Source: Branchiostoma floridae
Lineage: Eukaryota; Chordata; Leptocardii; Amphioxiformes; Branchiostomatidae
Reading direction: 5' to 3'
DNA: 64,000 nucleotides
Assembly (NCBI RefSeq): GCF_000003815.2
Contig: NC_049987.1
Location: forward strand, 16,820,564 to 16,884,563
The position numbers were made by a program, and so were the translations under genes. Below the pieces are notes generated by a model that had not been told where the DNA came from, made no database searches, and saw only the letters and a list, made by a program, of their open reading frames with translations. Below, in pieces: positions 1 to 64,000 of the stretch (its first letter is position 1; each line of letters opens with the position of its first letter).

Positions 1-1704
1 ACCATGGCATAAGATAGTTCTAAACCGGCCAAGGAAAGTAGTCAGTCAAGAGGTGTACATTTGCCATTTCCTAGGTAGCCAAGCTTCACTCCTCTGGTTG
101 CTTTTGATACTATCGCTACCGTAGGATCTGTTTTGAGATTATATCTGGCCTAACTGTGGCTTGTATAGATTTATTAAATATGATTTTTTTTTCCAGAGAA
201 CTTACCCTCTTGGGTGGAGGGTCACCCTCAGACATGACTCTAGACCCTGAAAAGTAAATTAAAAATGTTTTGTTAAAACATATGAAACTCATAAAACTGC
301 ATACTAGCTGCAGTAGCACTATTTTCTACAACTAGATATTGATATTTATGCTGCAAACACAATATCAAGATAAAACTGCAATTTCATGATGCAGTTTGCA
401 GAAGGAAGAAAGTGGAGTGTAAAACTAAAAATATCGTATTCACATACTGGGCAGGAATGAAAACAATAGTTTTAATTTTTTACTTAAGCTGTCACCACCA
501 AAAACACAAACATAAAACTAACGTAAAAATTTCAGTAACGTGAGTAAGTACAGTACTTTGTTATGGAGTTAGCAACACTTTCTGGTACAAACTTGGAAAC
601 TATGATAGTATAGTATTGAATATTGAAAAAAATACAGATTCAGTTGTTCTGAAATTGGTTTAACTGCAAACTTCTTTCATTAAACCTTTGTTTCCGGCCT
701 CTTGGCGTTACAATGCGGTAAACTAAAGCAGCCTAACACTAAAATCTGTTTTGTATGCATATGAGGGTCAGAGGTCAAAACTGAACAAAACATGCACTAG
801 GCGAATTTCTCATCAAATCTATCGTTGAGGGAGTTTGTTTCCAACGAGAAAAGAAAATCACAAAGTTAAAACATTTAGATACATAACTGTTGGACATCAG
901 TACAGCTATACTTGTATCTTTGACTGTGGCTAGAGTCGCTAGAGCAAAAACGTTACTGTTGAATAGTCATGGGTCAACTGGTGTTTTTAGGTTGACGTTG
1001 TTTTACATGAAATTACAACCATTTGATAACGGGTTTTTACCACCCATGTGCTCTACATGTCCTTAAAAATAGCTGCAAAGGTTTGTTACCCTGAAACAGT
1101 GCGATGCGAAAAAACTGCGACGACGAAACCTTCAAGAAATCTGAAGTTGCTTTTCGAAAGCGAACACAAGAAACCAAAATGGCGGTCGACCCGCCAAGAC
1201 GAAACGCTTGATTTCCTTACGATTGAGACGTTCCTAACCTTAAGAAGCTTACCTCTCGAATCTAGAGTCCTTCTTCTATCGTTGGTAATCCAGAAACGGC
1301 GTGTATCAGGCAGACGGAGGCATCTACGCTCGGTTCTTTGGGCGAAGATCACAGGGACAAATTTCAAGATGGACGCCCGCCATGTGCAAAATATGCATAC
1401 AAAGCACTCTGGGTAATTTAGACCTTTCCAAATTCCCATAGGGGAGTCGGCATAACTTCTGGTCCTGCCAGCTAAAATATTTCACCGTAGAAATAAAACC
1501 TTGGAAATATTTATGTATAATTGATATCAAAATATGTCTAACTTTTGTTTGATACATTTTGATGATAATTGTTGACGATGGAGTTTATTGGAGTATTTTC
1601 ATTTTAAAGTGTTCCCGGTAGTGGAATAGTCTAATCACCCCTCCCCTTTCTCCAGATAGCTTGCTGCGTGCTGTGAACCTCGGAAAACAGATTAAAGTCT
1701 CAAG
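1..1704. other. Gene-free 5' flank of SOD2
   Basis: I see no convincing coding sequence here. The open frames around 1048-1439 overlap on both strands and match nothing I recognise. The last 80 bases before the SOD2 start codon are pyrimidine-rich (near 1640-1655) and should contain the promoter and 5' UTR. There is no clear TATA box, as is common for housekeeping genes. Confidence 0.5.
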
Positions 1705-1733
1705 ATGTTGGCATGTGTCAAACTGACCCAGAG
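1705..1733 (+). CDS. SOD2: SOD2 exon 1 (coding part)
   Basis: Encodes MLACVKLTQ plus the first two bases of Arg10, the start of the mitochondrial presequence. The donor is GTGAGT at 1734. This is the first ATG after a pyrimidine-rich stretch, and the exon joins in phase to exon 2. Confidence 0.85.
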
Positions 1734-4700
1734 GTGAGTCTAGTGAGTCTTCTGAATCTTCTTGATAGTTTGGCAGAGTTTGATCGTCACGTTAAGGGCA
1801 CTAAGGTGCATAAAGCTAGCACCGTTAACTTGGGCGGGATCATAACATGATTTTGCACGTTTTGCAAAGACTGTGGCATTGGTAAACTTTAGAAATCTAA
1901 GAAACAAAGCGGATGGCAAGTAAATACCTGACCTGACCAGGTGTATATGGGTTGGTTTGGATAAATGGAAAATGTGCCTGATAGTGAGATGGTGAGGATA
2001 GAGACAGTGAAAAGGGATAACGTCACGATACAGTTCACAAGGTCACCATAGCTAATGGCACTGCAGCACTTTTGCTGTGATCTGCAAGGTGGCGTTTTTG
2101 TCACGTCAGTAGTGTTGATGCATGTTGGACACAAAACTGTGATGGGATAACAAGACGCGAGATAAACTTTTTCTAAACATTTACAGCAAGCCTACCTGCA
2201 TGTAAGCTGTTGATCAATTGAGCAAGCAATAAGCTACACATGTTTTCAGTACCCACTAATCTTTCTCACCAAGTAACATTGTCCCGAACATCTCAGAATT
2301 CAACTGACCCTGCCAAAGTCAAATCTACCGAAAATGATTGATATTGTAATGCGGAAAGTTTGTAAATTCGGCGAAAAAGACTTGCACTCTATATAAACGT
2401 TCAAGGCAGGCGCATCTACTGCTATAGCTAAAATGACCCTGTCGAGAACTCCAAATCCTCGCAAACTACGATTTTAAACCCGGTTGGGTGACATCTGGCC
2501 GCTTTATGGTCGCAATTGGCAGTGTTTCTGTATCAACAGGACCTGAAATTGTGTTGCCGTGGCCGCATTGGACAGGTGGCCACAATAGAATGTTTCTTAC
2601 TGCTTAGGTCAATGGGAAAAATCCAAGGGACTGACAAAAAGTGACCACAATGTCCAGGTGGCCTCTAATACAGGTTTGACTGTATACAAACTGGCAAGAT
2701 GGCCTGATTAAACCTTGCTTATTATATAGCAGCCCGCCCAATGTGCAAGGAGGGGCCAGCAGATTCTAGAGTTTTTGTCACACAGATTACCTTAGGTTGT
2801 AAGAGTAGAAATTACATGTAATAATAACAGTCCAAATCAGAACATGTTTTATCAACATAAAGGAAAAGTATGCATGTGCAGAAAAAACATGTCAATGGCT
2901 TGCCATGTATTTATCTGATGTATCTGTTTGCCTAGCTTCATACCTATTGACGCTTAAAAAGTTCTGCTGGAAAGATTTGACCAGCACATGCCACCTGCCT
3001 ACAATGCAAATCTAAGATTAGACATGCATTGTTGTGAGGCAAAACAAGAAAGGGAGGTCCCCATAGTTATCTTTACACATGATTGCTTATGATTCACAGT
3101 CATCATATGGACACGATTATTTGGGTCAGGGATGTTTACAAACAGACCGTGTATCTTTTTCAAATTTCTTTGTTCAAAAATAAGGTTCTCTTTTGCCGGA
3201 AAAGGGATTTTGCAAAGGAAGGGACTTCGATTTAAGGTGGGGCGAAACTCCCTTTTGTGGGCAAACTCCCTTCCTCTGATCAATTAGAGAAACTAGCAAA
3301 CCAGCAAACATTTCTATGTATAGTAGGGCTCGAAATACCGGGTGCATGTGCACCCAGGTGCACCAAAAATTGGAGCTGTGCACCCAATTATTTTCTGTGG
3401 GTGCACAGGGTGCACCCAAATATTTTCTTACTACACATGTAGTAGGTTTATGTATGAAAAGATATCCAAGTATACATACTAGTTAGTATACATCATATTC
3501 TTGACATCTAACTGTTAGAAAGATAATAAAAATGTCTGTCAACTCATGGTACTTGTTTAAGAATTTGATAGCTTGTAACTAAGTTTTATCTATTAATTTT
3601 TTGGTGCACACAATTTTTTAAGCTGGGTGCACCAATGCACTTAATCCCAAAAATGAATTTCGAGCCCTGGTGTAGAGAAACTAGCAAAACTCTATGTATA
3701 GACATGTGTGACTATTGATACATTGACCTGTGAAATTGTGGTATTATACTAGTAATGATACCACCACATCAGTGGGACCGCGTGACACGATCGGGAGCGC
3801 GTTGGTCTCAGGCCCGAGAGGTCCCGGGTTCAAATCCGCTTGCCGTGTCACCGATCTTGTGCCCTTGGGAAAGGTACTTTACACGACTTTCCTCACCTAA
3901 CTCAGGTGTAAATGAGTACATAGCTGCGGCTAGTGTCAGTGACAGGCCTTTGTGGTGGTGACAGGCCATAGGGGCATGTTCGGGCATGACGCACCCGCCA
4001 TGACACACGAGTCAGGGGTAGGAGGAACCCTTTGCATCCTTGGTCGGAAGTCCTCCTAGGAGACGGAAACTCCAAATAATAAACCTGCATCTGCTGGGGC
4101 CGTCTTACGTGGCAAACAGTTCTGTCCCTGTAGGACTTAGTGCGCCAGTAGACGAGAGGGTGGAGAAGGGAGTGCACACCCCTCCTTCACCTTAAAAAGT
4201 CACGTGCAGGCCAGGCAGACTGGTCGTCTAAGCAACCTTGTCTGCCTACCATTGATCTTCGGACACGAAGAAACAGCCATCATCATACCGCCACATCCTA
4301 TTGTATTGTTCATTTGACAAATGGGTCAAATTCCTTCAAACTTAGAGGTCAGTAGTTTAAGGCTCCTTAATTGGCTCTTGCAAAAATTTTTTTGTAAAAG
4401 TCCTTTAAAGGTCTACTACGCAACTATTTGCGCTCAAATTTGAAATATTCTAGAACTAAGAAATCTCAGATTTACTACTACTTTTGGATACTTTTTGACA
4501 CTTTTGTGTCATTATTTCACGTTTGCAACGTAGAGAATAGCCTACAAACATTTCGTCCTACGCGCGATGTAACATGTTGTCCCCCCTAGTTAGGCACCGG
4601 TGAGAATTCAAAAAAGAATCAATCATCAACGGTTATTGGTCGGGAATCTCCGGTGAGTTCCGGGTGCGTGACGTCATGACTAGCTTGTGAAACAAAATGG

Positions 4701-7700
4701 CGGAGCCAGGCGGTAGTGAGGACGGCGCTAGTGCGCCGTTCAAAACACCGCATAAGAAGCGTAAGAAGCGTCCAGGACCAGCCAAACAGTTCACGGATTC
4801 CACCCAGAAACGGAAAAGGAACGAAAGAGGAGCAACACGTGTCCGCTTAGGCGAGGCGTATGCTGCATTTTTTGCCTACTGTAAATGGCGGTATATTACA
4901 AAGTGGTTTTGATAACAGTTTTCTTGGTGAGCACTCCTCGTGAAGTAATGTCTCATGACTTTGCTAACATGTCCACTGTATGACTACTGTGTTATACTTA
5001 TACTATAGTGTTACTAGTACTGTATTACTTTTTACTAGTTTTGTTACTGCCCTGAACAATTGAGGTGTTGTTTTTGGTGTGTTCGTATGTGTGTGTGTGT
5101 GTTTGAATATTTGTATTCAGCATACTAGTATCTTTACTAGAACCTCTGGATGGGTAATGTCTAATGATGGTATTCAGTACGTAGGTGGGTCTTGGGAAGA
5201 TAAAAAGGTCAAGGTCAATTCTGAGGCTTCTGCAAGCTTTCCTTGCAAAACCAGAGGCCACATTGCAACACCTCATTTCCTCCTCTTATTGGGTTGCTAC
5301 ACTGTACACTTACAACTTGACAGTGATTTACAGAAATCTTGAAAGTTAACAGTGTTTTATTTGCAGTGCCTCTCAATCTCATGACACTGTAACACTGTTC
5401 TTGTGCTACCGGAACAGTTTTGTTTTCAACATAAAAAACTCCTTTTCACTCCTACCCCTCAGCAAAATAGATAAAGAGTACATAGTATTCTATTTATGTC
5501 ATACCCAGGTTGGAAAACACTGATTTGATTGCCAAACAACGGCGGACGCAGAGTGGGTTCTATTTAATCAATGGAAGACTGTGTTAGGACTAAGAAGCCG
5601 GCGTGGTACAGAAAATAAACACTCGATCTGGAACACCCGTATCAAACGTTATCGCGGCCCAGGTATGACATAAATAACATTATGTTATATCCGTCTGATC
5701 GTGACCTGTAGGGTTGCGTCCCACCCTGGTCTGCTGGCGGCAGCAGGAACACGACTGAAGCACACCCTGCCCAACCTGGCGTATGACTAAAACTAAAACT
5801 AAACCTAAACCTTCAGTAATATAGATAAAAGTAACATTATGTTATATCCATCTGATCGTGACCTGTAGGGTTGCGTCCCACCCTGGTCTGCTGGCGGCAG
5901 CAGGAACACGACTGAAGCACACCCTGCCCAACCTGGCGTATGACTAAAACTAAAACTAAACCTAAACCTTCAGTAATATAGATAAAAGTAACATTATGTT
6001 ATATCCATCTGATCGTGACCTGTAGGGTTGCGTCCCACCCTGGTCTGCTAGCTGTGGCAGGAACACGACTGAAGCACACCCTGCCTGACCTGGCGTATGA
6101 CTACGGAGCGCTGGAGCCCACCATCTCTGCAGAGATCATGCAGCTGCACCACTCCAAACATCACGCCACCTATGTCAACAACCTCAACGTGGCTGAGGAA
6201 AAACTTGCAGAGGCACAAGCTAAGGGTATGCAAATTAGACATTCATTTGTATGGTCTGTGAGTGTGAGAAAATGGTTTGATTCTGTCATCTTAAAAGTGA
6301 CGAGAAAGTTTTTATATCTTAGGCCATCCCCCAGCTAAAATTCACTCAAGGACAGTTCAACAAGATCTGTTGTAACAGTTTTGAAATAAATGAAGAAGAC
6401 TCAGTGTCATAAATTGGAGGTATGTGGTCATGGAACTCTACTTCCAACGACGACACTGTGCACCCCTGTTTACTTAAAATATAGTCCAAGTTGACATGGC
6501 AGTTTCTCTGGCCCAGCACTAAAGCTGTTATTTTAGTTGTTGATCTTGTTATTGTCTAAGGAGATGTAACAACAGTGATAGCCCTGGGCTAAGCGCTGAA
6601 GTTGTTATACGTTGTTGTTGTCATTGTTGTTGTTATTGTTGTTGTTCCAGGTGATGTAACAACAGAGATAGCTCTAGGCCCAGTGTTGAAGCCGTTGCTT
6701 ATGTTGTTGTTGTTGTTGTTTTACCAGGTGATGTAACAACAGAGATAGCTCTAGGCCCAGTGTTGAAGCCGTTGCTGATGTTGTTGTTGTTGTTGTTGTT
6801 TTCCCAGGTGATGTAACAACAGAGATAGCCCTAGGCCCAGTGTTGAAGCTGTTGCTTATGTTGTTGTTGTTGTTTTCCCAGGTGATGTAACAACAGAGAT
6901 AGCTCTAGGCCCAGTGTTAAAACTGTTGTTGATGTTGTTGTTGATGTTGTTCCGGGTGATGTAACAACAGAGATAGCTCTAGGCCCAGTGTTGAAGCTGT
7001 TGCTGATGTTGTTGTTGTTGTTGTTCCAGGTGATGTAACAACAGAGATAGCTCTAGGCCCAGTGTTGAAGCTGTTGCTGATGTTGTTGTTGTTGTTGTTG
7101 TTCCAGGTGATGTAACAACAGAGATAGCTCTAGGCCCAGTGTTGAAGCTGTTGCTGATGTTGTTGTTGTTGTTGTTGTTCCAGGTGATGTAACAACAGAG
7201 ATAGCTCTAGGCCCAGTGTTGAAGCTGTTGCTGATGTTGTTGTTGTTGTTGTTGTTGTTGTTCCAGGTGATGTAACAACAGAGATAGCTCTAGGCCCAGT
7301 GTTGAAGCTGTTGCTGATGTTGTTGTTGTTGTTGATGTTGTTCCAGGTGATGTAACAACAGAGATAGCTCTAGGCCCAGTGTTGAAGCTGTTGCTGATGT
7401 TGTTGTTGTTGTTGATGTTGTTCCAGGTGATGTAACAACAGAGATAGCTCTAGGCCCAGTGTTGAAGCTGTTGCTGATGTTGTTGTTGTTGTTCCAGGTG
7501 ATGTAACAACAGAGATAGCCCTAGGCCCAGCCCTGAAGTTTAACGGAGGAGGCCACCTGAACCACTCCATCTTCTGGACCAACCTGTCTCCTAACGGAGG
7601 AGGGGAGCCGCAGGGTAAGATACACAGATAATTCTTCAAAAATCTTATTTTTCAACCTCAATCATTCACTCACTGGCATTTTTTCTTTATTGGCTTTTGG

Positions 7701-10700
7701 ACAGACGAGGACAATGTACACTCAAGTTAGTGACTTATTTTAACAGTTTCACATACAGACAGAAGGTAAAGGTAGTCTTTTACCCCCCAGACCGAAATCA
7801 GGTGCACATTTATTCACCTGAGTGACGTGAGGAAGGTGGTGCAAAGTGGCACAATGTTGGGGCACGGCGAGTATCAATGACTTTTAAAATGGTACGTGCT
7901 GCTTTCTCTGCTTAGCACTCAGCATTTGGGAAAGAGTATGGAAGTTGAACACACATCGATCACTACAAGTGAATTAGCCCCCTGCTGTAGCAATTGTACA
8001 AAGTTGTGTGGTCAAAGGCTACTGGAATGGAGATAGGCCCTGCCCTATACATCATCTGATGCAGGAATTTAAGTGTAGCATCTTATTATCTCCAGGAGAA
8101 GTCCTTGAGGCGATCAACCGTGACTTCGGCTCCTTCGAGAACCTGAAGAAGAAGATGTCAGCAGCTTCTGTGGCCGTGCAGGGGTCTGGATGGGGGTGGC
8201 TGGGATATGATAAAGAGAATAACAGACTGAGTATCGCTGCCTGTGCTAACCAGGATCCCCTCCAAGCAACCACAGGTAGGAAGTACTGTACATCTTGAAA
8301 TTGCTGTGGTGTGTTTATTTTACTGGTGACTTCTTCACCAGAATTATTACTTCTATACTTAAGAATTGCTTCAACTGCAAAGTTCAAACACCATGAAAAC
8401 TTCTCTCCTTCTACTGCAAAATGGAGAAGTCCCTACAAAAATTGATAAATTTACAGTATAGTGATATTCTAATCTCCAAGCAGATACAAGGATCCAGCTC
8501 ATTTTCATTGTTTTAAGCCTGTCATTGCTGAATTGTTACTCACTCACTCACACTCACTCCCTGGTGAATTAACCAGATCTTTACATCTGCTTGGACATTA
8601 GAGAAGTTTTTTTTTTCCTTGGACTGTTTTTGTTTTCACTAATGAACTGGCAGAAATACAGACTACTAAATCTCTGCTAGATAAGTACCAACCCAGGCTT
8701 TGACAATTTTGTTTTTTTCGAGAACAATCAAAGTCTTAGACGTGATCAAGTACAATAGGACAGGGCGTTCTCACTAAATAGCTTTGATATAAACATTGCC
8801 TGAAGTTATATACACAAAGGTTATAGGTGTGACAAGTCGAAACAGGGCTCAAAATTTATTTGGGGGTGTACCTATAAAAATTGGGTGCACCACATAAAAT
8901 AAAGTAGAATGTCAGAAAAAAAAAACTTATCAAAAACCTTACTGCTCCTCTTATGAGCTTGAATCTGAAATGGGAGCTCTATGACAAAAATTTCAATGAT
9001 TCCAAATCCCAACTTCAAATTCTTATACAGTAGAAGCCGCTTGAATTTGCACGGCCTATTTGCCAGTGAATTTGGTGCTATTATCTGGCGGGTGCAATAT
9101 ACGAAGTTATCTAGCTGGACAGCACCGGTTTGGGATTTGGGGATTCCGTGCAGTTAATAGAAGTGTGTATTAATCCATTTTGCAATTAACTGGCTTCCAC
9201 TTTATTAGGTATTATGACAAACATTTTGTTATCTTTCTAACGCTTATTTAGATGGGAAGTGTATGGTGCATACCTGTGTACTTTGATATCTTTACATTCG
9301 TAAACCAATGAAAATATTCGGGTGAACCCAAAGAAAAAATAATGGGTGCACATCTCCAATTTTGGGTGCACCAAGGTGCACATGTACCCAGTATTTTCAA
9401 GCCTTGCGTAACCAACTGCTACCTGTGACAGCAAAGCTGGTGTGTTACTCTGAAGGGCGATTATACTGGCTGTAGTATACAGAAAACTAACAAAGGCCAT
9501 CAAATCTCTGAAACAATTAGATCTATGATTACACCACATTAACTGATTTAAGAATAGGTACATAGAATTTTAAACATACCCAGTGCAGTAACTTAAAACT
9601 GCTATTCCCATTATTAAAGGCAACCTAAGCAATATTAGAGCATCTAAAGTGGAAATATTCTGGATAAGGCAATCTGTATGAAACTGATATGAACTGCACT
9701 ACATTCCCACATTTTCATCGTTTTTGCATACTTTGTGCAGTTACAAACGGCGCAGAAACAAGTCGCAAAGTAGACTTCACTGCATCCTCATGTCTCTGTG
9801 GCATTGAGTATTTGCACATTGAATGTTGGTATGGAATGGAAATTGCTTCATCTTATTACGTAGAAAAGTGCCCCCAAAATTGACTTTGATAATTGAAGTT
9901 CTACACCCCTGACTCGGGCTAATATTGCTCAGGTTGCATTTAAGAACTGTCTATTCCCATTAAGGTCCTCTTAAGGGACTTCTGCTATCTGACTTAACAT
10001 CAGCAGTAACAACGGAGCACTACTGTCTCAAGATAATCACTGTCGCTGGTTTTACCTTAAGAGGACAAAGATATAACCACTTAGGCTGATAACTTAAAGA
10101 TGTTTATCACATTTTTCTTCAGTAAAAAGTGGCATAGGTGTAGGATCAAGTGTTAACTAAGTAGGTGTTTGGTGCAGTAAGGTGCCAACTGTAAAAAAGC
10201 TTTTTGATACGGTTACCACAATCTTTTTGAGCTTTTGAGTATGGGGACTACCTCCAGAGGAGAGAAGCCCCAGTAATGTAATAATACAGAAACATCAGGT
10301 CGTCATCAGAAACGGCAGATAAATAGAATATGCATCTATGTGTGTGTTCCCTTGCAATTAGACTTTGGGCAAGAAATTGTAAATGCAGATGAAAGATTTA
10401 TTGATTAAAACAAACTTTTTTGTGTAAAAAGAATGGCTGGAAACTCAGTAAAATAGTAGCCTACTCCGGAGGCCGGCAATCAGAAAACGCCAGCAATCAG
10501 CAACCAAGTACAAATAGAAATGGCCAGCAAAAGTGTATTATGAGCCAAAAAAGGCCCAGAAAGCCTGCTATGGAGGCTAGTAAAATAGTATGTTTTACAA
10601 TATAAAGACACAAAAACCATATGATTGTTTTTTTCTCTCTTTGTAGTTGCATTTGTAACAAATTGTTAACTATTGTTAAGTTGATATAGCTTTGCGTATT

Positions 10701-12367
10701 TCACAGCTGCTGATTTCTATCAAATGTTATCCTGGCACTTTTCTAAAGTTTCATCAAAGATGCATGTGGATAACACATTTTTCAAAGACATAGACTCATT
10801 TTGCAAAGAAGTCCCTCAGATAGGTTGTTAAATGGAGGGCCCGTGTTTGAAGAGAGCCACACCTTGAGCACTTTAAAGAACCCACCGCACTTATGGAAAA
10901 CACTTAGGGACCTTTCCTGTGTGAGTGGACCAAATACTGTAAATGTATTTAAGTTTGCGGGGATTTAATTTCGCGGTAGCGGGAAAAGGGACTTTTCGCT
11001 GTGGATTTAAGTTCGCGGTTACACCATAGACTGCAGTCTAATACAATAATAGAAAAATGTTCGCAGTGGTTTTAATTTCGCAGTGAAGTGGTCACTGCGA
11101 AAACCGCGAACATTAATCCACCGCGAACATTTCTGCATTTACAGTAAGTCTGTCCAGATATGCAGCTTGTACTGTTCAGTACAAACCTTAAGCTTGTTGT
11201 GTTACACCTTGAGGTGGTTAACTGGGTATGCAATGCAAACAAACAAAGTCCAACAACTACAATTGTTTTTGTTTTTGTTTTTCTTTAATCTTTTTATTTT
11301 GCACAAATACCAGAGCCTCTATCACAAACATTTGAAATACTATGATAGTACACTGCACACCTAATACTCTGTTATTTAGACTAGATAATAACAGTTATTA
11401 TACTTCCTAGAAGGTTTAAAATACCTCCTCACCCAGGGAGAAAAAAGTAGTTATTATATTCTAAATTGCCTACATTGATTTAGAAACATTTCCTTCTCGG
11501 CTGTATTTCATGCTACATAACTGTACAATAAACTTGTTGTGGTAGATACGTAGACCCAAAGTGTTTTGTCTACCTGTTTATCGTATCACAGCAGGGAAAT
11601 CATAACTACTGTATTACTCTTGTGGCATTGATGACAAAATGCAAATAGCACATAAGATTTGGCAATACCACCATGCATTCTCACAGATAGGAACACTAAC
11701 CTAGGTCTTATTACTATAAGTTCAGTTATTTTCACAGCGATTTGATTTGGTTGGGAATGGAACGGACTGGTCTTTTTAAGTTGACTATTGAAATAATCCT
11801 GTGAAATAAAAATGTGTATTATCCATAGTCATGCAGTCATGATTTTACAGTAACTTAAGAGGCACTATGAATAATAACAAAACTCAAACCACTACGAATA
11901 TTACAAGTAACAGTAACACAGGGTGACCTATCGCCTTTGTCATTTTTGTATTTAGGAATATCAGGTCGATGGACGGTAGTTTCAAATTGCTCTATTCTCA
12001 AAATATTGTAGTCTAAAAGCACAAGTTGTTGACTTGATATTTCTCTTTTTAAAAACAATGGATATAGGTCACCCAGTAGGTAAAGGTGAACTAGTGTCAC
12101 GTGCTGCTTTTTTTAAATTCTAATGTTCTGTGTGTTATTAATAACAATTATAAAGATATGTTGAATTTCCCATGCCTAGGCAGAAATCAAAATTAATGGC
12201 ACCTCCTACTGTCACCCCCAGGTCTCATCCCCCTCCTTGGCATAGATGTCTGGGAGCACGCGTACTACTTACAGTACAAGAACGTCCGGCCAGACTACGT
12301 CAACGCCATCTGGAATGTTGTTAGCTGGGAGAACATCAACGAGAGGTTTCTTGCCGCTAAGAAATGA
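1705..12367 (+). CDS. SOD2: Mn-superoxide dismutase, mitochondrial (five exons)
   Basis: Converts superoxide to hydrogen peroxide and oxygen in the mitochondrial matrix. Coding exons are 1705-1733, 6026-6225, 7498-7614, 8096-8275 and 12222-12367. All introns are GT-AG, and the joined frame gives 223 residues against 222 in human. Residues 1-25 form a basic, hydrophobic mitochondrial targeting peptide. Mature numbering is offset by 25 from the human enzyme: the Mn ligands His26, His74, Asp159 and His163 fall in [15 protein letters not shown] and DVWEHAYYL. Second-shell Tyr34 and Gln143 are also kept, in HHATYVNN and ACANQDPL. The protein is recognised directly from sequence. Introns 1 and 2 hold tandem decoy copies of the next exon's 3' splice site. 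Intron 4 is 3.9 kb and full of MITEs. All catalytic residues are present, so the gene looks functional. Confidence 0.97.
3325..3668. mobile_element. MITE with AGGGCTCGAAAT terminal inverted repeats
   Basis: Begins AGGGCTCGAAAT and ends ATTTCGAGCCCT, a perfect terminal inverted repeat. The inside is rich in GGGTGCACC motifs in both orientations. The flanks share a direct repeat (AGAGAAACTAGCAAA before and after), which may be an older duplication. A relative is at 8843-9405. Confidence 0.8.
3758..4297 (+). mobile_element. tRNA-derived SINE with 13 bp target-site duplication
   Basis: The tRNA-like head at 3782-3851 has an 8 bp acceptor stem (GTGACACG with CGTGTCAC) and a B-box (GGTTCAAATCC at about 3828). 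It is followed by a conserved-type body starting CTTGTGCCCTTGGGAAAGG and a short (CAT)n tail. Flanking repeats ATACCACCACATC (3758-3770) and ATACCGCCACATC (4285-4297) differ at one base and mark the insertion. The element lies in SOD2 intron 1, in the same orientation as the gene. Confidence 0.85.
4640..4912 (+). pseudogene. Short basic ORF, probable transposon-protein remnant
   Basis: An ATG in good context (AAAATGG at 4697) opens a 71-codon frame. It is rich in Lys/Arg near the N terminus (KKRKKRPGP) and then has [14 protein letters not shown]. The Arg-Val-Arg-Leu-Gly-x-Ala-(Phe/Tyr) pattern resembles the start of proteins from animal DNA transposons, but this is only a resemblance. The frame ends early and no further exon is visible. 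Because it lies inside SOD2 intron 1, I read it as a decayed insertion rather than a host gene. Confidence 0.35.
5040..5300 (+). repeat. Dispersed repeat, copy 1 (ACCTCTGGAT family)
   Basis: A (TG)n start leads into a segment with TCAGCATA, AGAACCTCTGGAT and GGTCAAGGTCAATT blocks. The same blocks recur in the same order at about 61940-62300, so this is an interspersed element of unknown class. Confidence 0.55.
5672..6025 (+). repeat. Duplicated exon 2 acceptor (two decoy half-exons)
   Basis: Two 157 bp tandem copies of the end of intron 1 plus the first 77 or so bases of exon 2 lie directly before the real exon. Exon-like starts are at 5712 and 5869, and the real one is at 6026. The decoys encode the presequence and mature N terminus through LAYD, then stop at TAA because the sequence changes to an (ACTAAA)-like spacer. 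They carry no donor site. The two decoys are nearly identical to each other but differ from the real exon around the 'CTGGCGGCAGC' and 'CCCAACC' positions, so the copying between them is recent. Confidence 0.9.
6026..6225 (+). CDS. SOD2: SOD2 exon 2
   Basis: Encodes the rest of the presequence and the N-terminal helical hairpin of the enzyme, with the first Mn ligand (LHHSKHH, His51 of the precursor) and Tyr59 (human Tyr34). The acceptor is CTGTAG and the donor GTATGC. The exon starts in phase 2 and ends one base into Gly. Confidence 0.96.
6559..7497 (+). repeat. Minisatellite of exon 3 acceptor copies in SOD2 intron 2
   Basis: Eleven clear tandem copies (71-83 bp) of a (GTT)n tract, a CCAG acceptor and the first 39 or so bases of exon 3 precede the true exon. 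Exon-like starts are at 6651, 6728, 6808, 6882, 6956, 7030, 7107, 7184, 7267, 7347 and 7427, with a degenerate copy near 6559. Each decoy reads [13 protein letters not shown] and then meets an in-frame TAA in the next unit. Unit lengths differ by multiples of three, through gain or loss of GTT triplets. The copy at 6956 has lost its AG (CCGG). No decoy has a donor site. Confidence 0.95.
7498..7614 (+). CDS. SOD2: SOD2 exon 3
   Basis: Encodes [14 protein letters not shown] through NGGGEPQ, including the second Mn ligand in HLNHSIFW. It has the last of a dozen near-identical acceptors and is the only copy with a downstream GTAAGA donor. Confidence 0.96.
8096..8275 (+). CDS. SOD2: SOD2 exon 4
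   Basis: Encodes [13 protein letters not shown] to NQDPLQATT. It carries the GSGWGWL core and the active-site Gln in ACANQDPL. The acceptor is TCTCCAG and the donor GTAGGA. Confidence 0.96.
8468..8602. mobile_element. Short MITE (TCTAATCTCCAAGCAGAT ends)
   Basis: The two ends form an imperfect inverted repeat of about 27 bp around CCAAGCAGAT and ATCTGCTTGG, with a GATC inner border. It lies in SOD2 intron 4. A single end of the same type is at about 38028. Confidence 0.75.
8843..9405. mobile_element. Relative of the GGGCTCGAAAT MITE, split by another MITE
   Basis: The left end AGGGCTCAAAATTT and right end TATTTTCAAGCCTT are imperfect inverted repeats. GGGTGCACC motifs face each other as in the 3325-3668 element. 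The middle is interrupted by the 9029-9203 element. Confidence 0.65.
9029..9203. mobile_element. Nested pogo/Tigger-type MITE
   Basis: The ends read TA-CAGTAGAAGCC and GGCTTCCACTT-TA. This fits the CAGTnGAAnCC start and TA duplication typical of pogo/Tigger non-autonomous copies. It is inserted into the 8843-9405 element, which orders the two insertions in time. Confidence 0.65.
10800..10934 (+). repeat. SINE-like tail fragment (TGGAGGGCCCGTGTT)
   Basis: Contains AAATGGAGGGCCCGTGTT, AGAGAGCCACA and AAGAACCCACCGCACTTAT in order. The same order recurs in reverse orientation at 17020-17110, and a shortened version is near 57560. It is cut on the right by the MITE at 10935. Confidence 0.5.
10935..11146. 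mobile_element. MITE with TACTGTAAATG terminal inverted repeats
   Basis: Begins TACTGTAAATG and ends CATTTACAGTA. The inside carries mirrored TTTAATTTCGCGG and CCGCGAACATT blocks, so the whole unit can fold on itself. A second copy is at 17268-17474. It lies in SOD2 intron 4. Confidence 0.85.
11912..12101. mobile_element. 'TTCACCTTTATCC' MITE, copy 1 (left arm deleted)
   Basis: The right end GGTAAAGGTGAACTAGTGTCA matches the family. The left arm begins GTAACACAGGGTGACCTAT and lacks the outer 15-20 bases of the other copies. It ends about 120 bp before SOD2 exon 5. Confidence 0.7.
12222..12367 (+). CDS. SOD2: SOD2 exon 5 and stop
   Basis: Encodes [17 protein letters not shown] through the C-terminal LAAKK, ending in TGA. 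It contains the last two Mn ligands, Asp and His, in DVWEH. The acceptor CCCCCAG follows a good pyrimidine tract. Confidence 0.96.
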
Positions 12368-12447
12368 GCAGTCAAGTCCACTTCGCCTATACATGTATTA
12401 GGTACTGATTATAGCTTTGGAAGTCTTGTGGTAACAGATACAAATGC

Positions 12448-12671
12448 TAACGCTACTTCACCTTTATCCGTGGGGTGACGTTTATCCATTGTCTTTAAAA
12501 TCAGCACATTTAGGAGTATTAAGTCTGCTGACAGTGGTTTCAAATTTGCAATATTTTCAAAATGTTCCGATTTGAAATTTAAACCACCGTCCGTCGATTT
12601 CATCTCCCTAAATACGTTTTCTTACAAACAACGAGTATCGGTTACCCTCGGATAAAGGTGAACCAGTGTTA
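12448..12671. mobile_element. 'TTCACCTTTATCC' MITE, copy 2
   Basis: TAACGCTACTTCACCTTTAT at the left mirrors ATAAAGGTGAACCAGTGTTA at the right. The two halves are imperfect inverted copies throughout. It lies about 80 bp after the SOD2 stop, so it probably sits within or beside the 3' UTR. Confidence 0.8.
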
Positions 12672-13099
12672 TATGTGTGAAACGGCATTACATAATTTCA
12701 CTTGTTGTGTCGCATAGTGTACTTGTAATCTGCACACACAAATATTGAATAGAAGCAAAACTGTCAAATTCAAAGCAATGCCTTTAACAGTAAGTAACAG
12801 CAACAGAAAGTTGGTCTTTTCAAATTTGATGCAAGAGAATATGAGTTATGGTATTGATAATTCTTCGAGAATTTACTGTAATATTGCATCACGCTGCATT
12901 GAATTTAGAATTTGGCTGTGATTGATGAGGTTCTATCTTGTTTACGAGACGACAATCTTTTTGTTTATTTTTGTTTACACGACTGCTGTGGTCTAAACTT
13001 GTCTCTGTGTGACAATTCGAAATGAAGTACAATATAGATGATCTAAAAACAACATGATGTTGTCATTCATCATTTCATACACATTGTACAATTCATTAA

Positions 13100-13266
13100 T
13101 ACATTATTTGTGTTTGTTTGTTTGGTTGTTTGTTTGGTTGTTTGTTTGGTTGTTTGTTTGGTTGTTTGTTTGGTTGTTTGTTTGGTTGTTTGTTTGGTTG
13201 GTTGGTTGGTTGGTTGGTTGGTTGGTTGGTTGGTTGGTTGGTTGGTTGGTTGGTTGGTTGGTTGGT
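13100..13266 (+). repeat. (TTTGTTTGG)n / (TTGG)n microsatellite
   Basis: A TTTGGTTGTTTG repeat passes into a pure TTGG tetranucleotide run of about 18 units. The long frame through it is a repeat artefact. Confidence 0.95.
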
Positions 13267-13309
13267 AGCTAGATAACTGTTTTGCTAGCTGGATGAATGG
13301 TTAGCTACA

Positions 13310-13680
13310 TATGGCTTGTTTGGTTCATGTCTGGTTGGTGAGTTGACTACTTTGTTGTGTGCTATGGATTTGCTGGTTGGGTAGCTAAGATGATTGGTTT
13401 GCTACATCATCTTAATAGCTGGATGGTTGATTGGCTACTGTAACAGTTGTTATTTGGTTCAAGTCTGGTTGGTGAGTTGACTAGTTTGTTGTGTGCTATG
13501 GATTTGCTGGTTGGGTAGCTAAGATGATTGGTTTGCTAGATCATCTTAGCTGGATGGTTGATTGGCTACTATAACAGTTGTTACTTGGTTCAAGTCTGGT
13601 TGGTGAGATGACTAGTTGCTGTGTGCTGGTTGCTGGTTTGTTATCTAGATGGCTGGTGTACTTGTGTGGTCAGTTGGTGA
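13310..13680 (+). repeat. Tandem repeat, period about 120 bp
   Basis: Three diverged copies share GGTTCAAGTCTGGTTGGTGAG and TAGCTGGATGGTTGATTGGC blocks, at about 13320, 13456 and 13590. They continue the GGTT-rich character of the microsatellite on the left and probably grew from it. Confidence 0.75.
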
Positions 13681-14004
13681 CTGGATAGAACACATTCACT
13701 GAAAATTGAAGAAAAAAATACCAACCAAAAGACACAACATTACATAACAAAATACATTTAGACGTTTCCACCTTATTATGTCCCTGTGGCATAAGTGGTA
13801 ATTGATCCCACTACTCGCCATATGGGTAAAACTCCATGAATCTGTCCCAGGGTAGAGATTCAATCCTAGGTTTTTCCCAATCCTGAGCTGTAAGAGACTG
13901 CATTCATCATTTGGATGGTGATATACAACTAAGTGTCCCTGTGTATGAGGAAGCTACAGGCATTACAATCATGCATTACCTACGTACGTTAAAAAGACCA
14001 CATT

Positions 14005-14220
14005 TAATGCCAGTTCACCTTTATCCGCGGGGTAACCTATTTCCGTTGCTTTTAGATACGGGGTATTTAGGGATGTCAAGTCGACAGGTGGTGGTTTCAG
14101 TAGATTGAAAAAAATAATTGCAATTTGAAGCCATGGTCCATCAACTTGATATACTTAAATACCACTTTAGAAACAACAACGGATATAGGTTACTTCATGG
14201 ATAAAGGTGAACTGGCATTA
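14005..14220. mobile_element. 'TTCACCTTTATCC' MITE, copy 3 (most complete)
   Basis: Starts TAATGCCAGTTCACCTTTAT and ends with its reverse complement, a terminal inverted repeat of at least 20 bp. This is the clearest copy for defining the family ends. Confidence 0.88.
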
Positions 14221-15114
14221 CCGAGAAGAGTAGGGGCGACTCAGTGTACTTTGCAAAAATGTGTGAGCCATTGGCATGCTGCAATTTGCACCACTATATT
14301 CATTTGAAAAAAGCATGCTCCACCTCAATGGAGGATGACAAAGAAGAATATTTACTTTAATAATGAACTGTGTACTGTTCCATGCTTTAGGCAAGAGGTA
14401 CAGAGGACCACTGTGACAAACAAAAAGGTTCAGTGTCCCATTCCCTGACAATTATCCTACCATGTGAGATAAGAAAGAGATAACGTTTCACCCTGAGGTG
14501 TATAAGAATTATGATGGCATATGTAAGGTCAACTGACGAGAATCCTTTTAGGAATACATCCCTTATAGTATGGTACAAACAACTATTCAGCACATGCTTT
14601 TAGAATATAAGAGAACATAAGCTTTCAAATTGGAACTCCTGATTGGTTGTTGTCATCTAACTGTTTGATGACAGTCTCATACCACAGTTTATTTCATGCA
14701 TGAAGTTCAAAGATAGAGTCTGTGAGCTCAAGGTATATTTTCAGGCAATGGATATTAGGCCGGTGTTCTCTCTCAGGGCACCAATCAAAGGGAAGAATTT
14801 CGGCCAAAATTATCTTACCACTCTAGCGGTTTTGAAATTATTTGATCTTCTGGAGTCAAGAATTTCGGCCAAAGGTAGTTGACAGTGTGGCGCCGGGTTA
14901 GGGAATAGCATTTTTTACTTGTTATTCTCTCTGTAAGTGGTGATAATATTACTTTGTGTAATGGTAATTCCTATGCCATTATGATATAGGGTAGTGGTAA
15001 TTTTTGCGATGGGGGAGTAGGGAACTCCAGACAGAAGTCAACAATGCCAGAGGGCTTGCTTACTCAGCTGAAATACTGGCCCTAGCAAGCACCCCCACCC
15101 CCCAGGTAAGTTTT

Positions 15115-15412
15115 GAAATTATCTGCACCAGAGAAATGTTACCTGCACCATTCATATATACCCCAAAAGTGGATAAAACAACCTTTTCAACATACTGTAT
15201 GCACCTGTTTACTAACAAATTTAAGGGAATACAGCTTTGCATAGTCAAACAATAAAAAAGTTACCAGTACAGCAAAGAAAAGTCCACTTTACAGTAATAC
15301 ACAATGCATAACCTGGACAGGTGCAGATAAGGTGCAGGTAGACACCAGAAATACCTGCACAGCTCCAATTTTACCTACACTAACCTGCATATGCAGGTGG
15401 TATTTTGTGCCC
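15115..15412. mobile_element. Possible GCACC-rich MITE relative, left end unclear
   Basis: Has opposed CTGCACC and GGTGCAGG motifs and a right end TATTTTGTGCCCTGT, like the 8843-9405 element. I cannot place a matching left end, so it may be truncated. Confidence 0.4.
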
Positions 15413-16799
15413 TGTTTGAGCATCGCATGCATTTAATAGTTTGTTAAATGTTTAACTTAGTAAGTGAACTCTGCTGTAACTTGAAATGGGCTAGTCCAAA
15501 CTTGTTGCTTTGATCCGAGCAAGAAAGCCATGTGGAATAATAGACTTAGTCAGGCACAAAATTGGCAAGTCTTGCTGTAGAGTTGTTCTGTATGACTGTT
15601 GTGCGGGTGTGGGGATTACAACCCTTTTTCTCTGGGTCAGTAGACTATAATAGCGTCATGTGCAGGACTCAAAACAATGCAACCCCGGATGTCAGTATCA
15701 TTGTTTTACGTTTTAGATTGACGTCACATTGACGTATTGCTTATACTCTCGTGAAGATGTAACTAAAGGATATATCATGATGCAGAGGCATTCGTACTTG
15801 ACCTGCAAGGTGATTTCTTACTCGTTACGCAGTCATGAAATCTTGCAGGATAATATTAAACAGACACACCTTTAAAACACTGCCTATAAAATAGAACACT
15901 TATAATCAAAATGTAATAATGTTATCATAGACCCATAACCCAGCATTGTTTCCGAGTATGCTTCATAGATCTCTATATGTTTGTGCCCTAGATCTTAAGT
16001 CAAAGTCAGACTCTTAAGAATTTTAATCGGTGCGTTTAAATGTCTGCCTGCCACGGTTGAAGGACAGAGCATCTTTGGTGTTCACAATATCGGTGACCAA
16101 TTCCTGTTTGGATCATTGGGCCTCAATACCCAAATGTCACCACTTAGGCTATGTCCTCCAGCTAAATACAAGGCGACGATGACTTTTGTCAGACTTCAAT
16201 GATGTGTGTGCACCTACTAAGGGATTTGATACATTACAGACTGTTTTGTCAACTTAGCCTCTACCAGACCCCTTAGTGGACTGAATGAACGTGGTACCGG
16301 AAACTCAAAATTGGCCAAATCTGAGGACTTTACCAGTAATCGGAGTACAGACTCGGAAATAGTCAAACTCTGGCCAACTATAACAAGTCCTCTCGCAAAT
16401 TATTCAACCTATAATTTGGCCAATTTCTAGTAATTTTTTCCAGTAACACATGCACGGAGTGTGCTCGGGGACTTATTTCTGACTACCTTGACACTTTCCG
16501 TGGTGTCACCGGAAGCCTGGGGTTATTAACAATTTCCAGGGATTCTAACAGCAATTGAGGAATGGAGCCTTGCAGTCAAGAAGAAAATCTGTGACAGTCT
16601 AAATTCTGGGATATGTGGCTAGATTTGTAAGAAAAGGTCACACTCTGTCATGAATGAATGGATAAATCAGTAATTATTGTGTAGTACTACACCAGTTTCC
16701 TACTGTCAGTCTCCTCAAATAAATATTACAGTGACTGTCTCCTTTTAGCAAATTAGCCCAACATACTTAGTCTTGTAGTCTCACAATGGTCGCATTGTC

Positions 16800-17115
16800 A
16801 AGTTGCTTCAAAATGTAAAGGTTATATTGTCAGCCCCACCTAAACCTTGGGCAAAAGGAGTCAGAGTAATTGTATTTCTTTATACGACTGTTGCAAGTGT
16901 CTGGAGCGAGCTGCCATTCAGCGCCACTCAGGTGACCTCAATACGACAGCAATTTTCCCAGGTGCGGCCATGAGACTGAATGTTTTGAACCTGACTCACA
17001 CCGGGAAGAACCCCTACTCTTTTTGATAAGTGTGGTGGGATCTTTTGCTGGAGTTGTGGCTCTCCTCAAACACGGGACCGCCATTTAATGTCCTATCCGA
17101 GGGATGGCCCTAACC
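16800..17115 (-). repeat. SINE-like element, minus strand
   Basis: Read on the minus strand it has GGCGGTCCCGTGTTTGAGGA, AGAGCCACA and GATCCCACCACACTTATC, the order seen at 10800-10934. A longer 3' part runs past the region of CTCATGGCCGCACCTG. Confidence 0.5.
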
Positions 17116-17267
17116 AAAGCTAGGTACTTATTTTCACCTTTAAGTTTAGTGAAGTGATGATATTAACATACTACGTATACATGTACATGTATTTACATGT
17201 TATTGTTTAAGTGCTGCTAATACTTGAGGTATACTTGAACTGGACAGATAAAAACAAACCGGGATTA

Positions 17268-17474
17268 GAAAAATGTTCGCGGCGGTTTTAAGTTCAGGGT
17301 TTTCATGGCGACCGCTTCACCGCGAGTTTAAAACCACTTAAAAGATTTTTCTATAACAGTAAGAGACTACAGTGCATGCTACAGCGAAATTAAAACCACC
17401 GCGGAAATTCCATTTTCCCGCTATCGTGGAATTAAATCTCTGTGAACTTAAATGCATTTATAAATTACAGTGCC
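17268..17474. mobile_element. MITE, second copy of the TACTGTAAATG family
   Basis: Carries the same mirrored AATGTTCGCGG, AATTAAAACCACCGCGG and TTCCATTTTCCCGCTA blocks as 10935-11146, in the opposite orientation. The outer ends are worn. Confidence 0.75.
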
Positions 17475-17914
17475 TTACAACAGAATATGTCATCTGGTTG
17501 ATGATTAGATGTCAATAGATTTGAATCAAACTGAGCTGTCATGCATACATAAAGGGTTTATACATTTGTAGTTTTCTCACTTTGGTAAAAACATTAAATT
17601 CTACTTTCAGATAATTTTCCATCTTGTATGTCATCATCTTGCATTAGACAGTAGCAGCTATTAAGGGTTTTTTTTCCGTCCTTCTGAGTTTGGACATAGG
17701 GACCAGGTAGGGTTGTGTTTGTTGAGCTAAGTACTATAGAGGTGTTGATTAAGCAGTTGAGCAACATTTTTCTCGGTATTTAAGTGACTTCCCCTCGAGC
17801 AATGCAAGAAAGAGATGCTGCATTTTTGACCACTGTGAAAAAATTGGGTCATCTAGGAATAATCACGATGTAAGCTTTTCCTTTCAGAAAACAGAAAATG
17901 ATATACGCCAAAAC

Positions 17915-18060
17915 GTAGTTACTCATTGACAAGCAACTGGATATGGTTTTGGAAATGGTCAGACGTTTCATGATCCACTAGTTTTAGTCAGTCACACTGT
18001 TTTCAAAACCATGTCCAGTTGCTTGAGTAACTACGTTTTACCGTATCTTATTACCTAGAT
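17915..18060. mobile_element. MITE with GTAGTTACT...AGTAACTAC arms, copy 1
   Basis: Left CCAAAACGTAGTTACTCATT mirrors right GAGTAACTACGTTTTACCG, and CAAGCAACTGGATATGG mirrors CCATGTCCAGTTGCTTG. Relatives are at 19451-19546 and 39165-39315. Confidence 0.8.
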
Positions 18061-18270
18061 GTCTAAGCTACATCGACGTGAAAATTCTATATTTTTGCTT
18101 ATGCTTTCACAAGAACTCATGCTATTGCTACTAATGTGTGTGCGGGTGCCTTTTTGAGTGTGAAAATAATCCGTGAATGGACTGATTGACTTATTAACAT
18201 GAATGTAATGACCCATGGCATGCATTGAATTATTGTGTAAAACATTGTGCAAACAGGTCTATCAAAAATA

Positions 18271-18472
18271 TTCCTCTCCAAGCAGAGGTTTGGTTCTGGC
18301 TTTTTTTGACATGTTTTTACGTGTTTCTGTCGGGCTTTTAATTTTGTATTGTTTTTTCATGTCCCACAGCCAAACAGGACAAGAAGAAAACGGTACAAAA
18401 TAGAGAGCCTAACAAAAGCATCTAAAGAAACATTTCAAAAGCAGCCTGAACTGAACCACTGCTTGGATAGTA
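18271..18472. mobile_element. Long-TIR MITE, diverged copy of the 62865 element
   Basis: Starts CTCTCCAAGCAGAGGTTTGG and ends CCACTGCTTGGATAGTA, with mirrored TTTTGTATTG and TACAAAATAGAGAG inside. Flanks CAAAAATAT and CAAAAACAT agree at 8 of 9 bases, consistent with a 9 bp target duplication. Confidence 0.75.
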
Positions 18473-19450
18473 CAAAAACATATAATAAATCATATGTTCA
18501 TGGGTTAACTGCCACTTGGAATGATGCACCAAATGAGCCCCATTTAATGTGTTAACTTTAAGACAGATTTTAGTTTACGGGGCAGAGTTGGATGTTCATC
18601 AACTTTCTGGCAAGAGAGGAATATGGCGGTAGCTCGTCTACTGTGTGACAGCGACGTTATGTATGGGTGTCAAAATCACTCGGTCACCTGCAAAATCTGA
18701 TAATCAGTCATATTGTACTCACAGTGACAGCTTGCTGTAGCATTTACCCAGTGACTAAAAACAATCGTCACCATGGTAACTGTCAGGCAAAAGTTGCCCC
18801 GTTGAGTGTCAATGCCCTCTCAGCTTTCTGATACATTTGGAGGGTTAATTATTTTTGCATACCTGCAGCCTGGGTTTTACTTTTGACTGCTGGCCTGTTG
18901 CATTTTTCGTCAACTTGTTGCTTGGCGATGAAGAATTTCAAGTTTTCTCTTGTGGTTTAACCCCCAACTAATTTGTCAATGTGACTATCCCTATGTACAT
19001 TGATAGTTACTTGTCCAACATTGTTTTTCATACAGAAGCTAGTACGTTAGTTTCAAACTTTCAATGGCGTTCAATGATGTGCTTCAAAAAATTATAATAA
19101 ACACATAACAAAAGACCAAGTTCATTTTTGGGCATAAGATTGTTCTTTTTTGTCAAATGTAATGTTTTTTAGTTTAAGTATGTTAAATGTATGATACTGC
19201 GCAAAAATGGAACCTTCACTGATGTAACAACTTGGAAATAATAAACCCAATTATGTTTTATATATATAAAGCCCCTACCTTCCTGACACTAACACAGGGG
19301 CTTCACAACAAAGCTGTTACCTGTTAAAACGCCCAATGGCACTTGCCTCACCTCAACATTTGCTATACTGTTAGCGTCTCTTACGAGCTCCTACGTAAGC
19401 TAAGTCCTACTTTTACAATTTGATACTTTTATGCAGAGGATCTGTATTGC

Positions 19451-19546
19451 ACTTCCAAAAAATAGTTACTCAGGCAACTGGATATGATTTTTGTTGCTTA
19501 TTAAGTAACTGCTTTTTGGCATCTTATTACCTGGATATCTAATCCT
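19451..19546. mobile_element. MITE with GTAGTTACT-type arms, copy 2 (short)
   Basis: AATAGTTACTCAGGCAACTG faces TTGCTTATTAAGTAACTGC. The middle is deleted compared with 17915-18060. Confidence 0.65.
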
Positions 19547-19651
19547 TTCCTTAAATATATTATAGTTAAGTTCTATCTAGCTAAATCTTATAGATAAATA
19601 TTTTAAGTCTAAGTAGCAGGGGCATCCAGACATCACCATAGGTTTCATTGT

Positions 19652-19657
19652 TTTATT
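19652..19657 (-). terminator. Possible polyadenylation signal of the zinc-finger gene
   Basis: AATAAA on the minus strand, about 810 bp after the stop codon at 20467. There are other A-rich candidates, so this is a weak placement. Confidence 0.3.
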
Positions 19658-20466
19658 TCAATTTCTTGAAGGTAGTAAAAATATTTTTTAGACGTACAAA
19701 ACTTACATTCATCCTTCCCTCACCCCGTATTGGGCTTTACGCAAAAACTATACAGTAAAATAACATTCAACAATACCAGCATATTAAAAGTCATCCTTCA
19801 GATTTTAACTATTAATGTTTACCCCACACCAGTTGTAAATGCGATGATTACAATGGTCGTCTCTTTGGCAACTAAAAAAGGAACTATGTACAGGTTTGTT
19901 GGCAGTATTACTTAATAGTAGTCGATACCTTATAATATCAACAATTACATGCAAAAACTTTGGCTGCTTTTCCTATTCAAGTGTACATTCAAGTGGCGGT
20001 CAACCCATTTCAGAATGGAGAAACATCATTAGCATTTCAAGCTACTAAACCATTCATTATCATACACAGTGGTAAACGACAACTTAGATTTTCAAAATAA
20101 CTAATAATAGTATGTGTATGCCATCAATGGTTAAGTACCTCCACATGTATTGCAGGCATGTTTTTGTTCAGTTCAGATGCCTGCAGTACAAGTGACATAA
20201 TTTGGCCGTTTACAATTTCTCCATCTTGAAATATGACTTCCATACCACTTTCTGAGCACAATGAAGAAAAGATTTGAACTAAGATTACTTCCAAGACATG
20301 GTAGAATATATTACATATTTACAGTTGGAATAAAACCCCTCGTAATCTCGTTTTAACAAAGGACATAATATGAAGTCCCAGGTAGCCTTTTTGTGCATTG
20401 TCTCCTTGCTTTGTGCATGTGTTTTTTGGCGACGTTTTAAGTTAATGTTTGTGTCTTTAGAGTTCT

Positions 20467-21403
20467 TTATAAGTATCTCTCCAGCTCGAGAACATCGATC
20501 TCGTCGTAGGGACTGTACGGTCTTCCCGAACCGCTCTGCTTGGGGCCGTGCCTCTCCGCATTCACGGGAACAAAGTGGGCACTGGGGTCAAAGTCTCTGA
20601 GAATGCTCTTGGCAATCTGAGGCAGCTGCATGGAATCGTGGATGGAGTACGGATCGTCGATCTGGTCACAGAACGGTGCCAGATTTTGCAGGGACCAGGA
20701 GAAGTGATCGTTCGTCGGTTGGAACTCTTCGGCGGGCGGCATCAGGACCGACGACTGCCACCACGACGAGTCAAACCCGGGGTGCACCTGAACGTCATTC
20801 TGGTGCGGAGCAGAAAACTCACAATCCAAGGTGGTCTCCTTCTTGAGGTTCATAGAAAAGTTTGGCATGTCCGTTTTGCTGAAGGTGGCGAAGGCTGGGA
20901 GCTTGTTCTGGAACTCCTCGTGAGACATAACGTTGTCAATCATCAACGGCTTCTTGTTGTAGTGATCTTCGTAGAAGTTGTACTCGTTGTGTTGTTGCTG
21001 TGGTACGTCATTGTTGAAGAACGGAGAATCACAGTGGGACAGGGTGGGAGAGTTGGAGCGAGAGGCGTAGTCATCGGATGTGCCGCTTGTCGAGCTGGGG
21101 TACTCTATCGTGGTCTCGACTTCGGGGGGTGGGGAGGGGTACATGGTGTAGGGCATGGGAGATTGTGTCGACGAGGAAGGCAGCGAGACGGCTTCGTCTC
21201 TTCGTGGGATGGTTTTGCTGGGACGAACCGACTTGGTTGGTCGCTTGCCCGGGTGCTTGCGCTTGTAGTGGGCAGTCATGTTGGCCTTGCACGGTGTGGC
21301 GTAGTCGCACTCGGTACAGAAGATGGGCTGCTCGCCGGTGTGCTTCCAGCGATGGGCGACCAGGTCTCGCGAAAAGTTCCCGACAAAGTCACACTGGTTA
21401 CAC
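20467..21403 (-). CDS. Zinc-finger gene, last coding exon (fingers 3-4 and C-terminal region)
   Basis: Starts one base into a Lys codon and encodes CNQCDFVGNFSRDLVAHRWK and FCTECDYATPCKANMTAH. It then has a basic stretch (KRPTKSVRPSK), a Ser/Pro/Thr-rich region and an acidic, aromatic C terminus. GC content is clearly higher than in the flanking introns, as expected for coding sequence. The opposite-strand frame at 20548-21438 is a GC shadow. Confidence 0.92.
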
Positions 21404-24400
21404 CTTCAGAAACACAGAACAATGGGGGATACGGTTAGATTCATGAATACGAAATAAAGAGTATTGCAATGTACTAGGTATCACACCACCAATTTGTAGG
21501 CGACCACAATCATTACGACTTCTTGAGTTAACCTTTGTATTGTAGCTGAGCCATCTTGTCAGGTGAATGAACCTTTAACATTGTGATAGGGGTCACCCAT
21601 TCATTATCATGCATCTATCTGTCACTTTCCGACAGGTAACATTTAACTGGGTGTAACCCCCCATACATGTATTGGTAACCTCCCTTTACTTTAGCGACCA
21701 TGTTGCCTTTCAAAAGTACTACTAGTAATAGTTTGTTTGTCGTTTTACACATGCACAATCGGAAAAAAAGTCTATTTTGCCTACAACTATTGTGTTTATT
21801 TGAGTGGTTGGGTAAATGATCGATTTAACACTCCTGCCTGTAAAGTTTTGGGCAATTTGGCAGGCATAGCACACGCACATGCCCAACAACCAACAATTTT
21901 GAAACACTCTGAATTAAGTGATGTGCTTTTTCCGAACTTTTCATCATTGCTGCCGAGATATTTAACAAGTGTTTGTGTTTGGCAGGTGGAAGAATTCAGC
22001 CCCAGGTCTTGGGAGATAATTACCCTCCCCATCTTCTGTTTCCAGCACACGGCCGCCAGTATTTTTGCATAATTGTGCAGAATGGCAGCCCTTCTGACAC
22101 CTGGCAGCCTCAGGCCATGCACATGTGCGCAATCATGAGGGAAACCTTTGTTGACAGAAAAAAAAGTTGCTGGGCAGAGTTGTTGTGTGAAACAACCACC
22201 GCGAGTAATTCGAAAAAGCCGAGCCAGTCCCTTTAAATGGAATCCTTTTTAACAAAGTTTTGTTCAACTTCAAAATGCTTGTTTTTGCTTCTGTCAATCA
22301 AAATATTCTAAGTGTCAATCGAAACATTCTAAGCTGTCAGGAAAGTAGTAATTATTGGGGGGGAAATGATCGAATTTCCTCAGTTGAGTTTGAAGTGTAT
22401 ATTTAAAGGCAGGTCAGTTGACATCTAAGTAGCTTTATGCATAATGACCTCAAGAGCTCATTATGTATGTCTTTATCAATGGCACTTTGCTAAACATCTT
22501 TGGGGGGGTGGGGCGAACTTTCTGATATCTTGCCAACATGAGACATTGACTCACTGTAAGAAATCTACAAAACAGTGTGACTCCACCCAAACCTAAAGCA
22601 CTCCAAAACCAACCCCCTCCCCATACATGATAAGTTTAAACACCATCTAAGGATACTTACTTGTAGGGTTTGTACTCGGGGTGTTTTTTGCGCATGTGGG
22701 AAGCCAGATGACCCTTGCTGGAGCCAGTGTACTTGCACATGGTGCACTTGTGAGGTCTCTCGCCCGTGTGAGTCCGCTGGTGTTCCATAAGGTGGCCCTT
22801 ATGGGTGGTGTCATAATCACACTGCTCACACCTATATAAAGGAGAATACATACAATTATCAGTAACGTTGTGACCTGTTGTTACCTAACCAATCTTGTAA
22901 TTTAAAGTCTTCAGTGCATTGACCCTACTGCCATTACTATTAAGAGGCTACACAGAGGAAAAGCAATGTTGTTGACTTGGACGTTCTGAGAGAAACTAGA
23001 ATTATACTTTTATGAACCCCTCCCAATCTGTTATTTGCGCATCAAAACCTACATTCAAAAATTCTACATTTTAAAAATGACTCGAAAAGAAGTTTTCAAA
23101 AGTTGAAGAATGTATATATTGCATTATGTTGCACAATGGATGTTGCAAATAAAGTGCGATAAAAAGACGCTTACCTGTACACCGGGCGGACCTTGCCATT
23201 CCCTCGGGCCATCTTGCCACTTGCGCCCAGCGAACTCCGTACAGCAGCCGGCATGTTGGTCTCGTTCTTCCGATGGTTCAAGCCTAAAAAGCAACCGCAC
23301 AAAAACATGGTCACACATCAACTCTGGTTTTTAACAAACACCTTGCAACATTTTCAACAGCAACGTTGTGTAATGTTGCGCGATTAAATCTCGAATGCCC
23401 CCAGCTGTAATTTTGATGCAATACCAGAAACATGCATTGGACAAATATTTCGAACAAGGACAGAGCGAAAAAAAGCATCGTACATGCTGCAAGTATGAGG
23501 TCTCGTGTCTTGTGAGACCTCCGTCTCCGCGTTCTGAACATGGTGTAAAACGCACTGGAAGGAAAAATCCCGGGTCAATCCGTAGATTTGCAGGACATAA
23601 CTACACACAGCAGTCCGCTCTTGTGCCAGAAGTATGGGTGGTGTCATTAACTCTTCCCGACGTACGTATGGGGTTATAAGGCACGCCTTTGGGGTTCAAT
23701 TCAACTACAGGTCGCTAACTCTTCAGCAAGCACCCTCCCTTTTAATACGCTCTTTTCTTTAGATTCTTAAGGTTTGAAATTTACCTGGCCACAGTAGTAG
23801 AGTGAAGAGATAGCTAAGGAAGATTATGTTCTGTCGAGACAATGTTGATGGAGAGAGCCATGTTTCTGAGTACCAACTCCTTCCCGTCCTGACGCCTGCC
23901 ACCTACCCCGTCATTTGTTCGACCATGCTTGCCGTGTGCGCTTCGACCGCCTCAGGGCTTTGAAACGCGCCATTCCATTTTCACAGGGGTAGATACCTTG
24001 TACAAACCATTTTTTTTTAATACTATGCAGAAGTAACAAATACATTTTTTTACATCCTAAAGGTTGGTAGTGAATAATAAATGTTGTTATTTTACTCCGA
24101 ATGTGCATCAACTTTTTCAGGAAAGTGTTACATGTCTTGAACACTTGTAAAATCTACCCTAGGATGAGTACATTTTTGGTGAATGGTATCGCCCAAACTT
24201 ATTTCACACCTGTTTGACATGATGGTAGCACCTGGTTAGGGTGAACCCTTGCTGACCGAGTTCGCTACATATGATTCACACTTTTAGGCGTTTCCCCAAA
24301 TCTTTTACAAGTTCCTTTGACATTTTAAAACTCACCGGAAACCATTGAGTCAGCGCGACCAACTCAGACCCCACCTAACAACCAAATCTCGGCCCCACCC

Positions 24401-26858
24401 CCCGCTAGACTTTCTGACTTCTTTGTCCACCCAAAAGAATGCACGGTGTAACATTCAAAAATTTTTGCTTCCGGCGATCGATACAATTATACGCTGAAAC
24501 GGGTACCTGTTAGCCTATATGGACGCATGCTTGTCCTAAAAAATCATTGCTTGTTACTGTGTGAAAACTTTTGTGTTCGCTTGTTTTTCTTTGCACTACA
24601 TTGTATTTTGTACATAGCACATCTTTTAAGTCCAAATGCGTTAGCTAAGATAGAAACAACTTAGCATGGAATGCGTACTGGGTCAACTTTTGTTTGCCAG
24701 TGATTAACATACTTATTAAAATTCCCCAAACAACTTGTTCTGTGTTTGAATGTTTGTACATATTTCCTAACTTCCTTTCCCAAAACAAAGTAAAAAATTT
24801 CTCTACTTGTGGACACCCTTGTTCGGGTTAGTCGAATTTTCATTGGTCTTGGAGAATGATCCGTTTATTGTTCTATAGCCAACCAGAGCTGAGTTTAAAC
24901 TACATGCAAAATGTGATCATTTCGTCCTGACAAAAGAGCACATGCCGCCGCAACATTAGCGTAACTATGCCTACAGCCGAGATAGGGCATACTATCGCCT
25001 GATCTAATCTCCCATTCTTGTAGCGTTGGGAATATTTTTTGTTCAAGTTTTGCGGGACACAGTAGTTTACATGTCTCCTGATAAGCAATGGAAAGATATT
25101 CCTTTGTGTGATGAATCCCAAGCAATTGAGTGAAGTTTTTTTTCTTTCATAATGTGCGCCTTCCAGACACCAAAAGTTCTATTTCTGATTGAATTTCATT
25201 TTTTTGTGATAATTTGTGATCAGTCAGCAAAATATACATGGATTTGTTACTATTGAGCAGTGTGTAAAACAATAGATATCTGGTTTAAGATACAAAGTTT
25301 CTAAGCCAATGGCTTCGCCAAAATTCTCCTTGGAATCAAATTTTAGCTTGTAGAATTCGTATTTTTTGACTGCGATTCAATTTTCAGATATTTTCATTTT
25401 TCACACCCGTAAACATTTTTTATTGCTGCACCTGTAGCGGCCAGTCCAGGGTTCAGGTAACAGGTACAATGTAAGACTAGATAAGATTATTTGCATTTGA
25501 AGAAGCTACTGTGCCATTGAAATTCCAATTGCTCATCAAGTCATCAAGAAGTGATAATATATGCGATATGCAAATAGGTGTGAATCACAGGTAGGTTATT
25601 CTGATGCTAATTTATGACCAGATAGGCTTCGTATTGTATGGCAAGTTTGGATTATGGAAATATCTGGAGCGCAAAGTGGTCGAACAGGTGGCAAGATGTT
25701 TTTTCCTGCCATGTTTTTTCTTATTCAAGTTAACCACAGAGCCAAACAAATTATGAGGAAAAACATCACTGTACGTGCAAAATCTTGATATCAAATTTTG
25801 GTATAAATCACGATACATTGATACAATGTTGAGTGTTTTTACAAGAAAGCTCGATTTAAAAAGTTTACAGAGTGTTCAATAGAAGCCAAAACGTCGCTCG
25901 AGCGAAGCCAATACTGGTTGGGATATTTGAAATACTTGCTCTAGTTAAAGAAAGAACACCGTCAGGTTGATATCTTTGTTAAAATACCTCCACACCACAT
26001 TTACATTCTTGAAGTGAACTTTGGAGCAAGTAGTATCGCCAGATGTTTGAAAAATAGGCATTATCTTCGAAGTATTTGTAGTTTCAGCAAACTGTTGCAA
26101 ATCGCTTGGATGGCATTTATCAATTCTTTCAAATCAATTGACAAACTCTGTCAAGAAATGTAAGTTCAACATTTTTTTCTACGATAAGACAAAACTATTT
26201 AGTTTCGCTTCGACGTTTGAAACAAAACAACGGAGGAGCTACTTGGAAAACGAACAGGTGTTCGGGGGAAAACATCATCCCTAAATAATAGCACAGGTAA
26301 AGCCTAAAATCTCGGTTACTAAACATTTTCTTTTAGCCTAAAACAAAGCAAGATATTGCATTGGGGAGGATTTGGAAGATAAGTATCGGCTCATTTGAGT
26401 TGGTTCTCTTCAGTTTGAGAAAGTTTCCACAGAAGCCAATAATCCTGAAAATCCTCGTTGGATTACGACGGATAACCAACTCATTTTGATAACCATTCTC
26501 CGACGACTTTCCATAACAAGTTTTTCTCCAAATCCCATTCGTAACTAGTTTGGACTAAATCCCTCCAAACAAAGGTTTTCACACAGAAGATCTCCGTTTT
26601 AAGTGAGAAAAACACACGCTGAATAAAGTTTCCTCAGTTTGCCATGTGGGGCAAAAAAATAAGAAAATCAGGTCGCCACGCGTTACTTAACACGTGGAAA
26701 AAATTCAAGGACACGAAAAGGAATCATGAAACTTACCTTTCTCAGTAGATAAAACCGGAGAGTTGCTTCCGTGGGTCAGCTAGGCGTGGTCACTGACTAC
26801 TGCAGGTGGGAGAGTGCTGGGAGATGTCCACTCGCGGTCCGAATCGTGGCTGGAGTGA
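20467..26858 (-). CDS. C2H2 zinc-finger transcription factor (four fingers)
   Basis: Nuclear DNA-binding protein; exact family not recognised. Exons on the minus strand: non-coding exon about 26858-26737, then 23283-23175 (ATG at 23254), 22831-22661 and 21403-20467 (TAA). Joined, it gives 395 residues. The fingers are residues 28-48 (C28,C31,H44,H48), 56-77 (C56,C59,H72,H77), 85-105 (C85,C88,H101,H105) and 113-134 (C113,C116,H129,H134). Their linkers are TGERPHK, PEYKPYK and TGEQPIF. Residues 135-395 are low-complexity, Ser/Pro-rich, then acidic, and end in DEIDVLELERYL; an activation role is possible. All junctions are GT-AG and in phase. The CxxCDY style resembles REST- or hunchback-like fingers, but I would not name it. 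If exon 1 splices directly to the 23283 exon, an in-frame TAG precedes the ATG, which supports this start. Confidence 0.88.
22661..22831 (-). CDS. Zinc-finger gene, middle coding exon (fingers 1-2)
   Basis: Encodes CEQCDYDTTHKGHLMEHQRT and CTMCKYTGSSKGHLASHMRK with the linker TGERPHK between them. The acceptor is TATATAG and the donor GTAAGT. It ends two bases into Lys84. Confidence 0.93.
23175..23283 (-). CDS. Zinc-finger gene, first coding exon
   Basis: The ATG at 23254 (context AACATGC) opens MPAAVRSSLGASGKMARGNG, followed by KVRPVY and the split Arg codon. The acceptor is TTTTTAG and the donor GTAAGC. Bases 23255-23283 are 5' UTR. Confidence 0.85.
23284..26736 (-). other. First intron of the zinc-finger gene
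   Basis: 3.45 kb, AT-rich, with no coding sequence I can support. It contains one GGTCTC hairpin (23498-23520) of a type repeated upstream of the gene. Otherwise I see nothing notable; conserved enhancers could lie here but cannot be told from one sequence. Confidence 0.5.
26737..26858 (-). promoter_or_regulatory. Non-coding first exon of the zinc-finger gene
   Basis: Ends in GAGAAAG followed by a strong GTAAGT donor at 26736. The frame continuous with the next exon contains TAG, so this exon is 5' UTR. Its 5' end is placed about 30 bases after the TATA box and is approximate. Confidence 0.65.
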
Positions 26859-26883
26859 GACTGACCCACAGTGGACAGGTGGG

Positions 26884-26891
26884 TTTTTATA
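26884..26891 (-). promoter_or_regulatory. TATA box of the zinc-finger gene
   Basis: Reads TATAAAAA in GGTATAAAAACCC on the minus strand, about 150 bases before the exon 1 donor. A TATA promoter suggests a regulated rather than housekeeping gene. Confidence 0.65.
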
Positions 26892-27659
26892 CCTGCCCTG
26901 TCAGGTAGATGAATAGCCGAAGAAGAATAGGACTGAAAAGTGGTCCAGTCGGTCTGGCGCCGACAGCGCTTTTGATTCTGACCCCCCTCTAGAGCAACTC
27001 ATTTGCATATGCAAAGCATGTATGTTTTTCGCCCAAAAAGTGGTTCGGGGATAATTTGTAAGGAAATTTGCTATAATTTGCCTCGACTTCCACTTTTCGC
27101 ATAAGTGGTCGTCATCTTGTAATTGAAAATTGAAAATTCAACAGATGAATATTCACTCTGTCACCATAGCTATTTTGCGCTATCTCATCACGGTGTGATA
27201 ATACCATAGTTTCTATGTTCACACGTTCTTTGAAAGTTTCGCATATATTCGTCCATTCGGAAACACGTACATGACGTTTACGTTTTGATGCAAATGGAAA
27301 AAGTAAAAAGAAAGTCATTGCTAAAATTCTAACTAAGAAGACACACATATGTATCAATTCCACACATTTTGGATTACTATCGATATCATTATTGTGACCC
27401 CATATGGTATTCGATTCTCTGTTTTTCCCCAAGAGATATACAAGAAAGTTGTGACATTTTTCATTGTGGGCCAATGTGGAAATGTCATGCTATACTCATA
27501 AACTACTTGGGCTATCTTTCTAGACGGATATGTCATATACATTTTATGATAAGCATTGTAACTTTACTTTTCATAGCTCGGTTAGCGAATTTACGAAAAT
27601 AAACTATATAAATCCTATATCATTCTCCGCAACTCAAAGAAAATAACATACAAATATTT

Positions 27660-28070
27660 AATGCTAAAACATTTTGTTTGAATTCTGTGTCCCTGTAGAC
27701 ACATAACTTTACTTTACTAGTATTTTTGATGTCCAGATTCGTTGCTGTGGTGGATTTTCATGACAATGTCATTCCTGCTCGTACGTATGGTAGTAACATT
27801 TTGTTTAAATTTTGTGTCACTGTAGACACATAACTTTACTTTACTAGTATTTTTCAAGTCCTGACTCGCTAAGTTGTTGTTTTTACTTGGCTGTGGTGAA
27901 TTTTCATGACAATGTAATTCCTAATAACATTTTGTTTAAATTTTGTGTCACTGTAGACACATACTAGTAACTTTACTTTACTAGTATTTTTCAAGTCCTG
28001 ACTCGTTAGATTGTTGTTTTTACTTGGCTGTGGAGGATTTTCATGACAATGTGATTCCTGTGCGTACGGT
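27660..28070 (+). repeat. Tandem repeat with TGTGTC...GACACA hairpin (three copies)
   Basis: Three copies, spaced 127 and 131 bp, share AACATTTTGTTTAAATTTTG, the hairpin and ACTTTACTTTACTAGTATTT. The hairpins are at 27686-27703, 27813-27830 and 27944-27961, each a perfect 6 bp stem. One loop differs (CCTGTA against ACTGTA) while the stems are unchanged. Confidence 0.85.
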
Positions 28071-28259
28071 AGTGTGTTGTAAATATGACGGCATTGTTCC
28101 CAGGCTTCCCATTGTTCTATCATTGACACCGATGCTGCCCCGCGTCCCCTGAGAACAAACTGTTTGTTCCTTACCTGCGTGGGAACACACCTGTCCTCTC
28201 ACTTCGTTAAACTTCCATACCAGATCAAAAAAAGAACAAGGAATAGTACATGCCTTCAA

Positions 28260-28292
28260 GTATGAGGTCTCACATCTTATGAGACCTCATAC
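28260..28292. repeat. Perfect 13 bp inverted repeat (GTATGAGGTCTCA)
   Basis: GTATGAGGTCTCA and its reverse complement are separated by 7 bases. A shorter version with the same left flank (TACATGC...AAGTATGAGGTCTC) is at 23498-23520 in the zinc-finger gene intron, so it belongs to a small repeat family. Confidence 0.8.
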
Positions 28293-29149
28293 CACAATTA
28301 CCAACCTAGGATTGATGTGTTCGAAAATTCGTATTTTCCCAGAACTATCGTAAAGTGGACTTTGTTATCACCAAGTACAGTAGGGATATCTTCTCTGGAT
28401 AGTTTTAAAGAACGCTTGCAGATAGATGTGTAAAAGTTAGGTGTGACGGGTCCTTCGGTGTAATTTAACTAGCTGCTGCCGCGCCGCGTGCCTGCGAAGC
28501 TGATGTGTTATAGATGTAAAATGTACTTAAAAAACGACAACCTCAAACGCGTTGCATACCCACATTTGTAAAGTTCGAATGCAACAGCATTTCTAAGATA
28601 ATGCTTTCTCTTTTCTATGATCTATGTTTACTTTTTCTCAATTCTAGGCAAAATTGACAAATACATATGTGTACACTATACTAATAGTTACACAAATAAT
28701 CATCCATGTGCGGTTGAAGCTACATTCCTTCGCACATGTACAGCGGATGCATACAATTGCTCAACTTAAAGTGGACTACCCTAGGAAAGTATTTCTATAT
28801 CTGTGTCTTCCTATACTCCAGTTTTGCTAAAAAAAATCTCGACTCTGGTCATAGGAACACTGACATAGCCACAAAACTCGTAAAGCAAAAAAATCGTTAA
28901 AGGAGAAAGTAATCGTTCAAGCAAAAAAACTACCAACTCAAAACGATTGTGGATCAAATTTCAATGTGTTTTATTTTCATATGCGTGAGCGATTCAAAAT
29001 TTATGAACATCCTCTCAACTATTGCTCATAAAAACAACATTTTTCGTGTAAAACCACAACGTTCGTTACACGGCAGAGTTTTATTTTTTATATTTCCAAA
29101 CCAGTAGAAAAAATACCAGTAAAAAGTATTATAGCAGGTCTTAGGCTAT

Positions 29150-29317
29150 TCATTTTTGGGGTCACTGACCGCTACAATCCTTGGCCCTTTAAACATACCA
29201 GTTACTTCTTGCGTTGCACATTGCTCCGAGTAGTTTTGTTCCGAACCAGTAGCAAGATGACCAGCGAGAAGTTTAATAATAGATCTTCGGCTATTCATCG
29301 TTGGGGTCACTGACCCA
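29150..29317 (+). repeat. Repeat pair with GGGTCACTGACC palindrome
   Basis: Two copies 146 bp apart share GGTCTTAGGCTATTCAT-like flanks, the palindrome (29157-29170 and 29302-29317) and a CCTTGGC 3' block. A third palindrome, GGGGTCACCGACCCC, is at 37367-37382. Confidence 0.75.
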
Positions 29318-29767
29318 CACTATCCTTGGCTTTTGAAGATACTATTTACCTCTTTAAAGTACGTATGTACCTAAAAATATACAAGTTTTGATTGTCCTGC
29401 GTATAAAACGATATCTGATTGGCGATTTATATATATTTCATTCTGTAGAGAACTACATTAAGTGAGAAATGTTGGTCTTTTTTTGTCAGGTATTTTAGAA
29501 CTTTTGTTTTTCTCTCGAGGTGGGGTAATTACTTTGCTTCGGGTGATAATTATAGGCGCCGGATCTCCCCCTCTCCTGACCCACTTCATCATTCCTGTCA
29601 CTTCAGAAGAACCTCAAATAAACACGAACTCACTAAACCTCATCGCTATCTATTTTGTAACTCCAGTATGTCTTCGAATCTTTCTACAATGTATGATAAA
29701 TCCGATAAAAATTGGACGTAGAACGTAACACTGAAAGAGTTATGTTTTTCTTGCATATTCATCATTT

Positions 29768-30025
29768 ATGTGTGTGTGTGTTTTGTGTGTGTGTGTGTGT
29801 TTGTTTGTGTGTGTGTTTGTGTGCGTGCAGTTGTATGTGCCTGTGTTTGCATGTGTTTGTGTGTGTGTGTGCGTGCGTGCGCACGCGCGTGTTTGTGTGT
29901 GTATAGGTGTGCATGTGTGTGTAAATCAGTGTGCGTGTATATGTGTATGTGTGCGTATGTAGTTAGTGTGTTTGTGTGTGTGTGTTTGTGTATGTAATTT
30001 GTCTGTGTGTAAGTGTTTGTATGTG
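29768..30025 (+). repeat. (TG)n-rich microsatellite
   Basis: About 260 bp of TG and TGTGTT/TGCG variants. The long Cys/Val and His/Thr frames across it on both strands are artefacts. Confidence 0.95.
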
Positions 30026-31129
30026 TATACACAATCTTTCATTGTCATCTTAGCCATATTTCTGCTATGGGAATCAAGATTTGATCCCAAAAGTGAGGTA
30101 ATTTTGCTAGCGGCTTGGGAGGGTAGTTTTCTACGGATGTTTTGTGGTGAGTCAGAGTTTAGGAGAGACGGGTATCCTCCCTGTCCTGCAGCCACTGCTG
30201 ACATTAACCCCAGGCGACGATTAACCCCTCACCCACTCCGTCCTCTGACACGCCCCCTAACCCACTAACACTACAACTATCGTAGTTTGCTAGTCGAGAC
30301 TTCTGTAACTATACATGAATTTTCATCACAAGATCTTTTGGTACGTTTGTCTATACCTAAAGAGATAGAGCAAATAGTTTACGATTTGGGTAGAAATCTC
30401 GTGTAATGTATAGGTGAAGTTTGCATGGTGATAGTGTTAGGTCGTACTCTTTATCCAAATATTACGTTTCTTTCTCTCTCTCAACAGTGACGTACAAATG
30501 CAATATTTATCTGTAACCTCAGTTTAGTGTTAGCGCTTCTGCTTGCTTATTTTCAACTAAGAAACAAACAAATAAACAATCAGAAAAGATCACACCAAAA
30601 GTGCTGATATCTGACCGCTCATAACCCCAAAAGCGTGTGACTGATATTTGTTGGTGTTTCCCTGAATTGCAAAATAGACATTTCTCACTTCGAGATCCCC
30701 ACCAACAAACGAAAATATTATGTTGAATAAACACAACGTACATAGATATAGATATATGATATGACTGAAGTTGATAATCTTTATAAACAGACATTTGATA
30801 AAGGTAACAGAATGTCTATAAAACCTTGCCCCACTTGGACGTACTATTTTTGGCACGTTCGTGCAACCATACACTTTGAGTTCGACAAACTTTAAGTGGG
30901 ACGACTCGAAGAAGACGTGTCATAAAAAATACAAATTTTTATATCAATTTGTATAGGTCAACGTTCGACTGCACCACGCTGATAGCTTATTTTCTTACAG
31001 TACATAAAGTTTAAGATTAACAAGTGGTGAAGTGAAGTACGAACATAGTGTGTTCTTTGTCGTGCGTTCTTGATAGTTACCAAGTCGATATGTACAAATA
31101 GACAGACAGAGAAACATAGCTGACATAAA

Positions 31130-31480
31130 CTAGTAGAGAGAAAGAAAGAGAAAGATAGATAGATAGATTGATACATGAATGGATAGATATATGGACAGAG
31201 AAATAGATGGATAGAGGCATGGATAGATGGATAGATATATAGATTAATAGAATATGGGTTGGATAGATAGATATATACTTGACATATACATGTATAGACG
31301 CATGTACGTAGACAGACTGATAACATTAGATAGATAGAAAGATAGATAGATAGATAGATAGACAGATCGATCGATCGATAGATGGATAGATAGACTAATA
31401 GACAGATAGGTAGATAGATAGATAGATAGACAAGCAGACAGACAGACGTATAGAAAGATAGATGGATCTTATATCTCGAT
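31130..31480 (+). repeat. (GATA)n microsatellite
   Basis: Imperfect GATA/GACA/GATG tetranucleotide tract of about 350 bp. The 201-residue minus-strand frame across it (Ile/Tyr/Leu-Ser repeats) is a repeat artefact. Confidence 0.95.
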
Positions 31481-31539
31481 ATACTGTACGCTTCCAAATC
31501 TAGATAACTATGCATTTTACTTTGCGTGAAACCACGATT

Positions 31540-32055
31540 TCTAGTTGTGGTCACTGCGGTCAATGGCCTTTTTCTGAAACCCGAAGTGAGTCACCTGTCC
31601 AAAGGGGCAGACGTGGTCAGACACGTGCCTCACTGTCCTCTAGCATATTTGTTACATCATATGGTCACGTTTGTGTTTTTTCAACCCGTGATTTTGATTT
31701 GTAGTCACTGCGGTCAATGACCTAAGTAAGAACTGTCAGTCGGTCACAGAGTGTTAAAACATGCTACACTCCCATTAACTTCTACCCAATTACATTTTCC
31801 AACTCTTGATCATATTATCATATACATGGTAGAGTTATAAAACAGCAATTTTTATTTGTAGAATGTAGTCACTGCGGTCAACGACCTTGGAACTGTCAGA
31901 CGGTCACAGAGTGTTGAAACATGCTCCACTCTTATTAACGAGTACCCAATGACATTTTACAACTGTTAATCATATCATCATATTGCATGGTAGAGTTATG
32001 AAACAGCAATTTTGATTGGTAGTTTTGGTAGTTACTGCGGCCAGTGACCCTTTAG
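31540..32055 (+). repeat. Tandem repeat with GTCACTGCGGTCAATGACC core (four copies)
   Basis: Cores are at 31544-31568, 31700-31723, 31863-31886 and 32028-32050 (spacing 156, 163 and 165). Copies 2 and 3 also share ACTGTCAG(A/T)CGGTCACAGA and a long 3' part. The core pairs GGTCA or GTCA with TGACC. Confidence 0.85.
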
Positions 32056-33559
32056 TTCTTCTGCCATACCAAATTAGTCATATAGCCAAAGGGTCTTGAA
32101 AAATTATCCCACGTGTGTTTTGGAATTTTACAACTGTGTATTCGTAGCCACATAGATATTCACAGGTATAGCTAATTCAATAGGTAGATTTTCAGTCAAG
32201 TCGTGTATTATTTAAAAATCCAAAGGCTTTTTGGTTATTGTTTAGCTATAACTTATAAGGTTTTAATTCATGGTTTCAGATATCTGTGTACCTTTTCTTT
32301 TAACATTTCAAGTCGCAACAATGTATGCTGCATTATAAGCAAATATTATTATTTTAAACCAAGTATACCACCTAGTAACGTTACCTGTGTTGTTGAAATA
32401 TTTCAGTATTAGCATAGCTTCTTTTCCAAAAGGCTTAAGTTTCGTAACTGCCATAAACCAGTCATAAAGTTGCTTGAAGTCGTTATTTTCATCTTAAAGC
32501 TTAAGTGGGTGGCCTTTGAATGAACCGCTTTTTATGTTTTATTTCGCTAATTATACAAATATGAACAGATTTCCATATCACAACTCGTCAGCAGGTAGCT
32601 ATGGGTTCTGCACAGAGGTAATGCCTTGAGGGAGTGGAGATAGTGTAAAGATAACCCTACACAATACCGGGTTTTCACTTGAAAAGCGCCGCGAAACCAC
32701 CGCCTCAGGGTATACTTACCGGCACTGGGTAATGGTTCACGAGAAGAATGGGGAAAATTCTCCGTACATTCATCAACAAGGAATTCGGTGTGTGAAACTA
32801 GGCTAAACATGTGTTGGCTGTATACCATGAGTTTTAGACTTATAATAAATTGAACGTTGGTAGTGTTCTTCTGTATGTTGAATAGCGATGTAAATGCGTA
32901 AAAATAAGTCAGACGGAAGGAAAACTTCACTAAAGAGCTATCAAATTTTTCTTTGTTATGCCCTCTTCAAGATTCCTTTAGTCTGGAGTCAAAGCTAACT
33001 ACTGTGTTAACGTTACACCTGCAGCAAATTTGAACACGGCATGTACAAACTTTTCTTCGTATGTTTTTAAGTACTATATAGAATCAGGGGGTGGACTTAA
33101 GTGTGTAAAAGGCTTTCCCACTCTTAATATATTATTTCACTTCAGTTTTGAGCCTCCTTGCTTCTATCTGCGCTCTGTTTTTGACTGAGTATAGAAGGAC
33201 AGAAACATGCATCAAAATTTTGCAGTGGTAAACACGGTGACACTTGTTTCGTATTTTGATTTGCAATGGAAATGCCTGCAATTTCTGCACCTTACCAATT
33301 AACAAAGGGCTGTTTGACACCGCCTATATAATTGTTGGCCCAATTTCTCCCTTGATAATTGTGTGATACGAATCAAGAATTCATGAAGAGGGTAATTTCT
33401 TTAGATTGGGGGAGGGAGGGGGGCAGACCCCCGGAACGGCGCCTCAGGCGAGGCTTTGACCAATTCAATACAACCTGTTAAGTGAGCGGTGCTCAATTTT
33501 CTCTATTGTACAAGTTCATCTTAGTGGCACGTGACAAATTTGCAACCTGTTAACAGCAA

Positions 33560-34560
33560 AATGTTGTCTTCGCAGACGACATATCAACACACGATTTTCC
33601 CGCCTCCTGTGTTTCTCATTCACGGTCACTTACACAGACGTTTTATGAGGTAAAAAAAGGCAGGAATAACACTTGTAACACTTGTGGTCTATTGCAGACG
33701 ACATCCTGACAGAATTAATTTTCTTGCTTTCTTTTTTGTCATTTTTGGTCAAAATACGGAGTACAGTTTTGTTGGGTAGAAAAAGAGGTGGGGAAGGAAA
33801 TTGTTACACCTGTAGTCTTCTTCAGACAAGAACCTTTTTTCTCATTTGTGTCATTGTGTCAATAACGTAATGTGCAAAAGTATGCACTTTCTGACAGAAA
33901 CTTCTCCTGAGAACTGGGTAGAAAAAGGCGGGAAAAGAATGTTGTTGTCTTCCTCAGACGATATCACAACATGACGTTTCCAAAGGTGGTTTCCATGTGT
34001 CTAGGATTGCTCTAACTTTCCCGCCTCCCGTATTTGTCACTCATGGTCACCTACAGAGTCTTTTTGTGAGGTAAAAAAAGCGCCAACAGAACTTGTTACA
34101 AATGTTGTCTTAGCGAGACGACGTCCCAGTGCGATACTAAACCATCATTAGCTCCTTATTCAAAGCACACCACTGTTGTATCTGGCTACATTTTACATCT
34201 GATAACTGTTATTCATTCTAAAATGCACAACTATTAAAATCTCTATTTAGGAATGTCACACGGTATAAATTGTATATACGTTTACAAACTAGACTTAGAA
34301 CTTTCTGGTTTTCGTCTAACAAACTTATGGGTTTTATACAAATTCATCAGTTTAAGGGGAATTATAATGGAATGTAGACGTTGTAGTCTGCCCTAGACAA
34401 CCTCAAAGCATTAACTTCTTTTCGTATGAAGTTCTTTGTTTTTAATTTTCGGTTGTCTGTTATGTCTTAAAACACAGCGGGACCACTGAGAATTTTTTGT
34501 TGGGAAATTTATCTGAAAGGAAGAGGTTTAGATATTATTGTCTTGTCGAGACGATATCCA
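33560..34560 (+). repeat. Dense array of TGTTGTCT...AGACGACA hairpin units (seven copies)
   Basis: Hairpins are at 33562-33581, 33683-33703, 33811-33831, 33943-33963, 34103-34123, 34381-34402 and 34536-34556. The units also share a GGTAAAAAAAGGC-like block and a TTGTTACA block before the hairpin, spaced about 120-280 bp. Loops are 4-5 bases and variable; stems are kept with G-T pairs or paired changes. Confidence 0.85.
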
Positions 34561-36339
34561 AGTGCTAAATTAAACTATGGGTTTATCAATTGAACTTACG
34601 GTCACTTAAAAAGTGTACATAGCGGCAAATTACAATATTTGGTTTTGTTGTTTTATCATTAGGACATTTCTACGCTAATCTAACATATATTAAAGACAAA
34701 CTGACAAATAACAATATTCGGGAGGTGAAAAAATGCAATTTTCCATTGCTATACGTCCCCTCCTTTTCGTTTGAAGAACTTCGGCTGATAACGGTTTACT
34801 GTGTTATGTAGTCTTAAATTATCGCCCCTAACCTTTTGCCGAATTGTCTCTTAATATGTACCCACACTCACGTGCAACTAGTACTGGAGTTTTATGATAT
34901 CTATCTCCAGACAACGTTTAGTGCAGACTGATCTCTCTTATCAATTGCAACGTAACGTTGTATGTGCAACATCGTCAAAATCGTAAGAAATAGCGAATTG
35001 GATTGGTGCATGTAAAACTAGACTGTGTCGTATTTCCAGTCTTCTTAAGAAAAGTGCTATATGTTCTCGTATCTTGATAGCCGGTATAATGTAATTTTAC
35101 TAGCCATTAATGATTATTGACACAAGAAGTCTATGATTTAAATGATTTAAGACACTATCTCCTTTATTTAAAAGTCCTACGTCCTAATTTTTCAGGTCGT
35201 TTTATCTTCTTTAAAATCTTTTCACAATGACTGAAGAACAGGTCTTGCAAAAATAGCAATATAGCCTATGTCTATCGGTTGGACAAGAGAACTCTTCATT
35301 CATTTATTGTTAAGTATCTGGTACGGTATTTTCACCTTAAAAAGACGCCTTTTTTAAACTTTCTACCTGGCCCCTGGCAGTTTCCTGAAACCGCGTTGTC
35401 TTGACGAATTTTTAGGGCGTGAAAATGTTGTCTTCAACTTTTTCTCACTTTGTTCAAGACAATTCTTCAAAACATTTCATTAGCACCCAAACGTTAATGG
35501 TTTACAACTATCATTTAATTGTAGCAAAAAGAAAACAAAACGCAAACGTTTATTTATTTCCATATAAACTTTTTTGAAAAATTTTAAAAAACTGAAAGTA
35601 TTTTAGTCCTGGCCACAAACGACAAGAAACTTATTTGTTCGAATGTGTGTGTGTTCATTCATTATGGCAGTGTGGAAATGGTATAGTTAATATAGCGTTG
35701 CCTTTCTTTTAATCCATGCTACTATTCGGTTTAAAATCAATCCAGCACTTTGAAATCAGACTACTAGTATTTTATGCGTGTGTGTGTGTGTGTTGTGGGG
35801 GGGGGGGCGTGCGTGAACACAAACCCGTAAGAAAATGAAACAAAAGAAGAAGAAGAAGCCAGCGTTTGTTGTCTTGTCACCACCTTGACGTCTTTCTCAT
35901 TCAAGTGCAGGTAATTGATCTCATTAGCTTTTGCCTCGGGGTTATAGTCAGCAAAGCTAACAAACCATTCACCGCACAACGGTTATCGCTATGGGGGTTA
36001 CAATAACGGCTTTGTGGGTTTGAATGGAACCTGTCGGGTGACTCCCATTGTCATGGTGTGGGTGGGGCGGGGGTGACACAAACTCAAGTTGTCTTACCGA
36101 GACAGGCGTCTCGCAGGAAACTTCTTTAAACTTCAAGACTACTTCGCAGAAAAAAAAACATTAACTCAACTATAGAATAGAATTGTACGCCGGAAAAATA
36201 ATTATTTTTGATCAATATTCATGACAATTTAATTATTTTAGCGGAAGATACATTGTAGTGAGTCGATATAGTTCTCTGTGGCATATTACTTCCAGTCAAT
36301 TCCGTAAAATTAGATCATGTGCATATAAATGCCAAGGAT

Positions 36340-36355
36340 ATATATATATATATAT

Positions 36356-36409
<54 letters not shown>
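36340..36409 (+). repeat. (TA)n microsatellite
   Basis: About 70 bp of nearly pure TA, with one TACATACA interruption. Confidence 0.97.
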
Positions 36410-36410
<1 letters not shown>

Positions 36411-36809
36411 AAAAGAAGATCAGATTGAATTCGATTGTAACAAATGCTTGCAAATTTAGGAAATAACCACCTAACAGGAAATGGCTGCAAAAGGATGATT
36501 TTAAGAAATTGTAACATTTCTTAGCAGAATACTTTTACTAATCTCTGAGAGCACAGATTTGCAAAGGAACTGGCTTTTGCAATGCTAAACACTGTAGAAA
36601 AAAAAATAGATAAAAAAATTTCAAATAGCGTGCTTTCATGACTATCAAATGACAATTGAAATGACTTTCCAAGGTGATTCCCTACGCTGACCATGGCGCC
36701 ATTAGTTTTGAACATTTAGAAAAAGAAATAGATAAAAATATTGACCGAGTTTGCAAATTCCGCAGCAAAATAAAGGTTTCTTTATTTTTAATTCCTTCCT
36801 CAATCACAA

Positions 36810-37055
36810 AAACGATCATTAAATGTGTTGTTTCCCTTACTGTGGCCCAGGCGCCATCGCCCAAGGAGGTCCCGTCCAGTGAATGGGAGTTGCCAGCCGG
36901 GTTGGATGCTGCTCCTCCCCGCTATTCTCCCACAAGTTCACCTGGTGGGCTCACACAGGTGAGAAGATGAACCTGTCACAAACAGGTGTTGTCTGAGCGA
37001 GACAGGTGCACAGAGGGTCGTCAGGTGACGTCTGGGGTTGTACCTTTGCATAAAC
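36810..37055 (+). repeat. Duplicated ~230 bp sequence, copy 1
   Basis: Starts near AACGATCATTAAATGTGTTG and runs through CCCAGGCGCCATCGCC, CCGCTATTCTCCC and a CAGGTG-rich hairpin segment. Copies 2 and 3 are at 39153-39560 and 41205-41330. An open frame of 30-40 codons spans it, but I see no start or splice context. Confidence 0.85.
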
Positions 37056-37449
37056 GTTAAAAAGGTACACGGCCCGACCTATTCTAAAGATTGAGCTATT
37101 CTAAAGCTTGTCAATTTGACAAACAAGTCAATAGTCAATTTTGCACCTGTGAGCTTTTTCACTACAAAGTCTATCATGCAACATTCTTTTTTACCGTATT
37201 CTTCTACAAACTATGACATGAAACTTAAAGCCACGTGTACAACTATATAATATCATGAGAAGAAACGTTTTGTGAACTCAAAATGCTCAAATTCTTGCTA
37301 ACCAACCATGCAGATTTTCTTTAGATAAACCTAATAAGAGGCATAATTATAGCCATTATCTGAGCATGGGGTCACCGACCCCAAGAGATTGATGAGACCC
37401 CATCGTAATTACTCTCGCCCCCCCCCCCCTAAATGTGTTACGGGTACCT

Positions 37450-37715
37450 ACAGAGTTTCAGGCAGGTGCGAGAAAAGTTCGTTATAAACTTCTACATTTG
37501 AAACAGACAGAGATATCAGTCTCACGTATCCATCCATATAAAAAAAGAAATCTGGAATAGGAAATGTTTTATACTGTAATCAAACCTAGATCTTTGATCT
37601 GTAATCAAACCTAGGGCCATATAGTGCGTTTATAGTTTCAAACAGGTGCGAAGAAAGTGCGTTATGAACTTGTATATATGAGCCAGACAGAGGTCTCCGT
37701 CTCACACATCCATTC
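37450..37715 (+). repeat. Tandem repeat with AGAC...GTCT hairpin (two copies)
   Basis: Two copies 180 bp apart share GTTTCA(G/A)GCAGGTGCGA-like, GTTAT(A/G)AACTT and GTCTCAC(G/A)(T/C)ATCCAT blocks. The inverted GACAGAG...GTCT pairs are at 37505-37522 and 37685-37702. Here the arms are in the opposite order from the TTGTCT class. Confidence 0.7.
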
Positions 37716-39152
37716 TCCCTGCTAAAAAATACAAGGAAATCTACCATAGGAGTGACGAGAAGCTGTTGTAATTACAGTATTGAGAAATTGCAAAACTGTC
37801 ACACGGTTGGTGGAAGTTAGAATTGCAAAATGGAGTCATCAGGGTCGTTAGTCTTAATTTATGACCCTCAAAAATGTCGTTGGACGGCAACCAATGTGTG
37901 ATTTCTGTTCCAAACGTACCAAATGTGCCCCTAAGGACTCTGTGTGTCAACATTTCACTTACCATGATACTAGACAGAAACAGATTCTACACAATAATAG
38001 TACATGATTGTATGATGATCTCCAAGCAGATGTAAAGATACGACTTATTTTCATTTTTGTGTGTAACTTAGCACTTTTTCAAGAAGCGATTCGCCTATTT
38101 AACGATTAGAATAATTATCATGAGCTTTGAAAAGGGCGACTGCTTGTAGCTGTAGGAGGGAAACAGATAGTTAAAAAGAGCAATAATAGAAAAGAGTAGT
38201 AAATATTACAAAAGCAGACGTAAACACTCAGAATAATCTTTGAATGCTTCTTTTATATCTGTCTAAAGTTTACACTTGTAAAGCCTTCATTGACACCAGA
38301 AAAGTAGAAAGACTTTTATAGAATTTACAACAACTATACATATAAACAAATAAGTGTATTCAAATGAATTAACTACATCTATGTACGACATATATGTATG
38401 CTGGTTGCATAGCTGCCCCTACGGCCGGTGAGGCTATGGGACCGGTGAGCTGTGAGGTGAGGTGTACGACAAGGCAACTTGACCCTAGCTCGTAAATCTT
38501 ACTCCCAAATGTAAACGCCTGTTGCGTGCATGTAACAACATACACGGAGCGCGTGCAGTGGTTTTCACGCCTCTCCGACGCCTTTGTAATTCAAGTCCAC
38601 CGATCAATCTCATTATCTCATGCCTCGGGCCTTTAGTCATTAAACCAACAAACCATCTGTGTAAAGAAAGACACATTCAGGTCCTAACAATGGTGAATCA
38701 CAATGTGCCATTGTCAGGTGTGTACACCCGCAGTGAACCGTACCTGTGGGCAGGGCGTGTCAAAAACAAGAGTTGTCTTAACCAGACACTGGTCTCGCGA
38801 CCAAGGACTTGACTTTTGTTCTAACTGCTGAGTCAAATTTCATTTCTTCACGAGTTCTAGGTGTATACTACGTAAGAAAGCTAGTACTGATGTGCCATTT
38901 TGGTAGCATTTACCAGGACTTTGGCCAACTAAGGAATAAAAGCATAGTATGAGTTAATTGGCCTAGGAGTGTTGGCCAGCCTGGAAACTATACTTCTGGG
39001 GCGTGTTTTCTTTCTGTCTTATTTGGCCAATTTTTACTTTTTCTCCAGCGACCTGTGGAGCCTGGTAGAGGCTACCATTTTGGCTGGAAAAGGACAAAAA
39101 TGACTTGACTTATGTGTTTCGGAGATATTTTGAATTTTTTCTCCAATTACTA

Positions 39153-39560
39153 AAACGATCATTAAATGTACGTCGATGAAGGTTATCAATCCAGGTCATA
39201 AGATACACCACAAAGCAGTTACTGAAGCAACTGGATATGATTTTGGAAATGGTCAGACGTTTCAGATAGACGTTTCCAGTTGCTTGTCAATGAGTAACTG
39301 CTTTTTGGCGGTCATTTAATGTGTTGTTTCCCCTACTGTGGCCCAGGCGCCATCGCCCAAGGAGGTCCCGTCCAGTGAATGGGAGTTGCCAGCCGGGTTG
39401 GATGCTGCTCCTCCCCGCTATTCTCCCACAAGTTCACCTGGTGGGCTCACACAGGTGAGAAGATGAACCTGTCACAAACAGGTGTTGTCTGGGCGAGACA
39501 GGTGCACAGAGGGACGTCAGGTGATGTCTGGGGTTGTACCTTCGCGTAAACGTTAAAATC
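39153..39560 (+). repeat. Duplicated ~230 bp sequence, copy 2, interrupted by a MITE
   Basis: Nearly identical to copy 1 but split after GATCATTAAATG by the element at 39165-39315. The insertion therefore happened after the duplication. Confidence 0.85.
39165..39315. mobile_element. MITE with GTAGTTACT-type arms, copy 3
   Basis: AAGCAGTTACTGAAGCAACT faces AGTTGCTTGTCAATGAGTAA. It carries the GGTCAGACGTTTCA block seen at 17960. It interrupts the 39153-39560 duplicate. Confidence 0.8.
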
Positions 39561-41204
39561 TGGAATAAAAGTCTCTAAGTTTTTAATAGATTGCTTTTAT
39601 TGCATTCTTTTACCAATCTCTTTAATGTATTTGATAATTTTGGTGTCTAACCTTGTGTGTTACGTACTAGTAGTGATATCTATATAGATACAGATGCGGA
39701 AAAATGCTATTGTATGAACTTGTGAGTTTTTCTATATTTTGGCACACAGTTACAGGATGCCATAACGTTAAATTTGATAATTGTATGTCTGTTCTTGGCA
39801 AATATAACAGCACAAATGTGCAAAGAGATTATTTATTAGAATGTCAACATTATAAATGATTTATAACTTAGGTAAAAAAATCTCTTTACAAACAATGTGA
39901 TTTCATCCACACGATACTAGTAGTCAGCAATTGCTAATGAACCTTCTAAACACAGTCGAAGGTAATTAACCAAATTAGCTTCAATGACCACCATAAAATG
40001 TCGAACTGACCTCTCGGTGACATGGCGCCAAAGCCACAGGAGGGTTTTCAAACGACAGTACCTGTCCGGACCCGCCCCCCTCCCCACATTGTTCCTCCAC
40101 TGGTACCTGGTGTGTTCTACCCGGGTGGGGAAATCCTGTTACAAACTTGTGTGTCCAAACCAGACGTCACAGCAGTTAATCACCATCACAACGGCAAGAC
40201 AGGCAAAACAAACTACGTAATTATTAATAACACATTCTATCACATTCGTTCACTTTATTTCAAGCATAGAAACTTCTTTGCGAAACAAAGCAAGGAGCTT
40301 TTATCTCCTTGCTTTTGGACAAGAAAATATTTCCTTCGAAATATTCTGTTCTGAAAATTACAAAAAGGAAACAGCATTTACTTCAAAACATTCGTGTTTT
40401 GTTTTACTTGACACCTGACCGTGTCATACTTTTCCTAGTCTTCAAAATCAAAATAGTTTCTTAGATGAATATATTTGGTTAGACGTATGCGTGAATTTGT
40501 TATTCATGCAAAAATATGTCACTGACATTTCTCATAATCTTGTTTTTTTTTCTTGCTTAACAGTAACAAATCTAAGTTGTTGTCTCGTGCTTTTGTTGTT
40601 AAACTAACAAACGATCTGTGACTCGGTAGGGTTCATTGATCCTGAAGAGTTCCAGACTGTGTGTGTTGGCGGGTATGAATAGTACCTGTCCAACAGGTGT
40701 CATTATCAGGTGTGTCCGCCTGCCGCGTGGAGCACACGTGGACAGGGCGTTACATAATCTGTTGTTGTCCTCACCAGACGGTTCTCACTGGTGACCTTGG
40801 CTCAAAACAAAATGGCGTTGAACAAACAGACCCAATAGCCCTACTATCATTTGTTGGACATGTGGCCACTTTTTCATTGATTCAACAAACATAGCCACTC
40901 TCTCCATGATTCAGTAATGGAGTTTCACTCTCTCATTGGTCGAACTGCTAATTGCGATTCTCTCATTGGTCGAAATGATAATTACCATTCTGTCATTGGT
41001 TGAGCTGATAAATGTTATTTGACAGTCACGACGGGTCTGTCACTGTAGATGGAAAGAATTTCCATCAATTACCAAGACAAACAGCTCAGTCATGTCAGTT
41101 CCAATCCAAAACGATGCACTGCAAAAAAGATGATAAAAATTGTAAACATTTTCACAAAAATTACACATCTTGAAAACAGCAAAACAGACCGTCCAGCGGG
41201 AAAG

Positions 41205-41500
41205 GCCATTAAATATCTAGTTGTGGCCCCTACCGTGGCCCAGGCGCCATCGCCCAATGAGGTCCCGTCCAGTGAATGGGAGTTGCCAGCCGGGTTGGAT
41301 GCTGCTCCTCCCCGCTATTCTCCCTGTGTGTGTTGATGAGTTTGAATGGTACCTGTCCAACAGGTGTCATTATCAGGTGTGTCCGCCTGCCGCGTGGAGC
41401 ACACGTGGACAGGGCGTTACATAACCAGGTGTTGTCCTCACCAGACGGTTGTCTCACAGGTGACCTTGGGTCAAAACAAAATGGCGTTTATTAATAGACC
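41205..41500 (+). repeat. Duplicated sequence, copy 3, joined to a hairpin unit
   Basis: Shares the CCCAGGCGCCATCGCCCA to CCGCTATTCTCCC part with copies 1 and 2. It then continues as a copy of the 40.68-40.80 kb hairpin unit (CCTGTCCAACAGGTGTC to GGTGACCTTGG). This copy is a chimaera of two repeat types. Confidence 0.8.
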
Positions 41501-42950
41501 CATCCCAAAGCCCCGCGGGTTTTCAAGGAGGCATTATCAATGATGATGACTGCCTTTATTCTACATTCATGCCCTATCTGACTAACTACAGACACAATAA
41601 TGAAACCAGAACTGCATTGAATGTCACTTGAAGACAGAGGGAAAATGTCCAGACTTGGTATCACTAGACAAATATCTTAAGTGATGGAACTTTCCTATCA
41701 TTTGTCTAAAAGGAATATTTCTATCGTTAGTTAGCTGCTGTGTTACGCCGAACGGCGGTTATACCGGCTATATAGATACAGATACAGTTACTTATCAAAC
41801 CTTGCAGAATAACCCATATAAACAACGAGGTTTCAGAATCAATGCAATGCAATCCACAAGTTTCAGTCTTAATTTTGCCAAACCAGCTCAAATTTCGACT
41901 TTCAAATAAACCCTGTCAAAGTTGTTTTAAAAGTGTAAAATTGTATCTATGTTTGCATCATAAATATGTTTCCCTCACCACTAAATTTGATAGTTGTTTG
42001 TTTAGAAATATGGTTAGCAATTATAATGCGGTATATATATCTTATTTTGGTAGTTTAAAAGTCCAATATAGATTGACGTCGTCAGTCCGGTTAATGTTTT
42101 TCAAAACTCAACTGTTAGGGGGCGTAGATATTACTTTTGAAACTGAATACGTTTTGGTTTTTTGAACGATTGAAATTTTGAGTGTCATGCTGGATACAAT
42201 AGTTGCAATATCACGAACGGTCGCTGCATGAAAATGGCGCTCCTGCTCTTCCCTAAAAGTCAGGCTATCTGACTAGAACTGAGGGAAATGATTGCTGTCG
42301 GAGAAAATGGCAGACATTCATCTTACATTAGACGTTACCCGTGTTTATTTAGTGAGGTAATTGTAGCAGGTGACAATGAATTGTACGCTTGAAATGAAAA
42401 ACAGGGCATTGGATCAGTTCAATAATGTCTAGAGTAATCTCCGAGCGAAAGTTTGGTATGTCGATGTCAATCGCTCGAGGACAAAGCTGCCATGGAGCTA
42501 ACCATTTGGGAGAGCCACCTTGCGACTCAAAGGGGCATTGGTAAGACCCTTGATCTGTCAGTCTGTCACTTATCTTAAACATCAAATAATAAACTCGAGG
42601 GCCACAGTTAGCAAACGACAGTTATTTTAAAATTGATGATAGGAATTTCGATAGATGAGGACATAGATTGATCAAGTTCGTGAAAAATGTAGCACTATAA
42701 TGGTGTAAAACCGAAACTCAGGTAATATACGGATGGTAGGGAACTTAACAGTAGTCCTAGCACAAACCAGTAAAGAGGGGGCTAAGTACGATGAAATTAT
42801 TTTCCCGAAGCAAAACGCTAATGATAATGAATGAATGAAGACCTTTATTGTACATTTCTGCCCACTGTGCATATATTATATAATACAACAACACAAGGTA
42901 ACGTTGTGTTATACATGTATATAATTTCTTATTATGTCCTCAAACAAACT

Positions 42951-44150
42951 GGTGTCAGTACGTCCCCCCTCCATCCCTTCCGAAACCTGACTGAGACAAC
43001 AACATCTAGAAGGTTCTAAAGTCTACACATTGTGAACTGAGATCTACATATGTGAACTCTATTACGCATGTGCAGGTGCTATATTCGACGTTACGCGGTG
43101 ATGACAAAGCACAATTCGAGCCACTTGCTGGAACTTGTATGTACTTTGGATTGGTGCCCATGTCCAAGGGTTTCGTAATGCCTATTGTGTAACGTTATAC
43201 AAATAACACAGAGTGGGACATATGTAAATGTATTCAATAAACACTTTATCCTAGTGTCAGTGTTATCATGGCAATGATACTAGTAATGTGGCAAAATGTG
43301 TGCCTGCATCAATTTAGTATCACTTGTTGCATGGCACAAACACAAGAAGGAGTTATAGAAGGGACGTCAGCAACATTGTCGACACTTGAAAGACCAAAAA
43401 AAAAAAATCAATAAAATAAATGGCCCGGTTTGTGCCTCTAGCGGAAAGTCCAAATGTATTTTAGCCTGGGGATTTTTTCTGATGAACTGTAAGATTGTAT
43501 GTAACACCGTGGTTGGTCCAAAAAAGATAAGGTGACTTGTTTTCACCAATGAGGGACAATGTAAGTGATGTTATAGCATACCAAGGTGAGCGGGTACGCA
43601 AAGGCATCGCGCAGATATCACTTCCCAACTCAGTCACAGGGGAACGGGGCGGATCTTAACTGATCTCTCGGTAAGACACTAATTAAGATATGGTAAAAAG
43701 AGTAAATCTTACTTATCATATGATTTTCTGACATACGTCGTCGTCATGTCGTTTCTACATACAACTTTTATCTCTGTATTATAATTTCCAGCTGTAGTGA
43801 ATCTACTCTTGCATCGCAGTTTGCAGTACACTGGGTTACCGTTCCCGGTGAGGTTTTCGTAGGAGACAGCTCGGACTACATCCAAAGTAACTAGTACTGT
43901 TTTTAATTTGTTAATAGTTACATGTATCAAGTTGAAAGAAAAAAATGTGGGACAGATAACGGATATGCTAGTATTTGCTTAGCTATAGTAAGGTTCGTTA
44001 CTCTTACTGTTGGAAGTTATTCAGGGCATATAATATGAAATTGATCTGCGCGAGAATGTAATGAACTGACATACGTTGGTAACGTTATGATACTTATATT
44101 ATTATTCTATAATCAGCTGAAAGGATCCGACTTTAGTCTTAGCGTTTTTA
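42951..44150 (+). repeat. Duplication block A (orphan death-domain promoter and 5' exons)
   Basis: About 1.1 kb that is highly similar to 45026-46164. It contains the conserved promoter (kappaB-like site at 43468-43479), an exon-1-like end before GTAAGACA near 43671, and an exon-2-like segment after TTTCCAG near 43791. No death-domain exon follows; a LINE fragment comes next. It is a non-coding duplicate or a promoter without its gene. Confidence 0.85.
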
Positions 44151-45025
44151 CAACCTTTGGTACACATCTGCGGTGGTGATCACTCCTGAAGGTGAAACGG
44201 ATGCTTTCAGCATTAATACCGGAGTCCTTCAGGGTGACCCTTTAGCCCCGTTCCTCTTTATCATTTGTCTCGACTACGCACTACAGTCTTCTATATCCGA
44301 CACAGAAGGGCTAACCCTTAGCCGGCGAAGGAGTCGACGACACCGAGCTGAAACCCTTGCTGACCTAGATTTTGCTGATGATATTGCAAACACGATAGAA
44401 CTCGTACAAAATCTTACCAAAGTGGAAACGCCATGTAAAAAAGTCGGCTTATATCTAAATGCTTCGAAGACAAAGTACATGCATTTAAATCCAACGACTG
44501 GCAGTTTACTTTGGGCCTTTGACGGTTCAGAAATCGAATGTGTCTCTGATTTTAAATACCTAGGCGGTTACTCCTATAGCGTTCATGACATGGATGTTAG
44601 GATCGCTCAGGAATGGAGTGCCTTTCATTATCTACGTAAAATTTCGAAAGCTCCCATTAGAAAACAAACGAAGACAATATTGTGTAAAGCATTGTATTGA
44701 AGCTATTCTATTGTATGGTTCAGAATCATGGGTAATGAACACGTCACGCACCAAAAAAACTTGATGGTACTTATACGGGTAGTGTATGATACATCATGGT
44801 GGAAACACATTAAAGATAGTCAATTATATGGATCTTACCAAATGTTCTGGACACCTGTTTTCGCTAAGAAACGTGTTGGTTGCCCAAGGCTAACTTTGAA
44901 GAACCTTGTTGAGTTAGAAACTGGATTAGACGGTCCGGAACTCCTCGAAACGATAAATGACAGACTTTACTGGAAGTCAAACTTCACTTGCTGCACCTCA
45001 TAGAGAATGACAAATGATGATGATG
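44151..45025 (+). pseudogene. Non-LTR retrotransposon fragment (reverse transcriptase)
   Basis: An open frame at 44173-44700 encodes the middle of a reverse transcriptase: GVLQGDPLAPFLFIICLDYA, then a catalytic-box relative in DFADDIANT, then KYLGGY. The frame shifts near 44700 (YGSESWVMNT continues in another frame), and a last piece at 44880-45000 matches the C-terminal end of such proteins. It ends in (ATG)n-like tail sequence. The 5' half is missing and frames are broken, so it is dead. It sits exactly between the two duplication blocks. Confidence 0.88.
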
Positions 45026-46164
45026 AAACAAACTGGTGTCAGCCCCCCCCCCTTCCGAAACCTGATTCAGACAACGAAATCTAGAGGGTTCTAAAGTCTA
45101 CACATTGTGAACTGAGATCTACATATGGGGACTCTACTATGCATGTGCAGGTGCTATCTACAACGTTAAATGTTGATGACAAAGCACAATTCGAGCCACT
45201 TGTTGGAACTTGTATGTACATTGGACTGGTGCCCAGGTCCAAGGGTTTCGTAATGCCTATTGTGTAACGTTATATAAATAAGACAGAGTGGGACATATGT
45301 AAATATTACTAAATGCTATATCCTAGTGTCAGTGTCATCATGACAAGGATAATAATAATATGGCTATACATGTGCTTACATCAATTTAGTATTACTTGTT
45401 GCATGGTACAAACACAAGAAGGAGTAATACAGGGGACGTCGGCAACATTGTCGGCACTTGAAAGACCCAAAACATCAATAAAAGGCCCGGTCCGTGTACC
45501 TCTCGCGGAAAGTCCAAATGTATTTTTAGCCCGGGGATTTTTCTGACGAGCTGTGAGATTGTTTGTAACACCGTGGTTGGTCCAAACAGATCAGGTGACT
45601 TGTTTTCACCAATGAGGGACAATGTAAGTGATGTCATAGCATAGCAAGGTGAGCAGGTACACAAAGGCATCGATCGCCCAGATATCACTTCCCAACTCAG
45701 TCACAGGGGAACGGGCGGATCTTAACTGATCTCCCGGTAAGACACTAACTAAGACATGGTAAAAAGAGTAAATCTCCGGTATTACATGATTGTTCAACAA
45801 CAACGTCTTCTGTCGCCGTCAAGTCGATGCTTCACACACCTTTTATCTCTAATTTCCAGGTAGTGAATCTACTCTTGCATCGCAGTTTGCAGTACACTGG
45901 GTTACCGTTCGTCGCGAGGCTTTCGTAGGAGACATCCCGGGCTACAGCTACAGTAAGTTGAAAGTAAAATGTAGGATAAATGGCGGATATGCTAGTGTTT
46001 GCTTAGCTACGATGAGGCCCGATGATACTGTTGCAAATCATTCAGAGCATATCACATGAGATTGATTTGCTCAAGATTGTAAGGAACTGACATATTTTGG
46101 TAACCTTACGATACTTAAGTCTACAAACAGCTGAAAGGATCCGAATTAGTCTTAATGTTTTACG
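45026..46164 (+). repeat. Duplication block B (promoter region of death-domain gene 1)
   Basis: Second copy of block A, starting ACAAACTGGTGTCAG and ending near GCTGAAAGGATCCGAATTAG. It supplies the promoter and putative first exons for the death-domain gene whose last exon is at 48966-49402. Confidence 0.85.
45480..45736 (+). promoter_or_regulatory. Conserved promoter block and exon 1, death-domain gene 1
   Basis: Contains GGAAGTCCAAATGTATTTTT, the kappaB-like GGGGATTTTTC (45533-45543), TGACG, GTGGTTGGTCC (inverted CCAAT-type), CAGGTGAC and TTCACCAATGAG. The exon-like part ends CTCCCG before GTAAGA at 45737. The same order of motifs recurs at 43440-43671, 53705-53911 and 59820-60008. Confidence 0.7.
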
Positions 46165-49100
46165 CCTGTTTTTGCAACACATCTAGTGTTATAATTTTTA
46201 CGCTGCCCCAACCCCCTATCCTCAGGCACACTCCCCTACATTGCTATATTTGCCTGCGGTCTCTCTCGTCGGTATATCTCCTAGGAGATCCTAGGAGGAG
46301 GCAAATTGTTCTTGTTTTTGGAAAAATGCAATACGCAGTTTATTTCAAACAATATTTATCTCTACCTGGCCGCGCGGGAAGGTGGGTAAACACTCCCGTC
46401 AACCCTTGCGCGGAACTCCCCGGAAATCTAAAAATACTTTTGTTTACTCTTAGGCCTGGTATTCGGGACCTCTGAACTGCTGTGACTATTTTGTCAACAT
46501 TCTGCTGCCGCCAAAAGCACCAGGTGAGGGGTTCAATTGCTCCGGCCATTTGATTTCATATTATTTTTATCGTTTGCTATGAAGTAAGCTCACACTGTAG
46601 TATGACTGTACAAAATGTTCGTATTTGTCCGAATTTCCTCATTTATTTATTTATTGATCTCAAAACATGTGGGTAGCCCCTTCAACTTGTTTGAAGTTGA
46701 TTTCCAAGGGGGCCCACTACATAAATAACAAAAACGAAACGTGTTACATTCAGTAAGACAACCAGAGGACAACAAACAAAATATACAAATAAACCGATGC
46801 GTCTTTACCAAGAACAGTTGTCGAGGTCAACAAAAAACGTCAACGGTGGAGGTCAGAGGTCCATGTGCGCAGGAGTGTGTCTTAGGGCAGCTTTAAACTG
46901 CCGTAGAGTTGGTGCATGTCTTATGTCCGCCGAAAGGGTATTGTAATATGTTGCTCCTCTGTATGCAAATGTGCGGTGGCCAGCTGTGTTTGTGTAATTG
47001 GGTTTATGGAGCAAAGAGGCTTGTCTGGTGTTATGGCTGTGTAACAGGTGGTTGTGTACAAAGGTGGTATCCAGGTATGTCGGGACAAGCCCGTTGATAC
47101 ATTTAAAGACCATCACACACATGTGTTCCTTTCTCCGCTGCGTAAGATACTTCCAGTTGAGTCTGCTGTGTAGGTCTTGGACACTGGATCGTCGCTTCAT
47201 TTGTAGGATGACCCTGGCAGCTCGATTTTGAAGAACCTGAAGTTGTCTCACCTCACTCCACCAAGGTGAAGAAATGGCTATCTGGTTGGGAGGTAAAATG
47301 CAATAGAAGGAGACTTAGCCTCCATACCGTGCCCTAGACACAGTGTATAACAACCCACTGCCTCTACGGCCGCAAAAAGGCTATGGGATTACTTTAACCT
47401 TATTACCTATTTACATATCCTCTCTGAAACGACGCCCATTTCCTAACATGCACTTCACACGTCTAACGACGAAATGCTTATTGACGAATTCAAACTTTCA
47501 AACATTATGGGATTGTATCCAACAAGATACTTATAGTTACCCAAATTGCAAAATACAACACTGTACAATAAACATATAGACAATAGCAAATACTTAACCC
47601 TAAAAGCTGCCGTGTCTAAAATACGTTTAGGTGTAGTCTTGCTATTGCCTACTATTGACAATTAACTAACAAGGATTGTCAGTTCTGTCCACGTATTTTA
47701 CAACACTATTGCCAACAGAAGATCCATCCATCTTGAGTGGAGATAACGACGGCACCAGCCTGGATACTACGCTGAGGCTGCTTCTACTGTTCAGCTACAA
47801 GCACAGGAAAAGGAAAAGTAAGACGGACTGCTTTAATGTCGGCAAATAGCCAGTACATGTTTGTATTTGCACAACTCGCTTGATGGAAGACTTATGATCA
47901 ATACCCAGTTTTGCAAGATTAAATAATTATATATAAATAGTCTTCTCGCTGTACTGATTACGAGTTTTTGCGACTACGGCCTATTCCTCACATCATTTTA
48001 GTTTAAAAAATGTTTTCAGTCAAAAAACCGTGTGAACTAATTTACACGTGATAATGGTTGTCACAATAATATCGGATTATTACTAGTATAAGCACTCAGC
48101 TATCACATTAATTCACAAGTAAGAGGAAAGTATTGTGTCTACTAGTGAAATTATGTAATAGCACCCTCTATCACATTAATTCAATAGTAAGAGAAATAAA
48201 TCCAATACTAGTGAAATAATGTGATAGCACCCCTCTATCACATTAATTCAATAGTAAGAGGAAAATATTGTGTCTACTAGTGAAATAATGTGATAGCGCC
48301 CCTCTATCACATACTAGTGAAATAATGTGATAGCACCCCTCTATCACATTAATTCACTAGAAAGGGGAAGGAAATTATTCTACTAGTGAAATAATGAGAT
48401 AGCACCCCTCTATCACATTAATTCACTAGTAAGAGGAAAACAAAGTGTCTGCTAGTGAAATAATGTGATAGCACCCCACTATTAGATGAATTCATTAGAA
48501 AGGGGAAGAAAATGATTCTACTAGTGAAATAATGTGGTAGCACCCATCTATCACATTAGTTCACTAGTAAGAGGGAAAAGATTGTGTCTACTAGTGAAAT
48601 AATGTGATAGCACCCCTCTGTCACATTAATTCACTAGAAAGGGGAAGAAAAATGATTCTACTAGAGAAATAATGTTATGGCACCCCTCTATCATATTAAT
48701 TCAACAGTAAGAGGGAATTATTGTGTCTACTAGTGAAAAATTGTGATAGTACCCTCTATCACATTAATTCAATAGTAAGAGAAAATGTGTCTACTAGTGA
48801 AAATGTAATATTTATGTTGATAACGCAAAACATGTTAACATAACTTTTTCAACTATTACTTTTTCTGACCTAAAATATTATTCATAACTAAATAAATATG
48901 ATAAATAATCAAGTCTTTTGCGCAGGCAGCTTGACACGTTAAGTGAAAACATGTATTTTTTTCAGTCTCCTCCATGGATAGAATTGTGACAGAAGAAGAG
49001 CTGGACTACGTGGCCGACAACGTCTCACCGTTTCAGTCAAGGCGCCTGCTGCGTAAGCTGGGCCTGAAGGACGTCACTATAGACCAGGTGTTCTACAACT

Positions 49101-49402
49101 TCGAGAAAAGTCCAGAACAGCTCTACCAAGGTCTACGAAAGTGTAAGGAAAAGAAAGGGCGTAGTTTCACTCTCGATGAGCTTGTAAACGCCCTTAAGTG
49201 CACCCGTAGGACAGATTTGGCAGAAGAGCTACTCTTTGGGGTGACCATGAGTAGCGGAGAAGATGCAAAGCTAATTCAGTCCCGTGTCATTCAGAAAAAG
49301 TTCGCGAAAATTGGAGATGGCAAACTCAGACGTCAAGTGCAACAATCTTTTGGGATTGTTAAGGACATCTTTACAACGATCTTGCAAAAGATCTTGAAAT
49401 AA
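45860..49402 (+). CDS. Death-domain protein gene 1 (last exon 48966-49402)
   Basis: Probably an adaptor of apoptosis or innate-immune signalling. The ATG at 48974 gives 142 residues. Residues 4-88 or so read as a death-fold domain (VTEEELDYVADNV, RRLLRKLGLKDVTIDQVF, LYQGLRKCKE, TLDELVNAL, DLAEELL), followed by a GEDAKLIQS motif and a basic tail. Two upstream exon candidates, 45860-45952 and 47719-47817, are open, GT-AG bounded and in matching phase (the second reads DPSILSGDNDGTSLDTTLRL then LLLFSYKHRKRK). However, I find no in-frame ATG in them and a stop just upstream. They are either 5' UTR by chance open, or need an unseen first exon. The surest start is 48974. Confidence 0.75.
46640..47330 (-). 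pseudogene. Non-LTR retrotransposon 3' end, minus strand
   Basis: The frame 47251-46853 encodes the C-terminal end of a CR1/Jockey-type ORF2: LQVLQNRAARVILQMKRR, CINGLVPTYL, YRGATYYNTLSADIRHAPTL. It is followed by a 3' UTR with GGGCCCCCTTGGAAATCAAC and a (TAAA)n tail near 46640. It lies in the intron region of death-domain gene 1, in the opposite orientation. The 5' part is missing. Confidence 0.85.
48095..48810. repeat. Tandem palindromic array, period about 70 bp (about 10 copies)
   Basis: Units alternate TATCACATTAATTCACTAGT and ACTAGTGAAATAATGTGATA, which are near reverse complements, so each unit can form a 20 bp hairpin. They are separated by an AAGAGGAAAATATTGTGTCT-like spacer. It ends 160 bp before the death-domain exon of gene 1, inside the last intron. 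Confidence 0.92.
48966..49402 (+). CDS. Death-domain exon, gene 1
   Basis: The acceptor is TTTTTTTCAG at 48965 and the stop TAA at 49400-49402. It encodes the full death-fold domain in one exon, as in the two paralogues. The start context TCCATGG is strong. Length of 142 residues is short for a signalling protein, implying a bare adaptor. Confidence 0.85.
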
Positions 49403-49439
49403 CGAAGATGACCCCTATCTAGTGTGATATCTTGACTGA

Positions 49440-49625
49440 CAACTACATTCCATTTGTATGTATCAAATGGAAGGTATAGCCAATGGTTACAGTTTTCACG
49501 TGGACACGGACTGAAGCAAACATTTTCTCTATAAACTACATTGCCTTCACTACCTGATCTGTCATCAACGTATCTGTCAAGGGTAGATATGTTTAGACGG
49601 ATCAAATACTGAAGGCAATGTTCCC
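49440..49625 (+). ncRNA. Conserved 3' structure element, gene 1 copy
   Basis: Two stems follow the stop codon: TTCCATTTG with CAAATGGAA (loop TATGTAT, near 49448-49472), and a 12 bp outer stem, ACATTGCCTTCA at 49538-49549 with TGAAGGCAATGT at 49610-49621. Inside the latter is CGTATCT with AGATATG. Gene 2 keeps the same layout with changed bases, which supports a folded 3' UTR RNA. Confidence 0.55.
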
Positions 49626-50094
49626 TATGCCCCTAAACCGTACTCTCCAAACAGGCCTTTTTTCGTACGTCTTTTTTCACAAACCGAAAACCGATCTCTG
49701 CTTGAAGAGTATATAACTCCCACTGTCATGGATGTGCCAGTGGCAAGCACTTTTGATGTCATCAGAGCAACACGCCCTTCTCACGAAGACAATTCAGACT
49801 ATGATATTTCTAGTGTAAGCTCATTGACATCTAATATTATTTGGGAATATTGCTAGCACTGTTGACTGAATAGGGCTCCTTTGAAGTTTTGTATGGCCAT
49901 GGGGCAACTGTTAGCAGGGAAGATGCTGATAAAACATCAGCCATCAGGGACGGCAGCGGAGTGATTTACATTCTTATCATACCAGCTGCAGAAAACTAGA
50001 ATTTTAAAGGAGCTACATTTCAGTCAATGTGCTTGGGATAGTGCTTCTCATATTCCTTTCATGTCTGGTCAAGCTTACGTTTATGAACTTGCTT

Positions 50095-50420
50095 CAGACA
50101 AAGGAGCAATACTTAAGGAAAACTCTCTTGCTCTAAACAAAGGAGCAATACTTAAAATCAAAACCCTCTTGCTCTAAACAAAGGAGCAATACTAAGTCAA
50201 TACTCTCTTGCTCTAAACAAAGGAGCAATACTTAAGGAAAAAACCCTCTTGCTCTAAACAAAGGAGCAATACTTAAGGAAAAAAACCTCTTGCTCTAAAC
50301 AAAGGAGCAATACTTGAATCAAAACCCTCTTGCTCTAAACAAAGGAGCAATACTAAGTCAATACTCTCTTGCTCTAAACAAAGGAGCAATACTTAAGGAA
50401 AAAACCCTCTTGCTCTTAAC
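50095..50420 (+). repeat. 40 bp tandem array with TTGCTC...GAGCAA hairpin (eight copies)
   Basis: Unit: TTGCTCTAAACAAAGGAGCA then ATACTTAAGGAAAAACCCTC. Each unit forms a 6 bp stem with a 9 base loop. Copies 3 and 7 share a variant spacer (CTAAGTCAATACTCT), showing a higher-order block of about 160 bp. Confidence 0.93.
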
Positions 50421-51060
50421 GGTGAGCTACAGCATCATCAGCATCCATAGCTTTTCACTGGATAAAAGCTATGTATGCTGATTGTGTATGTAGAGATTCA
50501 CTTCAGAGTCTGTTAAGGAAAATGTATTTTCGTTGGTCCAAGTTTCGAGAACTGAACCCACCGGCCTTCAGTCGGTCGTTATTATCGCGCTAGATAGGAT
50601 AAGGAGGCAGCACGGCTTTTGTATTACTTACTCGTCACTTCTGCTTGGGAGAGCAGAGCGACACTCAAACATTAATTGTCCGACAGTGGCTTTCAACACC
50701 CTGTTACAGGTTGGTAGATGACTGGATAACAAAGTTCTTTGTTGCATATCCAAGTATTTATACCTATCCAACGTTTCTGTGACGATCTGTTACCTTCCTC
50801 AGGGAAATGCTGCCTGGCTCTTCTTCGCCATGCACAAATGTGTCACTACTGTAGCGTGCAGAATGCGGTCCCTGACATGACTAAGTTCGTATCGCCCCTC
50901 ATCACGGTTCTACTCCAGTCACGAGACATCATCGCCCCCTAGCGAGACACGTCAGTGATGAGCAGACCAGATCCAACGTAGACAAGTGACAACATACTGA
51001 GATGGGGTAAATCTGCCCCTGAAAAGAAGGCCGTCCTCGCCATACAACAACGATCTCCTC

Positions 51061-51206
51061 CTGGCCTGGGGATCGTTGGTCCGACAACGAACTCCAGGTC
51101 CTGGCCTGGAGATCGTTGGTCCGACAACGAACTCCAGGTCCTGGCCTGGAGATCGTTGGTCCGACAACGAACTCCAGGATCGTTGGTCCGACAACGAACT
51201 CCAGGG
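51061..51206 (+). repeat. 40 bp tandem array with nested hairpin (four copies)
   Basis: Each unit reads CCTGGAGAT-CGTTG-GTCCGA-CAACG-AACTCCAGG. The inner CGTTG/CAACG and outer CTGGAG/CTCCAG stems are both perfect. Starts are near 51071, 51111, 51151 and 51178; the last is shortened. Confidence 0.93.
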
Positions 51207-51267
51207 GGCCAACGAGACAACCCATCACCGGAGTTGGAGCGTCAGGATGATCATGATGAGGGGGATA

Positions 51268-51532
51268 CAGACTTAGTCATGTTTGCGACCCCATTCTCCA
51301 TATGACAGCAGCGACACCTAGCTGCACTGCGCGAAGGAAAACAGACAGGTTTGACGTGAAGGAGGTGACAGACGGTTACCGACATGTCGGCAAGGTATTA
51401 TACATGTTGCTGGCATGTGGCGAATGGGGTGGCACATATGTCAAGGCAAGACTGGCCGGCATCATGCGCAAAGTGTAGCTTGGTGTCGCTCGAGGAATTG
51501 TCAGAATGGGGTCGCAAAGATGAATGAGTCTG
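51268..51532. mobile_element. MITE with long inverted arms (TTTGCGACCCCATTCT)
   Basis: Left GATA-CAGAC...TTTGCGACCCCATTCT is mirrored by right AGAATGGGGTCGCAAA...GTCTG-TATC. The match continues inward through AGCGACACC and its complement. It is flanked by TA on both sides. Confidence 0.8.
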
Positions 51533-51618
51533 TATCAAGCCGCTGATGATCTTCATGACGCTCTAACTGTGCGGATGAGATGTCTCGTCTGCCTCCGGAC
51601 GTTCGCTGTTATACCAAA

Positions 51619-51718
51619 NNNNNNNNNNNNNNNNNNNNNNNNNNNNNNNNNNNNNNNNNNNNNNNNNNNNNNNNNNNNNNNNNNNNNNNNNNNNNNNNNN
51701 NNNNNNNNNNNNNNNNNN
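51619..51718. other. Assembly gap (100 N)
   Basis: Exactly 100 N, a conventional size for a gap of unknown length. Frames that cross it are not meaningful. Confidence 0.99.
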
Positions 51719-51783
51719 ATGTTGCCGGCCTGTGTCGTGTTCGTTAGTCCGGAAACGAACTCGACACATGCCAGCAACATGTA
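51719..51783. repeat. Long palindrome touching the gap
   Basis: ATGTTGCCGGCCTGTGTCG on the left pairs with CGACACATGCCAGCAACAT on the right around GTTCGTTAGTCCGGAAACGA. The core matches the 51061-51206 array unit. The outer 18 bp also occur inverted at 51402-51421. Confidence 0.85.
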
Positions 51784-53402
51784 TAAACTTTACATTGGGA
51801 ATGCACGAAGAAATATAATTTTGTGAGACAATTGGAGTAGGTATATAATAGAAGCTGCTGTCTGCCTCCATACAGAGCCTCACGTCCAAGAGACGATGTA
51901 GGCTCGACATGTGTACATATTCATTTATATAGGAATTAGATATAGCATTAAAAAGTAGCAAGCTGTGTGTTTTGGTAGTACTAGTAATAAGAAGTATATT
52001 AAGATAAGTTTCTAAGAGTTTGGTTGATACCACGTTTGTTGACTACATCTTATGGAAATGTATACAGATTGTAAACTGTTTCTACTTTCTCAATAGTTTA
52101 CATACTCTGCATTTATAAAATGAGACATTGTATTACTAGATTATTAAGAGTATTGCAATTAATAATATAAGTAAACTTACATATTGTCAGTGCCCTGTTG
52201 AGATGGGTATGTAAGTCCATATACAGGATGCGCAGAGAAAAGTCTAATAATTGTGATATCAAGAGAAAATGCATGACAACGAGTATTATATGCAGAGAAA
52301 TACATCTAAGTCTACGTTTTAAGATGTTTTCTAATTAAGCCTTGTTGAGATGGCTTTGTAAGTTTATATAACATATGGTAATGATGACTACCAATATGAT
52401 GATTATGATGACTAACGTTTGTGATGTACATGTATCATATGCAGAGGAATACTTAAAAATAAAATGTACATTATTGTATAAGCCATATTGAGATGGCTCT
52501 GTAACTTTATATACAGGACATATCAATTATGATATGTAGAGAAATGACTATCAATTGTAACATGCAGAGAAGATACTTAAAAAGTATGATATGTACAGAG
52601 AAACACCATTAAGTAAAATGTGATTTTTCCTGACTACATACCAATTATGATAGCACTGAAATGAAGATATGTTGTTACATTCAACTATATTCTGAAGTTT
52701 TCTTTGATGTGTCTATAATGTGTTGCTTGTAGGTGCAAATAAAGCTTTGATAAAACTCATTCCTTTGTATTTTTTTTTAATTTCAGAAAGTTGTCTAGTA
52801 CGCGTCTAAATTTGTGAGGCAGGTTTGTGAAACGAAGATGAAAATGTTATATGATGATGACAAAAATATTTTGCTATGCTACGTGCTACACAGTAAATAT
52901 AACTGGCGAAGTAAAACCTTCAAAACTAGAAAGGCAACATTTTCAAGAAAACGCAGGACGTTTCCCTCCCAGTAATTTGCCCTTTTTCAAGCTACTCACA
53001 CACAATACTATATTATTAGCCTCGCCACTGAGGCGTCGCCAAAAATAGCAAAAGAGGAAAGAAGAAGAACACACCAGGTTAAAACAATGTTTCTCTACGG
53101 GAAAGATATTAAAGTACTCGCTATCAAACATAAAAACAGAATTCGCTGGCATAGAAGATAGAGAAGGAAACAGAAAATCAGCACACAAATCAATGCCAAC
53201 TCCTTCCACCAAACACCTCCACCTCACACACAAAGTAACGTATTCCATAGATTCCTGGGAAAATTGTAGAAATTGGACGAATGGTATAGGGTCTATGATA
53301 TCGTCGAAACATTTGGGGAGGTTGTGTTGATTTTGGTCATTACTTCATAACTTTTCTTTAATGGTTAACATTGCCAAATATTACAACGTAACGGAGGCAG
53401 GC

Positions 53403-53610
53403 TGTCAGCACTCGATTTCAAGTGCGGGAGAATTGTCGTCACTTGTTTTCCAGTGCGGAAGGTACTCTCAGCACTCGGTTTCCAGTGCCGATTCGGAGTT
53501 TTCCAGTGCTGAAGTCGTGTCACCACTGGACACCTAGTGCGGACGTTACTTCGGCACAAGACTTCCAGTGCGGAAGGCACCTTCCGCACTGGACACCGAG
53601 TGCTGAGAGA
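53403..53610 (+). repeat. CAGTGCGGAAG imperfect tandem and inverted repeats
   Basis: Seven or more variants of CCAGTGCGGAAGG/CACTGGACACC occur in both orientations. They include a perfect 14 bp inverted repeat, TCCAGTGCGGAAGG facing CCTTCCGCACTGGA, near 53563-53592. It lies just upstream of the gene 2 promoter. Confidence 0.8.
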
Positions 53611-53704
53611 GGAACCCGTGACTTCGGTAGTTTTGCTGATATGCTATTGGGCCTATAGTAGGCCATGAAAGTACGATTTGCAATCTACGAAGCCCTTTGT
53701 TGCG

Positions 53705-53911
53705 GGAAGTCCAAATGTATTTTTATCCCGGGGATTTTTCTGACGTACTGTGTGAGCCGTCGTGTCAAGCTGTGGTTGGTTCCATGCAGATCAGGTGACT
53801 TGTAACCAATAAGAGTCACTGCCACGGGTGTGGTATATCAAGGTCCTACGCAAAGGGTTTAGCGCTGGATAGGCCTGCCGTACAGAGCTCGAGGGTGTGT
53901 CGTATCTAACG
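53705..53911 (+). promoter_or_regulatory. Conserved promoter block and exon 1, death-domain gene 2
   Basis: GGAAGTCCAAATGTATTTTT, GGGGATTTTTC at 53730-53740, TGACG, GTGGTTGGTTCC, AGATCAGGTGACTTGT and ACCAATAAGAG occur in the same order as in the other copies. Exon 1 ends CTAACG before GTAAGA at 53912. Confidence 0.7.
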
Positions 53912-54055
53912 GTAAGACAGAAAATTGTTGTTACAATCTCTTGGGAATTGTGTATCACTTGATTGATAGGGTCACTGGTGTTCAAACATTATCTATCTTC
54001 ACTACGTATTTTACCACCGTCCGGTGTCTTAATCCTTTTTTCCCCAAATTTCCAG

Positions 54056-55691
54056 ACAGTTCGTCACTCGGGCGTAAGATCTGTGGACTACAGTACAGTA
54101 CGGTACCCGTACTGTTTTCTTTTTAAGGACAACGAAGGCTTTCTCTACGTACACCACAATCGATCACTGGATGTACTATAAAGGCGCAGAACAAAACAGG
54201 TAAGAAAAATATACTTTCCTGTTCTCAACAAATCGCAAACAAAACTCCTAAATACCATGAATTTAAAGTAGACCCTGCTAAATACTGAGACGTGATCCAT
54301 TTTTGTCCTTGACTCGGGGTATAAGATGACTTCTCAGCATTGAAGACAGGTGATCGAGCTCTTGTTGGCACAAAAGGCGTAACAATAACGCCTGTTGTCA
54401 CATAGCCGAGGCACGGGGAGCATAAACATTTGCGTCGATGATATTTGAAAACTACCGTAGATGTTACGTTGTTTACCCTCAAGTATATGTCTCTCATATC
54501 TGCGATTTGGGTAGGTTGTACAATACAGTATACAGTATGTTATTTTTCTATGTGGTCGCTGAAAACAGTTGATCATGGGCAGAATGGAGATACCTGAGCC
54601 CCCGCTGCCATTTGGTAGTTTATTTTTCTTCTTGCTTGTTGTATGTTCTATCCGCCTGAAACCGTGCAAATGTAATCACCATCCACACCTCATTCCCAGT
54701 CTTTAGGACCCGTTATCGAGCAGACGTGCCCCTTTGTAATGTTTCAAACAATTTCAATAATAAATGAATATATACTTCCAGTCACAAAGTTGCAAGAGGC
54801 AGGGATGTTTTGCATCACGAATCTCCAAGTGCTAATTGCGTGGCCAGGACCTTTGTTAACAAGGTTCATGGTATATGTAAAAGAAGAAAAAATGGAGTCA
54901 AAATGATATTTTTTTTACCGTTACCAGGAAACCCATGGCTGCTTGCCTGTCAATAACATCAATTCTGGGTACTTTGTCACGTCTACTGGGCAGTTGCAAC
55001 CACCGAAATGGTAAGATTGCTAAAAGTTACAAAATATGATTTACGGTAGATATATCCGAACACTCGTGAATACAATGAACATGTTGTATACGTTATTTGT
55101 TTGCTTTGAATAACTGGTAAACAATTTTTCGGCGTAATTCACCAGTATGTATAAATTTCATTTCTGAATACCAGTAGCAAATATATAACAAGGTGATGTC
55201 TTGACTTCTATTCAGATACTTATGGATACTCACCTGTGGATACGAGCCCCAGTGTGACTGAGAAACAAATGAGGTACTTGGCTCGTCAGATCTATTCATA
55301 CGAGGCAAGGCCCCTACTGCTTGAATTGGGACTGGAGGACGTCACCATCGACCATATCTTCTCTCGCTTCAAGAATGACTGTAGTGGAGGAGTGTACCAA
55401 GGTCTCCGTAAGTGCCAGAACAAGATGGGGCGGAGTGGTTTTACTTTTGGTATACTTGTGAAAGCCCTCAATGAAATGGGTAGGAGAGATCTTATTGAAG
55501 AGATAACGGCTGGAATAAAATCACGCCCGCTGGTAGTCTTAGTCCTGCCTTCAGGATCCACAGAATGTTACGCTGAAGGTGATGCAAAATTCATTCAGTC
55601 CATGGTTGCGAGTAACAAGGAAAAGATGAGTAACGACAAAGGTGGGGGTCATGGGTCTCTCACTCACGTTCCAGACGAAACCTTCAAGTAA
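54056..55691 (+). CDS. Death-domain protein gene 2
   Basis: Exons: 5' UTR 54056-54199, coding 54928-55010 (ATG at 54935) and 55216-55691 (TAA). The joined product is 183 residues. The first 25, MAACLSITSILGTLSRLLGS then CNHRN, are hydrophobic and could be a signal or anchor segment. The death-fold domain covers about residues 39-130 (VTEKQMRYLARQ, LLLELGLEDVTIDHIF, VYQGLRKCQNK, FGILVKAL, DLIEEI), followed by EGDAKFIQS and a Gly/Asp/Lys tail. Junctions are GT-AG and in phase. It is a paralogue of the genes ending at 49402 and 61628. A role in apoptosis or immune signalling is inferred from domain class only. Confidence 0.8.
55216..55691 (+). CDS. Death-domain exon, gene 2
   Basis: The acceptor is TTCTATTCAG at 55215. 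It encodes the domain and C-terminal tail. Compared with gene 1 the Trp-position region is again Cys (KCQNK/KCKEK), so all three paralogues lack the usual Trp of helix 4. Confidence 0.85.
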
Positions 55692-55729
55692 CGAAGGTGA
55701 CCCCTGTCCTCTGCGATATCTTGACTGCC

Positions 55730-55930
55730 GACTACCTTCCATTTGTAAACTAGATTTTTCCAAACGGAAGGTTTTCACGTAGTCACGGACTGAATTGGTT
55801 TTGTCATGGGTTATAAATTTCTAAATCTCTAGATCTATGTATCACATTGCCTTCGCTTCTGGAAGTGTCACCAATATATCTACTACGTGCAGATATATTT
55901 GTACAGATCCAAAAGTGAAGGCAACGTTTT
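55730..55930 (+). ncRNA. Conserved 3' structure element, gene 2 copy
   Basis: CTTCCATTTG with AAACGGAAG near 55736-55773, then CATTGCCTTCGCTT (55846-55858) with AAGTGAAGGCAACG (55913-55926). Inside the latter is ATATATCT with AGATATAT. It has the same order and similar spacing as the gene 1 copy, with pairing kept by G-U or paired changes. Confidence 0.55.
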
Positions 55931-57534
55931 CTAAGCATAGAATTTCATTGATGTCCTTGAGCTTGCAAACAGAGCAGTCATCATCAAAACAGTGTACCCT
56001 TCCCAAAAAGATTGTGAGAGTCTCACTGATGATCAGCAATGAGGATCACTTTGTTTGCAAGTTCATGGTTGTCTTCAATTGATGTCATTGTGAATCTTCC
56101 TAGCTTTATTGACTGAATGTAGCTCCTTAAAGACCATAAGGATTGTAGAAGGAGATTTGGGGTGACAACGGCCCTATCTGCTTTTACATCATCTTGAGCA
56201 CACACGTACCAATACGGTACCATAGCATTCTTCTAGTCCTTCATAGACTACTGTGCATCAAAACATAAAAAGAGCTACGTTTCAGTCACGGAGTTTGGAA
56301 TTCTCCCAATGAATATCATCATTAGACCTCACTATATAAGTAGTACAAATAGCATTTCGTTAGACCTAAAAAGCTATGTGTGCTGTTTATCTGTGCTGTT
56401 CTATATAAACACAAATAGATGTCTACAAAACACGTCCCCCGTATAAGTTCCACCGAACTCCAGTGTACACATTCTTTGAAATGTGCGCCACCATGCGCCT
56501 TGATCATGGTAATGCCGTAAACCCGTTGCATGTTGCTCGGGAAGACTTTGGCAAACTCCCTGTCAAGTCTTTTAAAAAATGGCACTTCTTCGGCATTACC
56601 AAGGCTGGACTGCACTGCAATATTATTGTAGTCAGACCAAGCCAAGTCAAAGCCTTTATTCATTCCAATTTGATGAATAATGGTGGTTGTGGAGGTTAGA
56701 TTAGGGGATCTGCTGTTTGGATTTGAACCCATTGGCCAACAGTCAGTTATCGCGGTGGACAGGATTTGGAGGCGGCAGAACTTCCGTGGTATTTATTCCT
56801 TGTATTTCTAGTTTCTTTCTAAAGTAGAACAAAATTCTATCTTCCAGTGTCTCATTCTATAGTTTACGAAACAATGTAACTGACTTCTATACAGGAATCG
56901 TCTCAGTATCATAATGAAAACAGCAGCTTAGGCATAAATCATTACATTGTACCTTTTTCGTCAAATTGTTCTTTTTTTCGGAGTTTTGGAATAGATATTT
57001 TACACGGACGTCGCTGTCTGCCTCCATACAGAGCCTCACGTTCTAGAGACGCTGAAGGCTCGACATGGATATGTATATATCCATATCTATATATATTAGG
57101 TTTGATTTGATTGTGTAAGTTAAGATTGTGGTGCATGTAGGTTGTAGAAGATATGATTTGTGTTGAAATACAATTTACCGTGTCGCGATGCAGTCTTAGT
57201 CTTTACCAGACTTAAGAAAATGTTTAAGTTGGGAGAATAATTTTTCAGGTGAGTTTGGCCACAATCCACAATAGGATTTCATTTGCCCGGATATGGCATA
57301 GCCCTTCTAAGGCTAACGTCACTTTTCCACCAAGGAACCCGGCAGGGTAGCTTTGGAGAATGATGTCATATAAATAAGATATGAAAGATAACAAGAACAC
57401 AAAGCGTACCAAAAATATACTTTGGGGAACGAAAAGTACCATATAAAAGACAACAAGAACACAAAACGTATTTTTCTACTACTCCTAGTTTATCAAGGTC
57501 TGGTTGAGGCTAGTTCTGTACACACACGCTGCTT

Positions 57535-57665
57535 TACCGTCCGTCGGAAGGGACGTTAAACTGGAGGTCCCGTGTTCATACTGGACGCCTAACCAAGAGC
57601 ACGTTAAAGAGCCACCAGACCAGGAGTATACGCCCTGGTTTGGGAAGGCTCACTAGCGCAGTTTG
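57535..57665 (+). repeat. SINE-like tail (CCGTCGGAAGGGACGTTAAA)
   Basis: Contains GGACGTTAAACTGGAGGTCC, CGTGTTCATACTGG and AAGAGCACGTTAAAGAGCCA, a type of block also seen at 10800 and 17050. No tRNA-like head is visible here. Confidence 0.5.
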
Positions 57666-57838
57666 TACGTAACCTACATCTGTAACATTTGATCTCTGGA
57701 CTACATGTATCCGTCACTGTGTGTATGAGAGATTTCTAGTGCCGCACCCCCATGGTATGCATGGTTCAGAAATACAGGATTTACAGGAGTGCATTATACC
57801 GTGGGGAGCTGCATTGGAGATCTCTTAATTATATCCCC

Positions 57839-58008
57839 TTTCCACACGGACCGCGCTCTCGCCGCGCTCTCTCTGCGACCTCAAATTTGACAGATCGCTC
57901 ACCAAATTCTATAGAAAAGAAACGAATATTTCTACAAGGTTACCCATATCCTATTCAGGTCGCGGCGAGAGCGCAGCACGATCGCCGTCTAGTGGAAAGG
58001 AGGCTAAC
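57839..58008. mobile_element. MITE with CCTTTCCAC terminal inverted repeats
   Basis: Starts CCTTTCCACACGGACCGCGC and ends GATCGCCGTCTAGTGGAAAG. GCTCTCGCCGCG inside mirrors CGCGGCGAGAGC. Confidence 0.8.
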
Positions 58009-58110
58009 GATGGATTTATGTGTCCAGACAGAATTATATGTTAGTAGCATTGTACGTTACCATGTGGCATGTACAGAACCGGTAAATGGGTTCCCGGTCC
58101 TGCGCTAGAA

Positions 58111-58234
58111 GTAGCCTGGGTACCGTCCGATTACTACCGGGGCTCCTATGCTTCCAGCCCTGAAAAAGGTCGATTTTTTTCAGGGAAGTGTGTATGGGAG
58201 CCCGGTAGTAGTCGGATGGTACCTAGGCTACGCT
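58111..58234. mobile_element. Palindromic MITE (GTAGCCTGGGTACC ends)
   Basis: GTAGCCTGGGTACCGTCCGA is mirrored by TCGGATGGTACCTAGGCTAC, and TACTACCGGGGCTCC by GGAGCCCGGTAGTA, around a TTTTTTTCAGG loop. It is about 124 bp and nearly a full palindrome. Confidence 0.85.
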
Positions 58235-58922
58235 GGGGGATTTCTCTTCTAAAATGTAGACAGATTGTCTCTGTACGCAGAAGGTATACAGTTTGTACCT
58301 GTATGCAGATTGTATGCAGATTGCCTCTGTATGCAGAATGTATGTAGATAGTTTCTGTCTGAAGAATGCATGCGGCTTGTTTCTAATATAAGTGACATTG
58401 TTACAATATACACATATAATAAATTCTAAGATTTCGCCAATAACAATATATTGTTAAGTAAAGCCTTTAGTTTTGGTGACTTACTGAGCCATCACTGTAA
58501 AACTGCAAAGTAGGGCAATTACGGTATGTAGAGGATTTATATGAAGCCAAGATTATGACTGCTTTCTATGAAATAGAACCATTCACAAATGAATAGCTCT
58601 ATTTCAATATACCTAAGTCCACCTAAAACAGAATATGTCATTGAATTCAATGCATGTAACTGCTAAAGGGCAAGAGACATTATGTTCTCTTCCTTTATAT
58701 CATGTAGTGGTATGGTGAAATGATTGTGTAGGTGTGTTTGATGCAGTGCTTATACATACGGTATGCTAATAAAAAAAATTATAAAATGATTATCAGTACC
58801 TCTTTGTCTTTTCCTACTAGTCAAGTATAAGTTAGCAAGAACCAACAGGTCTTACTCACTGATATCTATCTTAAGCTTTTCGAACAGGATGTGAAACACC
58901 ACACTGAAAAACAAGAACGGCA

Positions 58923-59144
58923 GCGCTAGTTCACCTATACCCGCGAGGTAACCTATATCCGTTGTTTAAAAAAAGGATATTAGGATCATCGGATAGTACA
59001 ATAGAGTAAACGGATGGTGCAATATTTGAAAAAAAGAATCGCCACAATATTTTGAAAATACTGCAATTTGACACCACCGTCCTTTGACCTGATACCCCTG
59101 CTTTAAAAACAGGTTACCCCGTGGATAAGGTTGAACTAACGTTA
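58923..59144. mobile_element. 'TTCACCTTTATCC' MITE, copy 4
   Basis: GCGCTAGTTCACCTATACCC faces GGATAAGGTTGAACTAACGT. It has the same inner ACCTATATCCGTTG and CAATTTGACACCACCGTCC blocks as the copies near SOD2, 45 kb away. Confidence 0.8.
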
Positions 59145-59819
59145 GATATATTAATGTCAACATCACCATCTTACGGTTTGAAAAGAAGAACACCAAATGT
59201 GAATCACTGTAGCTATCACATCTTGAAGTTGACCCTGATACTCAGCCTAATAATTAAGACGGTCAGAGACCTTTTCACGTATTGTTGGCACAATATTTGC
59301 AGACACAGACACGCATTTGCGTATGTTCTAATTGAGTCTAGAGGGCCGTTCGTTCAATAACACTGTTTCTTGGTTAAGCTAAATGTCTTTGTTTCCCTGC
59401 CCCATGTCACAGCATTACTTTAGCTATCCTCACATCGAACCTTGATACATCTTAACTTTCCTAACCTTCCTAAAACTACATCTTTTAATTAAGACGGTCA
59501 AATACCCTTTCACATATTGTTGGCACAATATTTGCAGATACAGCCACCGTCACGCCCTCTAACTTTAGAACACCATGGTACAATAACACTGTGCCATGAA
59601 TGAGTTGGCCGGTAAATGTCTTCCTTTCACTGTCTCATGTCAATCGACGCATAATTTAGGACTCATGACACTGTAAGACATATAACAACTTCCACAGTTA
59701 CCACAAGGATAACGAAGTACACGAAAAGCAACAAAGAATGTAGGCAGTAATAACGCTCCATGCACACGGACAATTTTCAAGGCACCAATGTCACCATCTC
59801 TTTGTACTAGTACTTCTCT

Positions 59820-60008
59820 GGGAAGTCCAACCAGTATATTTAACGAGGGGATTTTTCTGACGAAATACTCATACGTGTAATGTTGTGATTGGTCGAAGCT
59901 GAACAGGTGATATGGTTCCACCAATGAAGATATGTCTGTCCCCCACACCCAACGTCTTTATCCTCGTAGACAAGACATGGGAGAAGAGGTACCTGAACTG
60001 ACTTCAAG
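59820..60008 (+). promoter_or_regulatory. Conserved promoter block and exon 1, death-domain gene 3
   Basis: GGAAGTCCAACCAGTATATT, GGGGATTTTTC at 59847-59857, TGACG, GTGATTGGTCG (inverted CCAAT), CAGGTGAT and TTCCACCAATGAAG. An upstream ATG after ACCA opens a 25-codon frame ending in TGA just before the GTAAGA donor at 60009, a possible regulatory uORF. Confidence 0.7.
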
Positions 60009-60142
60009 GTAAGAAAGAAAACATTGTAAGATTTTGTTCACTATTTATTTATTTATATCATCTGTCCTTCGATAATTAGCTCAGTATTGCTTTCTAGCGT
60101 CTCAAGTCCGTAATCTCTTATACTTTTCATGTACTTTTGCAG

Positions 60143-61628
60143 CCCAATCTGCCTAAGCTTTGGTTACCATTTTGTTGTTTGACAGCGAAGCCTGGCAAAG
60201 TTTTGTACCGATTCGACACGAAACATTCGATTCAATCGAAGCCCAGAAGCGATACAGTGGTGCACGAGAACAGAAAGGTGAAAGAATTTTGCAGTGTTCC
60301 TTCTATAGTTCTACTGTAAGTTCAATACTATGTTTCTATTTTTCAAAACATAACGGGTGCACAGTACACATTAACGTATCTGTGGCTTATTTGACGACGG
60401 TCAACCGTAACCGTTCATACAGTCCTGTCCATTGAAAGTTGGCTGTCCGTGTCTTTGTCCCAAGCAACCTACCCAGGTTGTCAGAGAACAGCGCTATATA
60501 GCATAACTATACCTGGGCCGACAAAGTCCCCGGGCCGCCTAATTAGATTTACGGGGCATGTTGCTAGGGGCCCATTAGCCGCTGCGAGCGCTGTTCTCTG
60601 TCAAACCAGGGTACAATGAACCATATCAACCGTGCGTTAATTGGCGAAAGAATTGGTGGTGAAGGTGTCTGCTGCAATCCGCATACAAATCATGCAATTT
60701 TCTGTGAGATTTTGGATAGAACTTATGCATTTTAGTGCGTCCTTTGCAGAGTCAAAGAGAAAATACATTGATTGTAGTTAAGCTACATCTTCAAATGCAT
60801 CGTGTAAGCTCCAGCTCTGTAACTTCGATCTATTTTTCAGTCTCTCCCATGGATAACTTCGTCACAGAAGAAGAACTGGACTACGTGGCTGCCCGGATCC
60901 GGCCCAGCGAGTCCAGACGTCTGCTGCGTAAGCTGGGGCTCAACGACGTCACCATTGAGCAGGTCTTCCATGACTTCGAAAAAGCCGGCAGCCGAGAGCA
61001 GCTGTACCAAGGTCTCCTACGATGCAAGGAGGCGATTGGAAGTGGGTTCACTCTTTGTGAGCTTGCGAAAGCTCTTGACATCACCGGAAGAGCTGATCTG
61101 GTTGAAGATCTAACGGCAGAAATGTTAGTTCCTCAGCCAGGAGAAAACAAGGTCACTGTAAAGTCAGGGGTTACCAAGTTCGAAATGTCCACTAGTTTCA
61201 TTGGTAGCGAAGAGGATGCAAAGTCGATTCAGAACGAGATACTAGAGAATCTGGAAAAAAGAAAGAACGACCAGAGTCTCCTCCTCCAATGTAAGGAAAT
61301 GATAGGACGTGGTTTCACTCCTGGTGAGCTTGTCAACGCTCTTGAGATCATCGGTAGGGCCGATCTGGCTGAAGGTCTAACGACAGAAATGTTGGATCCT
61401 CGGCCAGGAGAAAACAAGGTCCTAGTTACGGTCTCTGTCAAATCACAGATCGAGATGACCAGGTTTGAAATGACCAAAACTTTCATTGGTAGAGGAGACG
61501 ATGCAAAGTCGATTCAGTCCGAATTAGTAAAGAACTTAGAAATGTGGAACGACAAATGTAAAGTTCATGTGCTTCAACCACATGACCATGGGCATGTTCC
61601 ACATATTCCAAGTAAGAGATCGGAATAA
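60143..61628 (+). CDS. Death-domain protein gene 3, with internal duplication
   Basis: An exon candidate at 60143-60277 joins in phase to the main exon 60841-61628, but the safe start is ATG 60849 (CCCATGG), giving 259 residues. Residues 4-90 form the death-fold domain (VTEEELDYVAARI, RRLLRKLGLNDVTIEQVF, LYQGLLRCKE, TLCELAKAL, DLVEDL), followed by PGENKV and EEDAKSIQ. The block from the second half of the domain to this motif (about residues 52-138) is repeated at about 142-233 (LLLQCKEMIGRGFTPGELVN ... GDDAKSIQ). The result is one full domain plus a duplicated half-domain with linker. The tail is His-rich (PHDHGHVPHIP). Likely a signalling adaptor; the function of the extra half-domain is unknown. 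Confidence 0.8.
60469..60613. mobile_element. MITE with GAGAACAGCGCT terminal arms
   Basis: TACCCAGGTTGTCAGAGAAC plus AGCGCT is mirrored by AGCGCT plus GTTCTCTGTCAAACCAGGGT. It lies in the intron before the gene 3 death-domain exon. Confidence 0.8.
60841..61628 (+). CDS. Death-domain exon, gene 3
   Basis: The acceptor is TATTTTTCAG at 60840 and the stop TAA at 61626-61628. DNA identity between the two internal blocks (about 61000-61230 and 61273-61480) is still high, with GGAGAAAACAAGGTC shared exactly, so the internal duplication is fairly young. Confidence 0.87.
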
Positions 61629-61939
61629 AAAGTGACCCCTTTGGGCTTATTCACGTGACGTAATCACTCCTGCCCTCTGCGCGCGGCCATCTTGGTGTAC
61701 CATCACTACAGCGAAGATTCTTGGTGTCCGAAGGTCGCTAAATGTCCGAGGAAAGTTAGGCCGTTTGTCCTGTTTGACTATGCAAAGAACCTCCAACCTC
61801 ACGTCCCATTTTCACTACAAAACATGGGATGGAAATTACCAATCTATGATCAGTGAGGGAAAGTTTGGTCCAGTGTACGAACACTGCAACAGCCTCGAAC
61901 AGTGACAGTGTAATTTGATCTTGTCTGTTAGTATCTCAT

Positions 61940-62300
61940 TTAAAATGGCGATATTGTTCTGGGTCTGTCTGTCTGTGTATCTGTATGTTTGCTTGTAAGT
62001 TTGTGTTTCCGGATGTTTGTAGTCAGCATAACTCAAGAACCTCTGGATACTGAGATGACGATGATACTAGTATTTGGTGTATGGGTAGGTGGGGGGAAGG
62101 CAAAGGCCAAGGTTGATTTTTTGGCCCCCTGGTATGTGACGTTGGTACTGCAGCAGAACTTCATTTTTTGTATCTGGACATGCTATGGTCTTGATTTTTG
62201 GTGACAGGTAGCTTGCAACGTAAGGAAGAAGTGGTGTATTTTGGTCACTCTAGCAGCTTGCTCTGGAACTGCAGAGGCATTTTTGTCAAAAGCTACCAAG
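61940..62300 (+). repeat. Dispersed repeat, copy 2 (ACCTCTGGAT family)
   Basis: Has the same order of blocks as 5040-5300: TCTGTATGTTTG, GTCAGCATAACTCAAGAACC, TCTGGAT and GGCCAAGGTTGA. Confidence 0.55.
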
Positions 62301-62855
62301 GAGAATAACTAAACAAAAAATGACGGATTTCCTTGTTATTTAGTATGCAGATAGCTTAGACAGAGATGAGCATAATGAATTGCAAACTATGCACATTGGG
62401 ATTTAATTTGCATAATTAATTAGGAAAAATATATTTGCAGCGTTTTCCATTATAGGACTAAAATACATAACATATGTTTGTGGCAGGTGGAACATTAACA
62501 GACACTAATTTGCATAACTAATAAAAAAAGTGCCATACTTCTTCTAGGTGGTAAATGATTGGACTGTCCGCGCTGTGACATGTGTAAGTTAGTTAAAAGT
62601 GCACATAACCAAGCATAGTTTATCTAAATGCGGAATTCATTTGCATATTCAGGATACTTCATGGAGATATGAGGTCTCCGAACTCTTGTTTGGTTCTGGG
62701 AACGAAACGTAAAATCAGTTCATAGCCGTACAAGTGTCACCAAGCTTACAGTCACGTAGTATATGGACAAGTACAAAGGGCATGTAGACGGACATTTAGT
62801 TGATCGAAAGAACATAGTGACCAACTTCGCTCGTTGCTATGGCGGCTGGTTAGTG

Positions 62856-63070
62856 GCTAGGGGGTACTCTCCAAGCAGAGGTTAGGCTTTGGCTGTTTTT
62901 TCAACGATTTTTAGTCGTTTTTATTGGGCTTTCTATTTTGTCATTTTTTTTGCTCCAACCTAACGTTAATGACAAAAAAATACAAAATAGAGAGCCCGAT
63001 AAAAACGACTAAACAAAAACGTTGAAAAAACAGGCAAAGCCTAACCTCTGCTTGGAGAGTAGCTAGGGGG
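62856..63070. mobile_element. Long-TIR MITE with perfect 9 bp target duplication
   Basis: The element at 62865-63061 begins TACTCTCCAAGCAGAGGTTA and ends with the near reverse complement. Inverted arms of about 85 bp surround a short centre. It is flanked by GCTAGGGGG at 62856-62864 and 63062-63070. Long arms plus a 9 bp duplication are typical of Mutator-like (MULE) elements. The arms are almost identical, so the insertion is recent. Confidence 0.92.
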
Positions 63071-63159
63071 AGGATCACGTGACTGAATAAGCCTTATTAT
63101 CAAGGGCAACTGCAAATGATGATACTCATGGCTTGAATGTGCCCATCACGTTTGCTCCC

Positions 63160-63760
63160 TTGGTAAACTGTCAGTCCTTTTGAAAGGAGACCACCGTAAA
63201 GATATTTGACAGCTGACACGCGTCGCTCAAGTTGAATGCAGCTTTCGCTCTTTGCAGAGTAGGTTACCTAAAAGGACGCCGGGTGCAAGCAGACGCACAG
63301 ATCTCAATGCGAGAACGTGCTGATACTTGTCTTACCTGAAATAGCCCTTAAGCAAGGAGGCTACCGTAAAGAGGGCTGTAAGCGAACGAAACACATCCCT
63401 GGAAATAAAGGCGATGTATGAAGGCTTGCAGTGCTTTTTAAAGGCCTCGGATCACATTCGTCGTACGATCGTCGTACGATCCGTCGTATGGCTGTCTTAG
63501 ATCTGGTCGGCTGTTGGTTCTGTCACGGTCTGGTTGAAAATGCTACGAAATCATAATCGTATGACGTCCTACGACGATTGTGACGGAGGCTAAGGTAGGC
63601 TACCTTAAAGTAAGAAAGGGCGCCGGCGGCAAACAGACACATATGTCCGAAAGCGGACCTGTGATTGTCACGTATGTTGCCTAAATGTTTAGCCCTCTAA
63701 AAAGGAGGCTACCATAAGAGAAGACTGCAAGAGCGGAATTGTTCCCGCCTTTTGGTCACT
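63160..63760 (+). repeat. Imperfect tandem repeats (GGAGGCTACCGTAAAGA)
   Basis: The block GGAGGCTACCGTAAAGA with a following CTGTAAGCG-like part recurs near 63184, 63350, 63590 and 63700. A self-complementary GTCGTACGATCGTCGTACGA stretch is at about 63458-63490. Confidence 0.6.
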
Positions 63761-63779
63761 TTTGTGGATACCCTGCCTG

Positions 63780-64000
63780 AAAGGGCGGCTGCAGGCAGGC
63801 GCGCATCGCTCGGTGTATGTACGGAGCTATGCATGCTGTTTGTAGTAAGACCTTAAATGGTGGCTGCAGGCAGGCGCGCATCGCTCTGAGTATGTACGGA
63901 GCTATGCGTGCTGCTTGTAGTACTTAAAACCTTAAATGGTGGCTGCAGGCAGGCGCGCATCGCTCTGAGTATGTACGGAGCTATGCGTGCTGCTTGTAGT
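63780..64000 (+). repeat. 75-80 bp tandem repeat, cut by the window end
   Basis: Three copies begin GGCTGCAGGCAGGCGCGCAT near 63786, 63861 and 63941, with TATGTACGGAGCTATGC in each. The array continues beyond the window. Confidence 0.92.

Follow-up and report, generated by a model that had tools for sequence, protein, structure and literature searches.

Do the short inverted repeats that lie between a zinc-finger gene and a cluster of death-domain genes in Branchiostoma floridae mark structured RNAs, protein-binding sites or the relics of a mobile element? The window analysed here is a 64,000-nt stretch of contig NC_049987.1, within which we studied the interval 27,660-41,500. The initial annotation had described at least five unrelated-looking sets of diverged repeats in this interval, each with a palindrome as its best-kept part, and the five listed (F1 to F5) could all be located at the places given (Table 1). 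Only F4, the largest, is remarkable; F1 and F5 are ordinary tandem duplicates.

Table 1. Positions of the repeat units and of the neighbouring zinc-finger gene, numbered from the first letter of the window.
Feature	Position	Strand	Remarks
C2H2 zinc-finger gene, coding part	20467..23283	-	ATG 23254-23252
Zinc-finger gene, predicted exons	~23175-23283, 22661-22831, last coding stretch to 20467	-	splice sites by inspection
Predicted donor of first exon	26731-26740	-	
Zinc-finger gene, predicted promoter and first exon	26737..26965	-	from sequence alone
Predicted TATA box and initiator-like TCAG	TATA in 26882-26893; A of TCAG at 26862	-	A 29 bases on
F1, TGTGTC...GACACA	27664..28059	+	three tandem copies, period ~137
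F2, GGTCACTGACC	29094..29354	+	two diverged copies (77%), at 29160 and 29305
F3, GTCACTGCGGTCAATGACC-like	31540..32050	+	four blocks; GGTCANTGACC-like at 31558, 31712, 31876, 32039
F4 unit	33562..33581	+	core 33566-33577; 4-base spacer
F4 unit	33683..33703	+	core 33687-33699
F4 unit	33811..33831	+	core 33815-33827
F4 unit	33943..33963	+	core 33947-33959
F4 unit	34103..34123	+	core 34107-34119; HMM from six other units, E 0.00053
F4 unit	34382..34402	+	core 34386-34398
F4 unit	34536..34556	+	core 34540-34552
F4 unit	36087..36107	+	core 36091-36103
F4 unit	36987..37007	+	core 36991-37003; within 250-bp duplicate 36813-37062
Lone GGTCACCGACC	37370..37380	.	one mismatch from GGTCANTGACC
F5	37454..37713	+	80-bp duplicate pair (37454-37533 / 37634-37713), 80% identity
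F4 unit	38771..38791	+	core 38775-38787
F4 unit	39483..39503	+	core 39487-39499; within recent duplicate 39309-39558
F4 unit, GTCC	40149..40169	+	core 40153-40165
F4 unit, GTCC	40763..40783	+	core 40767-40779
F4 unit, GTCC	41430..41450	+	core 41434-41446; within duplicate 41324-41502

The smaller sets departed from the annotation in several respects. In F1, the TAACTTTACTTTACTAGTATTTTT stretch beside the palindrome is no less well kept than the palindrome itself across the three copies, and the AGAC/GTCT set (F5), although present where it had been placed, amounts to just one duplicate pair. Nor do all sets look unrelated, as the GGGTCA set (F2) and the GTCACTGCGGTCAATGACC set (F3) both contain the palindrome GGTCANTGACC, which, with its one-base spacing, we take to be the nuclear-receptor IR1 element. 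Allowing up to one mismatch, GGTCANTGACC occurs seven times in the interval (three exact) versus 0.26 in 200 mononucleotide shuffles. It is also in excess genome-wide (1,954 places), part of which repeats may account for; this excess lends weight to the earlier suggestion of nuclear-receptor IR1 sites in the GGTCA sets, as candidates, and gives a separate hint toward the expanded NR1H receptors of amphioxus. For cephalochordates, 10 NR1H receptors have been reported (PMC7827873).

F4 consists of 14 units between 33.57 and 41.45 kb, all on the + strand, in agreement with the 14 or more copies originally proposed, and its element is two-part and about 20 bases long. Ten units read GTCT-N5-AGAC, one (33,566) is an N4 copy and three are GTCC variants. 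Against the ten GTCT-N5-AGAC copies in the interval, 300 dinucleotide shuffles gave 0.14 on average and never more than 2, and among GTCT/AGAC spacings of 0-20 only 5 is enriched. A k-mer scan run blind to the motif, with two recent duplicates taken out first, returned GTTGTCTT as its top 8-mer (8 occurrences versus 0.35 expected, and none of the reverse complement). Between 33.5 and 41.5 kb, T.GTCYN4SAGAC is found 11 times on the + strand and once on the - strand, as against a single occurrence across 220 kb of control loci; seven F4 copies have unlike flanks, versus no more than five for the top-scoring palindrome in any of the 22 control loci (10 kb each). As in a homotypic cluster, one motif is locally far denser than chance. 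Genome-wide, the motif shows no excess (1,560 versus 1,869 for a backwards control; 113 versus 149 in a second count).

Gaps between units are 121-279 bp in the dense part, much as annotated (about 120-280 bp), and 614-1,784 bp further on; Tandem Repeats Finder called no array for F4. The duplicate at 39309-39558 is 97% identical to 36813-37062, and that at 41324-41502 about 91% identical to 40657-40834. An HMM built from six units recovered 34107 clearly (E 0.00053) and 33947 (0.59) and 34540 (11) weakly, with 33566, 33687, 33815 and 34386 missing from its matches.

How well the core is kept relative to its surroundings was assessed within this one genome. GTC and AGAC are unchanged in all 14 units and GTCT in 11, the fourth base of the left half being C in three units without a compensating change. 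The spacer is 5 bases long in 13/14 units, and its last base is C or G in 13/14. The consensus, approximately TGTTGTCYTNNCSAGACRR, is a directional and imperfect dyad, its right half less well kept than its left. Over the 91 unit pairs the eight core bases agree at 95.5%, while flank likeness is 0.569 on the right, versus 0.568 for random DNA, and 0.595 on the left. We also sought duplicate pairs with the cores masked and obtained 12, two of them unrelated to F4 and one split by an insertion. In all nine judgeable F4-related pairs both copies carry the core (within 200 bp), at an offset matching within 4 bp in six, and for three older pairs, two of which involve unit 38775, retention as observed has a joint chance of ~0.003. 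The motif is, within this genome, better kept than its surroundings, as in homotypic clusters.

The initial annotation had stated that the stems keep pairing while the loops vary. The dyad register is real, with 82.7% of cells pairing and 35-52% after sliding by 1-3 columns. However, five measures of pairing and covariation were each matched or exceeded in 150-254 of 500 shuffles, and two-sided stem changes were no more frequent than in shuffles. With GTC and AGAC fixed, the fourth-base C uncompensated, the outer pairs decaying and the spacer nearly constant in length, the statement itself was not confirmed. The expected stem appeared in the minimum-energy RNA fold of 6/13 units and in the centroid only of one more; unit 33566 folded better than 199/200 shuffles. 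F4 thus displays neither compensatory stem substitutions above the shuffle level nor a common predicted fold. Rfam gave no match in the window at the gathering score, and a lax search gave none on F4 units; elsewhere, the lax search returned three weak AT-run matches and SCARNA7 at 29690-29830, with 24.6 bits (gathering 65). Taken together, the random-level right flanks, the 95.5% core agreement, the lack of excess covariation and a stem in only 6/13 folds suggest that the bases of F4, rather than their pairing, are under selection.

We favour, with a probability of roughly 0.55, the reading of F4 as a homotypic cluster of local extent, whose units are candidate dyad sites for a protein and lie in upstream regulatory DNA. 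Among the three options raised by the annotation (small structured RNAs, palindromic binding sites or relics of a hairpin-mobilised element), putative binding sites fit best because the core is invariant, the spacing fixed and the core present in both copies of every judgeable masked pair. The element would most likely be recognised as double-stranded DNA by a protein that is dimeric or has two modules, a putative reader contacting GTC(T/C) and AGAC over the fixed 5-bp gap. Longer units would have been copied locally, after which their flanks drifted and selection held the core. The lack of a genome-wide excess, the imperfect dyad and the uniform orientation count against this reading. The array most likely acts as upstream regulatory DNA, be it enhancer, silencer or insulator; its simplest target would be the zinc-finger gene on the - strand. 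The predicted TATA promoter of that gene is 6.7-14.6 kb downstream of the array, and the death-domain genes on the array's other side are equally possible targets. Protein binding, the identity of the target gene and the sign of the effect are inferred. It is a more tentative and rather doubtful conjecture that F4 may be the recognition dyad of an undescribed protein, or a lncRNA docking motif, its single-locus array controlling the zinc-finger gene or the death-domain cluster. If the cluster reading is true, the locus shows local duplication building a dense homotypic regulatory array, whose motif can be read from a single genome without comparison species because fourteen copies share one core in otherwise dissimilar flanks, and the element offers a concrete 20-bp bait for the reader protein.

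A 16-mer of the predicted promoter (26908-26923) is found once more in the genome, within F2 (29284-29299). We count this sharing in favour of the regulatory reading, but the 16-mer belongs to F2, and F4 units showed no significant likeness to the promoter. We rejected the idea, suggested by collinearity by eye, that F4 units are decayed promoter copies: the promoter is absent from the six-unit HMM matches at E up to 50, and the lowest p, ~0.016 (33687) in 28 comparisons (14 units, two senses), is at chance level.

The uniform orientation of F4 is unusual for sites gathered singly; it fits duplication and also a motif acting at the RNA level. F4 might be a repeated, unpaired, linear protein-docking motif in an unannotated + strand lncRNA, an unlikely reading but the likeliest of the rivals. 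Both the 14/14 orientation and the strand splits of T.GTCYN4SAGAC (11 to 1) and GTTGTCTT (8 to 0) agree with it, but tandem duplication alone yields uniform orientation, and an unpaired RNA motif has no need of near-dyad symmetry. Slightly less plausible is that F4 is neutral, what is left of an ancient tandem array whose copies are noticed only where the core is recognisable. There is plain local tandem duplication in the region, the core served to find the units in the first place and few old pairs underlie the core-masked test; random-level flanks around an invariant core, its presence in both copies of 9/9 pairs and the joint chance for the three older ones nevertheless argue against neutrality.

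It is improbable that F4 is what is left of a single mobile element whose transposase sites were repeated at internal or subterminal positions. A directional motif repeated within one 8-kb block would suit such an element, and a reverse-transcriptase stretch (44143-44700) lies 2.7 kb past the array. However, near copies of three tested stretches in the 513-Mb genome occurred at 3, 1 and 2 places, all within the window, although this search is blind to strongly diverged copies and missed one related unit near 38.7 kb. Open frames (three in the array, of 101-114 codons, and one before it) had no Pfam match at E up to 1, and self-comparison revealed no flanking repeat pair around the array. A dispersed MITE- or SINE-like repeat, and with it the annotation's hairpin-mobilised element, is disfavoured as far as near copies can tell. 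Finally, a cluster of small structured RNAs with the stem under selection is very improbable, the real dyad register and the well-folding unit 33566 being outweighed by the covariation, folding and Rfam results above.

Several known motifs were also compared. The Drosophila Mad/Medea silencer element and the NFI palindrome differ from F4 in half-site arrangement. Splice acceptors were rejected, since AG is preceded by G or T in 6/14 units and acceptors do not require an invariant GTC at a set distance. Literature searches gave no match to literal spellings of the F4 motif, and no title or abstract among the results described such an array.

The Smad elements suggested by the annotation are a doubtful match. 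Like the Smad-binding element GTCTAGAC / CAGAC (PMC11063908), F4 has facing half-sites, GTCT in 11/14 units and AGAC in 14/14. Unlike the adjacent palindrome or solitary half-site of that account, it has a fixed gap (5 bp in 13/14) and extra conserved bases on both sides. According to the review PMC11063908, degeneracy at the second position of GTCT has only a modest effect on Smad3 binding; F4 shows the opposite pattern, varying at the fourth position and never at the second. The likeness to nuclear-receptor IR1 elements, the same palindrome with one-base spacing, is limited to the putative sites of F2 and F3 and does not extend to F4. Minisatellite and satellite arrays resemble F4 in local tandem duplication, but F4 differs from them in its irregular spacing (121-1,784 bp) and dissimilar flanks, only the core being alike. 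Homotypic transcription-factor site clusters of animal enhancers likewise hold many copies of a short motif within a few kb upstream of a gene, with the core retained and the surroundings free; the putative sites of F4 differ from the usual clusters in their single orientation and in their descent, at least partly, by local duplication.

All five repeat sets claimed in the initial annotation (here F1-F5) were found between 27.66 and 41.5 kb of the window, which lies at G000:C9:16820564-16884563 of the genome searched (513.4 Mb, 431 contigs). Two of the sets, F1 and F5, amount to short tandem duplications of an ordinary kind, and the palindrome of F1 is not its best-kept stretch, contrary to the proposal that the inverted repeat is the best-kept part of the sets. 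The description of the sets as unrelated-looking holds only in part, failing for F2 and F3, which have the palindrome GGTCANTGACC in common. Allowing at most one mismatch, we counted seven GGTCANTGACC sites in 27,660-41,500, three of them exact and several of the seven duplication relatives, against 0.26 expected from 200 mononucleotide shuffles. Genome-wide, GGTCANTGACC is 4.3 times commoner than its letters read backwards (1,954 versus 452, any repeat copies counted in). Genome searches with the F2 and F3 stretches returned only themselves. GGTCANTGACC has the nuclear-receptor IR1 arrangement. PMC7827873 reports that 10 NR1H receptors are encoded in cephalochordates.

Features of the repeat region and the zinc-finger gene (window positions)
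Feature	Motif or detail	Position	Strand
F1	TGTGTC	27.66-28.06 kb	
F2	GGGTCA	29.09-29.35 kb; lone site at 37.37	
F3	GTCACTGCGGTCAATGACC	31.54-32.05 kb	
F4	TGTTGTCT/AGACGACA	33.56-41.45 kb	
F5	AGAC/GTCT	37.45-37.71 kb	
Palindrome sites	GGTCANTGACC	29160, 29305, 31712	
Further palindrome sites (at most one mismatch)	GGTCANTGACC	26,788 (inferred first exon), 59,261	
F4 unit	4-base spacer	33,566	
F4 units	GTCC	40,153, 40,767, 41,434	
C2H2 zinc-finger gene	fingers	near 22,681-22,836 and within coding stretch 20,467-21,405	-
Zinc-finger gene ATG	acceptor precedes its exon	23,254	-
Inferred TATA box	GGTATAAAAACC	26,882-26,893	-
Initiator-like site	TCAG, 29 bases past TATA	A at 26,862	-
Inferred first-exon donor		26,731-26,740	-

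F4, an array of GTCT-N5-AGAC dyads, is far beyond chance. The dyad occurs 10 times in 27,660-41,500, against a mean of 0.14 and a maximum of 2 in 300 dinucleotide shuffles, and among spacings of 0 to 20 between GTCT and AGAC in this interval only 5 is enriched. With one unit having a 4-base spacer and three having GTCC, the array comprises 14 units, separated by 121-279 bp among the first seven and by 614-1,784 bp later. A motif-blind k-mer count, from which two recent duplicates were first taken out, ranked GTTGTCTT top among 8-mers (8 versus 0.35 expected; reverse complement 0). As controls we took 22 loci of this genome, each 10 kb long (20 genomic loci and the two window flanks); there the best-scoring fixed-spacing 4-base palindrome never exceeded 5 copies with dissimilar flanks, compared with 7 for GTCT-N5-AGAC in the F4 region. 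Flank divergence matters, since the 48-56 kb block, where ordinary minisatellites lie, also scores high when flanks are disregarded (11.5 versus 13.4-14.1). The pattern T.GTCYN4SAGAC was found 11 times on the + strand and once on the - strand in 33.5-41.5 kb, versus a single occurrence, both strands taken together, in the control loci (220 kb). On one main rival reading, F4 would be a linear motif repeated along a + strand lncRNA.

The other main rival is that F4 is a neutral relic, and here the comparison of cores and flanks bears directly. The eight core bases, GTC(T/C) and AGAC, agree in 95.5% across the 91 pairs of 14 units, whereas the right flanks (60 bp) align at 0.569 versus 0.568 for shuffled regional DNA and the left flanks at 0.595, slightly above that level; that something is kept in the repeats, as originally proposed, is borne out. 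GTC and AGAC are invariant in all units, whose fourth half-site base is T in 11 cases and C in three. The spacer has five bases in 13/14, and its last base is C or G in 13/14. The extended consensus approximates TGTTGTCYTNNCSAGACRR, and 11/14 units have a TNACA-like word in the 30 bases before them. An HMM built from six downstream units recovered upstream unit 34,107, which was outside the training set (E 0.00053), and gave weak matches only for 33,947 and 34,540; the other four upstream units were missing from its match list. Because the units had originally been located via their core, the interval 33.3-41.7 kb was compared with itself once more after masking the 14 cores, which gave 12 duplicate pairs at E <=0.05. 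One of these is F5 and another a 30-bp minisatellite at 40.9 kb, both foreign to F4, and in the pair 36783/39126 the core is absent within 200 bp of the second copy because a ~140-bp insertion has put it out of range. In the remaining pairs, 9/9, each copy has a core no more than 200 bp away, at offsets equal within 4 bp in six of the nine. Three older pairs (flank identity 78.8, 71.3 and 70.5%) retain 8, 8 and 7 of 8 core bases, with a joint chance of ~0.003 under flank-like core evolution, two of the three having unit 38,775 in common and so not being fully independent. Within these limits, the F4 core has been retained.

The insertion itself (39170-39308), present in the 39.2-kb duplicate and missing from its 36.8-kb partner, has 16-bp inverted arms at 39208-39223 and 39293-39308 and edges CATTAAATG / CATTTAATG, and resembles a small inserted element of the foldback or MITE type.

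In F4 there is no visible sign that selection acts on pairing. A 21-column alignment with 13 distinct rows shows pairing in 82.7% of its cells, compared with 82.2% in 500 shuffles, and five pairing and covariation measures were reached by 150 to 254 of these shuffles; C at the fourth base in three units creates a C-A mismatch. Sliding the partner by 1-3 columns lowers pairing to 35-52%, which indicates that the dyad register is real. Folding covered 13/14 units, with 39,487 omitted because it nearly duplicates 36,991. The minimum-energy structure contains the expected stem in 6/13; for 33,947 the stem appears in the centroid only, and in 6 it is missing. Unit 33,566 folds far better than its own shuffles (z -3.2). 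Across the whole window, Rfam gave no family at gathering score, and a lax search of 27.6-41.6 kb gave matches below threshold only, four in all, of which three sit on an AT run and the fourth covers 29,690-29,830; none falls on an F4 unit. With no covariation above shuffles and the stem in 6/13 minimum-energy folds, the initial annotation's paired stem under selection and structured RNAs are not supported; it was right to list binding sites as an option.

In whole-genome searches, stretches 36,813-37,062, 33,540-34,140 and 40,580-40,850 matched 3, 1 and 2 places in the genome, all inside the window; such searches catch near copies only, the last query having missed a related unit near 38.7 kb. 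TTGTCTN5AGAC is not over-represented genome-wide (793+767 versus 941+928 for the backwards control), nor does TGTTGTCYN4SAGAC (65+48) exceed its control (80+69). Six of the 65 forward places of the latter fall in F4's 8 kb, and among the 100 places listed, of 113 in all, no other two lie within 10 kb of each other. Near copies confined to the window and motif counts below control mean that F4 is neither an ordinary near-copy dispersed repeat nor a genome-favoured motif. Within the reach of near-copy searches F4 is confined locally, and the array seems locus-specific, although diverged clusters may exist elsewhere.

For the zinc-finger gene, sequence signals suggest a promoter and non-coding first exon further upstream on the - strand, placing F4 6.7 to 14.6 kb upstream of this putative promoter. 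The 16-mer TCTTCGGCTATTCATC, a short way upstream of the TATA box, has exactly 2 genome occurrences, in the inferred promoter (- strand) and in F2 at 29,284-29,299 (+ strand); a second F2 copy has 14/15 of its bases. No alignment between F2 and promoter was found outside the common 16-mer bases, making a shared site likelier than a copied promoter. Comparison of F4 units with the promoter gave no significant likeness. Nearby, GTC-GGCGCC-AGAC at 26,952-26,965 has the F4 frame with a different filling (matrix score 8.5), a weak likeness given that 13 other non-unit window places reach 8.5, some higher. A palindromic octamer-like POU site, TTTGCATATGCAAA (27002-27015), lies some 110 bp upstream of the putative TATA box. 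Another inverted repeat, AAGTATGAGGTCTC...GAGACCTC, occurs in two copies, at 23491-23521 and 28258-28292; in the latter the arm measures 13 bp.

Most likely, F4 is a duplicated unit with a retained protein-binding site: a longer unit would have been multiplied by local duplication, the two-part DNA site inside it kept through protein binding, and the array would regulate from upstream, as enhancer, silencer or insulator, with the zinc-finger gene as the simplest target. The death-domain genes past the array are other possible targets; this tandem cluster has three Pfam Death stretches on the + strand (48947-49402, 55197-55691 and 60720-61628). Between array and cluster, at 42968-45956, two ~0.92-kb direct repeats, 85% identical, flank a Pfam RVT_1 stretch (44143-44700), suggesting a retroelement-like insertion. 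Elsewhere in the window, an 80-bp minisatellite (6625-7530) adjoins a Fe/Mn superoxide dismutase N-terminal domain (Pfam Sod_Fe_N, 5982-6338).

Smad proteins may be considered candidate readers of the F4 sites, but in F4 the second position is invariant and the fourth variable, which runs against the Smad-site description in PMC11063908. F4 is a good, testable cis-regulatory oddity rather than a new kind of system.
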